Assembly: GCF_009495355.1 (NCBI RefSeq)
Contig: NZ_VZAD01000034.1
Coordinates: 1-64,000 of the forward strand
Source of the DNA: Segatella copri
GTDB lineage: Bacteria > Bacteroidota > Bacteroidia > Bacteroidales > Bacteroidaceae
Length of the DNA: 64,000 nucleotides
Reading direction: 5' to 3'
Shown: positions 1-64,000 of the stretch, in pieces
Layout: each line of letters starts with the position of its first letter
How positions within the stretch are numbered: position 1 is the first letter of the stretch
Notes under the pieces: model-generated
Seen by the model: the letters and a program-made list of their open reading frames with translations, nothing else
The model's database searches: none
What the model was told of the DNA's origin: nothing
Position numbers and translations under genes: made by a program

Positions 1-48
1 CTTGCGCCGATGGTACTGCAATGCAATGCGGGAGAGTAGGTAGCCGCC
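1..48 (+). rRNA. rrf: 5S ribosomal RNA, 3' end (partial)
   Basis: The first bases match the 3' half of a bacterial 5S rRNA: the block CGATGGTACTGCAATGC followed by GGGAGAGTAGGTAGCCGCC is the typical end of 5S in Bacteroidales. The 5' part lies outside the window. A strong terminator follows about 17 bases later, so this is the promoter-distal end of an rRNA operon transcribed into the window. Confidence 0.88.
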
Positions 49-64
49 TCCTTTTTTCATCAAG

Positions 65-97
65 GCCTCAGGTTTCGAAAGATTCCTGAGGCTTTTT
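65..97 (+). terminator. Rho-independent terminator of the rRNA operon
   Basis: An 8-bp perfect stem (GCCTCAGG at 65-72, CCTGAGGC at 85-92) with a 12-base loop is followed directly by five T residues. It lies just after the 5S rRNA 3' end. Confidence 0.9.
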
Positions 98-438
98 CGT
101 TTTTCCACACTGATCACGCTGATGCTGTAATTCACAATAATGAAGCAGCTCTTGTTGATAATGCTGTTCTTGCTGATAATGTTGCTCTTGTTGATGCATT
201 TCCATTTGCTGATGCAGCTTTTGTTGGCTCTTCTGATAAATCATGCTGAAGACACAATTCTTAATGATGTTGTAGCACCCGTAGATCTTATTTCGTCGCT
301 TTTTCTTTTTCCTTCATTCACTAATGGTACTGATTTTTAATATAAATTTAATGGGGGATATTTAATATTACAGATTTAGATTAGTTCGGTCCTTGATTAC
401 GCAGAATTTTGTGCGTATAGGTACGGGATTAATAAAAA
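98..438. other. Gene-free stretch with low-complexity GCT/GTT/GAT-rich tract
   Basis: Between the rRNA terminator and the rnr terminator there is no convincing gene. Bases about 120-249 are a degenerate reiteration of GAT, GCT, GTT and CTT triplets. In frame 1 this reads as a repetitive Ala/Val/Leu/Asp stretch ending in TGA at 247-249, but that frame has no start codon. The alternative frame starting at ATG 140 gives an implausible run of Leu/Met. The rest (250-438) is AT-rich with no feature I can name. The tract could be a decayed coding repeat or a simple-sequence expansion. Confidence 0.5.
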
Positions 439-467
439 ACTGGACTAACCATGAAGGTTAGCCCAGT
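431..467 (-). terminator. Terminator of rnr
   Basis: Arms at 439-450 and 456-467 pair over 12 positions with one mismatch around a 5-base loop. On the minus strand the stem is followed by a T-run (AATAAAAA at 431-438 on the plus strand). It sits 15 bases beyond the rnr stop. Confidence 0.8.
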
Positions 468-481
468 ATGATATTGAGAGA

Positions 482-2779
482 TTATTTGTTTTTACGATGA
501 TTGCGTGTCTTCTGCTTAGACTTCTTAGTTCTTTTAGATGATGAGCTTGCCGCAGGCTTTTCTTTGCGAACAGGAGCAGAATCTCCAGCCAGAGTGAAGT
601 CAAGTTGTTTCTTTTCGAGGTTGGCCTGAGCCACCTTGATGCGGATTTCATCACCTAACTGATATTTATTGTGATGGCGACGCCCTACCAGGCAGAAGTT
701 TCTTTCGTCGAAGTCGTAATAGTCATCAGCGATATCTCGCATAGGAATCATACCTTCGCAGTGGTTTTCGTCTATTGTTGCATAGATACCATAGCTTGTT
801 ATTCCACTAATGTGGGCATCAAATTCCTCTCCGAGCTTATCGCCCATAAATTCTACCATTTTGTATTTGATGCTGTCTCGTTCCGCATTCTGTGCAATCT
901 GTTCCATTTCAGAGCAATGTTCGCAGAGTTCTTCGTAATGCTTTTCGTTGGCGCTTCTTCCACCAGCAGCATACTTGGTCAGTAAACGATGCACCATCGT
1001 GTCGGGATAACGGCGTATTGGAGAAGTAAAGTGCGTGTAATACTCAAAAGCCAAACCAAAGTGTCCGATGTTGTGTACTGAGTATTTTGCCTTCATCATG
1101 GCTCGCAGAGCAACCATCTGAATAAGGTTGTTTTCGGGTTTCCCCTCACAGTCGGCCATCAGTTTGTTCAGGCTCTTTGCCGTGGCTCCCTTTGTTCCTT
1201 CCGTTTTCATCTTATAGCCGAACTTTACGACAAACTCGCGCAGTGTTTCCAGTTTCTGTGGATCCGGATTGTCGTGTATACGGTAAGGCAGGGTTTTAGA
1301 CTTCTTTCCTTTCTTTGTCTTTCCGATGCTTTCTGCCACTGTGCGGTTGGCAAGGAGCATGAATTCCTCTACAAGTTTGTTTGCATCCTTAGAGCGTTTG
1401 AAATAGCAGCTTATAGGTTTTCCCTTTTCGTCAACATCGAAGTGCAATTCCTCGCGGTCGAACTTCACGGCTCCGTTCTTGAATCGTGCTGCACGGAGTT
1501 TCTTAGCCAGTCTGTCGAGTGTGATGAGCTGCAGCGCATTTTCTCCCTGATAAGGATGTTGCTTGGTTTCTGCTGGTGCCGGTTCTCCAGTTCCGTCGAC
1601 AACTCCATTGGCTTCCAGTAATTCCTGAACCTCTTCATATTTATAGCGTCGGTTACTCTTGATGACAGTATGAACGATTCGGTAGTTCTTTACTTCTGCA
1701 TTATTGTCGAGTTCGAAGATAACACTGTAAGCCAGTTTCTCCTCGTCGGGTCGCAGAGAGCAGATGAAGTTGCAGAGTCGTTCTGGCAACATAGGGATAG
1801 TGCGGTCAACGAGATAGACAGATGTGGCACGCTTCACAGCTTCCTTGTCTATGATACTTCCTTCTGTGACGTAGTGTGAAACGTCAGCAATGTGCACACC
1901 CACCTGCCAGTTTCCGTTGTCCAGTTTCTGTATACTGAGTGCGTCGTCGAAGTCTTTTGCGTCCTTAGGGTCTATTGTGCAAGTGAACACATCCCTGAAG
2001 TCTTCTCTTTCCTTATAATCTTGCTCTGTGATTTCGCCAGTAATTTTGTTGGCAGCATCCTCTACGTTTTTAGGATACTTGTATGGCAATCCATATTGGG
2101 CTAAGATAGAGTTCATCTCCACATCGTTGTCGCCCTTCTGTCCCAGCACATCCACCACTTCTCCGATGGGGCTTTTGTTTTCTCCGTCTGGCCATTCTAT
2201 GATGCGTACCACAGCCTTGTCGTCAGTTTTTCCACCTTTCAACTTTCGTTTAGGAATGATGATGTTGTGAGCAAACACATCACTTGGTGTTACCAGATAA
2301 GCGATATCCTTATCTACTTTCAGTCGTCCCACGAAGCTGTCCTTGGCACGTTCTATGATTCTGTTGACCTGTGCCTCCTTGATGTGGTTCTTGCGTCGTG
2401 CGAGGAACGTAAATTCCACCATGTCGCCGCTGAGAGCACCCATTGAGTTTCGTTCCGACACAAAGATCGGTTTCTCGCTTCCTTCAGGTATTACAGAGTT
2501 CTTACCATTTGGTTTTCGCACAAACTTTCCCTCCATGACCTGAATGCTCTGGTTGAGCCTGTATGAGTTGTCACTTACTTTGGCGAGATAATCGTCCCAT
2601 GCCATTTCCTCCATGATGTCGATAGCCAACATCTTCAGAGGATGTGTATCAAGATGCAGGGCACGGAAAATTTCCTTGAAACTGAGAGTGACGCCTGGCT
2701 GACTGGCAAAGAAATCGTGCAGCTTCTCAGTAAGCTGTGCCTTGTTCATTCTTTTGCCTCCTTTTTTTCCTTTTCCCAT
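482..2779 (-). CDS. rnr: Ribonuclease R (3'-5' exoribonuclease, RNB family)
   Basis: This enzyme degrades structured RNA from the 3' end, in mRNA and rRNA turnover. The 765-residue protein has the family order: N-terminal winged-helix segment (about 12-60), cold-shock-like OB domains (about 80-240), and the catalytic RNB domain starting near DPKDAKDFDDALS, which holds the metal-binding aspartates. A C-terminal S1 domain (near SGITSYGIYATID) follows, then a Lys/Arg-rich tail ending KTRNHRKNK, as in RNase R. Length is normal. The start at 2779 precedes a basic N-terminus; the internal Met at residue 11 is an alternative start. The gene follows the sirtuin on the same strand after a 102-base gap that carries a short direct repeat. 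Confidence 0.95.
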   Translation of the reverse strand: MGKGKKGGKRMNKAQLTEKLHDFFASQPGVTLSFKEIFRALHLDTHPLKMLAIDIMEEMAWDDYLAKVSDNSYRLNQSIQVMEGKFVRKPNGKNSVIPEGSEKPIFVSERNSMGALSGDMVEFTFLARRKNHIKEAQVNRIIERAKDSFVGRLKVDKDIAYLVTPSDVFAHNIIIPKRKLKGGKTDDKAVVRIIEWPDGENKSPIGEVVDVLGQKGDNDVEMNSILAQYGLPYKYPKNVEDAANKITGEITEQDYKEREDFRDVFTCTIDPKDAKDFDDALSIQKLDNGNWQVGVHIADVSHYVTEGSIIDKEAVKRATSVYLVDRTIPMLPERLCNFICSLRPDEEKLAYSVIFELDNNAEVKNYRIVHTVIKSNRRYKYEEVQELLEANGVVDGTGEPAPAETKQHPYQGENALQLITLDRLAKKLRAARFKNGAVKFDREELHFDVDEKGKPISCYFKRSKDANKLVEEFMLLANRTVAESIGKTKKGKKSKTLPYRIHDNPDPQKLETLREFVVKFGYKMKTEGTKGATAKSLNKLMADCEGKPENNLIQMVALRAMMKAKYSVHNIGHFGLAFEYYTHFTSPIRRYPDTMVHRLLTKYAAGGRSANEKHYEELCEHCSEMEQIAQNAERDSIKYKMVEFMGDKLGEEFDAHISGITSYGIYATIDENHCEGMIPMRDIADDYYDFDERNFCLVGRRHHNKYQLGDEIRIKVAQANLEKKQLDFTLAGDSAPVRKEKPAASSSSKRTKKSKQKTRNHRKNK

Positions 2780-2794
2780 AGTTTTTCTTATTTT

Positions 2795-2834
2795 AATAGT
2801 TAAGGGGGTTGTTTTAATAATTAGGGGGATGTTT
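2795..2834. repeat. Tandem direct repeat in the rnr leader
   Basis: Two near-identical 19-20-base units (AATAGTTAAGGGGGTTGTTT at 2795-2814 and AATAATTAGGGGGATGTTT at 2816-2834) lie 16-55 bases upstream of the rnr start. On the rnr mRNA they give two C5 tracts separated by AT-rich sequence. Confidence 0.7.
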
Positions 2835-2881
2835 AAGGTATAGAGTTTTAGGAACTGATGCTCAAAGTAGCTTTGTTGTCA

Positions 2882-3580
2882 CTATTTCAGCAATATGTCC
2901 TTTAAATCTTTCATTCCTTCGGAAGCCCCCTTCATGATATGCTCAATCTTGTAGTATCCGTTCGTGCTGACAGCGCCTGGGTCAATCAGGTAGATAGGGA
3001 TGTGGGGCTTGGTGTAGGAAATCAAGCCGGCGGCAGGATAGACGTTGAGGGAGGTGCCGATGATGACGAAGATGTCGGCATTCTGCACCGCCTCGGCAGC
3101 AGGTTCTATCATCGGAACATTCTCGCCGAAGAAGACGATGAAGGGGCGCAAGAGACTGCCATCGCCTGCCTTGGTGCCAGGCTCCACCTCGCAATCATCC
3201 TCTGGCAACTCCTTGATGTAGCGATAGTCGTAAGGATTGTCGGAAGAACAAACCTTGGAGAGTTCTCCATGCAGATGTATGACATGGCTTGAGCCAGCCT
3301 TCTCGTGCAGGTTGTCCACGTTCTGCGTAATCACGGTCACCTCGAAGTTATTCTCCAGCTCCTTGATGAGCTTATGTCCCTCGTTGGGCTTTGCCGCGTA
3401 CAGTTTCTTGCGCAGCATATTATAGAAGTTGGTCACTAAGGTTGGGTCGGCCTCCCAGCCTTCGTGGGTGGCTATCTGTTCCACAGGATAGTTCTCCCAC
3501 AATCCATCATTGCCCCGGAAAGTCTTGAATCCGCTTTCCACCGACATGCCGGCACCTGTTAAAAATACGAGTTTCTTCAT
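2882..3580 (-). CDS. NAD-dependent protein deacylase, sirtuin (SIR2) family
   Basis: The 232-residue protein uses NAD+ to remove acyl groups from protein lysines. The N-terminal NAD-binding motif TGAGMSVESG is followed by FRG, then TQNVDNLHEKAG and the catalytic histidine in HLHGEL; GTSLNVYPAAG is also family-typical. I chose ATG at 3580 because the reading frame upstream of it (to 3697) encodes an AT-rich hydrophobic stretch unlike any sirtuin. The segment that usually holds four zinc-binding cysteines has only two (in KVCSSD and DDCEVE), so it may be a zinc-less type. It resembles bacterial CobB, but the acyl preference is not visible. It may be co-transcribed with rnr. Confidence 0.9.
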   Translation of the reverse strand: MKKLVFLTGAGMSVESGFKTFRGNDGLWENYPVEQIATHEGWEADPTLVTNFYNMLRKKLYAAKPNEGHKLIKELENNFEVTVITQNVDNLHEKAGSSHVIHLHGELSKVCSSDNPYDYRYIKELPEDDCEVEPGTKAGDGSLLRPFIVFFGENVPMIEPAAEAVQNADIFVIIGTSLNVYPAAGLISYTKPHIPIYLIDPGAVSTNGYYKIEHIMKGASEGMKDLKDILLK

Positions 3581-3652
3581 AAATCTTTTATTAAGAATGC
3601 ACAAAAATAGCAATTTTTCTGCAAATAGCATCGTTATGAGTAAGAAAAATGT

Positions 3653-3660
3653 TATCTTTG
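3653..3660 (+). promoter_or_regulatory. Promoter -7 box of the FKBP operon
   Basis: TATCTTTG matches the Bacteroidota TAnnTTTG box, in the divergent gap between the sirtuin and the first FKBP gene, 58 bases before its ATG. No clear upstream TTG box was seen. Confidence 0.6.
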
Positions 3661-3718
3661 CACTCGTTTTAAAGTAAAATAAGAATATTAATAACAAAAA
3701 ACTTTTATAGATAGATTT

Positions 3719-4321
3719 ATGGACAAAGTAAGTTACGCTTTGGGTATTGGCATTGGTCGCCAGTTGGCATCGATGGGTGCAGAGACATTAAACATCGATG
3801 ATTTTGCTCAGGCGGTCAAGGACGCCATTGCTGGCAAGTTGCAGATTAGCGAGCAGGAGGCACAGGAGTTGGTTCAGAATTTCTTCGCCGCTCAGGAGGC
3901 TAAGGCTCAGGCTGCAGCAGCCGAGAAGGGCAAAGTAGCCAAGGAAGCTGGTGAAAAGTTCCTCGCCGAGAATGGTAAGAAGGAAGGCATCATCACCACC
4001 AAGAGTGGTTTGCAATATCAGGTTTTGCGTGAAGGAAACGGCAAGGCTCCTAAGGCTACCGATCAGGTGGAGTGCCACTATGAGGGAACTCTCATCGACG
4101 GAACCAAGTTTGACAGCTCTTATGACCGTGGTCAGACTGCCACCTTCCCATTGAATCAGGTTATCGCAGGTTGGACCGAGGGCCTTCAGCTCATGACCGA
4201 GGGTGCCAAGTACCGCTTCTTCATTCCTTATCAGTTGGGTTATGGCGAGCGTGGCGCAGGTGCTGCTATTCCTCCATTCTCAGCATTGATTTTTGATGTA
4301 GAGCTTGTAGCAGTAAAGTAA
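3719..4321 (+). CDS. FKBP-type peptidyl-prolyl cis-trans isomerase, no signal peptide
   Basis: A 200-residue FkpA/Mip-like protein expected to catalyse proline isomerisation during folding. Residues about 1-90 form the helical FKBP N-terminal domain (SYALGIGIGRQLA onward, an Ala/Gln/Lys-rich helix). Residues about 98-200 form the FKBP domain with YEGTLIDGTKFDSSYDRG, VIAGWTEGLQLM and LGYGERGAGAAIPP. No signal sequence is present, so it is likely cytoplasmic, unlike the two paralogues that follow. First gene of a three-gene same-strand run (32-base and 43-base gaps). Confidence 0.92.
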   Translation: MDKVSYALGIGIGRQLASMGAETLNIDDFAQAVKDAIAGKLQISEQEAQELVQNFFAAQEAKAQAAAAEKGKVAKEAGEKFLAENGKKEGIITTKSGLQYQVLREGNGKAPKATDQVECHYEGTLIDGTKFDSSYDRGQTATFPLNQVIAGWTEGLQLMTEGAKYRFFIPYQLGYGERGAGAAIPPFSALIFDVELVAVK

Positions 4322-4353
4322 ACGAGAATTAAGATTAAAACATAAAGAAAACA

Positions 4354-5229
4354 ATGAAAAAGTTATTTTTCGGAGCCGTTGTGGCTTGTGCAGCAGCTAC
4401 ATTTGTAGCTTGCGGCAACTCAACTCCTAAGGCAGACCTCAAGAACGATGTCGACACAATGAGTTATGCCATGGGTATGTCTCAAACTCAGGGCTTGAAG
4501 GAGTTCTTGGTAGAACGCATGGGCGTGGATACAGCTTACATGGACGATTTTATCAAGGGTCTGAATGATGGTGCCAATGCTGGCGATGACAAGAAGAAGG
4601 CAGCTTACTATGCTGGTATTCAGATTGGTCAGCAGATTAGCAACCAGATGGTAAAGGGTATTAACCACGAAGTGTTTGGCAATGACTCTACCCAGACAAT
4701 CTCTTTGAAGAACTTCATGGCTGGTTTCATCACCGGTACTACAGGCAAGAAGGGCTTGATGACAGTAGAGCAGGCTCAGCAGGTGGCTCAGGCCAAGATG
4801 ATGGCTATCAAGGCTAAGGCTATGGAGAAGCAGTATGGTCCTAACAAGCGGGCTGGTGAGAAATTCCTCGCTGCCAACAAGAAGAAGCCGGGTGTGGTAA
4901 CACTTCCTTCAGGTCTTCAGTACAAGGTAATCAAGGAGGGAAATGGTCCAATGCCTAAGGACACTTCTTTGGTAAAGGTAAATTATGAGGGCAAGACCAT
5001 CGATGGCAAGGTATTCGATTCTTCTTATAAGCGTGGCGATGCTGTTACCCTTCGTGCCAATCAGGTTATCAAGGGCTGGACAGAGGCTTTGGTTCGCATG
5101 CCTGTAGGTTCAGTTTGGGAGGTTTACATTCCTCAGGAATTGGCTTACGGCGAGCGTGAGCAGGCTCAGATTAAGCCATTCTCTGCTCTTATCTTCAAGA
5201 TAGAGTTGGTTTCACTTGGTGCCAAGTAA
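4354..5229 (+). CDS. FKBP-type peptidyl-prolyl cis-trans isomerase, lipoprotein
   Basis: A 291-residue FKBP with a lipoprotein signal: MKKL, a hydrophobic Ala/Val/Phe run, then FVAC with the lipid-modified Cys at residue 20. It should be membrane-anchored on the periplasmic side. The helical N-terminal domain (SYAMGMSQTQG onward) is about 80 residues longer than in the previous gene. The C-terminal FKBP domain has NYEGKTIDGKVFDSSYKRG, VIKGWTEALVRMPVG and AYGEREQAQIKPFSAL. The GAG element of the neighbouring FKBPs reads EQAQ here, so loop structure may differ. Middle gene of the FKBP trio. Confidence 0.93.
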   Translation: MKKLFFGAVVACAAATFVACGNSTPKADLKNDVDTMSYAMGMSQTQGLKEFLVERMGVDTAYMDDFIKGLNDGANAGDDKKKAAYYAGIQIGQQISNQMVKGINHEVFGNDSTQTISLKNFMAGFITGTTGKKGLMTVEQAQQVAQAKMMAIKAKAMEKQYGPNKRAGEKFLAANKKKPGVVTLPSGLQYKVIKEGNGPMPKDTSLVKVNYEGKTIDGKVFDSSYKRGDAVTLRANQVIKGWTEALVRMPVGSVWEVYIPQELAYGEREQAQIKPFSALIFKIELVSLGAK

Positions 5230-5272
5230 TATCCTTTAAGAGACTCAATAATAAAGAGGACTTTCGAGAAAT

Positions 5273-6262
5273 ATGAATAAAATGATAATGACAGCGCTCG
5301 TCCTCGTGGCGAGTGCTTCTTTGTTTACGGCGAGCGCTGCAGGCAAGGGTAAGAAAAAGGACAAGGCCAAGAAGCCAGCCGCGTCTGCAGTAGTGTTGGC
5401 TTCAGTTTCCGACTCGTTGAGCTATGCTGCCGGAATGAAAGCAAGCAATCAGGGTTTGATACCTTATCTTCAGCAGGCTTATCAGGTTGATACAGCCTAT
5501 ATGAGCGATTTTGTTAAGGGTTACAGCGAGGCTTTCCAGCGTGGCAATACTCCTCAGGATGTGGCTTATGCTGCAGGTATTCTCATTGCCCAGATGGCGA
5601 AGAACCGTATTCTTCCTGCCACACAGAAGGAGTTTAAGTCGAGCAAGGATTCTATTGTTGCCGACTTGTTCAACCAGGGTTTTGTTGCCACACTTTCTAA
5701 GGACACCACTTTCTTCACTCCTGCCAAGGCAGCTGAGTATACAGAAGATGTGCTGATGGGTGCCGGCAAGCGTTGGTTGGCAGAGAATGCCAAGAAAGAA
5801 GGCGTGAAGGTTACTCCAAGCGGTTTGCAGTACAAGGTGCTGAAGGAAGGCAATGGCGAAGTCCCTAAGGCGAGCGATGAGGTAGAGGTCATCTATGAGG
5901 GTCGTATGCTCGACGGCACAGTGTTTGATGCCACTTCCAAGCATCATGGTGCCAAGACAGACAAGTTTAATGCCGGCCGTCTTATCAAGGGCTGGACTGA
6001 AGCCTTGACGATGATGCCTGTAGGCAGTAAGTGGGAAATTTACATTCCTCAGGAGTTGGCTTATGGCGAGCGTGGTGCTGGTCAGATTCCTCCTTATTCT
6101 ACTTTGGTGTTCGACCTGGAGTTGGTAAGCATCGTAAAGCCAGAGGTTAAGGAAGCTCAGCCAGCCACAGAAGTGAGCGACAAGACAGCTGCAGCCAAGA
6201 AAGTTGTTTCTGCCAAGAAATTGACTCCTGCCAAAAAGGCTGTAGCCAAGAGAAGAAAGTAA
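5273..6262 (+). CDS. FKBP-type peptidyl-prolyl cis-trans isomerase with Lys/Ala-rich tail
   Basis: A 329-residue exported FKBP. A Sec signal peptide (about residues 1-22, ending in an ASAA-type site) leads into a short basic stretch GKGKKKDKAKK. Next come the helical N-terminal domain (SYAAGMKASNQG onward) and the FKBP domain (about 175-285) with YEGRMLDGTVFDAT, LIKGWTEALTMMPVG and AYGERGAGQIPPYSTL. The last 45 residues are a low-complexity tail with repeated AAKK/AKK elements ending KRRK, absent from its two paralogues and possibly binding an anionic surface. Third gene of the trio, ending before a strong hairpin. Confidence 0.92.
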   Translation: MNKMIMTALVLVASASLFTASAAGKGKKKDKAKKPAASAVVLASVSDSLSYAAGMKASNQGLIPYLQQAYQVDTAYMSDFVKGYSEAFQRGNTPQDVAYAAGILIAQMAKNRILPATQKEFKSSKDSIVADLFNQGFVATLSKDTTFFTPAKAAEYTEDVLMGAGKRWLAENAKKEGVKVTPSGLQYKVLKEGNGEVPKASDEVEVIYEGRMLDGTVFDATSKHHGAKTDKFNAGRLIKGWTEALTMMPVGSKWEIYIPQELAYGERGAGQIPPYSTLVFDLELVSIVKPEVKEAQPATEVSDKTAAAKKVVSAKKLTPAKKAVAKRRK

Positions 6263-6322
6263 ACTAAGTGACGGTTTAAATTCCTCACTAAGAGAATTCT
6301 GTAGAAACAGAAGCATAAAGCA

Positions 6323-6371
6323 AAGAGCTTGATGAATGGCCGATATCGGTCCGCTCATCAAGCTCTTTTTG
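6323..6371. terminator. Bidirectional terminator between FKBP genes and CoA-transferase
   Basis: A 13-bp perfect stem (AAGAGCTTGATGA at 6323-6335, complement at 6355-6367), whose loop contains a further CCGATATCGG palindrome, is followed by a T-run on the plus strand. It lies between two convergent genes and could serve both. Confidence 0.85.
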
Positions 6372-6401
6372 TTTAAATCTTCATCATCTGCTTTGTCTGT
6401 T

Positions 6402-7907
6402 TTATTTCAGATATTCCCCGAAGTCGGTGAGTCGCATATCGCCCTTCTTCAGGAAGGTGTCGTGCATGGCGAGCGCAGCCCTCATGCTCTGAGGTTCGTG
6501 TCCCTTCTCTGCCAGCTTCAGGTATTCGCGCAGCATGGGTCGGTAGTCGGGATGAGCACAATTCTCGATAATCTCTTTAGCTCTGCGCAGCGGACCCTTT
6601 CCTCGCAGGTCAGCAACGCCCTGTTCAGTCACAATGACGTCCACATCGTGCTCCGTGCTGTCCACATGGCTGCACATAGGCACAATGGCAGAGATGCAGC
6701 CGTTCTTGGTGGTGCTCTGTGTGGTGAAGATCGATATGAATCCGTTTCGTTCGTAGTCGCAGCTTCCTCCGATTCCGTTCATCAACTTGCTTCCACAGAT
6801 GTGGCTTGAGTTCTCGTTGCCATAAATGTCGCATTCTATGGCGGTGTTCATGGCGATGACTCCCAGTCGGCGAATCACCTCTGGCGAGTTGCTTATCTCG
6901 CTCTGCCGGATGGTGAGGTGCTGTTTGAAGTAGTCGATGTCGTCGTACACTTCTTTCAATGTATCGTTGGTCACGGTGAGCGACGAGCATGAAGCGTCCT
7001 TGATTCTTCCCTCACGCATGTATTTCACCACCGCATCCTGTACCACTTCGGTGTAAACGCTGAATACCGGCACGTTCGGATTTTGTCCTAATGCCTCCAG
7101 AACAGCATTCGAAGTGACTCCCACACCGCTCTGAAGCGGCAGGAACTGTGGAGGAATATGTCCCTTTTTCAGGTCTGATACCAGGAAGTCGGCAACGTTG
7201 TGTCCCATCTGTTCTGTCACAGGGTCGAGAGGTTTGAAGGCTCGTGCCTCTTCCGGAATATTGCATTCCACCACTCCCACAATCTTTCTTGCGTCTATTT
7301 CTACATACTCTTTTCCTATTCTGTCGCCTACATTCAGTATTGGAATAGGTTTGCGGAATGGGCATTCTGCAATTTCATACACGTCGTGCAGAAATCGAGA
7401 TGCAGGGCTATGGAATGAATTCTTCTCGATGAGCACCTTTTTGGCGAGACGCACGATTGTGGGCACGATGCCGCCAGCCGATGTGAGGAAAGCCTTGCAG
7501 GTAGTTTCGCCCTCCTCCAGGTCGGAAACCTCGATGATGGCAAGGTCTATCTCTCCATAGAAGCCGCGGCGCAGACGCTCAGCCATGTGCCCTAAGTGCA
7601 TATCCTCATAGTCTATTTCGCCCATGTTGGTATGCGTGCGGAAGTCTTTATTGGTCGAAAATGGCGCACGGAACTTGATGGCGTTGGCTGCAGCCATGTC
7701 GCCTTCGATGCTCTGCGATGTAGAGGCACCAGTCAGGATTCCCACCTGGAACGGGCGTCCAGCCTCGTGTTCGGCGATGGCTCTCTTAGAGAGTTCTCGG
7801 AAAGTAGCCTTTGGTACGCCGTTAGGAGTAAATCCACTCAGTCCGATGTTGTCTTGATCCTTGATCATAGCTGCTGCTTCGGCAGCTGTCAGCCTTGTGT
7901 ATGCCAT
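6402..7907 (-). CDS. Acetyl-CoA hydrolase/transferase, probable succinyl-CoA:acetate CoA-transferase
   Basis: A 501-residue family I CoA-transferase, likely moving CoA between succinyl-CoA and acetate (or a similar acid) in fermentation. The family segment VFSVYTEVVQDA carries the probable catalytic glutamate (residue 287). The C-terminal signatures GIGGSCDYERNG, SAIVPMCSHVDSTEHDVD and VIVTEQGVADLRGK are also present. I chose ATG 7907 (MAYTRLTAAEAA) over an upstream in-frame codon because an AAAGAAA site precedes it and the alignment to the family begins there. Succinate-producing Bacteroidales use such enzymes in succinate/propionate metabolism; the exact acids are inferred. Apparently monocistronic. 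Confidence 0.88.
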   Translation of the reverse strand: MAYTRLTAAEAAAMIKDQDNIGLSGFTPNGVPKATFRELSKRAIAEHEAGRPFQVGILTGASTSQSIEGDMAAANAIKFRAPFSTNKDFRTHTNMGEIDYEDMHLGHMAERLRRGFYGEIDLAIIEVSDLEEGETTCKAFLTSAGGIVPTIVRLAKKVLIEKNSFHSPASRFLHDVYEIAECPFRKPIPILNVGDRIGKEYVEIDARKIVGVVECNIPEEARAFKPLDPVTEQMGHNVADFLVSDLKKGHIPPQFLPLQSGVGVTSNAVLEALGQNPNVPVFSVYTEVVQDAVVKYMREGRIKDASCSSLTVTNDTLKEVYDDIDYFKQHLTIRQSEISNSPEVIRRLGVIAMNTAIECDIYGNENSSHICGSKLMNGIGGSCDYERNGFISIFTTQSTTKNGCISAIVPMCSHVDSTEHDVDVIVTEQGVADLRGKGPLRRAKEIIENCAHPDYRPMLREYLKLAEKGHEPQSMRAALAMHDTFLKKGDMRLTDFGEYLK

Positions 7908-7943
7908 TTTTTCTTTATGTTTAAATCTTTGATGTTTGGGTTG

Positions 7944-7970
7944 CAAAGTTACACAAATCTTTTAAAACAA
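7944..7970 (-). promoter_or_regulatory. Promoter of the CoA-transferase gene
   Basis: On the minus strand TAACTTTG (7944-7951) lies 37 bases before the ATG, with TTG at 7968-7970 upstream. The spacing of 16 bases is shorter than the usual 19-20. Confidence 0.6.
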
Positions 7971-8203
7971 AATAACTTTTTGTTAGTTTTATGCAAATAA
8001 AAGGTTATTTAGTTATCTTTGTTGTATATATATACGATTGTTTTCTGCTTTATGCAAAAATAAGTGCTGTAATGTTGTCATTGTATGCTTTATTCCCTAT
8101 AACTTTATTGCTTTAATTCTTTTTGCGATAAACTATCATTAGGTGAGTTTTTTATGGCAGTTTAAGAAGATTTTAACGATTATAGCAACATTTTGTTAGC
8201 AAA

Positions 8204-8237
8204 TTGACTGATTAATCGAAAAAAAACACTAACTTTG
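8204..8237 (+). promoter_or_regulatory. Promoter of cysS
   Basis: TAACTTTG at 8230-8237 lies 38 bases upstream of the cysS ATG. A TTG at 8204-8206 could be the upstream element, though the 23-base spacing is long. Confidence 0.6.
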
Positions 8238-8274
8238 CAACATAATAAACAAAAAAGAAAAAGCGTTATAAAAT

Positions 8275-9765
8275 ATGGAACAGAAACTATTGATCTATAA
8301 CACCCTCACCCGCACAAAGGAGAGATTTACACCGCTTCATGCCCCCAATGTAGGCATGTACGTTTGTGGCCCCACTGTGTATGGCGACCCGCATCTTGGT
8401 CATGCGCGTCCTGCCATTACTTTCGATATTCTTTTTCGTTATCTCAAGCATTTGGGATACAAGGTGCGCTATGTGCGCAACATTACCGATGTGGGACACC
8501 TGGAGCACGATGCCGATGAGGGCGACGACAAGATAGAGAAGAAGGCACGACTGGAGCAGTTGGAGCCAATGGAGATAGCCCAGTACTACACCAACCGCTA
8601 TCACGATGCGATGGAGGCACTCAATGTACTTCCTCCAAGCATTGAGCCTCATGCCACGGGTCATATCATCGAGCAGGAGAAGCTGGTGCAGGAGATTCTC
8701 GACAACGGTTATGCCTACGAGAGCAATGGCTCTATCTATTTCGATATAGAGAAGTATAACAAAGACCATAAGTATGGCATTCTTTCGGGCCGCAACTTAG
8801 AGAATGTCATCAACGAGAGCCGTGAGCTTGCCGGTATCGGCGAGAAGAAAAATCAGGCCGACTTTGCCCTTTGGAAGAAGGCTTCGCCCGAGCACATCAT
8901 GCGCTGGCCAAGTCCTTGGAGCGATGGTTTCCCCGGCTGGCATTGCGAGTGTACTGCTATGGGCAGAAAATATCTGGGCAGCCATTTCGATATTCACGGA
9001 GGCGGCATGGACCTCATCTTCCCTCATCATGAGTGCGAGATAGCGCAGGCTGTGGCTTCGCAGGGCGACCAGATGGTTCACTACTGGATGCACAACAACA
9101 TGATTACCATCAACGGACAGAAGATGGGCAAGAGCCTCGGCAACTTCATTACGCTTGAGCAGTTCTTCACTGGTGCCCATAAGAGTCTGGAGCAGGCTTA
9201 TTCGCCTATGACCATCCGTTTCTTCATCCTTTCTGCCCACTATCGCAGCACCGTCGATTTCTCCAACGATGCCCTGAAGGCAAGTCAGAAAGGACTGGAG
9301 CGCTTGATGAATGGCTTGAACGACCTTGAGCGTGTGCCTGTAGCCAAGCAGAGCGACGAGCAGGTGAAGAAGTTTGTGGGCGAGTTGCGCCAGCGTTGCT
9401 ATGATGCGATGAACGACGACTTCCAGACACAGCTTGTCATCAGTTATCTCTTCGAGGCATGTCATGTCATCAATACCGCCCTTGACCATAAGGCCAATAT
9501 CTCGGCCGACGACTTGAAGGAACTTTCTGACACCATGCGTCTTTTCACCTTCGACCTTCTGGGACTGAAGAGCGAGAAGGGAGCCAACAACGATGCCCGT
9601 GAGGAAGCTTACGGCAAGGTTGTCGACATGGTGCTCAACCTGCGTGCCAAGGCCAAGGCTGACAAAGACTGGGCTACCAGCGACCAGATTCGCGATGCCC
9701 TTGCTGAGGCAGGTTTCGAGGTGAAGGACACCAAGGATGGTGTAACCTGGAAACTGAATAAATAA
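8275..9765 (+). CDS. cysS: Cysteinyl-tRNA synthetase
   Basis: Class I aminoacyl-tRNA synthetase charging tRNA-Cys. The 496-residue length is normal. The HIGH-type motif is HLGH (residues 40-43) in [15 protein letters not shown]. The zinc-binding Cys is C31, with WHCECTAM and the HHECEIAQ region providing other ligands. The KMSKS-type loop is KMGKS near residue 283 ([10 protein letters not shown]). The helical anticodon-binding region occupies the C-terminal third. The Lrp-type regulator begins 77 bases downstream on the same strand. Confidence 0.97.
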
Positions 9766-9842
9766 AAATTGTAAGAAGTGCTTGGACCATATTGTATTAT
9801 CATGGCCACAAAGATGAAATAACGACATTAAAAACATAAAGA

Positions 9843-10310
9843 ATGGATAAAATAGATAATCTTGACAGAAAAATCCTGGGCATCTTGTCTAAGAATGCCC
9901 GCATACCTTTCAAGGACGTAGCAGCAGAGTGTGGTGTGTCGCGTGCAGCCATTCATCAGCGTGTGCAGCACTTGGTGGAGGATGGTTACATCACCGGCAG
10001 CGGTTTCGATGTCAACCCCAAGAGCTTGGGTTATTCCACCTGCACCTATGTCGGTATCAACCTCGAGCGAGGCAACATGTACAAGAAGGTGGTGGAGCGT
10101 CTGCTCAACATCCCCGAAATCGTGGAGTGCCATTTCACCACTGGTTCCTATACCATGCTTCTTAAACTCTATGCCCGCGATAACGAGCAGCTCATGGATT
10201 TGCTCAACAATAAGTTGCAGGCCATCCCTGGTGTCGTTTCCACCGAGACTCTCATCTCTCTGGAGCAGAGCATCAAGCGTGAGATACCTGTTATTTTGGA
10301 AGACGAATAA
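9843..10310 (+). CDS. Lrp/AsnC family transcriptional regulator
   Basis: A 155-residue regulator with an N-terminal winged helix-turn-helix (MDKIDNLDRKILGILSKNAR, then DVAAECGVSRAAIHQRVQHL) at about residues 1-60. A C-terminal RAM/ligand-binding domain follows (about 70-145: VGINLERGNMY, VVECHFTTGSYTMLLKLYA). Such proteins usually sense amino acids and form octamers. Its stop codon abuts the ATG of the next gene (TAA then ATG), so the two are translationally coupled. That suggests it may control the adjacent amidotransferase/dipeptidase gene; the ligand is not visible. Confidence 0.92.
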   Translation: MDKIDNLDRKILGILSKNARIPFKDVAAECGVSRAAIHQRVQHLVEDGYITGSGFDVNPKSLGYSTCTYVGINLERGNMYKKVVERLLNIPEIVECHFTTGSYTMLLKLYARDNEQLMDLLNNKLQAIPGVVSTETLISLEQSIKREIPVILEDE

Positions 10311-12059
10311 ATGGAAAACTTTGATTTGGAGTCGCACCTGCAGGGTGTGTACTCCGCCTTTCCCGAAGCGAAGCATCGTCCCCTCATAGGCCTTACTGCC
10401 AATTACGAGGGCATCGACGCTACGCTTCGTGAACGTTATTACAAGCAGGTGGTCGAGGCTGGCGGAGTGCCGGTCATCGTTCCTCCAGTGGCCGACACAG
10501 CCGTCATCATCAATACCCTCCAGCAGTTGGACGGACTCATTCTGACGGGCGGTGGCGACCATAACCCTTTGTGGATGGGCGAGGAGCCTTCGCCCCGTCT
10601 GCACAACATCAATCGTGAGCGCGATCTTGCCGAACTCTTGCTCGTTCGCCTTGCCTTCAATCGTCAGATTCCTATGTTGGGCATCTGTCGTGGCATACAG
10701 ACCTTGGCGATAGCCCTTGGCGGAAAGGTGGAACAAGATATAGAACAGCAGGTGAAGCACAGCCAGGATGCCGACCGTTCGGAGCCAACCCACAGCGTCA
10801 GCTTGGTCAAGGACTCTACCTTATATAATATATATGGCAGCGAGCGCATCATGGTCAATTCGTTTCATCATCAGGCTGTGAGCCAGCCCGGCAAGCGCTT
10901 CCGTGTCATTGCCCGTTCTGCCGACAACATCATCGAGGCCATAGAGAGCAGCGAGTACAAGTCGATTCTCGGTGTGCAATGGCATCCAGAATGGCTCGAG
11001 GCGGAAGGTCAGAAAATCTTCCGTTGGCTGGTAGAAAGGGCAGACGAGTTCTATGCTGCCAAGCAGTTTCATGCCCGCAATCTTACTCTCGACACCCATT
11101 GCGACACTCCGATGTTCTTTCCTCAGGGTGTTCGGTTCGACCATCGCGATTCTCGCATCCTTGTCGACCTTCACAAGATGACTGACGGTCGGCAGGACGC
11201 CACTACGATGGTGGCTTATCTGCCGCAACCCAAGCCCGGTGAGAGTTTCAGCAGCAAGGTGGAGTTTGATGTAGAGACGCCTGTGCAGTATGCCGACCTC
11301 ATCTTCGATAAGATAGGCGACATCGTGGCTCAGAATTCCGATTATCTGGCATTTGCCCGCACTCCAGCCCAATTGTATGCCAACAAGCAGTCTGGTCGCA
11401 AGAGCATCATGCTCGGCATAGAGAACGGTTTGGCAATTCATCACGACCTTGCCAATGTGGAACATTTTGCCCAGCGAGGCATCGTCTATATCACACTTTG
11501 CCACAACGGCGACAATGATATTTGTGACAGTGCCCGTGGCAACAACACCCATCATGGAGTGAGCGACTTTGGCGAGCAGGTTATTCGCGAGATGAACCGT
11601 CTGGGCCTCATGGTCGACCTGAGTCATGCCTCCGAGAAGAGTTTCTACGATGCTCTTCAGATAAGCAGTACACCTATCGTGTGCAGTCACAGCAGTTGCC
11701 GTGCCCTCTGCGATGTTCCACGCAATCTTACCGACGACCAGCTTCGTGCATTGGCTGCCCGTGGAGGTGTGGCGCAAGTTACGCTCTATCATGGTTTCCT
11801 TCGCAAGGATGGCGAGGCCGACATTCTCGACGCCATTGCCCATCTGGAGCATGCCATCAGCATTGTGGGAATCGATCACGTGGGCTTGGGAACCGACTTT
11901 GACGGTGATGGAGGCATTCGCGGACTTGCCGATTCCTCAGAGCTCATTCTCTTCACCCAGCAGCTGTTGCGCCGCAAGTACAGCGAGACAGATATTGCCA
12001 AGATTTGGGGCGGCAACTGGCTTCGTGTCATGCAGCAGGTACAGGAGAGTGTTAAGTGA
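10311..12059 (+). CDS. Fusion: gamma-glutamyl hydrolase-like (PuuD/GATase1) + M19 membrane dipeptidase
   Basis: Two complete enzyme domains in one 582-residue chain. Residues about 20-250 resemble peptidase C26/PuuD-type glutamine amidotransferases: DGLILTGGGDHNP, the nucleophile elbow MLGICRGIQTLA with its Cys, and LGVQWHPEW carrying the His-Glu pair. Residues about 260-580 resemble renal-type membrane dipeptidase (peptidase M19), a zinc enzyme. It has LDTHCDTP (metal-binding HxD), IENGLAI with its Glu, DLSHAS, CSHSSCRALCDVPRNLTD and GLGTDFDGDGG. No signal peptide is visible, so it is probably cytoplasmic. The natural reading is sequential cleavage of gamma-glutamyl compounds and dipeptides, but that is inferred. 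Coupled to the Lrp-type gene upstream. Confidence 0.9.
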   Translation: MENFDLESHLQGVYSAFPEAKHRPLIGLTANYEGIDATLRERYYKQVVEAGGVPVIVPPVADTAVIINTLQQLDGLILTGGGDHNPLWMGEEPSPRLHNINRERDLAELLLVRLAFNRQIPMLGICRGIQTLAIALGGKVEQDIEQQVKHSQDADRSEPTHSVSLVKDSTLYNIYGSERIMVNSFHHQAVSQPGKRFRVIARSADNIIEAIESSEYKSILGVQWHPEWLEAEGQKIFRWLVERADEFYAAKQFHARNLTLDTHCDTPMFFPQGVRFDHRDSRILVDLHKMTDGRQDATTMVAYLPQPKPGESFSSKVEFDVETPVQYADLIFDKIGDIVAQNSDYLAFARTPAQLYANKQSGRKSIMLGIENGLAIHHDLANVEHFAQRGIVYITLCHNGDNDICDSARGNNTHHGVSDFGEQVIREMNRLGLMVDLSHASEKSFYDALQISSTPIVCSHSSCRALCDVPRNLTDDQLRALAARGGVAQVTLYHGFLRKDGEADILDAIAHLEHAISIVGIDHVGLGTDFDGDGGIRGLADSSELILFTQQLLRRKYSETDIAKIWGGNWLRVMQQVQESVK

Positions 12060-12104
12060 AGAATGAAGAAAGTAGAACGTTGTAAGAGAAGAAAATATTA
12101 AACG

Positions 12105-13133
12105 ATGACAAAAAAGATGAAAATCATATTGGGCTTTGTTGCTGCGGCAGCCATTGCTGCCGGGGCTTACACCTATACCAATAGCCATAGTGTGTCGCCC
12201 GACGTGCAGGAGGTGGAAGAGGCCGAGAAACTCAATCCCGTGGGTCCAGCCTTCAATGCCGACTCCGCTTTCGCCTATTGTAACGCACAATGCCAGTTCG
12301 GTCCGCGTACCATGAACAGCGAAGCGCACGAGCGTTGTGGCGAATGGATCGTCAGCAAGTTCCGTCAGTTCGGCTGTCAGGTGGAAACCCAGAAAGCCGA
12401 TCTTAAGGGCTACGACGGTACTGTACTCAAGAACACCAACATCATAGCCCATTACAATCCTCAGGCATCCACACGCATCCTTCTGTGTGCCCATTGGGAC
12501 AGTCGTCCATGGGCAGACAATGATCCCGACAGTGCCAACTGGCGCAAGCCGGTCATGGCTGCCAACGATGGCGCAAGCGGCATAGCCGTGATGTTGGAGA
12601 TAGCCCGACAGCTGCAGGCCGACAAGAAACTGAATCCACAAATCGGAGTCGACTTCGTGTGCTTCGATACCGAGGACTGGGGAACTCCACAGTGGGCTGA
12701 CGTTCAGGACGATGGCGACTCCTGGGCTTTAGGTGCTCAATATTGGAGCGAGAACAAACCTTCTGATTATCAGCCCCGTTACGGCATTCTGCTCGATATG
12801 GTAGGCGGACAGGGCGCTCAGTTCTATCGTGAGGGCATGTCCATGCAGTATGCCTCTTCGGTAGTTCATAAGGTGTGGCGTGCAGCCCGCCAGGCTGGTT
12901 ATGGCAGTTTCTTCCCCAAAAGCGACGGAGGCATGATTACCGACGATCACATTCCTGTCAACCAGAAGGCGAAGATTCCTACCATCGACATCATCCCCTA
13001 TTATCCCGATTGCCAGCAGAGCAGTTTCGGTCCTACTTGGCACACCGTGAACGACGACATGGCTCATCTCGACAAGAACACTCTCAAGGCTGTGGGGCAA
13101 ACCATCATTCAGGTGCTTTACACCGAGGAATAG
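12105..13133 (+). CDS. M28-family zinc protein, probable glutaminyl-peptide cyclotransferase
   Basis: A 342-residue exported or membrane-anchored protein. The N-terminal segment at about 6-24 is a hydrophobic Ala-rich signal/anchor; Met at residue 5 is an alternative start. The rest matches animal-type (type II) glutaminyl cyclases of Bacteroidota. It has CAHWDSRPWADND, the zinc-binding Asp in NDGASGIAVMLE, the Glu in CFDTEDWG, and a C-terminal WHTVNDD with the metal-binding His. Such enzymes convert N-terminal Gln, exposed after signal peptide cleavage, to pyroglutamate. A plain M28 aminopeptidase is the alternative, but the DTEDWG/HWDSRP pattern favours the cyclase. Confidence 0.82.
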   Translation: MTKKMKIILGFVAAAAIAAGAYTYTNSHSVSPDVQEVEEAEKLNPVGPAFNADSAFAYCNAQCQFGPRTMNSEAHERCGEWIVSKFRQFGCQVETQKADLKGYDGTVLKNTNIIAHYNPQASTRILLCAHWDSRPWADNDPDSANWRKPVMAANDGASGIAVMLEIARQLQADKKLNPQIGVDFVCFDTEDWGTPQWADVQDDGDSWALGAQYWSENKPSDYQPRYGILLDMVGGQGAQFYREGMSMQYASSVVHKVWRAARQAGYGSFFPKSDGGMITDDHIPVNQKAKIPTIDIIPYYPDCQQSSFGPTWHTVNDDMAHLDKNTLKAVGQTIIQVLYTEE

Positions 13134-13226
13134 TTTCCTCGTCGTATGTTGGGAAGCCCCATCTTGAGCAGAGATATTGTAGCATTTGTTCACCATGCTG
13201 CATAGCTCTGTATTGTGCCTCCTTTG

Positions 13227-13310
13227 GGTCTTAATAGACGACCGACGCCGGTCGTCTATTGTGACCTCCCTTGGTCATAATAGATGCCTCCGTGGGGCTT
13301 AAGAGACCTC
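13227..13310. repeat. GGTCATAATAGAYGAC repeat family, locus 1
   Basis: Copies: 13227-13242 (forward), 13251-13266 (inverted), 13273-13288 (forward, ending GCC), and a degenerate copy near 13295-13310. The first two form a hairpin with an 11-bp perfect stem (13233-13243 with 13250-13260) and a 6-base loop. The same family occurs at 37006-37089. Confidence 0.85.
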
Positions 13311-13346
13311 AGTTATATAGAGCGCTTTTTCTCTTTAAAAACGAAA

Positions 13347-13378
13347 ATGACACAAAATGACCATGACACAAAATGACC
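13347..13378. repeat. Tandem duplication of a 16-base unit
   Basis: ATGACACAAAATGACC occurs twice in perfect tandem (13347-13362 and 13363-13378). Related TGTCAAAATGTCAAAG-type sequence reappears at about 13465-13490. Confidence 0.9.
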
Positions 13379-13403
13379 GAATTTCAGCATCCTCTTCTCT
13401 GTT

Positions 13404-13515
13404 TTTTAGTCATTAGTCATTAGTCATTAAGAGAAAATGAAGCAAGTCAGGAAACCACGATTCCAAAGTGTCAAAATGTCAAAGTGTCAAAATGACTAAT
13501 GACTAATGACTAAAA
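13404..13515. repeat. 25-base perfect inverted repeat made of AGTCATT units
   Basis: The left arm (13404-13428) is TTTT followed by three AGTCATT units. The right arm (13491-13515) is its exact complement, three AATGACT units then AAAA. The 62-base spacer carries AAAGTGTC/AAAATGTC repeats. A fourth AATGACT follows at 13514-13520. Confidence 0.9.
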
Positions 13516-13567
13516 TGACTAACTTTTCAAGATGTTACAGTATATGACCTTTCCATACATAGAAAAG

Positions 13568-14224
13568 TCAAATCTGTCCCGATTCCACCTGTCTTACCAC
13601 ACGTTCGGTAAGTCGGTCTACGCCGTTGGGGTCGTATTTCTTGGTAAGGCTGGCACCAAAGAGGGCGGCAAAAGCCTGATAGAAGCCAGCACGGATGGGA
13701 CCAAGAAAAGCCTGTATCAGCTGATAGGAAGATGAGTTACACTCGCGGTAAACCAGTTTGATGCAGAGTTTGCCCTGGGCGTAGGTGAGTTTCTTCATGC
13801 GTGGCGTGTATTCGCGCTTGATGTCTTTTTCCACTCGTTTCATGTGCTCGTCTTTCGCCTTTTTGTTGGGCAGTGTTTCCAGATAAGCTCCTGTTTCCAG
13901 AATAATCTGTCTTACTTCCTTGGCGATGGGCAAAACTTTCTTTATGTTGTAAACCAGGCGGTTGTAAGCCATGCGCTGTTTGGCATCCTTGAACTCGGGT
14001 TCCGGATAGACGTACACCTTGTTGACCTCGACATACTGTACGCTGTCTTTGCCAATCAGCACCTTTCCCACCTTCACCATGGGGTCGAAGGTAGGTGTAT
14101 CCATGTCCACCTCCCTGTCTTCGGGATGAGGCGTGGAAGTATCGTCGCTCTGCGCCAAGGCAGGCGCGGAGTGTGCGGCGAGGATAGCTGGAAACAGTAT
14201 GGGTAAAAGTCTTCTCATTTTCAT
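13568..14224 (-). CDS. DUF4294 domain-containing exported protein
   Basis: A 218-residue protein of a Bacteroidota family without known function. A signal peptide spans about residues 1-24 (MRRLLPILFPAILAAHSAPALA). An acidic, Thr/Pro-rich linker follows, then the conserved domain: VYVYPEPEFKDAKQRMAYNRLVYN, then a Lys/Glu-rich helical stretch with KVLPIAKEVRQIILETG. Further on is GKLCIKLVYRECNSSSYQLIQ and the C-terminal RAGFYQAFAALFG..YDPNGVDRL. Probably periplasmic. Divergent from the helix-hairpin-helix gene; both share the 174-base gap with its promoters. Confidence 0.8.
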   Translation of the reverse strand: MKMRRLLPILFPAILAAHSAPALAQSDDTSTPHPEDREVDMDTPTFDPMVKVGKVLIGKDSVQYVEVNKVYVYPEPEFKDAKQRMAYNRLVYNIKKVLPIAKEVRQIILETGAYLETLPNKKAKDEHMKRVEKDIKREYTPRMKKLTYAQGKLCIKLVYRECNSSSYQLIQAFLGPIRAGFYQAFAALFGASLTKKYDPNGVDRLTERVVRQVESGQI

Positions 14225-14242
14225 GATTTCTTATTCTGTGCG

Positions 14243-14250
14243 CAAAAGTA
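14243..14250 (-). promoter_or_regulatory. Promoter -7 box of the DUF4294 gene
   Basis: TACTTTTG on the minus strand fits TAnnTTTG. It lies only 19 bases before the ATG at 14224, implying a very short leader. Confidence 0.5.
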
Positions 14251-14314
14251 ACGATATTTTTGCATTTAAAGAAAAATATTTGCCATTTTCTTCTTCTTTT
14301 TCATTATTTCACAG

Positions 14315-14322
14315 TACCTTTG
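14315..14322 (+). promoter_or_regulatory. Promoter -7 box of the HhH/beta-barrel gene
   Basis: TACCTTTG at 14315-14322, 77 bases before the ATG at 14399, fits the TAnnTTTG consensus. No upstream TTG box is evident at the right distance. Confidence 0.5.
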
Positions 14323-14398
14323 TCCGAAGTACAGAGCATTCTCGTACGCACCTAAGCAATAATGACAATCTACAGATCAACCTAAAAGCCCCAAAGAG

Positions 14399-16378
14399 AT
14401 GACGAAGAGGACAATTTGGCTTTTGTTCGTATGTCTGATGCCGGTCATGGTCCTGGCTCAGAAGGAGATAACTGCTGCGACACCGTGGCAGCAATATCTG
14501 GATCAACTGAGCGATGTGGAGGACTTTGAGGACCAGTCGTGGGAGGAATATGAGGACGTGCTGAACGAGTTGGCAGAACACCCCATCAACATCAATACCG
14601 CCACTACGGAAGACCTTCAGCGCCTGCCGTTTCTCACTGCCCAGCAGATAGAGGACATCGAGGCTTACATCTATCGCTATGGGGCGATGAAGAGCCTGGG
14701 CGAGCTTGCCATGATAAACGGCATGTCGTGGGCTCAGCGCCAGTTGTTGACGTGCTTTGTCTATGTCGGTGAGGTGAAGACAAGGAGTTTCCCCTCTCTG
14801 CGCCAGATTGCTAAATATGGAAAGCACGAGCTGATGGGCATGGTGAAAGTGCCCCTGTATGAGCGCAAGGGCGATGCCGACGGCAGTTATATGGGGAGTC
14901 GTTACAAGCACTGGCTGCGCTATCAGTTTCGTTATAGCGACAAAGTGAAAATGGGTTTCACTGGTTCGAAAGATGCTGGCGAACCCTTCATGAGCAAAGG
15001 CAACGGAGCTGGATACGATTTCTATTCTTTTTATCTTCAGATACGCGGTTGGGGCAGGCTGAAAAACCTCACCTTGGGCCGCTACAGGCTGCATGAGGGA
15101 ATGGGACTGATACTGAACAACGACTTCTCGTTTGGCAAGTTGTCCACACTCTCGGCTCTGGGCCGCAACAGCAATGTGATCAGGGCGCACAGCTCGCGCT
15201 ATGCAGCCAACTATCTGCAGGGCGCGGCTGCCACGGTGACGGTAGTGCGCGGACTCGACGTGACAGGCTTTGTGTCGTATCGCAAGATAGACGCCACACT
15301 GAAGGACGGAGGCATACAGACCATTCTCACCTCAGGACTGCACCGCACCGCCTCCGAGATGGCTAAGAAGGATGTGGCGTCGGCTTTTCTTGCAGGAGGC
15401 AATGTGAGTTATCGAAGGGGCGCTCTGCATGTGGGAGCCACAGGTTTCTACAACTCTTTCTCGCTGCCCCTTACGCCCAACCGCAAGTTGTTGTACAAAC
15501 GTTTTGCGCCTGTAGGGAGTGCATTCTGGAATGCGAGTGTAGACTATTCCTACGTTTCGCCCCGGCTTGTGGTGCAAGGCGAGACGGCAACCGGCTCGTG
15601 TGGGGTCGTGGCCACAGTCAACGCCGTGAGCTACGTCTTCTCCAACCGCTTCTCGTTGGTAGCTCTTCAGCGCTTTTATCCCTATCGTTACTATTCGCTT
15701 TACGCCCGTTCCTTTGCCGACGGAACCAGTGTGCAGGACGAAAGTGGCGTGTACCTGGGCGGCAGCTGGACGCCTACCGACAGCTGGAACGTGACGGCTT
15801 ACACTGATGTGGCTTATTTCGCCTGGCCCAAGTTTGGCACCACGGGCAGCACGCACAGTTGGGACAATCTGCTCAGCATCACCTTCCGTCCATCGGGCTC
15901 AACCTTGTTGGGTGCACGTTACCGTTATCGCGACAAGCAGAACAATCAGACCCAGCGAGGCAGACTTTATGCCACGTATGGGGGCAGAAGCTGGAGTTGT
16001 AAGACGCAGTGCGACATGAGTTATGTGCGCGAGCCCGAAGCTGCAAGCCGAGGATGGATGGCAAGCCAGCAAGCAGCCTACCGATGGCGGTGGCTGAGGC
16101 TGACGTGTATGGCCGGCTACTTCAGTACCGACGACTATGCTGCGCGCATCTATGCCAGCGAGCCCACACTGCTCTACGGCACACATTTCGGCAGTTTCTT
16201 CGGCCGTGGCATGCGCCTTGTGCTGACAACCCGCGCCGATGTGGGCAGTCATCTCGTAGCCCTCTGCAAGGTGGGCAGTACCAAGTATTTCGACCGCGAC
16301 TGTATTTCGTCAGGACTGCAGCAGATAGACGATTCCTCGCAGACTGATATCGAAATACAGGTGAAATGGCGATGGTAA
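14399..16378 (+). CDS. Helix-hairpin-helix protein with C-terminal outer-membrane beta-barrel-like region
   Basis: A 659-residue exported protein. A signal peptide (about 1-20, ending VLAQ) is followed by an acidic stretch. A ComEA-like helix-hairpin-helix region comes next (about 62-125: HPININTATTEDLQRLPFL, then a second turn at GAMKSLGELAMINGMSW). The remaining 500 residues are rich in alternating hydrophobic and aromatic residues with many Gly/Tyr/Arg, ending in a short aromatic strand (IEIQVKWRW). That ending is typical of outer-membrane barrels. Such HhH-barrel proteins are common in Bacteroidota; a link to DNA uptake or surface binding is possible but not shown. Confidence 0.75.
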   Translation: MTKRTIWLLFVCLMPVMVLAQKEITAATPWQQYLDQLSDVEDFEDQSWEEYEDVLNELAEHPININTATTEDLQRLPFLTAQQIEDIEAYIYRYGAMKSLGELAMINGMSWAQRQLLTCFVYVGEVKTRSFPSLRQIAKYGKHELMGMVKVPLYERKGDADGSYMGSRYKHWLRYQFRYSDKVKMGFTGSKDAGEPFMSKGNGAGYDFYSFYLQIRGWGRLKNLTLGRYRLHEGMGLILNNDFSFGKLSTLSALGRNSNVIRAHSSRYAANYLQGAAATVTVVRGLDVTGFVSYRKIDATLKDGGIQTILTSGLHRTASEMAKKDVASAFLAGGNVSYRRGALHVGATGFYNSFSLPLTPNRKLLYKRFAPVGSAFWNASVDYSYVSPRLVVQGETATGSCGVVATVNAVSYVFSNRFSLVALQRFYPYRYYSLYARSFADGTSVQDESGVYLGGSWTPTDSWNVTAYTDVAYFAWPKFGTTGSTHSWDNLLSITFRPSGSTLLGARYRYRDKQNNQTQRGRLYATYGGRSWSCKTQCDMSYVREPEAASRGWMASQQAAYRWRWLRLTCMAGYFSTDDYAARIYASEPTLLYGTHFGSFFGRGMRLVLTTRADVGSHLVALCKVGSTKYFDRDCISSGLQQIDDSSQTDIEIQVKWRW

Positions 16379-16399
16379 GTCAAAATACGCAGCCAATTA

Positions 16400-16431
16400 T
16401 TTGTATATTACATGATTTTTAAGTAATTTTG
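16400..16431 (+). promoter_or_regulatory. Promoter of the polyol-phosphate-type operon
   Basis: TTTG (16400-16403), 20 bases, then TAATTTTG (16424-16431): a good match to the Bacteroidota consensus. It lies 43 bases before the GTG start at 16475 and probably drives at least the four genes to 22005. Confidence 0.75.
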
Positions 16432-16474
16432 CCAACTGTAACAACATGTAATAAACAGCTAAAATAACACAAAC

Positions 16475-18472
16475 GTGAGATTAAAGAGAAATTTGTTTAC
16501 CTCGCCACTCTGTTTCGTCATCAATATGGCGATTGTATACATCGTTTATGAAATATGCCGCCTGGTGTTTCTGGCAGTCAACTGGAGTATGTTCTCCGAC
16601 TCGCTTACCTGGCAGGCTTTTGGCGAGATGCTCGTGGGCGGCTGGTTCTTCGACACTTCTGCCATTCTTTATACCAACGCACTCTATGCGCTCCTGATGC
16701 TTTTCCCCATCCACTACAAGGAGAGTGCCCTGTATCAGAAGGTAGCCAAATGGGTGTTTGTCGTGGTGAATGCCGTGAGCATAGTGGCCAATCTGACCGA
16801 CTGTGTGTATTTTCAGTACACAACCCGTCGCACCACAGGAACAGTGTTCTCTGAGTTCAAGAACGAGAACAACTTAGGTAGCATCTTCGGCGTAGAGCTT
16901 TTGCGCCATTGGTATTTAGTGCTCATCGGCGTGGTGCTGATAGCTGCACTGTGGTATTTCTACCGCATGCCCAAGGGCGAGCGTCCTGAGGCTGTGAAGC
17001 GCCCTTACAGGTTGAAACCTATGGCAAGATACTATGCCGTGCAGACGGTTTGTCTGGCAGTCTTCGTGCCTTTCTGTGTTGCAGGTATGCGAGGTGGATT
17101 CACTACAGCCGTGCGTCCCATCACCATCAGCAATGCCAACCAGTATGTGGAGCGCCCGCAAGAAGCGGCTATTGTATTAAACACTCCTTTTTCTATTATC
17201 CGTACCATCGACAAGCCCATCTTCGAGGTGCCAAACTACTATACAGAAAAGCAACTCAATGCCATCTATTCGCCTATCCATCATCCTTCTGATACGCTTG
17301 TTAAGCGCAAGAAGAACGTTGTGGTAATCATCATAGAGAGTTTCGGACGAGAATATATTGGCGGCTTCAATAAGTGGCTCGATGGTGGCAAGTATAAGGG
17401 TTATACACCTTTTGTTGACTCGCTGATGCAGCATAGTGCCACTTATCTGTACTCATATTGCAATGGTAGAAAGAGCATCGACGGAATGCCCAGTATCTTG
17501 TCGAGCATTCCAATGTTTGTGGAACCATTCTTCCTGACGCCTGCCTCGATGAACAATGTGAGCGGACTGGCTGGCGAACTGAAGAAGGAGGGCTATTATT
17601 CTGCCTTCTTCCACGGAGCCGAGAATGGTTCGATGGGCTTTCAGGCTTTTGCCCGCACCACAGGTTTTACGGATTATTTCGGTCGTACAGAATATGATGC
17701 AGACAAGCGCTTTGATGGAGACAAGGATTTTGATGGCACATGGGCAATTTGGGACGAGCCTTTCATGCAGTTTTACGCCACAAAAATGGGCGAGATGAAG
17801 CAGCCTTTCATGACGGCTCTCTTTACAGCCTCTTCCCATCATCCGTATGTCATACCTGATGAGTATAAGAAGGTTTTTCCTGAGGAAGGTATCGTCATCC
17901 ACAAATGTATACGCTATACCGACAATGCCCTGCGGAAGTTCTTCAACAAGGCGAAAACCATGCCTTGGTATAAGAATACGCTCTTTGTGATTACATCCGA
18001 CCACACCAACTTGAGCGACCATGCATACTATCAGACCGACTTAGGTGGTTTCTGCTCGCCTATCATCTTCTTCGACCCGAGCGGTGAATTTAAGCCTGGC
18101 ATGCGCGATGCCATCGCCCAGCAGATAGACATCATGCCTACGGTACTGAGCTATTTGGGCTACGACAAGAAGTATGTGGGCTTCGGCATCGACCTGCTCA
18201 CCACGCCAGCCAAGGACACATGGGCTGTCAACTACATCAATGGTTTCTATCAGTATGTGAAGGGTGACTATCTGTTGCAGTGGGACGGACAGAAGACCAA
18301 GGCTATGTATCGTTTCCGCACCGACCTGTTGCTGAAGAACAACGTGGCAGACAAGGAACCCAAGGTGCGCCAGGAGATGGAGCGTCAGGTGAAAGCCATC
18401 ATACAGTCGTACATGGAGCGAATGACGCAAAACCGACTGGTGTATGCCAATGAGAACAACAAAAAGAAGTAA
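16475..18472 (+). CDS. LtaS-like sulfatase-fold phosphotransferase (membrane)
   Basis: A 665-residue membrane enzyme of the LTA synthase/phosphoglycerol transferase family. About five transmembrane segments lie in residues 10-205, followed by an extracytoplasmic sulfatase-fold domain. Metal-site motifs: IIIESFGRE (Glu 288), CNGRKSIDG with a Ser (334) where the nucleophile is expected, SSHHPY, and FVITSDHTN. Family members transfer glycerol-phosphate or phosphoethanolamine to lipids or glycans; the donor here is unknown. The frame opens with GTG, and the first four residues (MRLK) precede the first membrane segment. First gene of a same-strand set with TagF-, aminotransferase- and TagD-like genes, suggesting a polyol-phosphate or related decoration. 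Confidence 0.88.
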   Translation: MRLKRNLFTSPLCFVINMAIVYIVYEICRLVFLAVNWSMFSDSLTWQAFGEMLVGGWFFDTSAILYTNALYALLMLFPIHYKESALYQKVAKWVFVVVNAVSIVANLTDCVYFQYTTRRTTGTVFSEFKNENNLGSIFGVELLRHWYLVLIGVVLIAALWYFYRMPKGERPEAVKRPYRLKPMARYYAVQTVCLAVFVPFCVAGMRGGFTTAVRPITISNANQYVERPQEAAIVLNTPFSIIRTIDKPIFEVPNYYTEKQLNAIYSPIHHPSDTLVKRKKNVVVIIIESFGREYIGGFNKWLDGGKYKGYTPFVDSLMQHSATYLYSYCNGRKSIDGMPSILSSIPMFVEPFFLTPASMNNVSGLAGELKKEGYYSAFFHGAENGSMGFQAFARTTGFTDYFGRTEYDADKRFDGDKDFDGTWAIWDEPFMQFYATKMGEMKQPFMTALFTASSHHPYVIPDEYKKVFPEEGIVIHKCIRYTDNALRKFFNKAKTMPWYKNTLFVITSDHTNLSDHAYYQTDLGGFCSPIIFFDPSGEFKPGMRDAIAQQIDIMPTVLSYLGYDKKYVGFGIDLLTTPAKDTWAVNYINGFYQYVKGDYLLQWDGQKTKAMYRFRTDLLLKNNVADKEPKVRQEMERQVKAIIQSYMERMTQNRLVYANENNKKK

Positions 18473-18493
18473 ACAACAAGAAAAAGCAAAGAT

Positions 18494-19552
18494 ATGAGAA
18501 TCGTTCTGTTTTGTGAGAACAAGTATGCCATCGACATTCTCAACCCGATACAGGAATACGTGACAGCCAACCACTTGCCGCACGAGGTGCTGTGGTACAT
18601 TCATCAGCCCAAGATAGACAAGTTTGAGTATGCCGATAAGGTGAGATGGACAGGCTCAATACAGGAGGTTTACGACTTCTCTCCCGATGCCATCTACGTG
18701 CCGGGAAACATCGTCCCCTACTATCTGCCTGGAGTCAAGATACAGGTGTTTCATGGCTATGCTGCCGAGAAGAAAGACCACTGGATTATACGCAGATATT
18801 TCGATACATACTTTACACAGGGTCCTTATTTCACTTCACATTTTAAGGCTTTGTCGAAGAAGTATGGCGACTTCGAGGTGCTTGAGACAGGATGGCCCAA
18901 GCAAGACTGGATCAAGGCCAATCTGCATAAGTATGATGCCGAGCGTGAGCAGTTGCTCAGCCAGAGTGGCAAGAAAACCATCATTCTCTATGCGCCCACT
19001 TTCTCGCCCAAGCTTACATCGCTGCCTTACATCAAGGAACAGCTCGGCAGACTGGCAGAGGAGCGAAATGCCTTGGTGCTGATGAAGTTTCATCCATTGA
19101 CCCGACAGGAATGGGTAGACGAATATCGCGACTGGGCGAGCCAGAGGAATGATGTCATCTTCATCGACAAGGGCGAGAATGTCACCAAGTATCAGCTCAT
19201 GTCGGATGTGCTCATCAGCGACACGTCGTCCACCATCTATGAGTTCCTGTTGCTCTCGCGTCCTGTCATCACGCTGGGCACAATCTCGAAAGCCATCTAC
19301 TGGGAGAACATCACCGAGCCGTCGCTGCTCATTGCTGCTTACGACCATGCCCTGACCGACCCTGAGGCTATAGCCAAGCGGCAGTGGATAGTAGACAACT
19401 ACGATCCCTATCTGGACGGCAGGGTGTGCGAGCGCATGATAGCTGGTGCTGAGGACTACATACGTCGCCACGGCGTGCCGAAGAAGAGGAAGCTGAACCT
19501 TTGGCGTAAATATACCAGCATCAAAACATTTGGAAGAATCAAAAAAGGATAA
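18494..19552 (+). CDS. CDP-glycerol glycerophosphotransferase-like (TagB/TagF family)
   Basis: A 352-residue GT-B-like transferase. Family features include the early region ending HGYAAEKKDHW, ILYAPTFSPKLTS in the middle, LMKFHPL, and the C-terminal nucleotide-binding segment SDVLISDTSSTIYEFLLLSRPVI. In Gram-positives these enzymes move polyol phosphate from a CDP-activated donor to a lipid-linked acceptor at the inner membrane face. No membrane segment is present; a basic C-terminus (KKRKLNLWRK) could dock to the membrane. It starts 21 bases after the LtaS-like gene and ends 7 bases before the aminotransferase, a tight operon. Confidence 0.87.
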   Translation: MRIVLFCENKYAIDILNPIQEYVTANHLPHEVLWYIHQPKIDKFEYADKVRWTGSIQEVYDFSPDAIYVPGNIVPYYLPGVKIQVFHGYAAEKKDHWIIRRYFDTYFTQGPYFTSHFKALSKKYGDFEVLETGWPKQDWIKANLHKYDAEREQLLSQSGKKTIILYAPTFSPKLTSLPYIKEQLGRLAEERNALVLMKFHPLTRQEWVDEYRDWASQRNDVIFIDKGENVTKYQLMSDVLISDTSSTIYEFLLLSRPVITLGTISKAIYWENITEPSLLIAAYDHALTDPEAIAKRQWIVDNYDPYLDGRVCERMIAGAEDYIRRHGVPKKRKLNLWRKYTSIKTFGRIKKG

Positions 19553-19559
19553 ATAAAAT

Positions 19560-20633
19560 ATGCTTAATTTTACAGTAGGACCTGTCATGGCAAGCGATGA
19601 GGTTAGAGCTATCGGTGCTGAGCAGGTTCCATATTTCAGAACAGCAGAGTTCTCAGAAACCATGAAGGAGAACGAACGGCTGATGAAGGAGTTTGCCAAG
19701 GCTTCTGATGATGCCCGCGTGGTGTTTATCACAGGTTCGGGAACTGCCTCGATGGAGGCTGTGGTGATGAATTGCTTCACGTCTGTCGACAAGCTGTTGG
19801 TGGTGAACGGAGGTAGCTTCGGTCATCGTTTCGTTCAACTGTGCCAGATACACGACATTCCTTATACCGAAATCAAGTTGGAGACGGGCAATCCGTTGAC
19901 AGCCGAAGAGCTGAGCGCCTATGAGGGACAAGGCTATACAGGATTCCTTGTCAACCTGCACGAAACCTCAACGGGTGTTCTCTACGACATAAAGATGATC
20001 AGCGACTTCTGTCATCGCAACCAAATGTTCTTGGCAGTTGACTCCATCAGTTCGTTCCTTGCCGATCCATTCGACATGCAGGCATTGGGCGTCAACGTGA
20101 TGATAACAGGTTCGCAGAAAGCTCTGGCTTGTCCTCCGGGCATATCGGTTATCGTTCTCGATGCTGAGGCTCAGAAGCGAGTGGAAGCCAACCAGGTGAA
20201 GTCGATGTACTTCGACCTGAAGGACGCCCTGAAGAATGGCGAGCGTGGACAGACTCCCTTTACACCTGCAGTCGGAACATTGTTGCAGATCAATGCCCGG
20301 CTGAAGGAGATAGAGCGCAACGGAGGCGTGGAGAGCGAGAACCGCAGAATGAAAATGTTGGCAGAAGACTTCAGAAGCAAGATCAAGGACTTGCCATTCA
20401 CCATCGTGTCGAAGTCGATGTCGAATGCTGTCACTCCGCTCCATCCGCTCCATGCGTCGGCCTACGACATCTTCCTGAAACTGAAGGATGAGTATGGCAT
20501 CTGGGTTTGCCCTAATGGCGGAGACATGGCAGAGAAGGTGTTCCGTGTGGGACATCTCGGACATCTCTCACCCGAGGACAACACCACTTTGGTGAATGCA
20601 CTCAAGGACATGCAGCAAAAAGGACTGCTCTGA
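19560..20633 (+). CDS. Class V PLP-dependent aminotransferase (alanine-glyoxylate/AEP type)
   Basis: A 357-residue fold-type I aminotransferase. It begins [15 protein letters not shown]. It has the PLP-phosphate region [25 protein letters not shown] with the PLP-nitrogen Asp, and the Schiff-base Lys in [11 protein letters not shown]. The closest described groups are alanine-glyoxylate, serine-pyruvate and 2-aminoethylphosphonate-pyruvate aminotransferases. Placed between a CDP-polyol-type transferase (7 bases upstream) and a cytidylyltransferase fusion (25 bases downstream), it probably makes or consumes the small alcohol/amine that is activated with CTP. The substrate cannot be told from sequence. 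Confidence 0.87.
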
Positions 20634-20658
20634 ACAAAAACTCCATAAACAAAGAATA

Positions 20659-22005
20659 ATGGTAAAAGTCATCACATACGGAACCTACGACCTGTTGCAT
20701 TACGGTCATGTTCGCCTCTTGGAGCGTGCCAAGGCTTTGGGCGATTATCTCATCGTGGGAGTAACATCCGACACCTTCGACCGCGAACGTGGAAAGATCA
20801 ACGTACAGCAGTCGCTCATGGAGCGTGTGGAGGCTGTAAGAGCCACGGGGCTGGCAGATGAAATTATCATCGAGGAATATGAGGGACAGAAGATTGACGA
20901 CATCAAGCGCCTGAATGTCGACATCTTTACGGTAGGCTCCGACTGGAAAGGCAAGTTCGACTATCTTAAAGCCTATTGTCAGGTGGTGTATTTGGATAGG
21001 ACCAGTGGCGTGTCGAGCACAGAGATACGCTCAGAGCAGCAAGTGGTGCGCTTAGGACTGGTGGGCGAGTCGCCCATACTCAACAAGATAGAGCGTGAGA
21101 GCCAGTATGTGAATGGACTTGAGTCGGGCAAGGTGTTTACACTGAACGACACTTATCTTTCAGACAGTCTGAAGCGCCCATCCCAGCAGGCTGCATCCTA
21201 TCAGGACTTGCTCGACGACAGCGATGCGCTCTATGTCATTTCGGCTCCCGAGAAGCATTATGCACAGATCAAGGAGGCGCTGCAGAAGGGGAAGCACGTG
21301 CTCTGTGAGTCGCCAGTCACCATGGAGACTGAGCAGTGGGAAGAACTGCGACAGATGGCAAAAGACAGGAAGTTGGTGCTCATGGATTCCATCAAGACGG
21401 CTTATTCTGTGGCTTACTATCGTCTTCTATTATTGGCAAAGGGAGGCGTCATAGGCGACATCATTTCTGTAGATGCCACCTGTACAAGTCTGGTGGATTT
21501 TGATCCGACTCAAGACTCTCAGAAGAGCCTTTACGAATGGAACAGCATCTGCGCATGGGGTCCTACAGCGCTCCTGCCCATCTTTCAGTTGTTGGGAACA
21601 GGTTTCACCTCAAAGCAGATTGCCACTCACTTCTTAGACGAGCATCAGAAGTATGATGCCTTTACGAAGATTTCTTTAGTTTATCCTCATGCTGTAGCCT
21701 CGCTCAAGGTGGGGCAGGGTGTCAAGTCGGAAGGCTCGCTTGTCATATCAGGCACCAAGGGCTATATCTATGTGCCGGCTCCTTGGTGGAAAACCGATTA
21801 CTTTGAGGTGAGATACGAGAATCCGCAGAACAACAAGCGTTATTTCTATCAGTTGGACGGCGAGGGCTTGCGCTATGAGCTCCTCTCCTTTCTCAAGGCC
21901 ATCCGCACCGGCAAGGACTTCTCGTATGTGTCGGGCGACATATCGGAATGCATCATCAAGGTTATTGCCGATTTTGAGGCACGAAAGGATATGGTTGTTA
22001 TCTGA
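20659..22005 (+). CDS. Fusion: TagD-like cytidylyltransferase + Gfo/Idh/MocA-type oxidoreductase domain
   Basis: A 448-residue two-domain protein. Residues 1-130 are a glycerol-3-phosphate cytidylyltransferase-like domain with GTYDLLHYGHVRLLERA (HxGH motif) and RTSGVSSTEIR. Residues about 138-448 resemble Gfo/Idh/MocA NAD(P)-dependent dehydrogenases: a Rossmann start RLGLVGES, ALYVISAPEKHYAQIKEALQKGKHVLCESP, then a C-terminal alpha/beta domain. The dinucleotide loop (GLVGES) and the EKP motif (here ESP) are both atypical, so cofactor use may be altered. I chose ATG 20659 because MVKVITYGTYD is the family N-terminus; the frame extends 21 codons further into the aminotransferase gene. Last gene of the cluster. 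Confidence 0.85.
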   Translation: MVKVITYGTYDLLHYGHVRLLERAKALGDYLIVGVTSDTFDRERGKINVQQSLMERVEAVRATGLADEIIIEEYEGQKIDDIKRLNVDIFTVGSDWKGKFDYLKAYCQVVYLDRTSGVSSTEIRSEQQVVRLGLVGESPILNKIERESQYVNGLESGKVFTLNDTYLSDSLKRPSQQAASYQDLLDDSDALYVISAPEKHYAQIKEALQKGKHVLCESPVTMETEQWEELRQMAKDRKLVLMDSIKTAYSVAYYRLLLLAKGGVIGDIISVDATCTSLVDFDPTQDSQKSLYEWNSICAWGPTALLPIFQLLGTGFTSKQIATHFLDEHQKYDAFTKISLVYPHAVASLKVGQGVKSEGSLVISGTKGYIYVPAPWWKTDYFEVRYENPQNNKRYFYQLDGEGLRYELLSFLKAIRTGKDFSYVSGDISECIIKVIADFEARKDMVVI

Positions 22006-22091
22006 TAAGGATGTTAATCCTTCTTGCACCTCCTTCCAATAGAGGAACTGAAATAGCAGCGCGCTGCAAATCTTATGTATTTTCGAAAGAA

Positions 22092-22153
22092 AAATGCAGT
22101 GCATTTCATTTTTCTTGAGAAAGTTTTGTATATTTGCAGTGTAATTCATTTTT
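22092..22153. repeat. Direct repeat and palindrome around the AAA/DUF4143 promoter
   Basis: GCAGTGCATTTCATTTTT (22096-22113) and GCAGTGTAATTCATTTTT (22136-22153) match at 16 of 18 positions, exactly 40 bases apart. The first overlaps a palindrome AAATGC-AGT-GCATTT (22092-22106). They bracket the TATATTTG box, the arrangement expected of operator sites. Confidence 0.65.
22129..22136 (+). promoter_or_regulatory. Promoter -7 box of the AAA/DUF4143 gene
   Basis: TATATTTG, 27 bases before the ATG at 22163, matches TAnnTTTG. It suggests independent expression from the preceding operon. Confidence 0.65.
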
Positions 22154-22162
22154 TTTCTGCTT

Positions 22163-23362
22163 ATGATAGAACGTACAGAGTATATGTCTCTTCTGGAGAA
22201 ATGGAGAGATAAGAAAATAATAAAAGTGGTGACTGGTATCCGTCGTTGTGGCAAGTCTTCTCTTTTGAGGATGTTTCGTGAGAAGCTTCTTGTTGAAGGC
22301 GTGTCTGAACAACAGGTGCAGGAACTCAACTTCGAAGACTTGGACAATGAGCCATTTCTCAACTATAAGGCTTTGTACTCGCATGTCAAGAAGAATCTTT
22401 GTCCAGGAAAGATGAATTATCTCTTTTTTGATGAGATTCAGATGGTGGATGGATTCCAAAAGGCGATAGACAGCTTATTCTTATTAGATAATGTTGACCT
22501 CTATGTGACTGGCTCCAATGCTTATCTCTTGTCTGGTGAGATAGCAACCTTACTTACTGGTAGATATGTAGAAATCAAGTTGTTCCCATTCTCTTTCAAT
22601 GAATATCTCCAATCTATGCCTTCTGATGCGAATATTGAGGCAGCTTATCGTGAATATATCGAGAAGAGTTCATTCCCTTATGTCTTGCAAATCAAAAATG
22701 ACCGTGAGATGGTGCGTGAATACCTTACGGGGTTGTACAACACGATAGTACTGAAAGACGTGGTGAGTCGCAGGAAGATAACGGATGTCATGATGCTGGA
22801 GAGCGTTGTTCGTTTTCTGGCCGATAATATTGGCAATATATCCGTCATCAAGCGTATCAGTGACACGATGACTTCTTTGGGAAGAAAAATAGCTTCGCAT
22901 ACTGTAGAAAACTATATCTCAGCCTTAACGAACAGTTATATTTTTTATTCTGTTCCGAGATATGATGCCAAGGGGAAGCAATTGTTGAAGACAGGACAGA
23001 AGTATTATCTTGTGGATGTTGGTTTGCGCAGTATCATCAATGGTACCAAGGGTGGCGACTTGGGGCATGTGTTGGAGAATGTCGTCTATTTGGAATTGGC
23101 GCGTCGGGGTGGAGAAATCTATGTTGGAAAAATAGGTGATGCCGAGATAGATTTCGTTGTTGTTCAAGGTGAGCGAAAAGCGTATTATCAAGTTTCACTT
23201 AGTGTGAGGGATGAGGATACAATGAAGCGAGAATTGGAACCCTTGCAAGCCATACCGGATAATTATCCCAAATACCTATTGACGCTTGACAACGATCCGC
23301 AGATATTCCATGATGGCATCAAGCAACAGTATGTGTTGGACTGGTTGAGAAGGGAAAATTAA
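22163..23362 (+). CDS. AAA-family ATPase with DUF4143 domain
   Basis: A 399-residue ATP-binding protein of the AAA_14/DUF4143 family. The P-loop is TGIRRCGKSSLL (about residues 27-38), Walker B is YLFFDEIQ, and sensor-like YVTGSNAYLLSGE and TLLTGRY follow. The C-terminal DUF4143 part (about 195-399) has SYIFYSVPRYDAKGKQLLK..YYLVDVGLR, then a nuclease-like HVLENVVYLELARRGGEIYVGK..EIDFVV. The precise role of these proteins is unknown. It has its own promoter with flanking direct repeats, and its sequence looks more AT-rich than the operon before it, so it may be a later insertion. Confidence 0.88.
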   Translation: MIERTEYMSLLEKWRDKKIIKVVTGIRRCGKSSLLRMFREKLLVEGVSEQQVQELNFEDLDNEPFLNYKALYSHVKKNLCPGKMNYLFFDEIQMVDGFQKAIDSLFLLDNVDLYVTGSNAYLLSGEIATLLTGRYVEIKLFPFSFNEYLQSMPSDANIEAAYREYIEKSSFPYVLQIKNDREMVREYLTGLYNTIVLKDVVSRRKITDVMMLESVVRFLADNIGNISVIKRISDTMTSLGRKIASHTVENYISALTNSYIFYSVPRYDAKGKQLLKTGQKYYLVDVGLRSIINGTKGGDLGHVLENVVYLELARRGGEIYVGKIGDAEIDFVVVQGERKAYYQVSLSVRDEDTMKRELEPLQAIPDNYPKYLLTLDNDPQIFHDGIKQQYVLDWLRREN

Positions 23363-23378
23363 AATATTAAAAGATAAA

Positions 23379-24158
23379 ATGGATATGAGCAATAATAAGA
23401 TATCAGTAGTAATCAATACTTACAATGCTTCGCAGCATTTGGCACGAGTGCTTGAAACCGTCAAAGACTTCGACGAGATAGTGATTTGCGACATGGAAAG
23501 TACCGATGATACTTGCGACATAGCAAAGCGATATGGATGTAAGATTGTTGTCTTCCCGCGTGGCAACTATCAAATCTGTGAGCCCGCACGCCAAACTGCT
23601 ATTGATGCTGCTTCTCATAAATGGGTCTTTGTAGTGGATGCTGATGAGTTGGTTCCTATGCAGTTAAAGGATTATCTTTATGGTTTGATAGCTCATGAAG
23701 ATGTTGCCCAGGGATATTATGTTCCAAGAAAAAGTAAGTTTATGGGTCGGTTTATGCATTGTTTTTATCCTGATTACCAACTTCGCTTTTTTATAAAGGA
23801 AGGTACTGTTTGGCCTGCTATCATTCATGCAGATCCGATTATTCAAGGCCGAATTGATAAATTGCCTTCAAACAATGAAAATTTGGCATTTGTACATCTT
23901 GCCGACGATTCCATTTCTTCTCGTATGGCTAAAATCAACCAATATACAGAAAGTGAAATAGAAAAGAAGAAAGACCGAAATTATGGAATAGGTGCTTTGT
24001 TTTATCGTCCGTTTGTTAGATTTTTTAGAGCTTACATACAGAAGGGCGGTTTCCGCGATGGAATAGAAGGCTTTATTTGTGCTTGTTATGAAGGTATTTA
24101 TCAATTTGTGGCAGTGAGCAAGATACTGGAAGATAGGAATCGTAAGAATGAAAAATGA
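23379..24158 (+). CDS. Glycosyltransferase family 2 (KdtX/WaaE-like)
   Basis: A 259-residue GT-A enzyme. It shows ISVVINTYNASQHLARVLETV, the nucleotide-sugar aspartate region EIVICDMESTDDT and the DXD-type VVDADEL at about residue 85. This pattern, with no membrane segment, resembles lipopolysaccharide-core beta-glucosyltransferases of the KdtX/WaaE group. Met 1 and Met 3 are both possible starts. It follows the AAA/DUF4143 gene by 16 bases and converges on a minus-strand run of envelope glycosyltransferases, separated only by a shared hairpin terminator. Confidence 0.85.
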   Translation: MDMSNNKISVVINTYNASQHLARVLETVKDFDEIVICDMESTDDTCDIAKRYGCKIVVFPRGNYQICEPARQTAIDAASHKWVFVVDADELVPMQLKDYLYGLIAHEDVAQGYYVPRKSKFMGRFMHCFYPDYQLRFFIKEGTVWPAIIHADPIIQGRIDKLPSNNENLAFVHLADDSISSRMAKINQYTESEIEKKKDRNYGIGALFYRPFVRFFRAYIQKGGFRDGIEGFICACYEGIYQFVAVSKILEDRNRKNEK

Positions 24159-24159
24159 A

Positions 24160-24201
24160 AATCAGCGTGAAGTGTGTTGGAAATGGCACTTCACGCTGAT
24201 T
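24160..24201. terminator. Bidirectional terminator between convergent glycosyltransferase genes
   Basis: A 15-bp perfect stem (24160-24174 with 24187-24201) and 12-base loop directly after the stop at 24158. The minus-strand side is followed by TTCATTTTTC. Confidence 0.85.
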
Positions 24202-24217
24202 GTGTTATTGCTTCATC

Positions 24218-25018
24218 TTAGGATAGATACTTATCTATTCCGTTTTCACACCATGAAAGGTGTTCTCGTTTTACTTTGTCAAGTTCTGCAAGGTGTCGTT
24301 GTTCGTTATTTTTAGATGCCTCTTTGTGGTAAAGGTGGTAAACATTTCCTCCCATTTTAAGAGCTTTCTTCTTGACACCAGCAAAATGAAGGCGAAAAGC
24401 AATTTCTCCATCCTCGTGTCCCCATTGCATTAAGTCCTCATTGAAGCCGTTTACCTTAATTAGGTCATCTTTCCAAAAGGCCATATTGCAGCCACGTAAG
24501 TGGTCTATTTTTTTAGCATATCTTTCTGCCATAAAATGGCGTAAGAACTTGGAACGGAAACTGTTGAAAACAAACGTAATTGGCATATTCCAAATGCTCA
24601 GCTTGAATTTTTTAGAATCCATCAATCGTTTGGTTACTTTAGGAGATAGCTTCACTCTACTGCCACATACGAAATAGTTCTTTTCTGCAAGTTCAAGATG
24701 GTCACTTACGAAATGAGGTGACAGGACAACATCTCCATCAACTTGTAAGATGTACTCTCCTGAAATTTGCGCAATAGCTTTGTTTAGTATGATAGTTTTG
24801 CGAAATCCTTTGTCTTCATGCCATATGTGTTTGATAGGAATGGAGGTTTCATTTCTTAATCGTTCAATGAGATCTGTAGTCTCATGTGAAGAACCATCAT
24901 CTGCTATAACAATCTCATCGGGTAAAATGGTTTGTGTAAACATACTTTTGATGGAAAACTCTAATGCTTCCGGCCAATTGTATGTAGATACAAGAATACT
25001 AACTTTTATTTTTTTCAT
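24218..25018 (-). CDS. Glycosyltransferase family 2 with galactosyltransferase-type C-terminus
   Basis: A 266-residue inverting-type GT-A enzyme. It has VSILVSTYNWPEALEFSIKS, EIVIADDGSSHET, LQVDGDVVLSPHF (DXD) and a C-terminal GCNMAFWKDDLIKVNGFNEDLMQWGHEDGEI segment. That last segment is the glyco_transf_7C signature seen in beta-galactosyl/GalNAc and chondroitin-type transferases. The sugar is unknown. Last gene of the minus-strand operon that starts with the MsbA-like exporter; 12 bases separate it from the preceding GT2 gene. Confidence 0.88.
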   Translation of the reverse strand: MKKIKVSILVSTYNWPEALEFSIKSMFTQTILPDEIVIADDGSSHETTDLIERLRNETSIPIKHIWHEDKGFRKTIILNKAIAQISGEYILQVDGDVVLSPHFVSDHLELAEKNYFVCGSRVKLSPKVTKRLMDSKKFKLSIWNMPITFVFNSFRSKFLRHFMAERYAKKIDHLRGCNMAFWKDDLIKVNGFNEDLMQWGHEDGEIAFRLHFAGVKKKALKMGGNVYHLYHKEASKNNEQRHLAELDKVKREHLSWCENGIDKYLS

Positions 25019-25030
25019 TGTTATCTTGTT

Positions 25031-25972
25031 TTATAGTCTTAGCTTAATATGTAATATCTGGCAGAGTGTTTTGATAATGCGCTCCAAGTAATAGCATTTC
25101 TTAGTTACTCCATATTTGCGCATGTTGGCAAGTGTTTGTTTCTTGCGGCTTGCCTCCATGTTCGTTCTGATGATTTCCTTATATACATAACCTTTTGATA
25201 AGGTAAGTTGAAATCCATTTAATATAAGTTTATCCCAAAGATAGGTGAAAATGATTAGCTTTTCTGCTAATTGCTTTTCCTTTCTATCTATTTGAACTGT
25301 AACACTTTGGCTATGTCGCCTGAACCGATTAAGTCGTTTGTGTAAGATGGCGACATCACCTTTCTCTGCCATTTTTATCCAGAAGAGCCAATCTCCACAA
25401 TAGTGCATAGCAGTAAAGTCTTTATCAATGAGGTGATACTTGCTCTTGCGGAAGACGGTCATGCTGGCATTGTAGGTTTCATCATGATATAACATGAAGT
25501 CTTTTAGGTATTGGTGGGAAGTATAGGTGTATGTCTTGCCATTATCTTTACCTAAAGGCCAGGTATCATAATTACGTTCCAATTTCTTTCCATCCTGGTC
25601 TACTAGGATTGACCCACAATGTGTGAATGAGATACGAGGTTTTTCGTCTAATATTCTCACAGCATTTTGTAGGAATGTCTTATCGCAATAATCATCGCTT
25701 TCTGCTATCCAGATATATTCGCCTTGTGCCAAAGCGATACCTTTCTCCCATTGTACGAATGGGTTGCCCGTGTTTGTTTCACCCAAGATAAGGTGGCTTA
25801 CCTTGGGATGCGATGCAAATTGTTGAAGATATTGGCGGCTGCCGTCTGTTGAGCAGTCATCTAGTAATATAACTTCATAGTCGGTAAATGTCTGCTCAAA
25901 TATGGATTGTAACCTTTGAGGAAGATATTTGCGGTAATTGTAGTTGGGTACAATAATGCTGACTTTTGGCAT
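25031..25972 (-). CDS. Glycosyltransferase family 2
   Basis: A 313-residue GT2 enzyme. VSIIVPNYNYRKYLPQRLQSI, VILLDDCSTDGS and IWIAESDDYCD (DXD-type) fill the N-terminal 110 residues. The rest is a basic helical region ending without a membrane segment. Donor and acceptor are unknown. It lies 12 bases after the fucosyltransferase-like gene and 12 bases before the next GT2 gene in the minus-strand operon, so it probably adds one sugar to an LPS core or O-antigen. Confidence 0.9.
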   Translation of the reverse strand: MPKVSIIVPNYNYRKYLPQRLQSIFEQTFTDYEVILLDDCSTDGSRQYLQQFASHPKVSHLILGETNTGNPFVQWEKGIALAQGEYIWIAESDDYCDKTFLQNAVRILDEKPRISFTHCGSILVDQDGKKLERNYDTWPLGKDNGKTYTYTSHQYLKDFMLYHDETYNASMTVFRKSKYHLIDKDFTAMHYCGDWLFWIKMAEKGDVAILHKRLNRFRRHSQSVTVQIDRKEKQLAEKLIIFTYLWDKLILNGFQLTLSKGYVYKEIIRTNMEASRKKQTLANMRKYGVTKKCYYLERIIKTLCQILHIKLRL

Positions 25973-25984
25973 ATAACAAATAGT

Positions 25985-26803
25985 TTATCTGATATTACGG
26001 AATAAATGATTGAACTTTTCGAAAGATGAGATGGAGAGTTTTTCCTCTTTATCTTCAAGCCAATATAGCGGAAGGTCATGATACATGGCTGCCACCAGAG
26101 AGAATGTACTTGGAGCACCTATCAGGTAATCACATTCCGAAAGCAGGCATAGGTCATCTTCTTGACCGCCTTGTGGATATACGATGGTGGCACCTTTTAG
26201 CTGATCACGATAGAATGACTTGTCAAGGGCAGGATCGTTGCTGCAGATATACACTGTCAACTGCTTATCTGGAAACAGCGACTGGAACTGCTGAATGTAA
26301 TCTTGGTATACATCATCTTCAAAATAGTATTTCCCATTATGCCATGTCTTGTAGTCACCTCGGCGAATATGCACACCAAGCCTAATCTCATCAATCTTCT
26401 TTTTGCCCATAAAGGCCTGGGCTTTATCCAGAATAGGCTTGTCGAAGGAAAAGAGGTCTATGATTTCTGCTTTATACTTGATGAAGAGTTCGTAGAAACG
26501 GACACACCAGCCTTTAATCAGAACGTGTTTGTTGCGGGCTACAATAGCAGCATCTCTTTCAATAGCCTCTTCGGCTATGTCGTTGAAGTCCACGGTAGCT
26601 ATCAGTCCCCACTTGGCAGCGTATTTAGCTATTATATAAGTCAGGAAGTTATGGCCTTTAGTGTGGCATATCTTGAAATATTGGTATTTATAGCAGAAAC
26701 GCATAGAAATGCTTTTTCTGCCATGCTCACGTGCCCAAGCGTAAACATGACCATACTGCAAGATATTGTTACACATACGTCCTTTGTCTGTTACAAATAT
26801 CAT
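25985..26803 (-). CDS. Fucosyltransferase-like glycosyltransferase (HxRRGDY motif, GT11-like)
   Basis: A 272-residue protein. The clearest sign is RLGVHIRRGDYKTWHNGKYYF (about residues 141-161, split here as RLGVHIRRGDY and the KTWHNGKYYF that follows). This is the HxRRxDY nucleotide-binding motif of alpha-1,2- and alpha-1,6-fucosyltransferases. CDYLIGAPSTFSLVAAMYHD near the C-terminus fits the second GDP-binding region, and the N-terminal CNNILQYGHVYAW also resembles GT11. The use of GDP-fucose is inferred from the family. It sits between the acyltransferase and GT2 genes of the envelope operon. Confidence 0.75.
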   Translation of the reverse strand: MIFVTDKGRMCNNILQYGHVYAWAREHGRKSISMRFCYKYQYFKICHTKGHNFLTYIIAKYAAKWGLIATVDFNDIAEEAIERDAAIVARNKHVLIKGWCVRFYELFIKYKAEIIDLFSFDKPILDKAQAFMGKKKIDEIRLGVHIRRGDYKTWHNGKYYFEDDVYQDYIQQFQSLFPDKQLTVYICSNDPALDKSFYRDQLKGATIVYPQGGQEDDLCLLSECDYLIGAPSTFSLVAAMYHDLPLYWLEDKEEKLSISSFEKFNHLFRNIR

Positions 26804-26836
26804 CTTTTTTATCTGGTTAAATATAAATTCTGATAA

Positions 26837-27769
26837 TTATTGTAGATCTCTTCTCATTTTATGCGTCAATGGGTCTACAACTTTAAGCCATTGTTCACGT
26901 GTACGCTTCCAGCGGTTGTGTGTCCAGAGCCAATAAGGAGGCTGACGCTGGATAGTTTTTTCCAATTCGCGGAAATACATCTCGGTGATTTCAAACTCCT
27001 TACATTCTTTGGGTTTGTCGGTCAATAGTTTGAATTCTCCTTTATAATAGCCACGTTTCACTCGTTGCATATCCAAGTAGTATACAGCAAAGTTGGCTTT
27101 TATGGCTATTTTCTCTGTACCAGTGAGCACAGGAGTGTCATGGTGCAGAAAGTCGGTCCAGTAATGGATGTTGTTCCAAAAAGGTACCTGGTCGGCAATG
27201 AAACCAATGACAATCTGTTTACCTTCCTGTCGCATTTTAACAATCTTTCTTAAAGTTTCAGCCATAGGGATGCTGATGGAACCCAGGCGGTTGCGGAGGT
27301 AGAGGAAGAGTTTGTCGAAAGCCTCGTTCTCCAGTACATGATAAATCTGGCCGAATGTAATGTCCTCGCCAGCCCAAAGAGGTAGGGATGTAACCCATTC
27401 CCAGTTGCAGTAATGTCCCAAATAGATTGCGCACGACTGGCCTTTCTGGCAGGATTCTCTTACCTTTTCGGCTCCTACAAACTGCATGCGCTTCTTGATT
27501 TGCTTCTTGCTCATCGTGAAGAGCTTGATGGTCTCTACAATGTAGTCACAGAACCAGGAGTAGAATTCCTTCTCTATCTTGATGCGCTCTGCCTCGTTTT
27601 TTTCAGGGAAAGAGTCGAAGAGGTGTTTCCTTACCAGTGGGCGACGATATTTCACCAAATAATAAATAAGGTAATATAAGCCGTCGCTGAGAATGTAGAG
27701 CACTCTCAGCGGCAGCAGAGACATCAAATACCAAATGCAGAATACACTGCCATATAATATTTTCTTCAT
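26837..27769 (-). CDS. Lipid A biosynthesis (KDO)2-lipid A-type acyltransferase (LpxL/HtrB family)
   Basis: A 310-residue inner-membrane enzyme that would add a secondary acyl chain to lipid A. The N-terminal hydrophobic anchor (about 5-35) precedes the catalytic HX4E motif in YLGHYCNWEWV. FIADQVPFWNN, FLHHDTPVLTGTEKIA and YWLWTHNRWK are further family elements. Length is normal. It follows the MsbA-like gene by 56 bases on the same strand, a pairing that makes functional sense because MsbA exports the acylated lipid A-core. Confidence 0.87.
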   Translation of the reverse strand: MKKILYGSVFCIWYLMSLLPLRVLYILSDGLYYLIYYLVKYRRPLVRKHLFDSFPEKNEAERIKIEKEFYSWFCDYIVETIKLFTMSKKQIKKRMQFVGAEKVRESCQKGQSCAIYLGHYCNWEWVTSLPLWAGEDITFGQIYHVLENEAFDKLFLYLRNRLGSISIPMAETLRKIVKMRQEGKQIVIGFIADQVPFWNNIHYWTDFLHHDTPVLTGTEKIAIKANFAVYYLDMQRVKRGYYKGEFKLLTDKPKECKEFEITEMYFRELEKTIQRQPPYWLWTHNRWKRTREQWLKVVDPLTHKMRRDLQ

Positions 27770-27825
27770 TGTTGTTCTGCGAAAATGTTACTCAACATTG
27801 AGCATTATTTTAGTTTCTTTTTTGC

Positions 27826-29679
27826 TTACACCTGCTGCATGTCGTGCAACTTGCGGTAATAGCCATTCTTGGCTATCAGGTCTTCGTGAGTGCCTCTTTC
27901 TACGATGCGTCCCTCATGGAGCACACATATCTCGTCGGCATTCTTGATGGTGCTCAGGCGGTGGGCTACAGCCACAGTGGTGCGGGTCTTCATCAGTTTT
28001 TCAAGAGCATCCTGTACCAGTCGCTCGCTCTCTGTGTCGAGTGCTGATGTAGCCTCGTCAAGGATGAGGATAGGTGGATTCTTCAAGATGGCACGGGCGA
28101 TGCTGACACGCTGGCGCTGGCCACCTGAGAGACGTCCGCCACGGTCGCCGATATTTGTATCGAAGCCTTGTTCCGACTGTGTGATGAAGTTGTAGGCATT
28201 GGCTATTTTTGCTGCGTTGGCTATTTCTTCTTCTGTGGCATCGGTCTTGCCAAATCGTATGTTGTCCTTGAAGGAAGCATTGAAGAGGATTGCCTCCTGA
28301 TTCACGTTGCCTATCAGCTGTCGGAGGTCGTGCACGGCCAGGTCTTTCACGTTGATACCGTCGATAAGCACTTCTCCTTCCTGTACATCGTAGTAACGTG
28401 GTATGAGGTCTACCATCGTACTCTTTCCGCTACCGCTCTGTCCTACCAGGGCAACGGTTTTTCCCTTGGGAATCACCAGGTTGATGTTCTTCAGCACATA
28501 AACCAACTCGTTGTTGCGGTGGTCGGTATAGGCGAAGGATACATTGCGGAATTCTATCTGATGCTCAAAGCTACTTATATGAGCAGGGTTCTCCTTATCC
28601 TTGATTTCTATCTTTGCCTGCAGTATCTTGTCGATACGGTCCATGGAGGCAAGACCCTTAGGGATGTTGTAGCTTGCCTTCGAGAACTCTTTCAGTGGAT
28701 TGATGATGCTGTAGAGCATGACGAGATAGAAGATGATGGTAGGACCGTCGATGCGTCCGTAGTCGAGAACGAGAATACCTCCAAACCACAATACGATGAC
28801 GATGAGTATGGTGCCCAAGAACTCACTCATAGGATGTGCCATCTGCTGACGTATGTTTACTCGCATGATGTGGTCGCGATACAATCCGTTCACTTTGGCG
28901 AAAGCTGCGTTCATCTTGCTTTCAGCACAGAAAGCCTTGATGATGCGCAGACCGCCAAGAGTTTCTTCTACCATGCTCATAGTGTCGCTCCACAGCGACT
29001 GTGCCTCTGTACTTTGTGCTTTCAGCTTCCTGCCCACAAAGCCCATAAACCATCCGAATCCTGGTACGAAGAGGATGGTGAAGATGGTGAGCTGCCAGCT
29101 GATGACGACGAGAGCAGTGAAGTAGGCTACGATGAGGATAGGATTCTTGAAGAGCATGTCGAGTGACGACATGATGCTATTTTCCACTTCCTGTACATCG
29201 CCGCTCATTCGTGCTATGATGTCGCCCTTGCGCTCCTCGCTGAAGAATCCCAACGAGAGGGAGGTAATCTTGTGGTAGAGCTGGTTTCGGATATCGCGCA
29301 CGATGCCTGTCCTGATGGGAATAATCATGGCAGATGAGAGGAAGTAGGCTCCAGTCTTCAGGAATGTCATGAAGGCCAGGAACAGACCGATGACCAAAAG
29401 CGCCGTAGAGGCACTATACTCTACGATAAACTCCTGGATGTAGTAGTACATATTGTTGGTAGCTACTTCCTTGATGCTGCCAAGGTCTCCATTCCAGCTC
29501 ATGTAGTCGTTGGCACGTATGCCTCCGTCTACCTGAAACAGGATTTGCAGGATTGGTATGAGTGCTGCAAATGAGAAGATGTTCAATATCGCTGACAGGA
29601 TATTGAAGACGATAGAAAGTGCCAGGTACTTCTTGTAGGGTGGCACAAAGCGTCGTAAGACTTGCAAGAATTCCTTCAT
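27826..29679 (-). CDS. ABC transporter, fused permease and ATPase (MsbA-like lipid exporter)
   Basis: A 617-residue half-transporter. A six-helix membrane domain (about 15-320) is followed by the nucleotide-binding domain with Walker A GQSGSGKST, signature LSGGQRQRVSIARAIL, Walker B ILILDEATSALD and the switch His in VAHRLST. It probably flips lipid A-core or another lipid across the inner membrane. I chose ATG 29679 (MKEFLQVLRRFVPPYKKYL) because a consensus promoter box lies just upstream, which rules out the longer frame. First gene of an operon with a lipid A acyltransferase and three glycosyltransferases. Confidence 0.88.
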   Translation of the reverse strand: MKEFLQVLRRFVPPYKKYLALSIVFNILSAILNIFSFAALIPILQILFQVDGGIRANDYMSWNGDLGSIKEVATNNMYYYIQEFIVEYSASTALLVIGLFLAFMTFLKTGAYFLSSAMIIPIRTGIVRDIRNQLYHKITSLSLGFFSEERKGDIIARMSGDVQEVENSIMSSLDMLFKNPILIVAYFTALVVISWQLTIFTILFVPGFGWFMGFVGRKLKAQSTEAQSLWSDTMSMVEETLGGLRIIKAFCAESKMNAAFAKVNGLYRDHIMRVNIRQQMAHPMSEFLGTILIVIVLWFGGILVLDYGRIDGPTIIFYLVMLYSIINPLKEFSKASYNIPKGLASMDRIDKILQAKIEIKDKENPAHISSFEHQIEFRNVSFAYTDHRNNELVYVLKNINLVIPKGKTVALVGQSGSGKSTMVDLIPRYYDVQEGEVLIDGINVKDLAVHDLRQLIGNVNQEAILFNASFKDNIRFGKTDATEEEIANAAKIANAYNFITQSEQGFDTNIGDRGGRLSGGQRQRVSIARAILKNPPILILDEATSALDTESERLVQDALEKLMKTRTTVAVAHRLSTIKNADEICVLHEGRIVERGTHEDLIAKNGYYRKLHDMQQV

Positions 29680-29685
29680 AGTCTG

Positions 29686-29716
29686 CAAATATAGTGCTTT
29701 TATTGAAAAACGCAAA
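29686..29716 (-). promoter_or_regulatory. Consensus promoter of the msbA-type operon
   Basis: On the minus strand: TTTG (29713-29716), 19 bases, TATATTTG (29686-29693), a perfect fit to the Bacteroidota consensus. The box ends only 6 bases before the ATG, so the expected transcript would be leaderless or nearly so. Confidence 0.8.
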
Positions 29717-29739
29717 GCCTTTTTGCGTTTTTCTTGTTT

Positions 29740-31074
29740 TTATTCTGTTATTTCCTCACCAAAGAGTGTAGCAGAGGTGGAACCTGTGATGCGTACTTTC
29801 ACAAATTCGCCTATGTGATGATTGCCTTTGTCCATGATGACGGCCTTGTTCTGTTCGGTGCGTCCCATGAGTTGTTCGCGGCTTCTTTTGCTGAAGCCCT
29901 CGATGAGGATAGTAAACTCCTTGCCCTCGTCTTTCTTGTTTTGCTGGGCGCTAATCTCGGTCTGCAGTTTGATGAGTTCATTGAGTCGGGCTATCTTTGT
30001 CTCCTCTGATATGTTGTCGGGCAGATGCTTGGCTGCATAGGTGCCAGGACGCTCAGAATACTTGAACATAAAGGCGCTGTCGAAGCCGACTTCCTTGACG
30101 AGCGACAAGGTGAGCTGTTGGTCTTCCTCAGTCTCGTCGTGGTAGCCCACAAAGATATCTGTCGTGATGCCGCAACCTGGAATGATGCGCTTGATGGCGG
30201 CTATCTTGTCCAGATATTCCTCACGTGTGTACTTGCGGTTCATGAGCTTCAGAATCTTGTTGCTTCCGCTCTGGGCAGGGAAGTGGATATGTTTACAGAG
30301 GTTGGGCTCTTTGGCTATGGCTTGCAGGATGTCCTCTGTCATGTCTTCGGGGTTGGAAGTGGTAAATCGTACGCGCATATCGGGCACGGCCTGAGCCACC
30401 ATGTGCAGCAACTGGGCAAAGGACAGGCTTCCTTCCTCGCGCTTGCCCGATGGAGAGAGACCGTAGCTGTTGACGTTCTGTCCCAACAGGGTTACTTCCT
30501 TGAAACCACGGTCGTGCAGGTCGCGTACTTCGCGCAGGATGCTTTCTGCATCACGGCTTCTCTCTCGGCCTCGTGTATAAGGAACGATACAATAGTGGCA
30601 GAAGTTGTTGCATCCACGCATGATGCTTACAAATCCGCTGATACGGTTTCCGCCGATTCGCTGAGGCACGATGTCGCGGTAAGTCTCAGTCTTGGATAGT
30701 TCTATGTTGATGGCGTTGTTGCCGTTTTCGCACTGTGCTATCATGTCGGGCAGGTTGAGATAGCTGTCTGGTCCGCATACCAAGTTGGCATAATGGTTCT
30801 CGATGAGGTCGGTCTTTACTCGTTCTGCCATACAGCCCAGCACGCCCAATATTACTTTCCGTCCTTTCTTCTGTTCGGCGTGAAGAGTTTCCAGACGGTG
30901 GTAAATCTTGTTCTCTGCATTCTCTCTGATGCTGCAGGTGTTGAGGAAGATAGCATCGGCCTCTTCTTCCTTCTCACACATGTCGTAGCCTGCCATTTGC
31001 ATGATGCTGGCTACAACTTCGCTGTCTGCCACATTCATCTGGCAGCCATAAGTTTCGATAAATAGTTTCTTCAT
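29740..31074 (-). CDS. miaB: tRNA-2-methylthio-N6-dimethylallyladenosine synthase
   Basis: A 444-residue radical-SAM enzyme that adds the 2-methylthio group to i6A37 of tRNAs. The N-terminal MTTase domain has the three cysteines for the auxiliary cluster (TYGCQMN, FLNTCSIREN, GVLGCMAER). The radical SAM motif is GCNNFCHYCIVPYTRGRE. A C-terminal TRAM domain is about 380-444. MiaB is distinguished from MtaB and RimO by the ETYGCQMNVADSE start and RGRERSR. The gene ends 61 bases upstream of the MsbA start, which has its own promoter. Confidence 0.95.
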   Translation of the reverse strand: MKKLFIETYGCQMNVADSEVVASIMQMAGYDMCEKEEEADAIFLNTCSIRENAENKIYHRLETLHAEQKKGRKVILGVLGCMAERVKTDLIENHYANLVCGPDSYLNLPDMIAQCENGNNAINIELSKTETYRDIVPQRIGGNRISGFVSIMRGCNNFCHYCIVPYTRGRERSRDAESILREVRDLHDRGFKEVTLLGQNVNSYGLSPSGKREEGSLSFAQLLHMVAQAVPDMRVRFTTSNPEDMTEDILQAIAKEPNLCKHIHFPAQSGSNKILKLMNRKYTREEYLDKIAAIKRIIPGCGITTDIFVGYHDETEEDQQLTLSLVKEVGFDSAFMFKYSERPGTYAAKHLPDNISEETKIARLNELIKLQTEISAQQNKKDEGKEFTILIEGFSKRSREQLMGRTEQNKAVIMDKGNHHIGEFVKVRITGSTSATLFGEEITE

Positions 31075-31116
31075 TGTTCTAGATGAATTCTATTTGTTTT
31101 GTTATTAATTGAACTT

Positions 31117-31260
31117 TAGCAAGTTCAGAAGTTATAGAAGTTAAAGAAGTTATCACTCCCTTCGGTCGTTAGAAGTTATAGCCAACAGCCTTTTTTGATT
31201 GAATATTTAGCTGTAAAGCATATGGCTTTAACTTCTCTAACTTCTTTAAATTCTTTAACT
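31117..31260. repeat. Inverted GAAGTTA/TAACTTC repeat element between miaB and the PAP2 gene
   Basis: AGAAGTTA-type units recur on the left (about 31127-31180) and their complements on the right (about 31228-31262). A 12-base inner pair, GAAGTTATAGCC (31173-31184) and GGCTTTAACTTC (31224-31235), matches with one mismatch. It lies just downstream of the minus-strand PAP2 stop at 31294 and could act as its terminator. Confidence 0.7.
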
Positions 31261-31293
31261 TCCCCATTTGCAATATATATAATAATGTGTATA

Positions 31294-32346
31294 TTATCTC
31301 TGACTCAGTTTGGCGGTTGAGGTGTTGTGCTCGGTCATGTTGCGCGATACAGCCATCAGCCCGAAGTATACTGCTACTCCTGTCACCAATCCTGCCAAGG
31401 CATCTATGAGGTAGTGAGCCTGTATGTATACAGTGGCCAGGCACAGGAAGATGTAGAAAGGCAGGAGAGTGTAGGTGAGCTTGCGGTTGCCCGAGTGCCA
31501 TGCCAACAGCATGCATACGGTGCTGATGCTGACATGCGAGCTTGGAAAGGCTGCTGTGGGGCGCTCGCCTGCTGCCTTGGCGTCTTCTACGAGATGATAG
31601 AATATGCCGTCGGTATAGCCTGGTGTAGGCAGGCAGTCGGTGCAGTAGTTGAAATAGTCGTGCATGGGTGGAAAAACACCTTTGGCTATGTCGCTCAGTC
31701 CTACGGCATGATAGTAGAACGTTGGTCCGGCTACGGGCACGAAGATAAATATCACATAATAGATGATAAACGAGGCGTAGATGACGAATGTGGCACGCTC
31801 GAACTCTCTGTATCGGCAGAAGAAGTAGTAGTAAGCCACAATGACCATCATGGGATAGTACATCACGTAGCCCAAGTCCATCAGCTCGCTCACGATGACC
31901 CAGGGCATGTTCTTGGCAAACACCAGTGCTGGCTGGAATCCGAATAGCGACTGCTCCCATTGGGCAAAAACATGGTCCAGATTGGGGAACATGCGGTTGA
32001 TCTCGTAAGTGTCTGGATACCACCAGGCGAGGAGCGACAGTTGGGCGAGGATTCTTGCCATCTTGGTGATGCGGCAGGGAATCATGCGATATACAGCCCA
32101 CATGGCTGCTGTGATGAACAGTACTCTGATGCGTCCCCATACCATAGACTCGGGGTTTACCAGTTTGGTGTAAGTGAAGAGCATGGCTATCACGGTGATG
32201 GCCATATATCCCAACATGACCCATTCCAGTGCCAGGAGTCCTTTCTTCGGGTTTTTCTCTATCTTGAAATAATCTTTTATCACACTATTCTTGTTTGTTG
32301 TTTTTTCTGAAGGTCGTAGTGAAAGTCTGTCTTTCTGTCCCATCAT
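31294..32346 (-). CDS. PAP2-superfamily membrane enzyme (Aur1/inositolphosphotransferase-like)
   Basis: A 350-residue protein with about six membrane segments. The C-terminal PAP2 motifs are AAFPSSHVSISTV (C2, with His) and the histidine/aspartate of IQAHYLIDALAGL (C3). The first PAP2 motif (KxxxxxxRP) is not evident, as in the PAP2_3 branch that includes yeast Aur1 and mycobacterial relatives. Substrate is unknown; phospholipid, undecaprenyl-PP or inositol-phosphoceramide chemistry are all possible. The ATG at 32346 overlaps the epimerase stop in TAATG, so I prefer it to longer starts; 32343 is an alternative. Confidence 0.78.
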   Translation of the reverse strand: MMGQKDRLSLRPSEKTTNKNSVIKDYFKIEKNPKKGLLALEWVMLGYMAITVIAMLFTYTKLVNPESMVWGRIRVLFITAAMWAVYRMIPCRITKMARILAQLSLLAWWYPDTYEINRMFPNLDHVFAQWEQSLFGFQPALVFAKNMPWVIVSELMDLGYVMYYPMMVIVAYYYFFCRYREFERATFVIYASFIIYYVIFIFVPVAGPTFYYHAVGLSDIAKGVFPPMHDYFNYCTDCLPTPGYTDGIFYHLVEDAKAAGERPTAAFPSSHVSISTVCMLLAWHSGNRKLTYTLLPFYIFLCLATVYIQAHYLIDALAGLVTGVAVYFGLMAVSRNMTEHNTSTAKLSQR

Positions 32347-33341
32347 TACAGCCATCCGTTCTTCTTGTACCATTCTACGGCCAGCTTGACGCCTTGTTTC
32401 AGCTTGTAGCGAGGATGAAATCCCAGCTCATCGACAGCAGGCTCGATGTCGCATCTCCAGTTGCGCTGTTTCAGAATGTTGTATTTGTCGTTATTAAGAG
32501 CCGACATCTTGCCAGTCATCCTTCCAATGTATTCGCCAAAGAAGGTTACCAGGCGGAGCACCCATATAGGCGCTTTGATGCGCAGGAGGCATGTGTCGCC
32601 CAACTCGTGGTGAAGCAGGTCGCTGAATGTTTCCGACTGATATACTTCTCCGTCGCTGAGGAAGTATTTGCGTCCGTTCTTACCATGGTTGAGGGCAAGG
32701 AACACAGCCTGCACCACATCCTGAACGTATACGAAAGTGATGTCCTGACGCTTGAAGCCTACCGAGAAATCGATGTGCTGCTTGATGCTTTTTGCCATCA
32801 GGAAATAGTCTTTCTCGCGAGGTCCGTAAACACCTGTAGGTCGCAGTATGATGTAGGGAAATCCTATGCCTAAACTGTCGAGGTAGCGTTCGGCCTTGAG
32901 CTTGCTCTTTCCGTATGCCGTGTTGGGTTTGGGTGTGTCGTGCTCTGTGATTTCCTGATAAGGCTGCTTCTCGCGTATGGCACCAAAGATGCTGAGTGAG
33001 CTTACGAAGACGAATCGCTTGATGGGCATCTTCAGCGCGATGATGGCATCTGCCAGGTTCTTGGTTCCTTCGGTGTTGACGCGGTAAAAGTCGTCAACGT
33101 GCAGACACTTCGTTGCGCCTGCTGCATGAACCACATAGTCGAACTCGTGTCCGTCTAACTGGCTGATAAGTTCTTCCTTGGAGGAAAGATTGAGGTTGAT
33201 AAAATGGATGCGCTCGTCCTGCAGGTATTTTCTGGAACTGGAGGGGCGAACTGCCGCCCATGTTTCCATACCTTGCCTGAGGGCCTCTTCTACGATGAAG
33301 CTCCCTATGAATCCCGACGCACCCGTCACTAATATCTTCAT
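32346..33341 (-). CDS. NAD-dependent epimerase/dehydratase (extended SDR)
   Basis: A 331-residue protein with the Rossmann motif VTGASGFIGSFI at residues 5-16, HAAGATK, SSLSIFG and the catalytic YGKSK (YxxxK). The C-terminal half is longer and more hydrophobic than in UDP-sugar epimerases, so a 3-beta-HSD-like or sugar-reductase role is possible. I chose ATG 33341 (MKILVTGASG) because a perfect promoter sits upstream of it and the extra residues of the longer frame fall in that promoter. Translation couples to the PAP2 gene by a TAATG overlap. Confidence 0.88.
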   Translation of the reverse strand: MKILVTGASGFIGSFIVEEALRQGMETWAAVRPSSSRKYLQDERIHFINLNLSSKEELISQLDGHEFDYVVHAAGATKCLHVDDFYRVNTEGTKNLADAIIALKMPIKRFVFVSSLSIFGAIREKQPYQEITEHDTPKPNTAYGKSKLKAERYLDSLGIGFPYIILRPTGVYGPREKDYFLMAKSIKQHIDFSVGFKRQDITFVYVQDVVQAVFLALNHGKNGRKYFLSDGEVYQSETFSDLLHHELGDTCLLRIKAPIWVLRLVTFFGEYIGRMTGKMSALNNDKYNILKQRNWRCDIEPAVDELGFHPRYKLKQGVKLAVEWYKKNGWL

Positions 33342-33371
33342 TAAATCTTTATAAAATTGCAATTTAAGGTG

Positions 33372-33402
33372 CAAAGATACGCTTATTTGTACACATGGCA
33401 AA
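33372..33402 (-). promoter_or_regulatory. Consensus promoter of the epimerase-PAP2 operon
   Basis: Minus strand: TTTG (33399-33402), 19 bases, TATCTTTG (33372-33379), ending 30 bases before the ATG at 33341. Confidence 0.8.
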
Positions 33403-33425
33403 GGAAAAAGGTCTTTTTTTCAATA

Positions 33426-33470
33426 AAGAAGGTCATATCATCCTGTTTTCTGGGATGATATGACCTTCTT
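33426..33470 (-). terminator. Terminator of the Na/Pi cotransporter gene
   Basis: An 18-bp perfect stem (33426-33443 with 33453-33470) around a 9-base loop, 19 bases after the transporter stop at 33490. It separates that gene from the promoter of the epimerase operon. Confidence 0.85.
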
Positions 33471-33489
33471 GGGGCTGAAATGTAGCGAT

Positions 33490-35199
33490 TTAAGCCTCGT
33501 GCTGACGCACGCCCATTCGGGCTTCTACGACGTTTACCACATAGTCGCCGAGTTTCTCGCATTCCTGTACGATATCCATGTACATCGTGCCTATGGCGTA
33601 GGTGTAGAGGTGGTTGTTCACGTCGTTGATGTTCTGGCTCTTCAACTGGTTTCGGTAGTTGTTGATTTCGTTCTCTATGTTGAACGAGAGATTGGCATCG
33701 TTGTCTACCTTATGTCCTACGAGCGTGATGTTCATCTGTGTGAGCGCCTGGTCGGTAAGCTCCATCATCTGGTGCATGTGCTCATACTGTGAAGGTATGA
33801 AGTCTTCCTTGCCCTTGATGCGTCGGTTCAGGGTTCTTGCTATGTTGTAGCAGCTGTCGCCGATACTTTCTATTTCTGAAATCTCACGCAGCATGGCGCG
33901 TATCTTAGCCTTGGTCTCGTCACTCAGATGTGAGTCGCTCACCTGATCCAAATACTTGGCAATCTCTATCTCCATATTGTCTGAGATTCCCTCGTACTTC
34001 TCGATACGGGTGAAGAGTTTCACAAACTTGTCTTCGTTGGTCTCGCCCAGGAGCTCTTTCACCATGCCAAACATTCGCTGTATGCGCTCGGCAAAGGAGT
34101 GGATTTCCTTTTGTGCCTCGAGGACAGAAATTTCTGGTGTCTTCATGATACCAGTCTGGATGAAGCGCAGACGGAAGTCGTCCTCGTCGGCATTCTTCTT
34201 AGGACGGATGATCTTGCACACCAATTTCTCTAACTGTGGAATAAACCATACCAGGATGAAGGTGTTGGAGATATTGAAGGTGGTATGGAAAGCGGCAAGC
34301 ACAAAGGACAGCTTGGCAGCATTGGCGATGAAGTGCGGGTCGCTCTTTTCCATCACGTCGTCGTAGCCCACCCATCCGCATACGAGATGGATGAAAGGAC
34401 GGAACACGCACAGGATCCACAGCACACCGAAGAAATTGAACACCATGTGCGCCATGGCCGCCCTTCGGGCTTGCGTGTTGGCTGTGAGGGCTGCCACATT
34501 CGAGGTTACTGTGGTTCCGATGTTCTCACCCATCACGAGGGCAATGCCTTGATAAATGGGCAGTACGCCGGTGGAACAGAGTATCATCGTGATGGCCATG
34601 ACGGCTGCCGAACTCTGTACGCACATGGTAAGCACGCTACCTATCAATAAGAAGACGATGGTAGTATTGAAACTGTGAGGATCAAAGCTTGCGAAGAAGT
34701 CGAGGACGGGCTGGTTGTGAGCCAAGTCCATGTCGATACCGGTTTGTCGGAGAGTTCCCAAACCAAGGAACATAAAGGAAATACCAAAGATGAAGTCGCC
34801 AACGATTTTGCGTTTCTTGCTATAGATAAGGATGATGGCGAAGAAGAAAGCCGGCCATACAAAGTCGGTGATGTTGAACGAGAAGCCTGCACTCATGATC
34901 CAGGCGGTGAGGGTGGTTCCGATATTGGCACCCATGATGACCGATATGGCTTGCGCCAAGGTGAGAAGACCAGCGTTGACAAATGATACTGTCATCACCG
35001 TGGTGGCAGTAGAAGACTGCACGGCTGCAGTGATGAGTGTTCCTGAGAGGATGCCTGTCAGGCGGTTGGTGGTCATGGTTCCTAATACATGGCGCAGCTG
35101 TGGGCCAGCCATCTTCTGTAAACTGTCGCTCATCGACTTCATACCAAACATCAATAAGGCGAGTGCTCCGATAAGCCTAAAAAAAATCCAAATCGACAT
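33490..35199 (-). CDS. Na/Pi cotransporter family protein with PhoU-like C-terminal domain
   Basis: A 569-residue membrane transporter. Eight or so membrane segments occupy residues about 1-330, with two inverted repeats of the family pattern: GTLITAAVQSSTATTVMTVSFV with MGANIGTT, and CVQSSAAVMAITMIL with MGENIGTTVTSN. The cytoplasmic C-terminal 200 residues are helical and resemble PhoU (for example LREISEIESIGDSCYNIARTLNRR). Similar proteins move phosphate with sodium; regulation by the PhoU-like part is inferred. Monocistronic by its own terminator. Confidence 0.92.
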   Translation of the reverse strand: MSIWIFFRLIGALALLMFGMKSMSDSLQKMAGPQLRHVLGTMTTNRLTGILSGTLITAAVQSSTATTVMTVSFVNAGLLTLAQAISVIMGANIGTTLTAWIMSAGFSFNITDFVWPAFFFAIILIYSKKRKIVGDFIFGISFMFLGLGTLRQTGIDMDLAHNQPVLDFFASFDPHSFNTTIVFLLIGSVLTMCVQSSAAVMAITMILCSTGVLPIYQGIALVMGENIGTTVTSNVAALTANTQARRAAMAHMVFNFFGVLWILCVFRPFIHLVCGWVGYDDVMEKSDPHFIANAAKLSFVLAAFHTTFNISNTFILVWFIPQLEKLVCKIIRPKKNADEDDFRLRFIQTGIMKTPEISVLEAQKEIHSFAERIQRMFGMVKELLGETNEDKFVKLFTRIEKYEGISDNMEIEIAKYLDQVSDSHLSDETKAKIRAMLREISEIESIGDSCYNIARTLNRRIKGKEDFIPSQYEHMHQMMELTDQALTQMNITLVGHKVDNDANLSFNIENEINNYRNQLKSQNINDVNNHLYTYAIGTMYMDIVQECEKLGDYVVNVVEARMGVRQHEA

Positions 35200-35279
35200 A
35201 TTTTAATTTAATTTAAGTTGCTAATAGCATGTTGTTTCCTTTTTTATTTGTAATTTTACCCGAAAGTTGAGAGAACGTT

Positions 35280-35287
35280 TAACTTTG
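35280..35287 (+). promoter_or_regulatory. Promoter -7 box of the nucleoside kinase gene
   Basis: TAACTTTG, 20 bases before the ATG at 35307; no TTG at the usual distance upstream. Confidence 0.55.
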
Positions 35288-35306
35288 TAACACTATCGAA
35301 ACGAAA

Positions 35307-36968
35307 ATGAAACAAGTAGTACAAATCCGCTGCAAAAATAATAAAAAAACTCAGAAAGTAGCAAACGGAAGCACACTTTCTGATATTTTTTCTTCATTTA
35401 ACCTCAAAATGGAGCATGGGCCCGTGTCTGCCAAGGTGAATAACAAGGTGGAAGGCATGCATTATCGTGTTTACAACAACAAGGATATTGAGTTCCTCGA
35501 TATGCACACTTCCTCCGGCTCGAGAGCCTATACTCGTACACTTTTTTTTGTGCTCTGCAAGGCTGTGCAGGATCTTTATCCCGGGCATGATGTGGTGATC
35601 GACATTCCGGTGTCGAATGGTTTTTATGTCGATGTGCGACTGGAACGTGATGTTACGGCCGATGATGTGGACTGCATCCGTAAGCGAATGCAGGAAATCG
35701 TGGATGCACGTATGCCTATCCGCCGCTATATGGTGCCTACCGAGGACGCCATAGCCCTCTTCGAGGAGAAAGGTGATGTGGAGAAGGTGAAGCTGCTGCG
35801 CACTTCGGGCTCGCTCTATACTACCTATTATAAAATAGGTGAATACGTAGACTTCTATTATGGCACGCTCCTCACCAACACCTCGCAGCTCTATCTCTTT
35901 GGGTTGGAGAAGTATTACGACGGCATGCTGTTGCGCATTCCGTCGCTCAAGAACCCTGATGAACTGGGCGAGGTAACCCGTCAGGACAAGATGTTCGAAA
36001 TCTTCAAGGAGCATCATCACTGGCAGGATATTATCGGCATCCGAACAGTGGGCGACTTCAATGCGGCTGTTGATGCGGGCCATGCCACGGATATTATCAA
36101 TATCAGCGAGGCGCTTCAGGAGAAGAAGATTGCCCAGATAGCCGAGCAGATAGCAGCACGGCCTGGGGTGAAACTCGTCCTCCTGGCTGGACCTTCGTCG
36201 TCGGGTAAGACGACTTCGTGCAAGCGTCTCTCCATACAGTTGGCTGTCAACGGACTGAAACCTCTGCAGATTTCTCTCGATGACTATTTCGTCGATCGCG
36301 AGCGAACGCCTAAGGACGAGAATGGAGAATATGATTATGAGAGTATCTATGCCCTCGACCTTCAGAAGATCAACGACCAGTTTAATGCCCTCTTCCGTGG
36401 TGAGGAGGTGGAACTGCCTAAGTACGATTTTCAGAGCGGCAAGAGTAAGAAGAGCGGCCAGCGACTCAAGATGAACGACAATAATGTGCTCGTGGTGGAA
36501 GGCATTCATGCGCTCAATCCCGAACTGACAGCCCAGATTCCCAACGAGCAGATTTTCCGTGTCTATGCCTCTGCGCTTACCACTATTTTGCTCGATAATC
36601 ACAACTACATCCCGACAACCGACAACCGTCTGTTGCGCCGCATCATACGCGACTACAAATATCGTGGCGTCTCGGCTCAGGATACGATTCACCGATGGCC
36701 GTCGGTACGTGCTGGCGAGAACAAGTGGATTTTCCCTTTCCAGGAGAATGCCGATGCCATGCTCAATACGGCCATGCTCTACGAGTTGGCTGTTCTCAAG
36801 ATGCAGGCAGAACCGCTGCTGGAGCAGGTGCCCGAAAACTGCGACGAGTATGCTGAGGCTTACCGACTGCTGAAGTTCCTGAAGTATTTTAAGGGCATTC
36901 CTTTCAACAATCTGCCTCCTACGTCACTGTTGCGCGAGTTTCTTGGCGGAAGTTCGTTCCACTATTAA
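35307..36968 (+). CDS. Nucleoside (uridine-type) kinase with ThrRS-like N-terminal domains
   Basis: A 553-residue protein. Residues 1-65 look like a TGS-type ubiquitin-like domain. Residues about 70-215 resemble the second additional (editing) domain of threonyl-tRNA synthetase (GFYVDV, then RMPIRRYMVPTEDAIALFEEKG). The C-terminal half is a uridine-kinase-like P-loop kinase with LAGPSSSGKTTSCKRLS, SLDDYFVDRERTPKDENGEYDYE and VVEGIHALNP. Such TGS-SAD-Udk proteins are known in Bacteroidota and Thermotogales. It should phosphorylate a nucleoside; the role of the ThrRS-like part is not established. Upp, which makes UMP from uracil, lies convergent 609 bases away. Confidence 0.88.
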   Translation: MKQVVQIRCKNNKKTQKVANGSTLSDIFSSFNLKMEHGPVSAKVNNKVEGMHYRVYNNKDIEFLDMHTSSGSRAYTRTLFFVLCKAVQDLYPGHDVVIDIPVSNGFYVDVRLERDVTADDVDCIRKRMQEIVDARMPIRRYMVPTEDAIALFEEKGDVEKVKLLRTSGSLYTTYYKIGEYVDFYYGTLLTNTSQLYLFGLEKYYDGMLLRIPSLKNPDELGEVTRQDKMFEIFKEHHHWQDIIGIRTVGDFNAAVDAGHATDIINISEALQEKKIAQIAEQIAARPGVKLVLLAGPSSSGKTTSCKRLSIQLAVNGLKPLQISLDDYFVDRERTPKDENGEYDYESIYALDLQKINDQFNALFRGEEVELPKYDFQSGKSKKSGQRLKMNDNNVLVVEGIHALNPELTAQIPNEQIFRVYASALTTILLDNHNYIPTTDNRLLRRIIRDYKYRGVSAQDTIHRWPSVRAGENKWIFPFQENADAMLNTAMLYELAVLKMQAEPLLEQVPENCDEYAEAYRLLKFLKYFKGIPFNNLPPTSLLREFLGGSSFHY

Positions 36969-37005
36969 AGTGTTTTTGTGCTTGCGAAAGTGAATGCCGG
37001 TTTGG

Positions 37006-37089
37006 GTCGTCTATTATGACCAGCGTCGGTCATAATAGATGACTCGCATCGGTCATAATAGACGACCTTTATCGGTCATAATAGATGAC
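37006..37089. repeat. GGTCATAATAGAYGAC repeat family, locus 2
   Basis: One inverted copy (37006-37021) and three forward copies at 37028-37043, 37051-37066 and 37074-37089. The forward copies start exactly 23 bases apart, with 7-base variable linkers (TCGCATC, CTTTATC). The inverted copy pairs with the first forward copy in a 16-bp stem with one G-T pair and a 6-base loop, 37 bases after the kinase stop, so it may also end that transcript. Confidence 0.9.
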
Positions 37090-37127
37090 TTATATAGACG
37101 TACAACTATGCACCATGCCCACTGCGA

Positions 37128-37187
37128 TGGGCAACTTTACCCATAACTATGAACAACTTTGCCCATCGTTATGGGTAAAGTTGCCCA
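37128..37187. repeat. 20-base perfect inverted repeat
   Basis: TGGGCAACTTTACCCATAAC at 37128-37147 is exactly complementary to 37168-37187. The 20-base loop itself contains CAACTTTGCCCA, a further copy of the same word. Confidence 0.95.
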
Positions 37188-37303
37188 AAGGCTTGGGCAG
37201 ATGCTAATAAAGCCCTTCGTAATATTTACTTATAACAACTCAGCACTCCTATAGCCACGAGCAATTACTTTAATACTATACAAATTGTTTTCTGTTAGTT
37301 TAT

Positions 37304-37399
37304 AAATCTATGTTCTAAAGTTTAGGATACAAGTTCGAAAGTTTAGAACTTAAGTTCGAAAGTTTAGAACATAAGTTCGATAGTTTAGAACATAGATTT
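37304..37399. repeat. 21-base tandem array flanked by a 16-base inverted repeat
   Basis: Three 21-base units beginning AAGTTCGAAAGTTTAGAAC start at 37331, 37352 and 37373 (the third with T for one A), preceded by a degenerate unit at 37311. Outer arms AAATCTATGTTCTAAA (37304-37319) and its exact complement at 37384-37399 enclose the array. Each unit also has self-complementary ends (AAGTTC/GAACTT). Confidence 0.9.
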
Positions 37400-37454
37400 T
37401 TATAGGCTAAAAAGAACATTTTGTCGGCATCGGTATTTAAAATAAAAATGGATT

Positions 37455-37548
37455 ACGCAAAATACCCTTCACCCTTCATCTTTTCGCTCGGAATGCCTAT
37501 AAACACAGGGGTTTCCAAAGAAAAGGTGAAGGGTGAAGATTTTTGCGT
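37455..37548. repeat. Imperfect 29-31-base inverted repeat, possible upp terminator
   Basis: The left arm 37455-37485 (ACGCAAAATACCCTTCACCC...) pairs with the right arm 37520-37548 with a few mismatches and a small bulge; spacer 34 bases. It lies 29 bases beyond the upp stop on the minus strand. Confidence 0.8.
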
Positions 37549-37577
37549 TTCTTGACACAATGCGAGCTCTCTGATTT

Positions 37578-38237
37578 CTACAGCTTTCCTCCGTAGCAGA
37601 GATCGCCGGCATCGCCAAAGCCCGGCACAATGTATTTGTGCTCATTCAGTCCCTCGTCGATGGCGGCGCACCAGATAGTGGTCTTGTCATCGGGGAAAGT
37701 GTTCTTGATGTGCTCAATACCCTCGGGAGTTGCCAGTACACAAGCTACATGGATGTGCTTGGGCGAGCCTTTCGTGAGAATGGCCTTCAGTCCTAACTCC
37801 ATGCTTCCACCAGTAGCCAGCATCGGGTCGGCAATGATGAGTGTCTTGTCGCCAATCTCTGGAGTGGCCAAGTACTCGATGTGTATTCCCACCTCGGTAT
37901 GGTTCTTGTCTGTATATTCGCGGAAGGCGCTGACAAAGGCGTTTCCAGAGTGGTCGAAGATGTTGAGGAAGCCTTCATGGAAAGGCAGTCCTGCACGGAA
38001 TATGGTTCCGATGACAATATCATCGGTAGGCAGGTTTACCCGGGCTACGCCTAAAGGTGTTGTTACATTCTCGGGCTTGTAGTCGAGTGTTTTGGAAATC
38101 TCGAAAGCCTCATACTCGCCGATTCTCTTGATGTTGTTGCGAAAGAGGAGTCGGTTCTTTTGATACTCTTTGTCACGCATCTCAGCCAAATAGCGGTTGA
38201 TGATGGAGTTCTGATCGCTTAGGTTAATTATTTTCAT
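37578..38237 (-). CDS. upp: Uracil phosphoribosyltransferase
   Basis: A 219-residue enzyme converting uracil and PRPP to UMP in pyrimidine salvage. It has the type I PRTase segment TLIIADPMLATGGSM (PRPP loop) and the uracil-binding C-terminus YIVPGFGDAGDLCYGG. TIFRAGLPFHEGF is also characteristic. I chose ATG 38237 (MKIINLSDQN) rather than a TTG three codons upstream. It is convergent to the nucleoside kinase; both feed UMP pools. Promoter boxes lie just upstream on the same strand. Confidence 0.95.
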   Translation of the reverse strand: MKIINLSDQNSIINRYLAEMRDKEYQKNRLLFRNNIKRIGEYEAFEISKTLDYKPENVTTPLGVARVNLPTDDIVIGTIFRAGLPFHEGFLNIFDHSGNAFVSAFREYTDKNHTEVGIHIEYLATPEIGDKTLIIADPMLATGGSMELGLKAILTKGSPKHIHVACVLATPEGIEHIKNTFPDDKTTIWCAAIDEGLNEHKYIVPGFGDAGDLCYGGKL

Positions 38238-38254
38238 ATCGTACAATTTTTATG

Positions 38255-38262
38255 CAAAGATA
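38255..38262 (-). promoter_or_regulatory. Promoter -7 box of upp
   Basis: TATCTTTG on the minus strand, 17 bases before the ATG at 38237. A second TATCTTTG on the same strand lies at 38321-38328 and could be an alternative start. Confidence 0.6.
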
Positions 38263-38412
38263 TTGCAAGCGAGCGCAATGAAAGTTTACTTTCTGATTGC
38301 CGAGTGCAGCTTATCTTATGCAAAGATACACGAAAATGCAGATTAAGCAAAGAAAAGTTGTCGTTTTTTTGAAAAATATATTCCTCTTTATGCTTTCTTT
38401 GTAAAAAAGTAG

Positions 38413-38420
38413 TACTTTTG
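38413..38420 (+). promoter_or_regulatory. Promoter -7 box of the nuclease gene
   Basis: TACTTTTG, 21 bases before the ATG at 38442; upstream element unclear. Confidence 0.55.
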
Positions 38421-38441
38421 TGCCTAAAAAGATATTGCATC

Positions 38442-39353
38442 ATGAGTAGAAAGAAAAGAAGTTTGAAAGAGCGTCTGATAGGTTTAGTCGTAGTTCTCGT
38501 TGTGGCGAGCGTCTGGTTCGCATTCAGAAGATCGCTTGATTCGGAAAAAGAGATTGTCAAGCCGGCCAATAAGACAGTCCTGGCAGAAAAGTCGGACACG
38601 AAGGCTGAGAGCGAGCCCAAAGACGACAGTTCCGCCTGGTATTCGGCAGAGGATGAGGCTTACATGGTGCCTCTCAACGAAGGGCAGAAGGTTCCTGAAC
38701 AGCGCCTGAACCGTTATGCCTATATTACTTCTTACAATGCCGGGACGCGCAATCCCAACTGGGTGGCGTGGACACTTACAGCCGATCATGTCGACGGTGA
38801 GTATTCCCGTGGCGGACATAAGTTTATGGAAGATATGGACGTGCCTGAGCCACGTGCGGCTTATTACGATATTCGCGAGGGAGAGTGTGGCTATCAGCGT
38901 GGACATATGTGTCCGGCAGGCGACAACAAGTGGTCGTATAAGGCGCAGAAGGAGGCTTTCCTGATGACGAACATCTGTCCGCAAAATGGCGACTTGAACC
39001 AGCGTGACTGGAAATATCTTGAGGAAGCCTGTCGCGACTGGGCCAGTAAGTATGGCAAGATCTATATCGTGTCGGGGCCGGTCTTCCGTTCGAAGAATCC
39101 CCAGACGGTAGGCGAACATGAAGTATCCGTGCCCGATGCATTCTTTAAGGTAGTTCTCACTTTAGGTAAAAAACAGGATACGCCCAAGTCCATCGGGTTT
39201 ATTTATAATAATGTGGAAGGACGCCACAAAATGGAATATTATGCCCGTTCGGTAGATGAGGTGGAAAAGATGACGGGACTCAACTTCTTCAGTCATCTTG
39301 ATGACAAGGTGGAGAACCGGATAGAGGCCGAGTGCGATTTGGACAGTTGGTAG
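38442..39353 (+). CDS. Membrane-anchored DNA/RNA non-specific endonuclease (NUC1 family)
   Basis: A 303-residue protein with a basic start (MSRKKRSLKERL), one membrane segment (about 13-28), a Lys/Glu-rich linker and the beta-beta-alpha-metal nuclease domain. The catalytic motif is RGHMCPAGD (the DRGH motif with Gln before Arg), and the Mg-binding Asn is in MTNICPQNGDLNQRDW. YIVSGPVF is a further family feature. It probably degrades nucleic acids on the outer side of the inner membrane, for nutrient or phosphate recovery. I chose ATG 38442 since the longer frame begins inside the promoter. No immunity protein neighbour is seen. Confidence 0.9.
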   Translation: MSRKKRSLKERLIGLVVVLVVASVWFAFRRSLDSEKEIVKPANKTVLAEKSDTKAESEPKDDSSAWYSAEDEAYMVPLNEGQKVPEQRLNRYAYITSYNAGTRNPNWVAWTLTADHVDGEYSRGGHKFMEDMDVPEPRAAYYDIREGECGYQRGHMCPAGDNKWSYKAQKEAFLMTNICPQNGDLNQRDWKYLEEACRDWASKYGKIYIVSGPVFRSKNPQTVGEHEVSVPDAFFKVVLTLGKKQDTPKSIGFIYNNVEGRHKMEYYARSVDEVEKMTGLNFFSHLDDKVENRIEAECDLDSW

Positions 39354-39382
39354 TTTTTTGGGCTGTGGCAAGTCTGGCTTGC

Positions 39383-39399
39383 TATATATAATAAGGTGT
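39383..39399 (+). repeat. TATATATAATAAGGTGT leader motif, copy 1
   Basis: A 17-base motif identical to copies at 43042-43058 and 48490-48506, with a one-mismatch copy at 31274-31290. This copy is 29 bases after the nuclease stop and about 245 bases before pckA. Confidence 0.85.
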
Positions 39400-39532
39400 A
39401 ACTTTTCGCCCCAAAGTGCATCGGGTTAATAATATTTGCAAAGTCTATGTGCCAAATTGCGGCTGAAATCCTTTCATTTAATTTTCTTTAACCTAAAAAG
39501 GTTTTAAAATGCAGGAAATATATAAGCTAAAG

Positions 39533-39563
39533 TTGGTCGGGAAACATATTTTTCGTAACTTTG
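39533..39563 (+). promoter_or_regulatory. Consensus promoter of pckA
   Basis: TTG (39533-39535), 20 bases, TAACTTTG (39556-39563). The expected start leaves an untranslated leader of about 75 bases before the ATG at 39644. Confidence 0.8.
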
Positions 39564-39643
39564 CGGCGGCTTTGAAAGAAAATCAGAATAACATCTTAAA
39601 AGTTAGAAAGAATTAATTCACAACTTAAATACATTTAATAAAA

Positions 39644-41257
39644 ATGGCAAAGTTTGATAAGTCAGTTTTAGCAAAGTACGGAATCACAGGTACAACTGAG
39701 GTTCTCTACAATCCTTCTTATGAGGTATTGTTCAACGAGGAGACTAAGGAAGGTCTCGAGGGTTTTGAGGTTGGTCAGGAGACTGAGCTCGGTGCAGTTA
39801 ACGTAATGACAGGTATCTATACCGGTCGTTCTCCTAAAGACAAGTTCATCGTTGACGATGCTACATCTCACGACACAGTATGGTGGGATTCTGAGGAGTA
39901 TCACAACGATAACCACAAGGCTACTCCAGAGGCATGGAACGCCGTTAAGGAGATCGCTAAGAAGGAGCTTTCTAACAAGAAGTTGTTCGTAGTAGATGGT
40001 TTCTGCGGTACACACAAGGATACACGTATGAAGGTACGTTTCATCGTTGAGGTAGCATGGCAGGCACACTTCGTAACAAATATGTTCATCCGTCCTCAGA
40101 ACGAGGCTGAGTTCGATCAGGAGCCAGACTTCATCGTTTACAATGCTTCTAAGGCAAAGGTTGAGAACTGGAAGGAGTTGGGTCTCCACTCAGAGACTGC
40201 TGTTGTCTTCAACGTAACTTCTAAGGAGCAGGTTATCATCAACACATGGTATGGTGGTGAGATGAAGAAGGGTATGTTCTCTATGATGAACTACTTCTTG
40301 CCATTGAAGGGTATGGCTTCTATGCACTGCTCTGCCAACACAGATATGAACGGTGAGAACACTGCTATCTTCTTCGGTCTTTCTGGTACAGGTAAGACTA
40401 CATTGTCAACAGATCCTAAGCGTAAGTTGATCGGTGACGATGAGCACGGATGGGACGACGAGGGTGTGTTCAACTTCGAAGGTGGTTGCTACGCTAAGGT
40501 TATCAACCTCGACAAGGAGTCTGAGCCAGACATCTACGGTGCTATCACACGTGACGCTCTCCTCGAGAACGTAACTGTAGCTAAGGATGGTAAGATTGAC
40601 TTCGCAGATAAGACTGTTACCGAGAATACTCGTGTATCTTATCCTATCTACCACATCAAGAACATCCAGCGTCCATTCTCTCAGGGTCCAGCTGCTAAGC
40701 AGGTTATCTTCTTGTCAGCAGATGCATTCGGTGTATTGCCACCAGTATCTATCTTGAACGCTGAGCAGACTAAGTACTACTTCCTCTCTGGCTTCACAGC
40801 TAAGTTGGCTGGTACAGAGCGCGGTATCACCGAGCCTACTCCAACATTCTCTGCTTGCTTCGGTCAGGCATTCTTGGAGTTGCACCCAACTAAGTACGCT
40901 GAGGAGTTGGTTAAGAAGATGCAGAAGTCTGGTGCTAAGGCATACTTGGTTAACACAGGTTGGAACGGTACAGGCAAGCGTATCTCTATCCGTGATACAC
41001 GTGGTATCATCGACGCTATCCTCGACCACTCAATCGACGCTGCTCCTACAAAGACTATCCCATTCTTCAACTTCGTAGTTCCTACACAGTTGGAAGGCGT
41101 AGATCCTAAGATCCTCGATCCACGTGATACATACGCTGAGGCTTCTCAGTGGGAGGAGAAGGCTAAGGATTTGGCTGCTCGTTTCATCAAGAACTTCAAG
41201 AAGTACGAGACTAACGAGGCTGGTAAGGCTCTTGTTGCTGCTGGTCCACAGCTCTAA
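39644..41257 (+). CDS. pckA: Phosphoenolpyruvate carboxykinase (ATP)
   Basis: A 537-residue enzyme interconverting oxaloacetate and phosphoenolpyruvate. In succinate-forming Bacteroidota it usually works towards oxaloacetate, fixing CO2. The ATP-type signature is clear: [18 protein letters not shown] (kinase-1a P-loop), [21 protein letters not shown] and [10 protein letters not shown]. Codon use differs from neighbours: nearly all Tyr are TAC, Phe TTC and Lys AAG, with GCT/GGT preferred, as in a very highly expressed gene. A strong promoter with a long leader precedes it and a terminator follows, so it is monocistronic. Confidence 0.97.
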
Positions 41258-41326
41258 TTCAAGCACGCTTTCCCATGACGGGGGAGCATGTTCCTATCGA
41301 AAAATCGATAAAATTCATTATAATGG

Positions 41327-41363
41327 AATCCCGTTTCTCGCAAGAGAAATGGGATTTCTTTTG
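41327..41363 (+). terminator. Terminator of pckA
   Basis: AATCCCGTTTCTC (41327-41339) pairs with GAGAAATGGGATT (41344-41356) except for one G-T pair, with a 4-base loop followed by TCTTTTG. Confidence 0.85.
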
Positions 41364-41535
41364 TTTCAGCATAAAGGCTGAAAGGCTAAACCATTGAAAG
41401 AAAAAAACTGGAAACAGGTGGCTTAACTGCCAGAATAGTTCCTTTAAATCACTAAACAAACTTAAAAATTGCCGTTAATTTCCATATTTTGCATAATAAA
41501 GCGAACAAAAGGGACTTTTTTTGAAGAATTCTCCG

Positions 41536-41543
41536 TAAATTTG
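41536..41543 (+). promoter_or_regulatory. Promoter -7 box of the DUF6242-like gene
   Basis: TAAATTTG, 24 bases before the ATG at 41567, fits TAnnTTTG; no well-spaced TTG box. Confidence 0.5.
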
Positions 41544-41566
41544 CAGCTAAAAATATTTAGAGTGTA

Positions 41567-43033
41567 ATGAAAAGGAAGTTTTTAGCTTTCATCTTGCTGG
41601 TGACAGCAGGTTTGTCGTTGTCGTCTTGTCTTGACAGCACTGACAACAATACTAATATAGTATATTATCATGATACTGCCATCACCGACTTCTCGTTGGG
41701 CAAGATGGACAAGTTCGGAAAGAAGAAGGATGGCGTTAGTGATTCTCTCCTGAGAGGTGTCGTAGACGGCTCTACCTTCGGTTTCACCATCGACCAGGCC
41801 AATCATGAGATTTATAATCTCGATTCTCTCCCTGTGAATACTCGTATCGCTGCCGTTCTTGCTACTATTTCTGCCAAGAACAGCAGTTATATTCAGATAA
41901 ATTATGTAAAGCAGAAGCCTGAGAAAGAGGGCGAGACCGATTCTCTCGTGTGGTACAACAGTACCGACTCTATTGACTTTACCAAGACCAAGGAGAAGGC
42001 TATCCGTGTCTATGCACAGGATGCTTCAGCTTATGCCGACTACAAAGTGAAGGTAAACGTGCACACGCAGCGCCCTGATACCTTTATTTGGCAGTCTTTG
42101 ACACAGGCCAATGCTAAGTTGGTTGCACTTAATAGCATGAAGGCTGTCAGTGCAGGTGGAAAGGTTGTGCTCTTCGGTAAAAATGCTGAAGGTGCTCTTG
42201 AGATGTTTAAGAGCGAGAATGGCAAGCAGTGGAAAGATGTCAGCACTGAGGCTAACTTGGGTAATCAGGCTGCCGAGAATGTGGTGGTGTTCGACAATAG
42301 TATCTATGTTCTTAATCCAGAAACGCATCAGCTGTTGAAGTCTATGGATGCGGAGAATTGGACTCTCGTTGGTACTTTTGCCTCGCTCAAGCAGTTGATA
42401 GGAGCTGGCAGCAAGAATCTTTATGCATACTCAGGAAATGACGAAGGCGTAACCGGCATTTCTGTATCTACTGACAAGGGTGCTTCATGGACAGCAGAGC
42501 AACTTGATGCTGACGCCAAGTACTTGCCAGTTTCAAATATCAATATGTCATATTCGGCTGTTCGCTCTACCAAGGATGCAGAGAATGTACTCCTTATCGG
42601 AAACCGCAACACAACAGAGAAGACTGATACTATCGCCATGGTATGGAACCGTACCATCGATTTCTCAGGCAATAATTTCGCTGGCAGCAAGTGGAACTTC
42701 GTAGAGTACGACAACAACCAACCCTACAAGATGCCAAAGCTCGACCAGCTTGTAGTAGCTAAGGCTGAAGATAGCTATATAGCGCTCGGTAGCGACGCCA
42801 AATGGTATGAGAGCATCGATGGTGGTCTCTCTTGGAAGGTAGACACCATGGTCGTCATGCCAAAACAGACACCTGCCTTCGACAAGACCAAGCCTTTTGC
42901 TTTTGTCAAGGTGAAAGAAGCTGCTGTGGCTCCCGACGGAACATCATACGACACCTATATCTACTGGTTGGTAAATGGTGGCAATGTATGGAAGGGACGC
43001 TACAATCGTGACGGATGGTTGAGAAAAAACTAA
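41567..43033 (+). CDS. DUF6242-like lipoprotein with predicted beta-propeller
   Basis: A 488-residue lipoprotein. The signal peptide ends in the lipobox LSSC (Cys 21). The N-terminal 170 residues form Ig/cadherin-like strands (TDFSLG, FGFTIDQANHEIYNLDSLP, VKVNVHTQRPDTFIW). The rest reads as repeated BNR/Kelch-like blades with SADGE-type elements (SENGKQWKDVS, SMDAENWTLVG, STDKGASWTAEQ, SIDGGLSWKVD). This matches a Bacteroidales family of surface lipoproteins of unknown role. It is followed after 32 bases by the DUF6089 gene, with the 17-base leader motif in between. Confidence 0.75.
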   Translation: MKRKFLAFILLVTAGLSLSSCLDSTDNNTNIVYYHDTAITDFSLGKMDKFGKKKDGVSDSLLRGVVDGSTFGFTIDQANHEIYNLDSLPVNTRIAAVLATISAKNSSYIQINYVKQKPEKEGETDSLVWYNSTDSIDFTKTKEKAIRVYAQDASAYADYKVKVNVHTQRPDTFIWQSLTQANAKLVALNSMKAVSAGGKVVLFGKNAEGALEMFKSENGKQWKDVSTEANLGNQAAENVVVFDNSIYVLNPETHQLLKSMDAENWTLVGTFASLKQLIGAGSKNLYAYSGNDEGVTGISVSTDKGASWTAEQLDADAKYLPVSNINMSYSAVRSTKDAENVLLIGNRNTTEKTDTIAMVWNRTIDFSGNNFAGSKWNFVEYDNNQPYKMPKLDQLVVAKAEDSYIALGSDAKWYESIDGGLSWKVDTMVVMPKQTPAFDKTKPFAFVKVKEAAVAPDGTSYDTYIYWLVNGGNVWKGRYNRDGWLRKN

Positions 43034-43041
43034 AATACCCC

Positions 43042-43058
43042 TATATATAATAAGGTGT
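43042..43058 (+). repeat. TATATATAATAAGGTGT leader motif, copy 2
   Basis: Identical to the motif at 39383 and 48490. It lies 8 bases before the ATG of the DUF6089 gene, so the AAGGTG could serve as a ribosome binding site. Confidence 0.85.
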
Positions 43059-43065
43059 AAAAAGC

Positions 43066-43749
43066 ATGCGCAAGATACTCTTCATGATACTGATAATGAT
43101 GGCTACTGCTGCTCGGATGAGTGCGCAGGATGACCCGCAGTATCGTATGGAGGTGGGTGCTGGAGTAGGACTTGTGACTTACGAGGGCGATTTCAATGGC
43201 AATATATTTGCCCAGATGCAACCCTTGGGAACAGTCGTGGGGCGCTATAATATAGATGCTTATAAGGCTCTGAAAATGGGAGTGAGCTTCGGTAAGCTGA
43301 AAGGTTCATCTGACAAGGTGGAAACTTATTATCCAGATTTTGAGGATGCCTCCTATAGTTTCAGCAATACGCTGGTAGACGTAAACTTGGTATTCGAATA
43401 CAACTTCTGGCCTTATGGTACAGGGCGCGACTATCGCGGAGCCAAGCGTCTCACTCCCTTCATCTTTGGAGGTCTGGGAGCTACGTATGTGAAAGGTGGC
43501 GATAAAAATGTATTTACAGGCAATGTGCCCATCGGACTGGGCATAAAATATAAGATGTCAGAAAGAGTGAATGTAGGGCTCGACTGGGCGATACACTTCT
43601 CGTTGAGCGATGAACTCGACGGAGTGAAGGATCCTTATGGCATCAAGAGCAGTGGACTCTTCAAGAATACCGACTGCTATTCGGCACTTCAGCTGACGCT
43701 TACTTACAGCTTTAGTGCTAAATGTAGAACTTGCAATAAAGAAGATTAA
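43066..43749 (+). CDS. DUF6089 outer-membrane beta-barrel protein
   Basis: A 227-residue exported protein. The signal peptide (about 1-20, ending MSAQ) is followed by alternating beta strands: [70 protein letters not shown]. The pattern and its place before uppS-bamA match the DUF6089 family of Bacteroidales. Two cysteines close to the end (CRTC) are unusual for a barrel. Its stop overlaps the uppS start (TAATG), so the two are coupled. Confidence 0.82.
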
Positions 43750-44513
43750 TGGCTAACGACTTGGATATGAACAGAATACCCCAGCATATCGCTATCATCA
43801 TGGATGGCAATGGACGCTGGGCTACAGAACGCGGAAAGGAGCGCAGCTTCGGCCATCAGGCTGGAGTGGAGACAGTGCGCCGCATCACGTCGGAATGTAC
43901 ACGCCTCGGAGTAAAGTATCTCACACTCTATACTTTCTCTACCGAGAACTGGAATCGTCCGGCTGACGAGGTGGCAGCACTCATGGGACTTGTCCTTACT
44001 TCGCTTGAGGACGAGATCTTTATGAAGAATAATGTGAGGTTCCGTGTCATTGGCGACATAAAGCGCCTGCCACAACAGGTGCAGGACAAGTTGTGGCAGA
44101 CCATGGAGCATACGGCACAGAATGACGCCATGACCATGGTGGTGGCCTTGAGCTACTCGTCGAGATGGGAAATTGTCAATGCTATGAAGGAAACTGTTTT
44201 CGAGGCTTTGACCAACGGCTCTTGCCCTACTGGCAGTTATTATGAGCTGGAGAAGCAACTCACAGAGGAAAACTTCAGCCGTCATCTGGACACTTATTTC
44301 ATGCCCGACCCAGAACTCCTCATACGTACAGGAGGCGAACTGCGCATCAGCAACTATCTGTTGTGGCAGATAGCCTATTCGGAACTGTATTTCTGCGACA
44401 CTTATTGGCCTGACTTCAGAGAGGAAGACCTTCGCAAGGCCATAGCAAGCTATCAGAGCAGGCAGCGTCGCTTCGGCAAGACAGAGGCGCAGGTGGAGGA
44501 AGAAGAAAAGTAG
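43749..44513 (+). CDS. uppS: Isoprenyl transferase (undecaprenyl diphosphate synthase)
   Basis: A 254-residue cis-prenyltransferase that builds the C55 lipid carrier for peptidoglycan and LPS sugars. [17 protein letters not shown] near the N-terminus holds the catalytic Asp (residue 19). [14 protein letters not shown] and the C-terminal [26 protein letters not shown] with WPDF complete the family pattern. Start overlaps the DUF6089 stop; bamA begins 81 bases later. Confidence 0.96.
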
Positions 44514-44594
44514 GAGTTAGCTGAATCAGTATAGGCTGTCTTCGACCAGAATAAAATAAGATAAAGCAACGTATTTGATACATATAAGACATCA

Positions 44595-47231
44595 ATGGAT
44601 AAGATAAGAAAGATTTTCATCCTCTTGTATGGCCTGGCTATAGGAATGCAGGTGCAGGCACAGGACAAGATAGTAAACCCAGACATCTCGTATGCCGGTA
44701 CTCCTCGTACACTGACCATAGGAGGCATCAATGTGTCGGGTGTCGAGGGATATGAAGACTATGTACTCACCGGTATCTCTGGCCTGTCGGTAGGCGAGCA
44801 GGTAGAAGTGCCTGGTGATGATATTACCAATGCGGTAAAACGCTATTGGAAGCATGGCTTGTTCTCTAAGGTGGCTGTGGCTGCCGACTCTATTGTGGGT
44901 GATAAACTCTATCTGCACATCTATCTGTCGGTACGTCCACGTATCTCCAATATCAACTATATCGGTCTGAAGAAGAGCGAGCGTGAGGATATGGAGCAGA
45001 AGTTGGGTATGGTGAAAGGTACTCAGCTGACTCCTAACATGATAGACCGTGCTAAGATTCTGGCCAAGAAATATTTCGACGATAAAGGCTTTAAGAATGC
45101 TGATATCGAGATCAACCAGCGCGAGGATGTGACAGAAAAGAATCATGTCATCCTCGACGTAGTGGTGGATAAGAAGGAGAAAACAAAGGTTCACAAGATT
45201 ACCATCGAGGGTAACGAGAAACTGAGCGACCGTAAGATAAAGGGTGGACTCTTCTCGAAAGGTGCCTTTGCCAAGACTCATGAGGCTGGCAAGCTGAGCA
45301 GCTTCCTCAAAGCCAAGAAGTTTACTCCCGAACGCTGGAAGGAAGACAAGCAGAAACTTATCGACAAGTATTATGAGCATGGCTATCGTGATGCCCAGAT
45401 TCTGGAAGACAGTGTCAGCAATTACGATGGAAAGCATGTGGACATCTATCTGAAGGTGGATGAGGGTAAGCAGTATTTCCTCCGCAACGTGACATGGGTG
45501 GGCAACACCGTATACTCTACCGACTATCTGTCGGCATTGCTCGGTATGAAGAAGGGCGATGTGTATAATCAGAAGTTGTTGCACAAGCGACTCAATGAGG
45601 ATGAAGATGCTGTTGGCAACCTTTATTACAACAATGGTTATGTGTTCTCGAACATCAATCCTGCAGAGGTGAATATCGATGGCGACTCTATCGACCTGGA
45701 AATGCGAGTTACTGAAGGCCCACAGGCTTATCTGAGTCATATTCGTATCAACGGTAACACCCGTCTGTACGAGAATGTGGTTCGTAGAGAGCTTCGTACC
45801 AAGCCAGGCGACCTCTTCTCTAAGGAAGCTGTCAATCGTTCTCTGCGTGAGTTGGCTTCTATGGGACACTTCGATCCTGAGAAGATGAATCCAGATATCA
45901 AGCCTAACTACGAGGATGGTACCGTAGACATCAACTACGACCTTACACAGAAGAGCAACGACCAGATAGAGTTCTCGCTCGGATGGGGTCAGACGGGTGT
46001 TATCGGTCGTGTGGGATTGAAGTTGAACAACTTCTCTATGCGCAACCTCTTCAACAAGAACAAAGAGCATCGCGGCATTATGCCTATTGGTGACGGCGAG
46101 GTGCTGAGCATCGGTGCGCAGACCAACGGTACCTATTATCAGTCGTACAACATCAGCTATTCTACCAACTGGTTTGGCGGAAAGCGTCCTATCCAGTTCA
46201 GTGTGGGTGCCTACTATAGTAAGTCTACCGACGTGTCGAGCAACTATTACAACAGTGCCTACATGAACAACTACTACAGTTATATGTATGGTTATGGTAA
46301 TAGCTATTATAACAATTACGAAAACTATTACGATCCAGATAAGTACATTCAGATGCTGGGCTTGAGCCTCGGATGGGGCAAGCGCCTGCGTTGGCCTGAT
46401 GATTACTTTACCCTCTCGGTACAGGTGGCTTATCAGCGCTACATGATGAAGAACTGGAACTATATGTTGATGACCAATGGTAATGCGAACAACCTGAACT
46501 TTACCATTTCGCTCAACCGTACATCTACCGACAACCAGCTCTTCCCACGAAGAGGCTCTGAGTTTGAGGCAAGTGTCAACCTTACTCCACCATGGAGTAT
46601 GTTTGATGGCAAGGACTATAAGAATCTTGCCAACGATTCCAAGTCGCCTACCTATGCTGCCGAGCAGCAGGAGAAATATCGCTGGGTAGAATACCACAAG
46701 TGGAAGTTCAAGGCCAAGACCTATACAGCCCTGACCAATGGCCAGAAGTGCTTCGTGCTGATGACACGTGTGGAGCTTGGCTTGTTGGGAGCTTACAACA
46801 AGTATAAGAAGAGTCCGTTCGAGACCTACTATGTGGGTGGTGACGGCATGAGCGGATATTCATCATACTATGGTGAGGAGACTATCGGTCTTCGTGGTTA
46901 CGAGAATGGTTCGGTATCTTACAACCGCAGTACTGGCTATTATGCTTATGCATACGACCGCTTCTCATTGGAGCTCCGCTATCCTTTCCTCTTGGGTAAC
47001 ACCACTATTTATGGTTTGACCTTCGTTGAGGCTGGTAATGCTTGGTATGAAACCAAGAACTTCAATCCGTTCAGCATGAAGCGCAGTGCCGGTGTGGGTG
47101 TACGTATCTTCCTGCCTATGGTGGGCTTGATGGGTATCGACTGGGCTTATGGTTTCGACAAGGTATGGAACGGAAGTCAGTATAAGAAGGGTGGAAGTCA
47201 GTTCCACTTCATCTTGGGACAGGAGTTCTAA
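44595..47231 (+). CDS. bamA: Outer membrane protein assembly factor BamA
   Basis: An 878-residue outer-membrane protein that inserts beta-barrels. A signal peptide (about 1-23, ending VQAQ) is followed by five POTRA domains (about 30-430), then a 16-strand barrel with GRVGLKLNNFSMRNLF at its start. The TyrSerAsn-rich stretch MNNYYSYMYGYGNSYYNN is a Bacteroidota-type long extracellular loop. The VRIFLP segment and final strand end in Phe (FILGQEF), the usual barrel signal. It sits between uppS and Skp-like chaperone genes, the standard BamA neighbourhood. Confidence 0.95.
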   Translation: MDKIRKIFILLYGLAIGMQVQAQDKIVNPDISYAGTPRTLTIGGINVSGVEGYEDYVLTGISGLSVGEQVEVPGDDITNAVKRYWKHGLFSKVAVAADSIVGDKLYLHIYLSVRPRISNINYIGLKKSEREDMEQKLGMVKGTQLTPNMIDRAKILAKKYFDDKGFKNADIEINQREDVTEKNHVILDVVVDKKEKTKVHKITIEGNEKLSDRKIKGGLFSKGAFAKTHEAGKLSSFLKAKKFTPERWKEDKQKLIDKYYEHGYRDAQILEDSVSNYDGKHVDIYLKVDEGKQYFLRNVTWVGNTVYSTDYLSALLGMKKGDVYNQKLLHKRLNEDEDAVGNLYYNNGYVFSNINPAEVNIDGDSIDLEMRVTEGPQAYLSHIRINGNTRLYENVVRRELRTKPGDLFSKEAVNRSLRELASMGHFDPEKMNPDIKPNYEDGTVDINYDLTQKSNDQIEFSLGWGQTGVIGRVGLKLNNFSMRNLFNKNKEHRGIMPIGDGEVLSIGAQTNGTYYQSYNISYSTNWFGGKRPIQFSVGAYYSKSTDVSSNYYNSAYMNNYYSYMYGYGNSYYNNYENYYDPDKYIQMLGLSLGWGKRLRWPDDYFTLSVQVAYQRYMMKNWNYMLMTNGNANNLNFTISLNRTSTDNQLFPRRGSEFEASVNLTPPWSMFDGKDYKNLANDSKSPTYAAEQQEKYRWVEYHKWKFKAKTYTALTNGQKCFVLMTRVELGLLGAYNKYKKSPFETYYVGGDGMSGYSSYYGEETIGLRGYENGSVSYNRSTGYYAYAYDRFSLELRYPFLLGNTTIYGLTFVEAGNAWYETKNFNPFSMKRSAGVGVRIFLPMVGLMGIDWAYGFDKVWNGSQYKKGGSQFHFILGQEF

Positions 47232-47287
47232 TTTAAAGTGAAGAGTGAAGAACGAAAAGTGAAGAATTCATTTGTGGAGGATTTGAA

Positions 47288-47803
47288 ATGAAGAAGATAA
47301 TAATGATGCTGATGATGGCAGTAATGGCCATCACAGCGAACGCACAGAAATATGCCTTGATAGACATGGAGTACATCCTGAAAAATGTGCCTGCCTATGA
47401 GCGTGCCAACGAACAGCTCAACCAGGTGAGCAAAAAGTGGCAGGCAGAAGTGGAAGCTCTCAACATAGAGGCAAGCACCATGTACAAGAACTATCAGAAC
47501 GAAGTGGTCTTCCTCTCGCAAGAGCAGAAAAAAAACAAGCAGGAGGCTATCATGAACAAGGAGAAAGAAGCCAGCGAACTGAAGAAAAAATACTTCGGTC
47601 CTGAGGGTGAGCTCTTCAAGAAGCGTGAGGCGCTGATGGGACCTATACAGGAGGAAATCTACAATGCCGTAAAGGAGGTTTCCGACCTGCGTGGCTATTC
47701 GTTGGTTCTCGACCGTGCCAGCAACAGTGGCATTATCTTCGGCTCGCCAAAGATCGACATCAGCAATGAAGTGCTGAAGAAATTGGGCTATTCTGCCAAC
47801 TAA
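47288..47803 (+). CDS. OmpH/Skp-family periplasmic chaperone, copy 1
   Basis: A 171-residue exported chaperone for unfolded outer-membrane proteins. A signal peptide (MKKIIMMLMMAVMAITANAQ) precedes the short Skp-type strand KYALIDMEYILKNVP. A long charged coiled coil follows (about 45-130), with a C-terminal GYSLVLDRASNSGIIFGSPKIDIS. It follows bamA after 56 bases, in the uppS-bamA-ompH-ompH-murI order. It is one of three related genes in succession. Confidence 0.93.
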   Translation: MKKIIMMLMMAVMAITANAQKYALIDMEYILKNVPAYERANEQLNQVSKKWQAEVEALNIEASTMYKNYQNEVVFLSQEQKKNKQEAIMNKEKEASELKKKYFGPEGELFKKREALMGPIQEEIYNAVKEVSDLRGYSLVLDRASNSGIIFGSPKIDISNEVLKKLGYSAN

Positions 47804-47858
47804 GCCTAATAAGGCTTAAAATAATAGCTTTTCTTTTCGCATAATCGGAAAATTGTGC

Positions 47859-47866
47859 TATCTTTG
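47859..47866 (+). promoter_or_regulatory. Internal promoter before the second ompH gene
   Basis: TATCTTTG, 73 bases before the ATG at 47940; an internal promoter would let the second Skp gene be expressed more than bamA. Confidence 0.6.
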
Positions 47867-47939
47867 CAAGCGGTTATTATATTGCAACCGAAAGAACTAA
47901 TAAACAGTAGTGAATTAATAATTAAAAACAAATAGAACA

Positions 47940-48425
47940 ATGAAAAAATTAGTTTTAATGTTGATGCTTCTTGCTCCTATGACAATGATGGCGCAGAAGT
48001 TTGGTAAGGTCAACACCCAGACTATCATGCAGGCTCTGCCAGATGTTGCTAAGGCTAATGGTGAGCTTGAGGCTCTGCAGAAGCAGAAGGACAACGAGTT
48101 GAAGGCTATGCAGGAAGAGTTCCAGCGCAAGGCTGACGAGTACCAGAAGGGTGCAAGCACTATGAACGCTACTGCTAAGCAGCAGAAGGAGACAGAGTTG
48201 CAGGGACTTCAGCAGAAGATTCAGCAGGCTTATCAGGATGGTCAGCAGGAGTTGCAGAAGAAGAGCAACGAGCTGATGCAACCTATCGTTACCAAGGTGC
48301 GTGCTGCCATTGACGCTGTAGGCAAGGCTGGCAACTATACTTATATCTTCGAGGAGGGTGCTGCTATTTACACAGGCTCCAACGTCGTAGATGTAACTAA
48401 GGAAGTTCAGTCTAAGATCAAGTAA
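47940..48425 (+). CDS. OmpH/Skp-family periplasmic chaperone, copy 2
   Basis: A 161-residue chaperone with signal peptide MKKLVLMLMLLAPMTMMAQ. It has a strand KFGKVNTQTIMQALPDVAKA and a Gln/Lys/Glu-rich coiled coil (about 45-125, QKQKDNELKAMQEEFQRK and QQKIQQAYQDGQQELQKK), then NYTYIFEEGAAIYTGSNVVDVTKEV. It looks like the best conserved Skp copy. It has its own promoter box and a terminator hairpin after its stop, so it can form a monocistronic unit within the bam cluster. Confidence 0.93.
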   Translation: MKKLVLMLMLLAPMTMMAQKFGKVNTQTIMQALPDVAKANGELEALQKQKDNELKAMQEEFQRKADEYQKGASTMNATAKQQKETELQGLQQKIQQAYQDGQQELQKKSNELMQPIVTKVRAAIDAVGKAGNYTYIFEEGAAIYTGSNVVDVTKEVQSKIK

Positions 48426-48455
48426 TCCGATTACTGGTTGGACAATAGAATAAAA

Positions 48456-48490
48456 AGGGCAGGCATCCATGCTTGCCCTTGTTTCTCTTA
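48456..48490 (+). terminator. Terminator after the second ompH gene
   Basis: AAGGGCAGGCAT (48456-48467) pairs with ATGCTTGCCCTT (48470-48481) with one G-T pair and is followed by GTTTCTCTT. The tiny loop suggests two outer pairs open. Confidence 0.75.
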
Positions 48491-48506
48491 TATATAATAA
48501 GGTGTC
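48490..48506 (+). repeat. TATATATAATAAGGTGT leader motif, copy 3
   Basis: Third identical copy, 34 bases before the third ompH ATG. A second AAGGTGTAA follows at 48529-48537, which would place a ribosome-binding-like AAGG 8 bases from the ATG at 48541. Confidence 0.8.
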
Positions 48507-48540
48507 ATTATTTATTTTCATTATCTAAAAGGTGTAACTC

Positions 48541-49083
48541 ATGAAACAGATACTCTTGCCTTTGGTCTTTATGCTTATGCCTGTTGTGGCTTCGGCTCAG
48601 CAGTCTGCTCATCCACAAGTGGTGGCTCCTGTAGAACAGTCTTTGCGTTTTGGGTATTTCAGCTATGAAGAGGTGCTTCATACCATGCCTGGTTATGCGA
48701 TAGCCAAGCATAATATGGACGACCTCAGAGCGAAGTATGATGCTGAAACCAAGCGTGCTGAGGATGAGTTTAATGCCAAGTACGAGGAGTTCCTCGACGG
48801 ACAGAGAAGTTTTGCGCCTTCTATCTTGGAAAAGAGACAGGCCGAGCTTCGTGAACTGATGGCTAAGAATGTCACCTTCAAGGCGGAGGCTGTGCGCCTC
48901 TTGCAACAGGCTGATGCTGATGCTTATGCTCCATTAAAGGCGCAGATAGATGCTGCTGTGCAAAAGGTGGGAAAGGTGAAAGGACTTGCTTTTATTCTGA
49001 ACACAGACAAGGGAGCTTTTCCTTATGTGAATGCCCTATGTGGTGAGGATGTAACCCTATTAATCAAGGAGAATTTGAAATGA
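48541..49083 (+). CDS. OmpH/Skp-family periplasmic protein, copy 3
   Basis: A 180-residue exported Skp-like protein. The signal peptide is MKQILLPLVFMLMPVVASAQ. RFGYFSYEEVLHTMPGYAIAK is the strand-plus-helix start. A coiled coil (about 57-130) is shorter and more acidic than in copy 2, and GLAFILNTDKGAFPYVNALCGEDVT ends the domain. Related in fold but divergent from its two neighbours. Its stop overlaps the murI start (ATGA), so the two are translationally coupled. Confidence 0.88.
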   Translation: MKQILLPLVFMLMPVVASAQQSAHPQVVAPVEQSLRFGYFSYEEVLHTMPGYAIAKHNMDDLRAKYDAETKRAEDEFNAKYEEFLDGQRSFAPSILEKRQAELRELMAKNVTFKAEAVRLLQQADADAYAPLKAQIDAAVQKVGKVKGLAFILNTDKGAFPYVNALCGEDVTLLIKENLK

Positions 49084-49916
49084 TGTTGCCTTCTAATCCA
49101 GGTCCTATTGGAATCTTTGATTCTGGTTATGGCGGTCTGACTATTTTGCATGGACTTCGCCAGGTTTTGCCGCAATACGACTATATGTATTTAGGTGATA
49201 ATGCCAGGGCTCCTTATGGCTCTCGTTCGTTCGAGGTTGTGTATAAGTTTACCCGTCAAGCTGTTATTAAGTTGTTCTCTATGGGTTGCCATCTGGTGAT
49301 ATTGGGTTGTAATACAGCTTCGGCAAAGGCTTTGCGCTCCATCCAGCAAAGGGATATTCCGGAGCTTGACCCCAATCGTAGGGTATTGGGTATTATTCGT
49401 CCTACAGCTGAAGTGATAGGCAACCTTACAAAAAGCAGACATGTGGGTATTCTTGCTACGGAAGGAACCATCAAGAGCGAGAGCTACAAGATGGAGATAG
49501 GAAAACTGTGGCCAGATATTCAGGTAAGTGGTGTGGCTTGCCCTTTATGGGCAGCTATTGTGGAAGCCAATGAGGCAGATAGCCCGGGAGCCGACTATTT
49601 TGTAAAAAAACGTATCGATCAGCTGATGAGGAAGGATTCGGATATAGACACCGTCATTTTGGGTTGTACGCATTATCCTTTGCTGATGAACAGCATAGTG
49701 AAGAATGTGCCTGATGGTGTGCGTATCGTACCACAAGGGCAATATGTGGCTAATAGCCTTCACGAATATCTGAACAGGCATCCAGAACTGGAGCGTAATA
49801 TCACGCAAAACGGCACTTGTCAGTATCTTACCACTGAGAGTGAGGAAAAGTTCAAAGAGTCTGCACAGATTTTTCTGCATGAGCGCGTCAATGTGACTCA
49901 TGTGGACTTAGAGTAA
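49080..49916 (+). CDS. murI: Glutamate racemase
   Basis: A 278-residue cofactor-independent racemase making D-glutamate for peptidoglycan. GIFDSGYGGLTIL, YLGDNARAPYG and the two catalytic cysteines in VILGCNTASA and VILGCTHYPLL define the family. Two successive ATG codons are possible starts. It overlaps the preceding ompH stop by 4 bases. A gap of 74 bases with no feature leads to rbfA. Confidence 0.95.
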   Translation: MMLPSNPGPIGIFDSGYGGLTILHGLRQVLPQYDYMYLGDNARAPYGSRSFEVVYKFTRQAVIKLFSMGCHLVILGCNTASAKALRSIQQRDIPELDPNRRVLGIIRPTAEVIGNLTKSRHVGILATEGTIKSESYKMEIGKLWPDIQVSGVACPLWAAIVEANEADSPGADYFVKKRIDQLMRKDSDIDTVILGCTHYPLLMNSIVKNVPDGVRIVPQGQYVANSLHEYLNRHPELERNITQNGTCQYLTTESEEKFKESAQIFLHERVNVTHVDLE

Positions 49917-49990
49917 TAGTTTTATAACCAGTGTATTTATGTTTAGTTGTTCAAAGAATTGAATGATTATACTTTAAAATTGAGAAAAAT

Positions 49991-50326
49991 ATGCAAGAAA
50001 CAAGACAAAACCGTATATCAAGACTGCTGCAGAAAGAGCTCAGTCTTATCTTCCAGTCTCAAACACGCATGATGCATGGTGTGATGGTGAGTGTGACCAA
50101 GGTGAAAATAAGCCCAGACCTCAGCATCTGTACAGCCTATCTCAGTGTGTTTCCATCAGAGAAGGGAGAGGAGATATTGCAGAACATTACTGCCAACGAG
50201 AAGACGATTCGTTACGATTTGGGCAAGAATGTGAGAAATCAGTTGCGCATTATTCCTGAGTTGCGATTCTTCCTTGATGACAGCTTGGATTATCTGGAGC
50301 GCATTGATGAATTATTGAAAAAGTAG
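49991..50326 (+). CDS. rbfA: Ribosome-binding factor A
   Basis: A 111-residue KH-type protein that binds the 30S precursor and helps 16S rRNA 5' end maturation. RQNRISRLLQKELSLIFQ at the N-terminus, VSVTKVKISPDLSICTAYLSVF and the C-terminal RIIPELRFFLDDSLDYLERIDELL are characteristic. Length is normal for Bacteroidota. Followed after 78 bases by a permease gene that probably shares its transcript. Confidence 0.92.
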   Translation: MQETRQNRISRLLQKELSLIFQSQTRMMHGVMVSVTKVKISPDLSICTAYLSVFPSEKGEEILQNITANEKTIRYDLGKNVRNQLRIIPELRFFLDDSLDYLERIDELLKK

Positions 50327-50404
50327 GATGTGAGAATAAGGGAGTCAAGACTGGCGTATTTGACTCCCTGTAAACTTTTAGGCCAAACAAGCAAAGCAGA
50401 ATCT

Positions 50405-51634
50405 ATGAATTTTCCTTTTTTCATTGCGAGAAGGTATATTTTTGCCAAGAAGAGTACGCATGCCATTAATATCATTAGTGCTATCAGTGCCATAGGTGTA
50501 GCTGTGGCTACTATGGCATTGGTCATAGTGCTGAGCGTATTTAATGGATTCCACGATTTGGTGGCTTCGCTTTTCACCAACTTTGACCCGCAACTGAAAG
50601 TTGTTCCTGTAGAGGGAAAGACGGTTCCTGCCGATGATCCCATATTGACCGAGATAAAGGCATTGCCACAGGTAGATGTCGCTACTGAGTCGGTGGAAGA
50701 TCAGGCTTTGGCCATCTATCAGGATAAGCAAGCCATGGTTATGGTGAAGGGTGTGGATGACAACTTCTCGGAGTTGACGCATATCACAGATATCCTTTAT
50801 GGCGACGGTACTTTTTCCTTGCATGCTGCCAATTTGGAGTTTGGAGTCTTGGGCATAAGGTTGGCCCAGACTCTCGGTGTGGGAGCGCAATGGAATGGAT
50901 TTCTGCGAATTTATGCTCCACAGAAGGAAGGACAGTTTGATATGTCCAATCCTGATGCAGGCTTTGTGGTCGACTCGATCAATAGCCCAGGTGTGCTGTT
51001 CTCTGTTAAGCAGTCGAAGTATGACAAGAATTATATCATCACCTCTATTGCCTTTGCCCGTAATCTGTTTGGACAGCAAGGTATGTTGTCCTCATTGGAG
51101 ATTCGCTTGAAGCCGGGTAGTGATCTTGAGGCTGTAAAGTCGAAAATGCTCAAGATAGCAGGAGGAAAGTATAAGGTGCTCGACCGCTATGAACAGCAGG
51201 AAGACACATTTCGCATCATGTCTATAGAGAAGATGATAGCCTACATCTTCCTTACTTTTATTCTGGTGGTGGCTTGCTTCAATATTATAGGCTCGCTGTC
51301 TATGCTCATCATCGACAAGAAGGATGATGTTCTGACATTAAGAAACTTGGGTGCCACAGATAAGCAAATAGCTCGTATCTTTCTTTTTGAAGGACGAATG
51401 ATTTCTGCTGTTGGAGCACTCTTTGGTATCGGTTTGGGACTTTTGCTTTGTTTCCTTCAGCAACAATATGGATTGGTGCGTTTGGGCGACTCTGAGGGGT
51501 CGTTTATCGTGAATGCCTATCCTGTCAGTGTACATTATCTGGATGTGTTGCTTATCTTGGTGACGGTCATTGCCGTGGGATGGCTTTCAGTCTGGTATCC
51601 CGTAAGGTATCTTAGCAAGCGGTTGATAAATTAA
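50405..51634 (+). CDS. ABC transporter permease, LolC/LolE-like (FtsX family)
   Basis: A 409-residue inner-membrane permease. TM1 is at about 20-45 (ISAISAIGVAVATMALVIVLSVFNGF), a large periplasmic MacB-like domain at about 50-265, and three further TMs at about 275-300, 320-345 and 370-395 with FLTFILVVACFNIIGSLSMLI and LRNLGATDKQIARIFLFEG. This layout fits LolC/LolE proteins that release lipoproteins from the membrane for transport to the outer membrane. I chose ATG 50405 (MNFPFFIARRY), since this is the family start; the ATPase partner is not in this window. Confidence 0.87.
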   Translation: MNFPFFIARRYIFAKKSTHAINIISAISAIGVAVATMALVIVLSVFNGFHDLVASLFTNFDPQLKVVPVEGKTVPADDPILTEIKALPQVDVATESVEDQALAIYQDKQAMVMVKGVDDNFSELTHITDILYGDGTFSLHAANLEFGVLGIRLAQTLGVGAQWNGFLRIYAPQKEGQFDMSNPDAGFVVDSINSPGVLFSVKQSKYDKNYIITSIAFARNLFGQQGMLSSLEIRLKPGSDLEAVKSKMLKIAGGKYKVLDRYEQQEDTFRIMSIEKMIAYIFLTFILVVACFNIIGSLSMLIIDKKDDVLTLRNLGATDKQIARIFLFEGRMISAVGALFGIGLGLLLCFLQQQYGLVRLGDSEGSFIVNAYPVSVHYLDVLLILVTVIAVGWLSVWYPVRYLSKRLIN

Positions 51635-51663
51635 TGAGTGAATCTTTCTTTTGAGAGTGTAAG

Positions 51664-52302
51664 CTATTTCTTTCTGATAAGGGTAAGACCATCTCTCAAA
51701 GGAAGAATGACAACTTCTACACGAGGATCTTTGGCGATGAAATCGTTGAACTTGCGTATGCCTTGAGTCTGGTGGTCGTGGTCGTAACAGGAATCTGTCA
51801 CATGTCCATCCCATAAGGTGTTGTCAGCAAGGATATAGCCTCCTGGATTCAGGAGACCCAATACCATTTCGTAAGTTTCGAGATAGGTGCGTTTGTCGCC
51901 ATCAACAAACGCCATGTCGAACGTAATGCCCAGTTTGGGTGCTTCTATGTTTGCATCTCCTATACGAAAGTCAATCTTGTCGGCAACCGATGAGCCTTCT
52001 ATCCATGGTCGGGTAAAGTCTTCCATTTCGTCGTTGATCTCGAAGGTGTACAGTTTGCCTCCTTCTTTCAGACCTTCTGCCAGACAGATGGCACTGTATC
52101 CACTGAAGGTACCTACCTCAAGAATGTTGTTGGGACGAATCATCTCAACGAGCATCTTTAACAGTCTGCCTTGTATGTGTCCGCTTGCCATACGCCCATG
52201 GATGGTGTGAATATTGGTGGCGCGGTACAGTCGATACAGATAATCGCCTTCTGGCTCAATATGCTGGCAGATATACTTGTCAATAACCTCTGTCTCTGTC
52301 AT
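51664..52302 (-). CDS. O-methyltransferase (class I SAM-dependent, COMT-like)
   Basis: A 212-residue methyltransferase. The SAM site is NILEVGTFSGYSAICLAEGL (motif I); the acidic FEINDE, FDMAFVDGDK and ILADNTLWDGHVTD (metal-binding region) follow the caffeoyl-CoA/catechol O-methyltransferase pattern. The substrate is unknown. It begins 1 base after the aroQ stop on the same strand, so they form an operon, though a functional link to the shikimate pathway is only suggested. Convergent with the Lol-like permease with a 29-base gap that has no obvious terminator. Confidence 0.9.
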   Translation of the reverse strand: MTETEVIDKYICQHIEPEGDYLYRLYRATNIHTIHGRMASGHIQGRLLKMLVEMIRPNNILEVGTFSGYSAICLAEGLKEGGKLYTFEINDEMEDFTRPWIEGSSVADKIDFRIGDANIEAPKLGITFDMAFVDGDKRTYLETYEMVLGLLNPGGYILADNTLWDGHVTDSCYDHDHQTQGIRKFNDFIAKDPRVEVVILPLRDGLTLIRKK

Positions 52303-52303
52303 G

Positions 52304-52726
52304 CTATTTTTGTGCTAAAATGCCGGCAATGGCAAGGTCGTATGAAGCTAATCCGAAGCCGCAGATAACACCCAGGCAAGCTGCCGACAGATAAGAGTGA
52401 TGTCGGAATTCCTCACGCTTGTGAACGTTGGAGATATGAACTTCCACTACGGGGCATTTCATGCTCCGTATACAGTCTTGCAGGGCTATACTGGTATGCG
52501 TGTAGGCACCGGCATTGAGAACAACTCCGTCGTAACTGAATCCTACTTCCTGCAACTTATTGATGAGCTCGCCCTCGATATTGCTCTGATAATACTCTAT
52601 CTCGATATCGGGATATTTAGCCTTCAGTTGTGGAAGGTAACTTTCGAAAGAATTGTTGCCGTAAATACCTGGCTCGCGAACACCAAGCAGATTGAGGTTG
52701 GGGCCATTGATAATCTGTATCTTCAT
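52304..52726 (-). CDS. aroQ: 3-Dehydroquinate dehydratase, type II
   Basis: A 140-residue enzyme of the shikimate pathway making 3-dehydroshikimate. The N-terminal IINGPNLNLLGVREPGIYG has the catalytic Tyr and Arg on the flexible lid. Further motifs are QSNIEGELI, VLNAGAYTHTSIAL with the catalytic His, and VEVHISNVHKREEFRHHS. Length is normal. Divergent from xerD and first in an operon with the O-methyltransferase. A TACCTTTG box on the minus strand at 52837-52844 might be its promoter, with a 110-base leader. Confidence 0.96.
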   Translation of the reverse strand: MKIQIINGPNLNLLGVREPGIYGNNSFESYLPQLKAKYPDIEIEYYQSNIEGELINKLQEVGFSYDGVVLNAGAYTHTSIALQDCIRSMKCPVVEVHISNVHKREEFRHHSYLSAACLGVICGFGLASYDLAIAGILAQK

Positions 52727-52767
52727 ATCTAAACGATGTTTTTGTTTTAAATATCAGAATTTTTTTG

Positions 52768-52775
52768 TACTTTTG
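52768..52775 (+). promoter_or_regulatory. Promoter -7 box of xerD
   Basis: TACTTTTG, 79 bases before the ATG at 52854, with TTTG at 52741-52744 upstream (spacing 23). Confidence 0.55.
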
Positions 52776-52853
52776 CGAGCAAAGAGCGAGCCTGTTGTCT
52801 GAGGGCTATAGGCGTTCATGTTCGCAGTTGTATATGCAAAGGTAATAATAAAA

Positions 52854-53780
52854 ATGGAAACAAGCAAGAAAACGAGTACGGAAATTGTAAAGAACTATAT
52901 GAGATATCTTAAGTTGGAGCGCAATTTCTCTGTCAATACGTTGGAGGCATACAGGCACGATTTGGATTACTTGCTCAGTTATGTGGCTCAGAACAATATG
53001 TCAGTGCTTGATGTCAAATTGCCAGACTTACAGCATTTCTCGGCATCTATCCATGATGTTGGGGTGGGAGCCCGTACACAGGCCCGTATCCTGAGTGGCA
53101 TACGCTCGTTCTATCGTTTCTTGGTTCTTGATGGTTATCTTAAGGATGATCCTACCGAGTTGTTGGAAAATCCACAGGTGGGTCAGCACTTGCCTGAGTA
53201 TCTGACAACTGAGGAAGTAGACCAACTGGAAAATGCTATCGACCTAAGTAAATGGGAGGGGCAACGCAACAAAGCCATTATTGAAGTACTCTTCTCGTGT
53301 GGCTTGCGTGTGAGTGAGCTTGTCAATCTTAAGTTGAGCAATCTTTTTGAGGAGGAGAAATTCGTTCGTATATTGGGAAAGGGAAACAAAGAACGGTTGG
53401 TTCCTATCTCGCAGAAGGCATTGGATGAATTGCATGCCTGGTATGGCGACCGTAATAAGATGAATATCAAACCGGGTGAGGAAGACTATGTTTTCCTCAA
53501 TCGCAGGGGCGCTCATCTTACTCGTACCATGATTCTGATTATGATCAAGCAGTATGCGATCATGGCAGGCATCACCAAGACCATCTCGCCCCATACCTTG
53601 CGGCATAGTTTTGCCACAGCATTGCTCAAGGGAGGTGCCGACCTGCGAGTCATACAAGCCATGCTTGGACATGAGGATATAGGAACGACAGAAGTTTATA
53701 CTCATCTGGAGGATTCCGACCTCAGAAAGGCCATCTTGGAGCATCATCCTCGCAACATCATGTATGATAAGAATGGATAA
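52854..53780 (+). CDS. xerD: Tyrosine recombinase XerD
   Basis: A 308-residue site-specific recombinase that resolves chromosome dimers. The N-terminal SAM-like domain (about 8-95) is followed by the catalytic domain with Arg 152 (GLRVSEL), Lys 176 (GKGNKER), His 247 and Arg 250 (HTLRHSFA), His 273 (LGHEDI) and Tyr 282 (VYTHL). All active-site residues are present. I chose ATG 52854 (METSKKTST) because the longer frame adds a divergent hydrophobic leader. Single chromosomal copy in a core region rather than a mobile element integrase. Confidence 0.93.
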   Translation: METSKKTSTEIVKNYMRYLKLERNFSVNTLEAYRHDLDYLLSYVAQNNMSVLDVKLPDLQHFSASIHDVGVGARTQARILSGIRSFYRFLVLDGYLKDDPTELLENPQVGQHLPEYLTTEEVDQLENAIDLSKWEGQRNKAIIEVLFSCGLRVSELVNLKLSNLFEEEKFVRILGKGNKERLVPISQKALDELHAWYGDRNKMNIKPGEEDYVFLNRRGAHLTRTMILIMIKQYAIMAGITKTISPHTLRHSFATALLKGGADLRVIQAMLGHEDIGTTEVYTHLEDSDLRKAILEHHPRNIMYDKNG

Positions 53781-53783
53781 AAG

Positions 53784-53805
53784 TCAAAAAACACAACTTT
53801 TTTGA
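53784..53805 (+). terminator. Possible weak terminator after xerD
   Basis: TCAAAAAA (53784-53791) pairs with TTTTTTGA (53798-53805) around a 6-base loop, 3 bases after the stop. The stem is almost all A-T, so this is only a candidate. Confidence 0.35.
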
Positions 53806-53814
53806 GCAAACACA

Positions 53815-53844
53815 TTGGTATGTGGAAAATAATGCGTAACTTTG
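53815..53844 (+). promoter_or_regulatory. Consensus promoter of metK
   Basis: TTG (53815-53817), 19 bases, TAACTTTG (53837-53844), 52 bases before the ATG at 53897. Confidence 0.8.
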
Positions 53845-53896
53845 CAGCCCGATAAATATTATATATATAATAACCAAGATTTTAACAAGAAAAAAT

Positions 53897-55171
53897 ATGG
53901 CATATTTGTTTTCATCAGAATCAGTTTCTGAAGGACATCCAGATAAAGTGGCTGACCAGATATCAGACGCTTTGCTTGATCAGTTTTTGGCTTACGACGA
54001 GAACGCTCATTGCGCTATTGAGTCTTTCTGCACCACTGGTCAGGTAATTATTATGGGTGAGGTTCGCTCGTCGGAATATGTAGACTTGCAGACTATCGCC
54101 CGCAAGACCGTCAAGAAGATAGGCTATACTAAGTCGGAATATCAGTTTGACGGAGACTCTTGTGGCGTGCTTACAGCCATTCATGAGCAGAGTGATGACA
54201 TCAACAGAGGCGTAAGCCGTGAGGAGGATGAGGAACAGGGAGCCGGAGATCAGGGTATGATGTTCGGCTATGCTACCAACGAGACGGATAATTACATGCC
54301 AGTGTCGCTCGACTTGGCTCAGATTATCATGCGCGAGCTTGCCAATATCCGTAAGGAAGGCAAGGAGATGACATATCTCCGTCCTGACTCTAAGAGCCAG
54401 GTTACTATAGAGTATTCTGACGATAATATCCCTCAGCGCATTGATACCATCGTGGTGTCAACTCAGCATGATGACTTTATTAAAGATGCTAATGGTAACG
54501 ATGATGATGAGGCTATGCTGGCAAAAATCCGAGAGGACGTGATCAATATCCTGATTCCTCGTGTCAAGAAGCAGTTGAGTGAAAAGGTGCTGGCCTTGTT
54601 TAATGATGACATCAAGTATTATGTCAATCCTACAGGCAAGTTCGTGATAGGTGGTCCTCATGGTGATACTGGTCTTACCGGTCGTAAAATTATCGTTGAT
54701 ACCTATGGAGGCAAAGGTGCTCATGGTGGAGGAGCCTTCTCGGGTAAGGACAGCAGCAAGGTAGACCGTTCGGCTGCTTATGCCACTCGTTATATAGCCA
54801 AGAACATGGTGGCTGCAGGTGTGGCAGACGAGATGCTCGTACAGGTAAGCTACGCTATCGGCGTGGCAGAGCCTGTAAGCATTTATGTCAATACTTATGG
54901 TCGTAGCCATGTCAATATGACTGATGGTGAGATTGCGAAAAAGATAATGGAGATGTTCGACCTTCGCCCTAAGGCTATTGAGCGTAAATTAAAATTGCGT
55001 CAGCCTATGTTCCTTGAGACTGCTGCCTATGGACACATGGGTCGCAAGAACGAGGTGGTGGAAAAGATATTCACCAGCCGTTATCATGAAATCAAGAAGA
55101 TGACGGTAGAGTTGTTTACTTGGGAAAAGTTGGACAAGGTAGAAGAAATCAAGAAAGTTTTCGGACTCTAA
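53897..55171 (+). CDS. metK: S-adenosylmethionine synthase
   Basis: A 424-residue enzyme making SAM from methionine and [25 protein letters not shown], the hexapeptide-like [12 protein letters not shown] (residues about 116-127) and [19 protein letters not shown] define the three-domain family. Slightly longer than the E. coli enzyme through small insertions typical of Bacteroidota. It is followed by DUF4271 only 3 bases after its stop, so metK likely leads an operon to hemD and beyond. Confidence 0.97.
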
Positions 55172-55174
55172 GCA

Positions 55175-56194
55175 ATGGTGTTACAGGCAGATTCTGTACA
55201 GGTAGAGGCTGCTGAAGAAGAAAGTCTTCAGAACCCCGTTGTGCATACAGGCGAACTTACGCCACGGAAAGTGCTGAGCTGGTTGCCACGCAATGCGACA
55301 CCGGCTCAGCAGGACTCCATGATTCGGGCTCATATCAAGCCCAGTGAAATCAGATGGAGCACGATGCCTGACACCCTTCATTTGCCGGGTCATCCTGCAG
55401 GAAAGAGCTTTCGGGATGTCTCCTTGCCGCAATATTATAGAGAGTCTTTCTTTTCGAAGGACTCTTTATTTCATCCCGAGTTGCGTGGCGGTCGAATGGG
55501 TGTTTCGGGCGACCCGGTTCCATATTCGGTTTCGGGCGACAACTTTGTCACATCGCTGTTGTTGCTATGCTTTGTATTGGCATGTGTTGCTTTTGCTCAG
55601 TCACGTGAGTTTATCCTCCGGCAGTTACGAAAGTTCTTTTATACGCCTCGCTTTGGTACTACCGAGATATCGGAGACCTCTACTGAATTGAGGTTCCAAC
55701 TCTTCTTGGTGCTGCAAACCTGTTTGTTGGGAGCCATTGGATTCTTTCTTTATTCTCGAGCATCAATCAGCGACACATTTACCATCGAGCAGTATCAGGT
55801 GATAGCAATCTATGCTGGAGTTGTGGCTTCTTATTTTCTGTTCAAGGCATTGCTCTATTCTGTTGTGGGATGGGTGTTCTTTGATAGAAAAAAAAACGTA
55901 CAATGGATGAAAGCTTATCTCTTTCTCTTCTCATGTGAAGGAGTGCTTTTGTTTCCAGTAGTTATGCTGTTGACATACTTTAATTTATCGCTGGATGCAG
56001 CTATCATTTATGCTCTGATAGTGGTAGGATTAGTTAAAATCCTCTCATTTTATAAGAGTTATATCATCTTTTTTAGAGGAAACGGCTCGTTTTTGCAAAT
56101 ATTTTTGTACTTTTGTGCCCTCGAAGCGGTGCCTTTCTCTGCATTGTGTGGAGGACTGGTATTGATGAGCCATTATTTGAAAATAAACTTTTAA
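55175..56194 (+). CDS. DUF4271 membrane protein
   Basis: A 339-residue protein of a Bacteroidota family without known function. The first 120 residues are soluble and Pro/Ser-rich; the rest carries about six membrane segments (for example SLLLLCFVLACVAFA and LQTCLLGAIGFFLY, then YAGVVASYFLFKALLYSVVGWVFF). No signal peptide is evident at the start, so the soluble part is probably cytoplasmic. Its place before hemD in Bacteroidales is conserved; the gap to hemD is 6 bases. Confidence 0.85.
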   Translation: MVLQADSVQVEAAEEESLQNPVVHTGELTPRKVLSWLPRNATPAQQDSMIRAHIKPSEIRWSTMPDTLHLPGHPAGKSFRDVSLPQYYRESFFSKDSLFHPELRGGRMGVSGDPVPYSVSGDNFVTSLLLLCFVLACVAFAQSREFILRQLRKFFYTPRFGTTEISETSTELRFQLFLVLQTCLLGAIGFFLYSRASISDTFTIEQYQVIAIYAGVVASYFLFKALLYSVVGWVFFDRKKNVQWMKAYLFLFSCEGVLLFPVVMLLTYFNLSLDAAIIYALIVVGLVKILSFYKSYIIFFRGNGSFLQIFLYFCALEAVPFSALCGGLVLMSHYLKINF

Positions 56195-56200
56195 GACAAA

Positions 56201-56950
56201 ATGATTAAAAAGATCTTAGTTTCTCAACCCAAACCTGCAAGTGAGAAATCGCCTTACTATGATATTGAGAAGGAGTATGGTGTAGAATGTGTGTTCCGTC
56301 CATTCTTCAAGGTTGAGGGACTTTCTGCAAAGGAGTTTCGTCAGCAGAAGATAAACTTGCTCGACTATACTGCAGTAGTTTTCACATCACGCCATGCAGT
56401 TGATAACTATTTCAATCTGGCAAAAGAGATGCGAATCACCATTCCAGAAGATATGAAATATTTCTGTGTGATTGAGACCATCGCCCTTTATATCCAGAAA
56501 TATGTGCAATATCGCAAGCGCAAGGTGTTCTTCGGAACAACAGGAAAGATTGATGGATTGATACCACAGATGGCTCGTCATAAAACAGAGAAGTATCTCG
56601 TACCATTGAGCTGTGTGCATAATGATGATGTCAAGAATCTGCTTGATGAGAAGAAACTCAACCATACCGAGTGTGTGATGTATCGTACCGTGAGCAATGA
56701 CTTCACCGAAGAAGAAATCGAGGGATTTGATTACGATATGATGGTATTCTTTAGCCCAACAGGAGTGAAGGCTCTCAAGAAGAACTTCCCTAACTTCAAG
56801 CAAGGCAAGGTCGCAGTCGGTGCTTTTGGCCCTGCAACAGCCAAGACGGTAGACGAGGAGGGACTTCGTTTAGACCTCAGTGCACCAACCAAGGAATTCC
56901 CATCCATGACGGGTGCGCTAAAGGATTATCTGCAGAAGCATAATAAATAG
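56201..56950 (+). CDS. hemD: Uroporphyrinogen-III synthase
   Basis: A 249-residue enzyme of the HemD fold, expected to close the tetrapyrrole ring. Family-typical parts are ILVSQPKPASEKSPYYDIEKEYG, the hinge VVFTSRHAVDNYF, VCVIET-like YFCVIETIALY and FFSPTGVKALKKNFP with AVGAFGPATAKTVDEEG. Sequence conservation in HemD is low and other heme genes are absent nearby. In Bacteroidales the same gene is regularly annotated as HemD. Three bases separate it from rnpA. Confidence 0.85.
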   Translation: MIKKILVSQPKPASEKSPYYDIEKEYGVECVFRPFFKVEGLSAKEFRQQKINLLDYTAVVFTSRHAVDNYFNLAKEMRITIPEDMKYFCVIETIALYIQKYVQYRKRKVFFGTTGKIDGLIPQMARHKTEKYLVPLSCVHNDDVKNLLDEKKLNHTECVMYRTVSNDFTEEEIEGFDYDMMVFFSPTGVKALKKNFPNFKQGKVAVGAFGPATAKTVDEEGLRLDLSAPTKEFPSMTGALKDYLQKHNK

Positions 56951-56953
56951 AAA

Positions 56954-57406
56954 ATGGAATCAACAACAGGAACCTATACTTTTGGCAAGGAAGAGAGGTT
57001 GTGTCGCAAGTTGCTCATAGACCAACTCTTCAGCGGAAAAGCCAGTTCTTTCTCAGCCTGGCCAATAAGAGGTGTGTTCTTACTTGTTGATGACTGCCAG
57101 AGCGAGAAGGCAGCCAGTACTGAGTTGTTGATAAGTGTTTCGAAGCGTTATTTCAAGCGTGCAGTCAAGAGAAATCGTGTGAAACGACAGATTCGTGAGG
57201 CTTATCGCAAGAACAAGGCTTTGATTGCTGAAGCCTTGGAGAAAGTAACAGGCAAGAAATTGCTGTTGGCGGTGATATGGCAGGATGCCAAATTGCATGA
57301 TACGGCAAGAGTGGAAAGTAAGATACAAATACTTCTGCGACGTGTGGCAGACAAACTGCTCCATGAGGAAGACAGATTGCCTTCGTGCAGTAAGGAAGAT
57401 AAGTAG
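56954..57406 (+). CDS. rnpA: Ribonuclease P protein component
   Basis: A 150-residue basic protein binding the RNase P RNA for tRNA 5' processing. [21 protein letters not shown] is the N-terminal region. The RNR motif is [22 protein letters not shown] (about residues 73-94, given here as [18 protein letters not shown]). The N-terminal 20 and C-terminal 25 residues are divergent. Followed by yidD after 25 bases, the widely conserved rnpA-yidD order. Confidence 0.93.
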
Positions 57407-57431
57407 ACACTATATTTTGGAAGGGAAGAAA

Positions 57432-57698
57432 ATGGTGTTTAGCCTGAAGCAAATGATGAAGTGGGTATGGCAGGGCTTTAAAATGGTCTTGACCAAGTTG
57501 CTGGTTGGGCCTATCCTGTTCTATCAGAAGTGCATCACTCCCTTCACACCTCCTTCTTGTCGGTTTACGCCTACGTGCTCAGAGTATGCCCGTCAGGCTA
57601 TACTCAAGCATGGACCCTTCAAGGGCATGCTGCTTGCTGTCAGGCGCATATTAAGATGCAACCCATGGGGTGGTTCGGGCTATGATCCCGTTCCGTAA
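57432..57698 (+). CDS. yidD: Membrane protein insertion efficiency factor YidD
   Basis: An 88-residue protein acting near the YidC insertase. [39 protein letters not shown] and [18 protein letters not shown] are the family signature with its conserved cysteines. The family start is ATG 57432 ([11 protein letters not shown]), preceded by GGGAAG, rather than the longer frame reaching into rnpA. The N-terminal amphipathic helix suits its membrane role. Confidence 0.93.
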
Positions 57699-57760
57699 GT
57701 TTCTGGCAGTTGTCAGGTCCCATATACATATTATAATATATAATAAATAGAAATCATTCT

Positions 57761-59062
57761 ATGGCAAAAAATTTTGTTGAAGAATTGAAATGGCGTGGTA
57801 TGCTGGCACAGATAATGCCAGGTACAGAGGAATATCTCAACACCCATATGGTGTCTGCCTACCTTGGAACCGATCCTACAGCAGACTCCCTGCACATTGG
57901 TCACTTGTGTGGTATCATGATGTTGCGTCATTTGCAGCGTTGTGGTCATAAGCCTTACCTCCTTGTTGGTGGTGCTACAGGTATGATCGGTGATCCTTCT
58001 GGCAAGAGTCAGGAGCGTAATCTTCTCGATTCAAAGACTCTCTATCATAATCAGGAGGCAATCAAGAAGCAGGTGTCTAAATTCCTCGACTTCGATGGTG
58101 ATCAGCCCAACAAGGCAGAGTTGGTAAACAACTATGACTGGATGAAGGATTTTACCTTCCTCGACTTTGCCCGTGAGGTGGGAAAGCATATCACTGTTAA
58201 CTATATGATGGCCAAGGATAGCGTGCAGAAGCGTTTGAATGGTGAGGCTCGTGACGGATTGTCTTTCACCGAGTTTACCTATCAGTTGCTTCAGGGTTAC
58301 GACTTCCTTTATCAGTATCAGAAGTATGGCGTTCGCCTGCAGCTTGGTGGTAATGATCAGTGGGGTAACATGACCACTGGTACCGAACTTATTCACCGTA
58401 CTTTGGGCAATGATGCAGAATGCTTCTGTCTTACCTGTCCGTTGATCACCAAGGCTGATGGTAAGAAGTTTGGTAAGACTGAGAGTGGCAATATCTGGCT
58501 GGATCGCAACCGTACCACTCCTTATGCTTTCTATCAGTTCTGGTTGAATGTAAGCGATGACGATGCTGAGAAGTATATCAAGATCTTTACCGACTTGGAC
58601 CAGGAGACCATTAATGCACTTGTAGAAGAGCACAAGCAGGACCCTGGTCGTCGTGTGCTTCAGAAGCGTCTGGCAGAGGAGGTAACAGTGATGGTACATT
58701 CCAAGGAGGACTTGGAGATGGCTATTGCTGCCAGCAACATTCTCTTCGGTAAAGCTACCAAGGAAAATCTTGCCCAGCTTGACGAGGCTACTTTGAATGA
58801 TGTCTTCGCCAATGTGCCTCATTATACCCTTGATAAGAGTCTGCTGGGTGGTGGTGCTGTTGACCTGTTCTGTCAGGAAGATATGCAGATTTTCCCAAGC
58901 AAGAGCGAAATGCGCAAACTTGTCAAGGGCGGTGGTGTGTCACTCAATAAGGAGAAGCTCTCTGCTTTCGATCAGTTGGTAACAGCTGAAGATCTTATCG
59001 ACGGTAAATACCTCTTGGTTCAAAAGGGTAAGAAGAATTATTATCTGATTACAGTGAAATAG
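57761..59062 (+). CDS. tyrS: Tyrosyl-tRNA synthetase
   Basis: A 433-residue class I synthetase. HIGH motif at residues 45-48 ([10 protein letters not shown]), tyrosine-binding [14 protein letters not shown] and [12 protein letters not shown], and the KMSKS-type loop KKFGKTESG. The C-terminal S4-like domain (about 360-433: [19 protein letters not shown]) is present. Length is normal. It ends the metK-to-tyrS run; tRNA-Gln lies 95 bases downstream with its own promoter. Confidence 0.96.
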
Positions 59063-59112
59063 TATATTTCAGTGTATTTCAATAATAAAAATGCAAAAAG
59101 TATTAAAATAAT

Positions 59113-59143
59113 TTGGTAGTGGAGAAAAAATCCGCTACCTTTG
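59113..59143 (+). promoter_or_regulatory. Consensus promoter of tRNA-Gln
   Basis: TTG (59113-59115), 20 bases, TACCTTTG (59136-59143), 13 bases before the mature tRNA 5' end. Confidence 0.85.
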
Positions 59144-59156
59144 CATCCGGTTTGAT

Positions 59157-59227
59157 TGTCCTATGGTGTAATGGTAGCACTACAGTTTTTGGTTCTGTCA
59201 GTGGTGGTTCGAATCCGCCTGGGACAA
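59157..59227 (+). tRNA. tRNA-Gln (anticodon TTG)
   Basis: A 71-base cloverleaf: acceptor TGTCCTA (59157-59163) pairs with TGGGACA (59220-59226), with one G-T pair, discriminator A at 59227, and no encoded CCA. The D-arm contains TGGTGTAATGGTAGCA. The anticodon stem is ACAGT/TCTGT with loop TTTTGGT, giving anticodon TTG. The T-arm is GGTGGTTCGAATCCGCC. A T-T apposition at the base of the anticodon stem is the only irregularity. Confidence 0.93.
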
Positions 59228-59236
59228 CTTTTCAAA

Positions 59237-59278
59237 AACAACCCTTCAGGCTGTTATGGCTTGGAGGGTTGTTTTTTT
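59237..59278 (+). terminator. Terminator of tRNA-Gln
   Basis: AACAACCCT (59237-59245) pairs with AGGGTTGTT (59265-59273) around a 19-base loop with internal pairs, followed by a run of T. Confidence 0.9.
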
Positions 59279-59447
59279 ATGTCTTCTGACTCATTTTTTC
59301 ATGAGGTGTTTATTGTTTTCTTTTCTTTCCTCTTTTTTAGTAGTATAAAATGGCATCTAATTTACACTTATCATTATTTCTAATAATAAAATAAGCAAAA
59401 AGGAAGAATCTTTCGTGTGTTTTTGGTGGAATTAGAAAAATAATTTG

Positions 59448-59455
59448 TAAATTTG
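59448..59455 (+). promoter_or_regulatory. Promoter -7 box of kduI
   Basis: TAAATTTG, 33 bases before the ATG at 59488; TTTG at 59422-59425 gives a slightly long spacer of 22. Confidence 0.6.
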
Positions 59456-59487
59456 CCATCAAACTAATCTTAGAGACTTAAAATTTC

Positions 59488-60333
59488 ATGAAAACTAATT
59501 ATTCACTTCGTTATGCGTCTCACCCTGTGGATGCTAAAAATTATGATACCCAGCGTTTGCGAAAAGAGTTCTTGATAGACACGCTTTTTGTGAACGATGA
59601 GGTTAATATGGTTTATTCCATGTACGACAGAATGATAGTGGGAGGTGTTATGCCTAAAGCCGAGACTCTTCGACTGGAAGCTATAGATCCTCTCAAAGCT
59701 ACTTATTTTACCACTCGCCGCGAGATTGGTGTTTTCAATGTAGGCGAGGGAGAAGGTGTGGTTAAAGTGGGTGAAGAGTCTTTCACCTTAGGTTTTAAGG
59801 AGGCACTTTATATAGGCAGTGGCGACAGAGATGTGCTGTTTGAGAGCAAGGACCCTCAGCATCCTGCCAAATTCTATTTCAACAGTACCTGTGCTCATAC
59901 CAGTTATCCTTGTCGTAAGGTGACCAAGCAGGATGCCATCTGTGCCCACATGGGTTCACTCGAAATGAGCAATGAGCGTAATATTAATAAAATGTTGGTA
60001 AACCAGGTGCTTCCTACCTGCCAGTTGCAGATGGGAATGACAGAATTGGCACCAGGCTCCGTATGGAATACCATGCCAGCACATACCCACAGCAGAAGAA
60101 TGGAAGCCTATTTCTATTTTGAAGTTCCCGAGTCGCAAGCAGTTTGCCACTTGATGGGAGAACCACAGGAAACCCGTCATATCTGGATGAAGGGCAATCA
60201 GGCAGTCTTGTCGCCAGAGTGGAGTATACATAGTGCGGCAGCTACCCACAACTATACATTCATTTGGGGAATGGGCGGCGAGAATCTTGACTATGGTGAT
60301 CAGGATTTCTATGAGATAACAGATCTGAAATAG
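59488..60333 (+). CDS. kduI: 5-Dehydro-4-deoxy-D-glucuronate isomerase
   Basis: A 281-residue cupin-fold metalloenzyme that isomerises the 4-deoxy-5-keto-uronate released from pectin or glycosaminoglycans. PAHTHSRRMEAYFYFE holds the metal-binding His, His and Glu; further on is IHSAAATHNYTFIWGMGGEN with the fourth ligand. Length is normal. Its last codons lie in a small direct repeat that continues into the gap before kduD. With kduD it forms the middle of uronate breakdown to KDG. Confidence 0.95.
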   Translation: MKTNYSLRYASHPVDAKNYDTQRLRKEFLIDTLFVNDEVNMVYSMYDRMIVGGVMPKAETLRLEAIDPLKATYFTTRREIGVFNVGEGEGVVKVGEESFTLGFKEALYIGSGDRDVLFESKDPQHPAKFYFNSTCAHTSYPCRKVTKQDAICAHMGSLEMSNERNINKMLVNQVLPTCQLQMGMTELAPGSVWNTMPAHTHSRRMEAYFYFEVPESQAVCHLMGEPQETRHIWMKGNQAVLSPEWSIHSAAATHNYTFIWGMGGENLDYGDQDFYEITDLK

Positions 60334-60388
60334 CAGACTTGATTGAAATAGCAGACTTTAGAAACAAAATTGAGATAACAGACTTGAT
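60313..60388 (+). repeat. Short direct repeats spanning the kduI stop
   Basis: TGAAATAGCAGACTT occurs at 60326-60340 and 60344-60358 (18-base period; the TAG is the kduI stop). GAGATAACAGA occurs at 60313-60323 inside kduI and again at 60372-60382. The gap before kduD therefore seems to consist of decayed copies of the kduI 3' end. Confidence 0.8.
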
Positions 60389-60413
60389 ATAACAACAATA
60401 ATTCTATTGAGAT

Positions 60414-61217
60414 ATGGATTTTTCTAAATTATTTTCATTGGAGGGCAAGGTAGCCCTTGTAACAGGAGCCGCTTACGGAATCGGCTTCGCTATCGCTGAG
60501 GCTTATGCCAAGGCAGGTGCAAAGATTGCTTTCAACTGTCGTAGCCAGCATCACATGGATCAGGCTTTGGCAGATTACAAGGCAAAAGGTATTGATGCCA
60601 AGGGATACATCTGTGATGTTACTGACGAGGAGCAGGTGAAGAAGATGGTTGCCGATATCGAGAAGGAACTCGGCGTGATAGATATCTTGGTGAATAATGC
60701 CGGTATCATCAAGCGTATTCCTATGACGGAAATGTCGGTAGAGGACTTCAAGCAGGTGGTAGATATCGACCTGACTGCGCCTTTCATCGTTTCAAAGGCA
60801 GTACTTCCTGGTATGATAAAGAAGGGACATGGCAAGATTATTAACATCTGCTCTATGATGAGTGAGTTGGGTCGTGAGACAGTTTCTGCCTATGCCGCAG
60901 CCAAGGGTGGCTTGAAGATGCTGACACGTAATATCTGTTCAGAGTTTGGTGAGCACAACATTCAGTGCAATGGCTTAGGCCCTGGTTATATTGCCACTCC
61001 CCAGACTGCACCTCTTCGTGAGCATCAGCCAGATGGCAGCCGTCATCCTTTTGACAGCTTTATTTGTGCTAAGACTCCTGCCGGCCGCTGGTTGGAGCCA
61101 GAGGAGTTGATGGGTCCAGCGGTGTTCCTCGCTTCAGAGGCATCTAATGCAGTAAACGGACACATTCTCTATGTGGATGGTGGTATCTTGGCTTATATCG
61201 GCAAGCAGCCAAAATAA
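60414..61217 (+). CDS. kduD: 2-Dehydro-3-deoxy-D-gluconate 5-dehydrogenase (SDR family)
   Basis: A 267-residue short-chain dehydrogenase that reduces the KduI product to 2-keto-3-deoxygluconate. Features: TGAAYGIGFAIAEAY (dinucleotide site), VNNAG, ICSMMSE, YAAAKGG with catalytic Tyr and Lys, and a C-terminal GHILYVDGG. Other gluconate 5-dehydrogenase-type SDRs look alike, but the direct neighbourhood of kduI settles the assignment. The gene ends before a bidirectional terminator shared with the HU gene. Confidence 0.92.
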   Translation: MDFSKLFSLEGKVALVTGAAYGIGFAIAEAYAKAGAKIAFNCRSQHHMDQALADYKAKGIDAKGYICDVTDEEQVKKMVADIEKELGVIDILVNNAGIIKRIPMTEMSVEDFKQVVDIDLTAPFIVSKAVLPGMIKKGHGKIINICSMMSELGRETVSAYAAAKGGLKMLTRNICSEFGEHNIQCNGLGPGYIATPQTAPLREHQPDGSRHPFDSFICAKTPAGRWLEPEELMGPAVFLASEASNAVNGHILYVDGGILAYIGKQPK

Positions 61218-61242
61218 ACAGGTAGGACATAGACTATAAAAT

Positions 61243-61268
61243 AAGGGCAGTCAAAAATGACTGCCCTT
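61243..61268. terminator. Bidirectional terminator between kduD and the HU gene
   Basis: AAGGGCAGTCA (61243-61253) is exactly complementary to 61258-61268, with a 4-base loop; T-rich on both sides. It lies between convergent genes. Confidence 0.88.
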
Positions 61269-61293
61269 TATTTATCTGCAAGATTTTTTACAA

Positions 61294-61569
61294 TTACTTG
61301 TTCAAAGCATCTGCAAGCTCAGCGCCAGCCTTGAATTTAGCAACCTTCTTGGCAGCAATCTGGATCTTCTCCTTTGTTGCAGGGTTGATACCCTCGCGAG
61401 CAGGACGCTCGTTAACACTGAATGTACCGAAACCTACCAACTGTATCTTGTCGCCAGCGATGAGGGCTTCCTTAAGTGCGTTAACTGTGGCGTCGAGAGC
61501 CTTCTTAGAATCAGCCTTGCTGATGCCAGCACCTGCTGCAATCTTGTCAATCAATTCTGTCTTGTTCAT
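61294..61569 (-). CDS. hup: HU family DNA-binding protein
   Basis: A 91-residue nucleoid protein that bends DNA. MNKTELIDKIAAGAGISKAD, the core GDKIQLVGFGTFSV and the DNA-binding arm ERPAREGINPATKEKIQIAA are standard HU. It is of normal length. Low Arg and high Lys/Ala use and GCC/AAG-type codons suggest strong expression. A perfect consensus promoter lies upstream on the same strand. Confidence 0.95.
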   Translation of the reverse strand: MNKTELIDKIAAGAGISKADSKKALDATVNALKEALIAGDKIQLVGFGTFSVNERPAREGINPATKEKIQIAAKKVAKFKAGAELADALNK

Positions 61570-61622
61570 AATTTTACTTTATTAAATGATTAATACTAAT
61601 GTTTTTTCATCGATTTTGCTTA

Positions 61623-61653
61623 CAAATATAGAATTATTCTTTTAAAAGTCAAA
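61623..61653 (-). promoter_or_regulatory. Consensus promoter of the HU gene
   Basis: Minus strand: TTTG (61650-61653), 19 bases, TATATTTG (61623-61630), 53 bases before the ATG at 61569. Confidence 0.85.
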
Positions 61654-61735
61654 CAAAAAATGCAGAAAAGTGATGAATTTATTGAAAATTAAGTGTATTA
61701 TGTCTTTTTTTTGGCGTTTTCACGGATATTTTTAG

Positions 61736-61743
61736 TAATTTTG
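61736..61743 (+). promoter_or_regulatory. Promoter -7 box of the rhomboid gene
   Basis: TAATTTTG with TTG at 61711-61713 (spacing 22), 34 bases before the ATG at 61778. Confidence 0.6.
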
Positions 61744-61777
61744 CCGCAAATATTTAGTAATTAATCAGATTTTAAAG

Positions 61778-62719
61778 ATGCGCAATATACCTATAGTTAC
61801 AAAGAACTTGTTGATAGTGAATGTCGTAGCCTTCCTGCTTACTTTCCTGATGGGTAAGGATGCCAGTGGTGGCTATGCTCTGAATGATATTTTCGGACTC
61901 CATTTCTTTTTGGCTTCCGACTTTCAAATTTATCAGCTCTTTACTTACATGTTTATGCATGGAGGTTTCGAACACATTCTCTTCAATATGTTTGCCCTCT
62001 GGATGTTTGGCTGTGTTGTAGAAAGAGTGTGGGGAGCAAAGAAATTCCTTTTTTATTACATTGCATGTGGCGTGGGTGCTGGTTTGTTTCAAGAAGCAGC
62101 GCAGTTTGTGCAGTTTTATATGAAGATGTCAGATGTCATGCCTGGTATCTCGGTAGGCAATGTTTTCTCTGTTGCTCATGGATTGTCGGCTTCGTTGAAT
62201 AGTTGGACTACAGTAGGAGCCTCGGGTGCCATCTATGCCATTCTGTTGGCTTTTGGTATGATATTCCCCGAAGACCGCATCTTCATCTTCCCTATCCCAG
62301 TGCCTATCAAGGCCAAGTATTTCGTGATAGGTTATGCTGCCATCGAACTGTTTTCTGCCATAGCGACCACGGGTGATGGTGTGGCTCATATTGCTCACCT
62401 CGGAGGTATGGTCTTTGGCTTCTTCATGATTCGTTATTGGCGCAAGCAGATAGATGGAGGTTATGGTGGCAGCAGGGCAAAGGATGCTTTTGCGAAGATG
62501 CGTGACACCTTTGCGGGCAAACATCGTAAACAGCAGTTTACTTATACCCGAAATGAGAACTTTACAGTTGATGAGCGTCAGCAAGACTGGGATTATAATA
62601 AGAAAAAGCAAGCTACACAAGAAGAGATAGACCGTATCCTTGACAAGATACGCAAGAATGGTTATGATAGTTTGACCAAGGAAGAAAAGCAGATTCTTTT
62701 CGATCAGAGCAATAAATAA
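61778..62719 (+). CDS. Rhomboid-family intramembrane serine protease with C-terminal extension
   Basis: A 313-residue inner-membrane protease with about six membrane segments in residues 10-225. The catalytic Ser is 149 in TTVGASGAIYA and the catalytic His is 207 in HIAHLGGMVFG; HGGFEHILFNMFALW carries the conserved His and Asn of TM2. After the last segment a soluble tail (about 235-313) with FTVDERQQDWDYNKKKQA and ILDKIRKNGYDSLTKEEKQIL matches the C-terminal domain seen in Bacteroidales rhomboids (DUF6576-like). Substrates are unknown. It is followed 59 bases later by an EEP-family gene. Confidence 0.9.
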   Translation: MRNIPIVTKNLLIVNVVAFLLTFLMGKDASGGYALNDIFGLHFFLASDFQIYQLFTYMFMHGGFEHILFNMFALWMFGCVVERVWGAKKFLFYYIACGVGAGLFQEAAQFVQFYMKMSDVMPGISVGNVFSVAHGLSASLNSWTTVGASGAIYAILLAFGMIFPEDRIFIFPIPVPIKAKYFVIGYAAIELFSAIATTGDGVAHIAHLGGMVFGFFMIRYWRKQIDGGYGGSRAKDAFAKMRDTFAGKHRKQQFTYTRNENFTVDERQQDWDYNKKKQATQEEIDRILDKIRKNGYDSLTKEEKQILFDQSNK

Positions 62720-62778
62720 GGCTATCAATGATAAAGTACTAACAACATTACTTGCTAAGTCAGAAATAAGTTAGGGAA

Positions 62779-63870
62779 ATGTTTGACGGAATCAAGATTT
62801 TCACCATACGGATGATAGCAGGCGCCAATGTCGCTTCTGTCATTCTGATGATGGCTGTAGGATACTCTGACCATTTGTCGCCAGAGCATTTTGCATTGCT
62901 GTCTACTGCCGGATTGTTCTTTCCCCTTTTCCTTTTCGTCAATCTCTGCTTTTTGTTCTTCTGGCTGATTGTCAAGGCGCGATATGCTCTTATTCCGTTT
63001 TTGGGCTTTTTGCTGTGTTATGTGCCGGTAAGGAAATACATGCCCTTGAATATCTGTAGCGAACCGCCTGCTGGTTCTATCAAAGTACTGTCTTATAATA
63101 CGTTGAGCCTTGCAGAAGGCGTGACGGATGAGGACGGTGTCAATCCTATAGTGAAGTATGTGCGCAGGCAGAATGCAGATATTGTGTGTCTTCAGGAAGC
63201 TGTCCCTACCGCTTACGAGTGGGAACAGATAGACACGCTGTTGCGTCCTGTTTATCCTTATATCGAAACCATCAATCACCCTAATGGCGGTAACGGCCTG
63301 ATGGTGCTGAGCAAGTTCCCTATACTGGGCAAGGAACTGATTCCCTATGCCTCTAAAGGCAACTTGAGTGCGGCTTTCCGTCTGTCGGTAAAGGGTAAGG
63401 AAGTGTTGTTGGTCAATAATCATTTGGAGACTACAGGCTTGTCTTTAGAAGAGCGTCGTAAGTTCAAGAATTTAGTGAAAGGTAAATTGGAGACCGATAC
63501 AGCCGAACAGACATCTAAACTGTTGATTGTAAAACTGGCGGAAGCCACTAAGAAACGTGCTCCTGAGGCAGACGCCGTGGCAAACTATCTGAGTCGGTAT
63601 AAAGGAAAGAGCATCATACTTTGTGGTGACTTCAATGACAGTCCTATCTCGTATGCGCATCGTACGATAGCACAAGACCTGACTGATTGTTTTATAGAGA
63701 GCGGGAATGGATTGGGGATAAGTTATCACAGGAGTGGATTCTATGTACGTATAGACAATATCATGTGCTCTGAAGACTGGAAGCCTTATGGCTGTAAAGT
63801 GGATAGTAAAATAGCAGTTTCAGACCATTATCCCATGCTTTGTTACCTAAAAATGCAGTCTAAACACTAA
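62779..63870 (+). CDS. Endonuclease/exonuclease/phosphatase family protein, membrane-anchored
   Basis: A 363-residue protein. Residues about 10-95 hold three membrane segments (for example LLSTAGLFFPLFLFVNLCFLFFW), followed by an EEP domain. KVLSYNTLSLAE, ADIVCLQEAV with the metal-binding Glu, VNNHLETTGL with His, ILCGDFNDSP with Asp/Asn, and the C-terminal SDHYPM with the catalytic His are all present. Likely outward-facing hydrolase of a phosphodiester or phosphomonoester; the substrate is not visible. It probably shares its transcript with the rhomboid gene. Small molecules or lipid-linked phosphates are as plausible as DNA. Confidence 0.9.
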   Translation: MFDGIKIFTIRMIAGANVASVILMMAVGYSDHLSPEHFALLSTAGLFFPLFLFVNLCFLFFWLIVKARYALIPFLGFLLCYVPVRKYMPLNICSEPPAGSIKVLSYNTLSLAEGVTDEDGVNPIVKYVRRQNADIVCLQEAVPTAYEWEQIDTLLRPVYPYIETINHPNGGNGLMVLSKFPILGKELIPYASKGNLSAAFRLSVKGKEVLLVNNHLETTGLSLEERRKFKNLVKGKLETDTAEQTSKLLIVKLAEATKKRAPEADAVANYLSRYKGKSIILCGDFNDSPISYAHRTIAQDLTDCFIESGNGLGISYHRSGFYVRIDNIMCSEDWKPYGCKVDSKIAVSDHYPMLCYLKMQSKH

Positions 63871-63919
63871 AAAAAGAATAATATCGCAGAAATAATTTCT
63901 TAAAAAGAAAAAAAATGAT

Positions 63920-63927
63920 TATTTTTG
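63920..63927 (+). promoter_or_regulatory. Promoter -7 box of the terminal gene
   Basis: TATTTTTG followed by a 46-base AT-rich leader to the ATG at 63974. Confidence 0.5.
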
Positions 63928-63973
63928 CACGTCATTATATGTAAATTAATAATTAATAACAATAAAAATAGAA

Positions 63974-64000
63974 ATGCAAAACAAAGGAATTGTAATTTGT
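63974..64000 (+). CDS. Start of a gene, probably protein translocase subunit SecDF (partial)
   Basis: Only nine codons (MQNKGIVIC) are inside the window. A start MQNKG followed by a hydrophobic run is what I recall for Bacteroidales SecD/SecDF proteins, so that is the likely identity, but nine residues cannot prove it. A promoter box precedes it. Confidence 0.5.

Follow-up and report, generated by a model that had tools for sequence, protein, structure and literature searches.

Four adjacent genes of Segatella copri, all on the forward strand, raise the question of whether they act in one pathway and, if so, what that pathway would place on the cell surface. The initial annotation had tentatively combined them into a single route leading to a teichoic-acid-like product. 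Here, "the window" is the whole 64,000-nucleotide stretch of DNA analysed, while labels of the form L### and G### designate the loci and genomes of this analysis.

The four genes and their surroundings

The four same-strand open reading frames announced at 16475–22005 are all present in the window. They encode an LtaS/OpgB-type sulfatase-fold transferase (16475–18472, + strand, 665 aa), a TagB/TagF-like CDP-alcohol phosphotransferase (18494–19552, +, 352 aa), a class V aminotransferase (AT; 19560–20633, +, 357 aa) and a fusion protein (CT-GFO; 20659–22005, +, 448 aa), in which a TagD-type cytidylyltransferase domain (CT; residues 1–126, 20659–21036, +) is followed by a Gfo/Idh/MocA-fold domain (GFO; residues 130–448, 21046–22002, +). 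The last three genes are hereafter called the trio. The reported gaps of 21, 7 and 25 bases are borne out with the last gene starting at the ATG at 20659; the mechanical reading frame of CT-GFO begins at 20596, but its relatives align from 20659.

All four family assignments hold, each match lying above its Pfam cutoff: Sulfatase PF00884 (101.6 bits), Glyphos_transf PF04464 (77.4 bits for a cutoff of 22.1, which makes the TagF-like protein a member of that superfamily), Aminotran_5 PF00266 (78.0 bits), and CTP_transf_like PF01467 (69.8 bits) with GFO_IDH_MocA PF01408 (52.5 bits) for the fusion. The expected motifs are found in the transferase (H87 and H200), in AT (PLP lysine K187) and in the CT domain (H14-x-x-H17 and R114-T115...S119-S120), and are conserved among relatives. 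H200 aligns with the histidine of the TagF motif RMHYLI and H87 is recognised by motif only, while the nearest PDB folds to a structure model of the TagF-like protein (pLDDT 76) are TagF and TarL. Scores against narrower families stay below the cutoffs, i.e., 83.1 bits for LtaS (NF053595, cutoff 970), 28.0 and 45.9 bits for the TarF and TarL equivalogs (cutoffs 550 and 1000), and 116.9 bits for the glycerol-3-phosphate cytidylyltransferase equivalog (TIGR01518, cutoff 165.4), so that the substrate of the CT domain is not secured by its family.

A promoter had also been announced ahead of the four genes, and a pattern match to a putative Bacteroides-type promoter, TTTG-n20-TAATTTTG (TTTG-n20-TAnnTTTG, which we take to be the Bacteroides consensus), does occur upstream of them at 16400–16431 (+). 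The window contains 10 matches to this pattern, for 1.37 expected from shuffles. A sigma-70 type scan of 16300–22300 returned nine sites versus 6.7 ± 3.0 in shuffles, i.e., chance level, and a terminator scan was likewise at chance level.

The neighbours of the four genes in the window are those of lipid A and LPS sugar synthesis: a family 2 glycosyltransferase (23379–24158, +), two further family 2 glycosyltransferases (24218–25972, −), a lipid A acyltransferase (26837–27769, −) and an MsbA-type ABC transporter (27826–29715, −), which is an ABC exporter according to Pfam and owes its MsbA label to position and resemblance. Across the genus, the acyltransferase was found near the locus (window or fetched stretch) in 8 of the 12 genomes with TagF, and was not found in the fetched stretches of G012, G442, G444 (a 9-kb contig) and G509. 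Its counterpart directly precedes TagF in S. copri iA622, and in L035 MsbA, the acyltransferase, TagF, AT and CT-GFO all lie on the same strand, with a 4-base overlap between the acyltransferase and TagF.

A three-gene module and a separate LtaS-type gene

Among 150 genomes of the genus, AT occurs in 16, the orthologous CT-GFO in 13 and TagF (at least 57% identity) in 12. AT is present in all 13 genomes with an orthologous CT-GFO (p = 3e-16), and TagF is associated with both AT (p = 3e-12) and CT-GFO (p = 2e-11). Exceptions are few: three AT genomes are devoid of the orthologous CT-GFO (G006, G488 and G492, the last two having a paralog), three CT-GFO genomes are devoid of TagF (G475, G518, G531), and in G535 TagF occurs with neither AT nor CT-GFO. 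The trio is thus a real module, as these genes lie close together and co-occur far beyond chance.

The pairing of AT and CT-GFO persists across phyla, the same pair being found in many Firmicutes. In 80 AT loci from other genomes, mostly Bacillota and many of them MAGs, collected with AT itself as bait (80 of 81 kept), a CT lies within three genes in 72 (67 CT-GFO and 5 without the fused domain), and CT-GFO is directly adjacent on the same strand in 57; in the other eight, no CT is present at that distance. A LicD or TagF phosphotransferase lies within the same distance in 53 loci and is missing in 27, some contigs being short. LicD enzymes, which make single additions, account for 50 of these loci and TagF for 5. 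The two are not strict alternatives, since both are near AT in two loci and they occur together beside five CT-GFO proteins of the genus; no match to the LicD profile was obtained in 9001–36000 of the window. Moreover, genes of types usually involved in elaborating amines (octopine dehydrogenase, ornithine-cyclodeaminase family, L-amino-acid-ligase ATP-grasp, GNAT) stand within three genes of AT in 19 of the 80 loci, and two such genes separate AT from CT-GFO in L067 and L074.

Viewed from the fusion protein, 98 CT-GFO proteins have within three genes either AT (80), a short-chain dehydrogenase (SDR) gene (12) or neither (6), and never both; the SDR profile is narrow, as two SDRs went into it and a threshold of 200 bits was applied, and one pair (L106 and L118, G017) is counted twice among both the 98 and the 80, since its contigs are equal in length, its proteins are 100% identical and both very probably come from one genome. 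L097 and L127/L156 (G422) also look like one genome. The SDR-linked proteins form a different clade from the AT-linked form, while the CT-GFO of L047 is very divergent.

The LtaS-type protein has four N-terminal hydrophobic segments and the motif residues E288, S334, D509 and H510, its serine aligning with the LtaS threonine, presumably the nucleophile. Its gene is tied to the trio by position only. It occurs in 94 of the 150 genomes, independently of AT (p = 0.59) and of TagF (p = 1.0), and is missing from 3 of the 10 trio genomes. Of 12 AT-less genomes that were sampled, seven have it next to MsbA or the lipid A acyltransferase. In S. copri iA622, the trio stands without an adjacent LtaS, and in the genus the nine other genomes with the trio have a divergent TagF. 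The exact four-gene order, which had been proposed for comparison across Bacteroidota, is found in the window only, among the loci whose gene order was compared. The initial annotation had staked its pathway on co-occurrence in relatives and on the CT active site: the three genes of the trio co-occur and the CT motifs are conserved, whereas the LtaS-type gene does not follow them. A single four-gene pathway, in which the LtaS-type enzyme would deliver the group to its ultimate acceptor on the surface, seems very improbable to us, despite the tight spacing in the window and the lipid A region that LtaS shares with TagF in several relatives (L106/L118, L119, L148). Donors of LtaS-type enzymes are normally lipids. 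LtaS was rejected as a pathway member on co-occurrence and gene context, and may instead carry out a separate envelope modification, independent of the trio.

A putative route to an amino-alcohol phosphate

The description of the second domain of CT-GFO as dehydrogenase-like stands for its fold but probably not for its activity. The two-domain fold is present (AlphaFold pLDDT 90.9; Foldseek target TM-scores of 0.83 and 0.82 to 3evn and KijD10), while a viral structure search with the CT-GFO model gave no usable match. Its match to the Pfam profile does not begin before position 51 and leaves out the NAD-binding start, and GLVGESPI stands in place of the dinucleotide motif GxGxxA/G. Of the 80 AT-linked proteins, 75 lack even a loose motif (GxxGxG[RS][IV]). 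The EKP lysine, which is catalytic in Gfo/Idh/MocA oxidoreductases, is missing in 78 of the 80 (two have Lys), the window protein having ESP; in a relative from L120, EKP is intact. SDR-linked paralogs all keep the NAD motif (12/12) and all lack the lysine (12/12), so that the loss of the latter is not tied to AT. The fused domain is therefore probably not a normal working dehydrogenase. Its complete modelled fold, its nearly invariant PAPWWKTDYFExR motif and the purifying selection acting on it would also suit a domain that is still active as an oxidoreductase, through an unusual cofactor site, and that produces or modifies the substrate. The selection estimate (dN/dS of 0.055, 0.137 and 0.101 versus L035, L116 and L147) rests on three near-saturated pairs (dS 2.1–3.3), synonymous divergence being infinite in four of the seven comparisons. 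Given the motif losses and the five loci in which AT is paired with a CT lacking the domain, we regard such an activity as unlikely; the domain may rather have been kept for binding, assembly or regulation.

Residue 75 of the CT domain was considered as an amine contact and rejected. Although 75 of the 80 AT-linked proteins have E at this position and the 12 SDR-linked proteins have a hydrophobic residue, the pattern follows ancestry and not the presence of AT. The proteins of L140 and L142 cluster with the SDR clade but share their locus with an AT, and show L and V, while L069 (second copy), L120 and L068 have E75 without AT within three genes.

Altogether, we lean towards a cytoplasmic route in which the trio would put an amino-alcohol phosphate on a surface glycan, most likely the LPS core. 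The substrate aminated by AT would be a small carbonyl compound bearing a phosphate. Dihydroxyacetone phosphate is the leading candidate and would yield serinol phosphate, the (S) form of which is made from it by Cj1437 for the capsule of Campylobacter jejuni (PMC11800397); alternatives are glyceraldehyde-3-phosphate, which would give 3-aminopropane-1,2-diol phosphate, and a precursor of ethanolamine phosphate. Human PSAT1 also converts dihydroxyacetone phosphate to (S)-serinol phosphate, slowly. The CT domain, with its conserved active-site motifs, would then use CTP to form a CDP-amino-alcohol. Judging from its family and key histidines, the TagF-like enzyme would finally move the phospho-amino-alcohol to a sugar of a lipid-linked glycan, releasing CMP, a step for which LicD, the usual neighbour in other lineages, may serve there.

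The activated compound could also be plain CDP-glycerol or another CDP-polyol, from which TagF would make a teichoic-acid-like polyol-phosphate polymer, AT belonging to a separate sugar pathway. TagD and TagF/TarL are indeed the nearest solved relatives, and the pairing of paralogous CT-GFO with SDR genes is what polyol making would predict. Those paralogs, however, are a separate clade, and AT accompanies CT in all 13 genomes with the orthologous fusion as well as across phyla. The polymer suggested by the initial annotation is not indicated either, considering the lipid A and LPS-sugar neighbours here and the predominance of LicD over TagF beside AT outside the genus. On balance, we hold a CDP-polyol to be rather unlikely. 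Even less probable, in our opinion, is a phosphonate route, in which AT would be an aminoethylphosphonate (AEP) transaminase and the product CMP-2-aminoethylphosphonate. The best NCBIfam match of AT is PhnW-AepZ, at 172.5 bits for a cutoff of 360.8; AT is distant from AEP transaminase and close to PDB 3f0h, an entry named only "Aminotransferase". The S. copri genome (99.5% complete) has a single PEP mutase match, at 30.7 bits (cutoff 31.5) and without the EDKxxxxxNS motif. Matches above the Pfam cutoff occur in 9 of 19 AT genomes (two of the 19 being only 55% and 70% complete), yet five of these score 32–34 bits and lack the motif; therefore, 15 of the 19 have no true PEP mutase. In the other four, the enzyme is genuine (at least 176 bits, EDKxxxxxNS) and in three it lies within about 6 kb of AT; L052, one of the 80 AT loci, likewise has an EDKxxxxxNS protein downstream, with no second transaminase seen in that stretch. 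Adjacent phosphonate clusters nevertheless have their own AEP transaminase (471.2 bits in L147 and 380.3 in L154; a similar gene in L144, by position and score), L147 also has its own MobA-type nucleotidyltransferase, and the window AT is only 29% identical to the L147 AEP transaminase over 268 residues. The phosphonate reading was rejected for the window after these checks: an aminoethylphosphonate route is unlikely here because the genome has no PEP mutase and AT lies far below the AEP-transaminase cutoff.

Relation to known systems and significance

The amino-alcohol route that we propose can be set against several described systems. In the Pnt pathway (AEP transaminase and PntC), a class V transaminase belonging to the superfamily of AT likewise precedes CTP activation, but the cytidylyltransferase is LicC-type instead of TagD-type, and the window genome differs by its lack of PEP mutase and by an AT far under the AEP family cutoff (PMC6697681). 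Wall teichoic acid enzymes (TagD, TagB/TagF) and TagF-like Gram-negative capsule polymerases share superfamilies and key histidine motifs with the trio; here, the pathway would include AT, the transferase is short (352 aa), the neighbourhood is that of lipid A and LPS, and LicD is usual elsewhere (PMC5974469). The CDP-6-D-glucitol and CDP-mannitol routes (HS5.18-HS5.17 and Mnp1-Mnp2) also associate a cytidylyltransferase and a carbonyl-modifying enzyme to produce an activated open-chain unit, and resemble the SDR-linked CT-GFO paralogs, but they rely on an IspD-type enzyme (PF01128) and on reduction instead of amination (PMC10918830). The C. jejuni system shares with the proposed route the transamination of dihydroxyacetone phosphate to serinol phosphate for a surface polysaccharide, whereas its serinol phosphate is joined by an amide, later loses its phosphate and undergoes no CTP activation (PMC11800397). 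Finally, the Lic-1 phosphocholine pathway (PMC10434233) and the phosphorylcholine transferase mf1, which also accepts CDP-ethanolamine (PMC11982090), transfer CDP-activated zwitterionic head groups onto glycans or glycolipids. Choline is imported in Lic-1, while in our locus the alcohol would come from the aminotransferase and the transferase is TagF-like, which also sets the window apart from mf1. In S. copri DSM 18205, the core carries 2-aminoethyl phosphate at Kdo O-4, a substitution that the authors of that work attribute to eptA/eptB homologs (PMC12643348).

No description of a pathway combining AT, CT-GFO and LicD or TagF was found in the open-licence PMC literature, among the matches listed, and the decoration route looks undescribed, though each of its steps resembles known chemistry. 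Zwitterionic phosphodiesters influence how the immune system recognises the glycans of gut bacteria, and those that have been well studied draw on choline, phosphoethanolamine lipids or phosphonates. As a tentative extension, a triose phosphate of glycolysis might be transaminated directly and lead to an undescribed CDP-amino-alcohol (e.g., CDP-serinol or CDP-3-aminopropanediol). Many gut-type Bacillota (through LicD) and some Bacteroidota (through TagF) might thereby obtain a zwitterionic phosphodiester on their surface that requires neither choline nor phospholipid donors. In this scenario, AT would have replaced a reductase, and the former dehydrogenase domain would now have a binding or regulatory role without redox activity. 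The CT-GFO family is in any case a clear example of a redox domain that stayed in its fusion despite the loss of the NAD motif. If true, such a self-contained route from triose phosphate to CDP-amino-alcohol, spread over several phyla, would provide a testable function for the solved aminotransferase 3f0h and would account for head groups that may turn up in chemical analyses with no genes assigned to them.

Three co-occurring genes and an independent neighbour

The four same-strand genes described in the initial annotation are present at 16475–22005 and belong to the families it named, as judged from their reading frames and from Pfam and NCBIfam matches: an LtaS/OpgB-type sulfatase-fold enzyme (LtaS; 16475–18472), a Glyphos_transf enzyme of the TagB/TagF superfamily (TagF; 18494–19552), a class V aminotransferase (AT; 19560–20633) and a TagD-type cytidylyltransferase (CT) fused to a Gfo/Idh/MocA-like domain (CT-GFO; 20659–22005), all preceded by a Bacteroides-type promoter (16400–16431). 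Their co-occurrence was assessed with Fisher tests in 150 genomes of the genus, where AT has 16 carriers, CT-GFO 29, TagF 15 and LtaS 94. CT-GFO proteins were split into close orthologs (at least 61% identity; 13 genomes) and others (42–57%; 16 genomes, two with fragments only), while close TagF proteins (at least 57%) occur in 12 genomes. AT is present in all 13 genomes with the CT-GFO ortholog (p = 3e-16), AT and close TagF are common to 11 genomes (p = 3e-12), and orthologous CT-GFO and TagF to 10 (p = 2e-11). In contrast, LtaS is associated neither with AT (p = 0.59) nor with TagF (p = 1.0), is missing from three of the 10 genomes carrying the trio TagF, AT and CT-GFO, and adjoins MsbA or a lipid A acyltransferase in 7/12 sampled AT-less genomes. 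Thus, the proposal of a single four-gene pathway holds for the trio but not for LtaS, which we reject as a member and regard as a neighbour.

Exceptions are AT without orthologous CT-GFO (genomes G006, G488 and G492), the CT-GFO ortholog without TagF (G475, G518 and G531) and TagF alone (G535). Across the wider order, AT was matched in 7/393 genomes (E ≤ 1e-60), i.e., our own genome, three at 60–69% identity and three at 36–45%. The distribution of the module is patchy. In Prevotella falsenii, the AT gene is split into two overlapping frames of 212 and 159 aa (L106:7995–9072; L118:10327–11404), next to full-length TagF and CT-GFO. Within the window, an AAA_14/DUF4143 ATPase gene (22163–23362), which may be a mobile insertion, lies between CT-GFO and the glycosyltransferases, and a single 582-aa ORF (10311–12059) seems, by eye, to combine peptidase C26-type glutamine amidotransferase-like and membrane-dipeptidase-like parts.

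The module outside the genus

A pattern scan with AT over genomes of 84,980 species yielded 81 relatives, down to 41% identity, and 80 loci were kept, 67 of them in Bacillota and the others including Bacteroidota, Akkermansia, Treponema, an Eggerthellales and a Thermoguttaceae. Within three genes of AT, a CT-GFO is found in 67/80 loci, an unfused CT in five and neither in eight; a phosphotransferase is found in 53/80, LicD (PF04991, 151.7 bits for a representative) in 50 and TagF in five. Both occur together in two AT loci and in five CT-GFO loci of the genus, hence they are not strict alternatives. Octopine-dehydrogenase, ornithine-cyclodeaminase-family, ATP-grasp/L-amino-acid-ligase and GNAT enzymes often elaborate primary amines, and genes of these types lie within three genes of AT in 19/80 loci; L067 and L074 each have two such genes between AT and CT-GFO. 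Indirectly, this points to AT and CT acting on one amine-bearing compound. In four loci (L038, L093, L094 and L096), AT follows a protein cluster that by eye resembles YidC-type insertases, which is surprising next to a glycan gene.

The fused domain and the phosphonate alternative

AlphaFold models CT-GFO with high confidence (pLDDT 90.9), and the second domain of the protein is predicted to resemble Gfo/Idh/MocA enzymes (TM-score 0.83 to the 3evn target, 0.82 to KijD10), even though the window protein covers the Pfam profile from position 51 only (L045 and L120 do so from its start). Among 98 CT-GFO proteins (80 with an AT neighbour, 12 with an SDR, six with neither), the NAD motif, scored loosely as GxxGxG[RS][IV], is retained in 12/12 SDR-linked, 5/80 AT-linked and 5/6 other proteins, and the EKP lysine in 0/12, 2/80 and 2/6, respectively. 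Loss of the lysine thus affects both branches, whereas the NAD motif disappeared chiefly on the AT-linked side. AT and SDR were never both found within three genes of any of the 98, although the SDR profile was narrow. A PAPWWKTDYFExR motif is nearly invariant in the domain, and dN/dS is low (0.055–0.137) in the three computable comparisons. In our reading, the domain descends from a reductase and has been retained for binding or assembly; an unusual redox role is a less likely alternative. In a rapidly built tree, many of whose forks are weak, the SDR-linked forms together with L140 (AT nearby), as well as the four EKP-keeping forms (two with AT), fall outside the AT-linked bulk. The window protein sits among the other Prevotella proteins of the TagF type, within a mostly Bacillota group, which suggests lateral transfer. 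A second CT-GFO clade of the genus (L121–L123, L132–L139, L141), which neighbours either of two SDR types and in many cases LicD as well, has an intact NAD motif and probably represents a CDP-polyol route.

Since AT resembles 2-aminoethylphosphonate (AEP) transaminases, a phosphonate route with AT in that role was considered, but it is very improbable. PEP mutase was not found in our own genome, and among 19 AT genomes, nine have matches over the Pfam cutoff, of which five score 32–34 bits without the motif and only four are true enzymes (at least 176 bits plus motif). In three of these four, a phosphonate cluster (PEP mutase, TPP-enzyme decarboxylase, AEP transaminase) adjoins the module (L147:1239–5530; L144:8892–13001; L154:8614–12876), with its own transaminase exceeding the family cutoff of 360.8 in L147 (471.2 bits) and L154 (380.3 bits), and a similar gene at the corresponding place in L144. 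Phosphonate use of AT is possible in L052, where a protein with the PEP mutase motif is encoded but a further transaminase was not seen in the stretch downstream. That 669-aa protein (L052:11589–13598), downstream of an AT, CT-GFO, LicD run, carries EDKxxxxxNS behind what by eye resemble nucleotidyltransferase domains. The adjoining clusters suggest a common type of tailoring locus used by phosphonate and amino-alcohol modules alike.

Product and acceptor

Regarding the amino-alcohol reading, the CT domain is nearest to glycerol-3-phosphate cytidylyltransferase (1coz, E = 7e-36), then to ethanolamine-phosphate cytidylyltransferase (3elb, 3e-16), yet scores under the curated cutoff for the former, which would fit an amino analogue of glycerol-3-phosphate as substrate. 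The nearest PDB entry to AT is titled only ‘Aminotransferase’ (3f0h). Cj1437, an enzyme of capsule synthesis, transaminates dihydroxyacetone phosphate to serinol phosphate (PMC11800397), and human PSAT1 does the same slowly, as a side activity (PMC9283133). Serinol phosphate would be our first candidate product, followed by ethanolamine phosphate and 3-aminopropanediol phosphate.

The window and S. copri iA622 (L035) have TagF, AT and CT-GFO in one orientation; in L035 the trio lies directly 3' of MsbA and a lipid A acyltransferase, the latter overlapping TagF by 4 bases. In the other nine trio genomes of the genus TagF is divergent, next to AT in seven and separated by a LicD gene in two. For 8/12 TagF genomes, the window or retrieved region contains a lipid A acyltransferase. 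In the window, the acyltransferase, an MsbA-type transporter and three family 2 glycosyltransferases follow the module at 23.4–29.7 kb. These positions make LPS core or lipid A the likely acceptor. In S. copri DSM 18205, Kdo of the core bears 2-aminoethyl phosphate, and the authors name eptA/eptB homologs for additions of this kind (PMC12643348); our own genome has five sulfatase-fold genes. Among the matches listed in literature searches, none was a described pathway with AT, CT-GFO and LicD/TagF. The gene set draws on superfamilies that also serve teichoic acid synthesis, yet by curated criteria it does not belong to AEP tailoring, TagD, TarF, TarL or LtaS; it would work like the phosphonyl tailoring (Pnt) and phosphocholine (Lic) pathways and transfer a phospho-amino-alcohol to the LPS core, as a single addition rather than a polymer.
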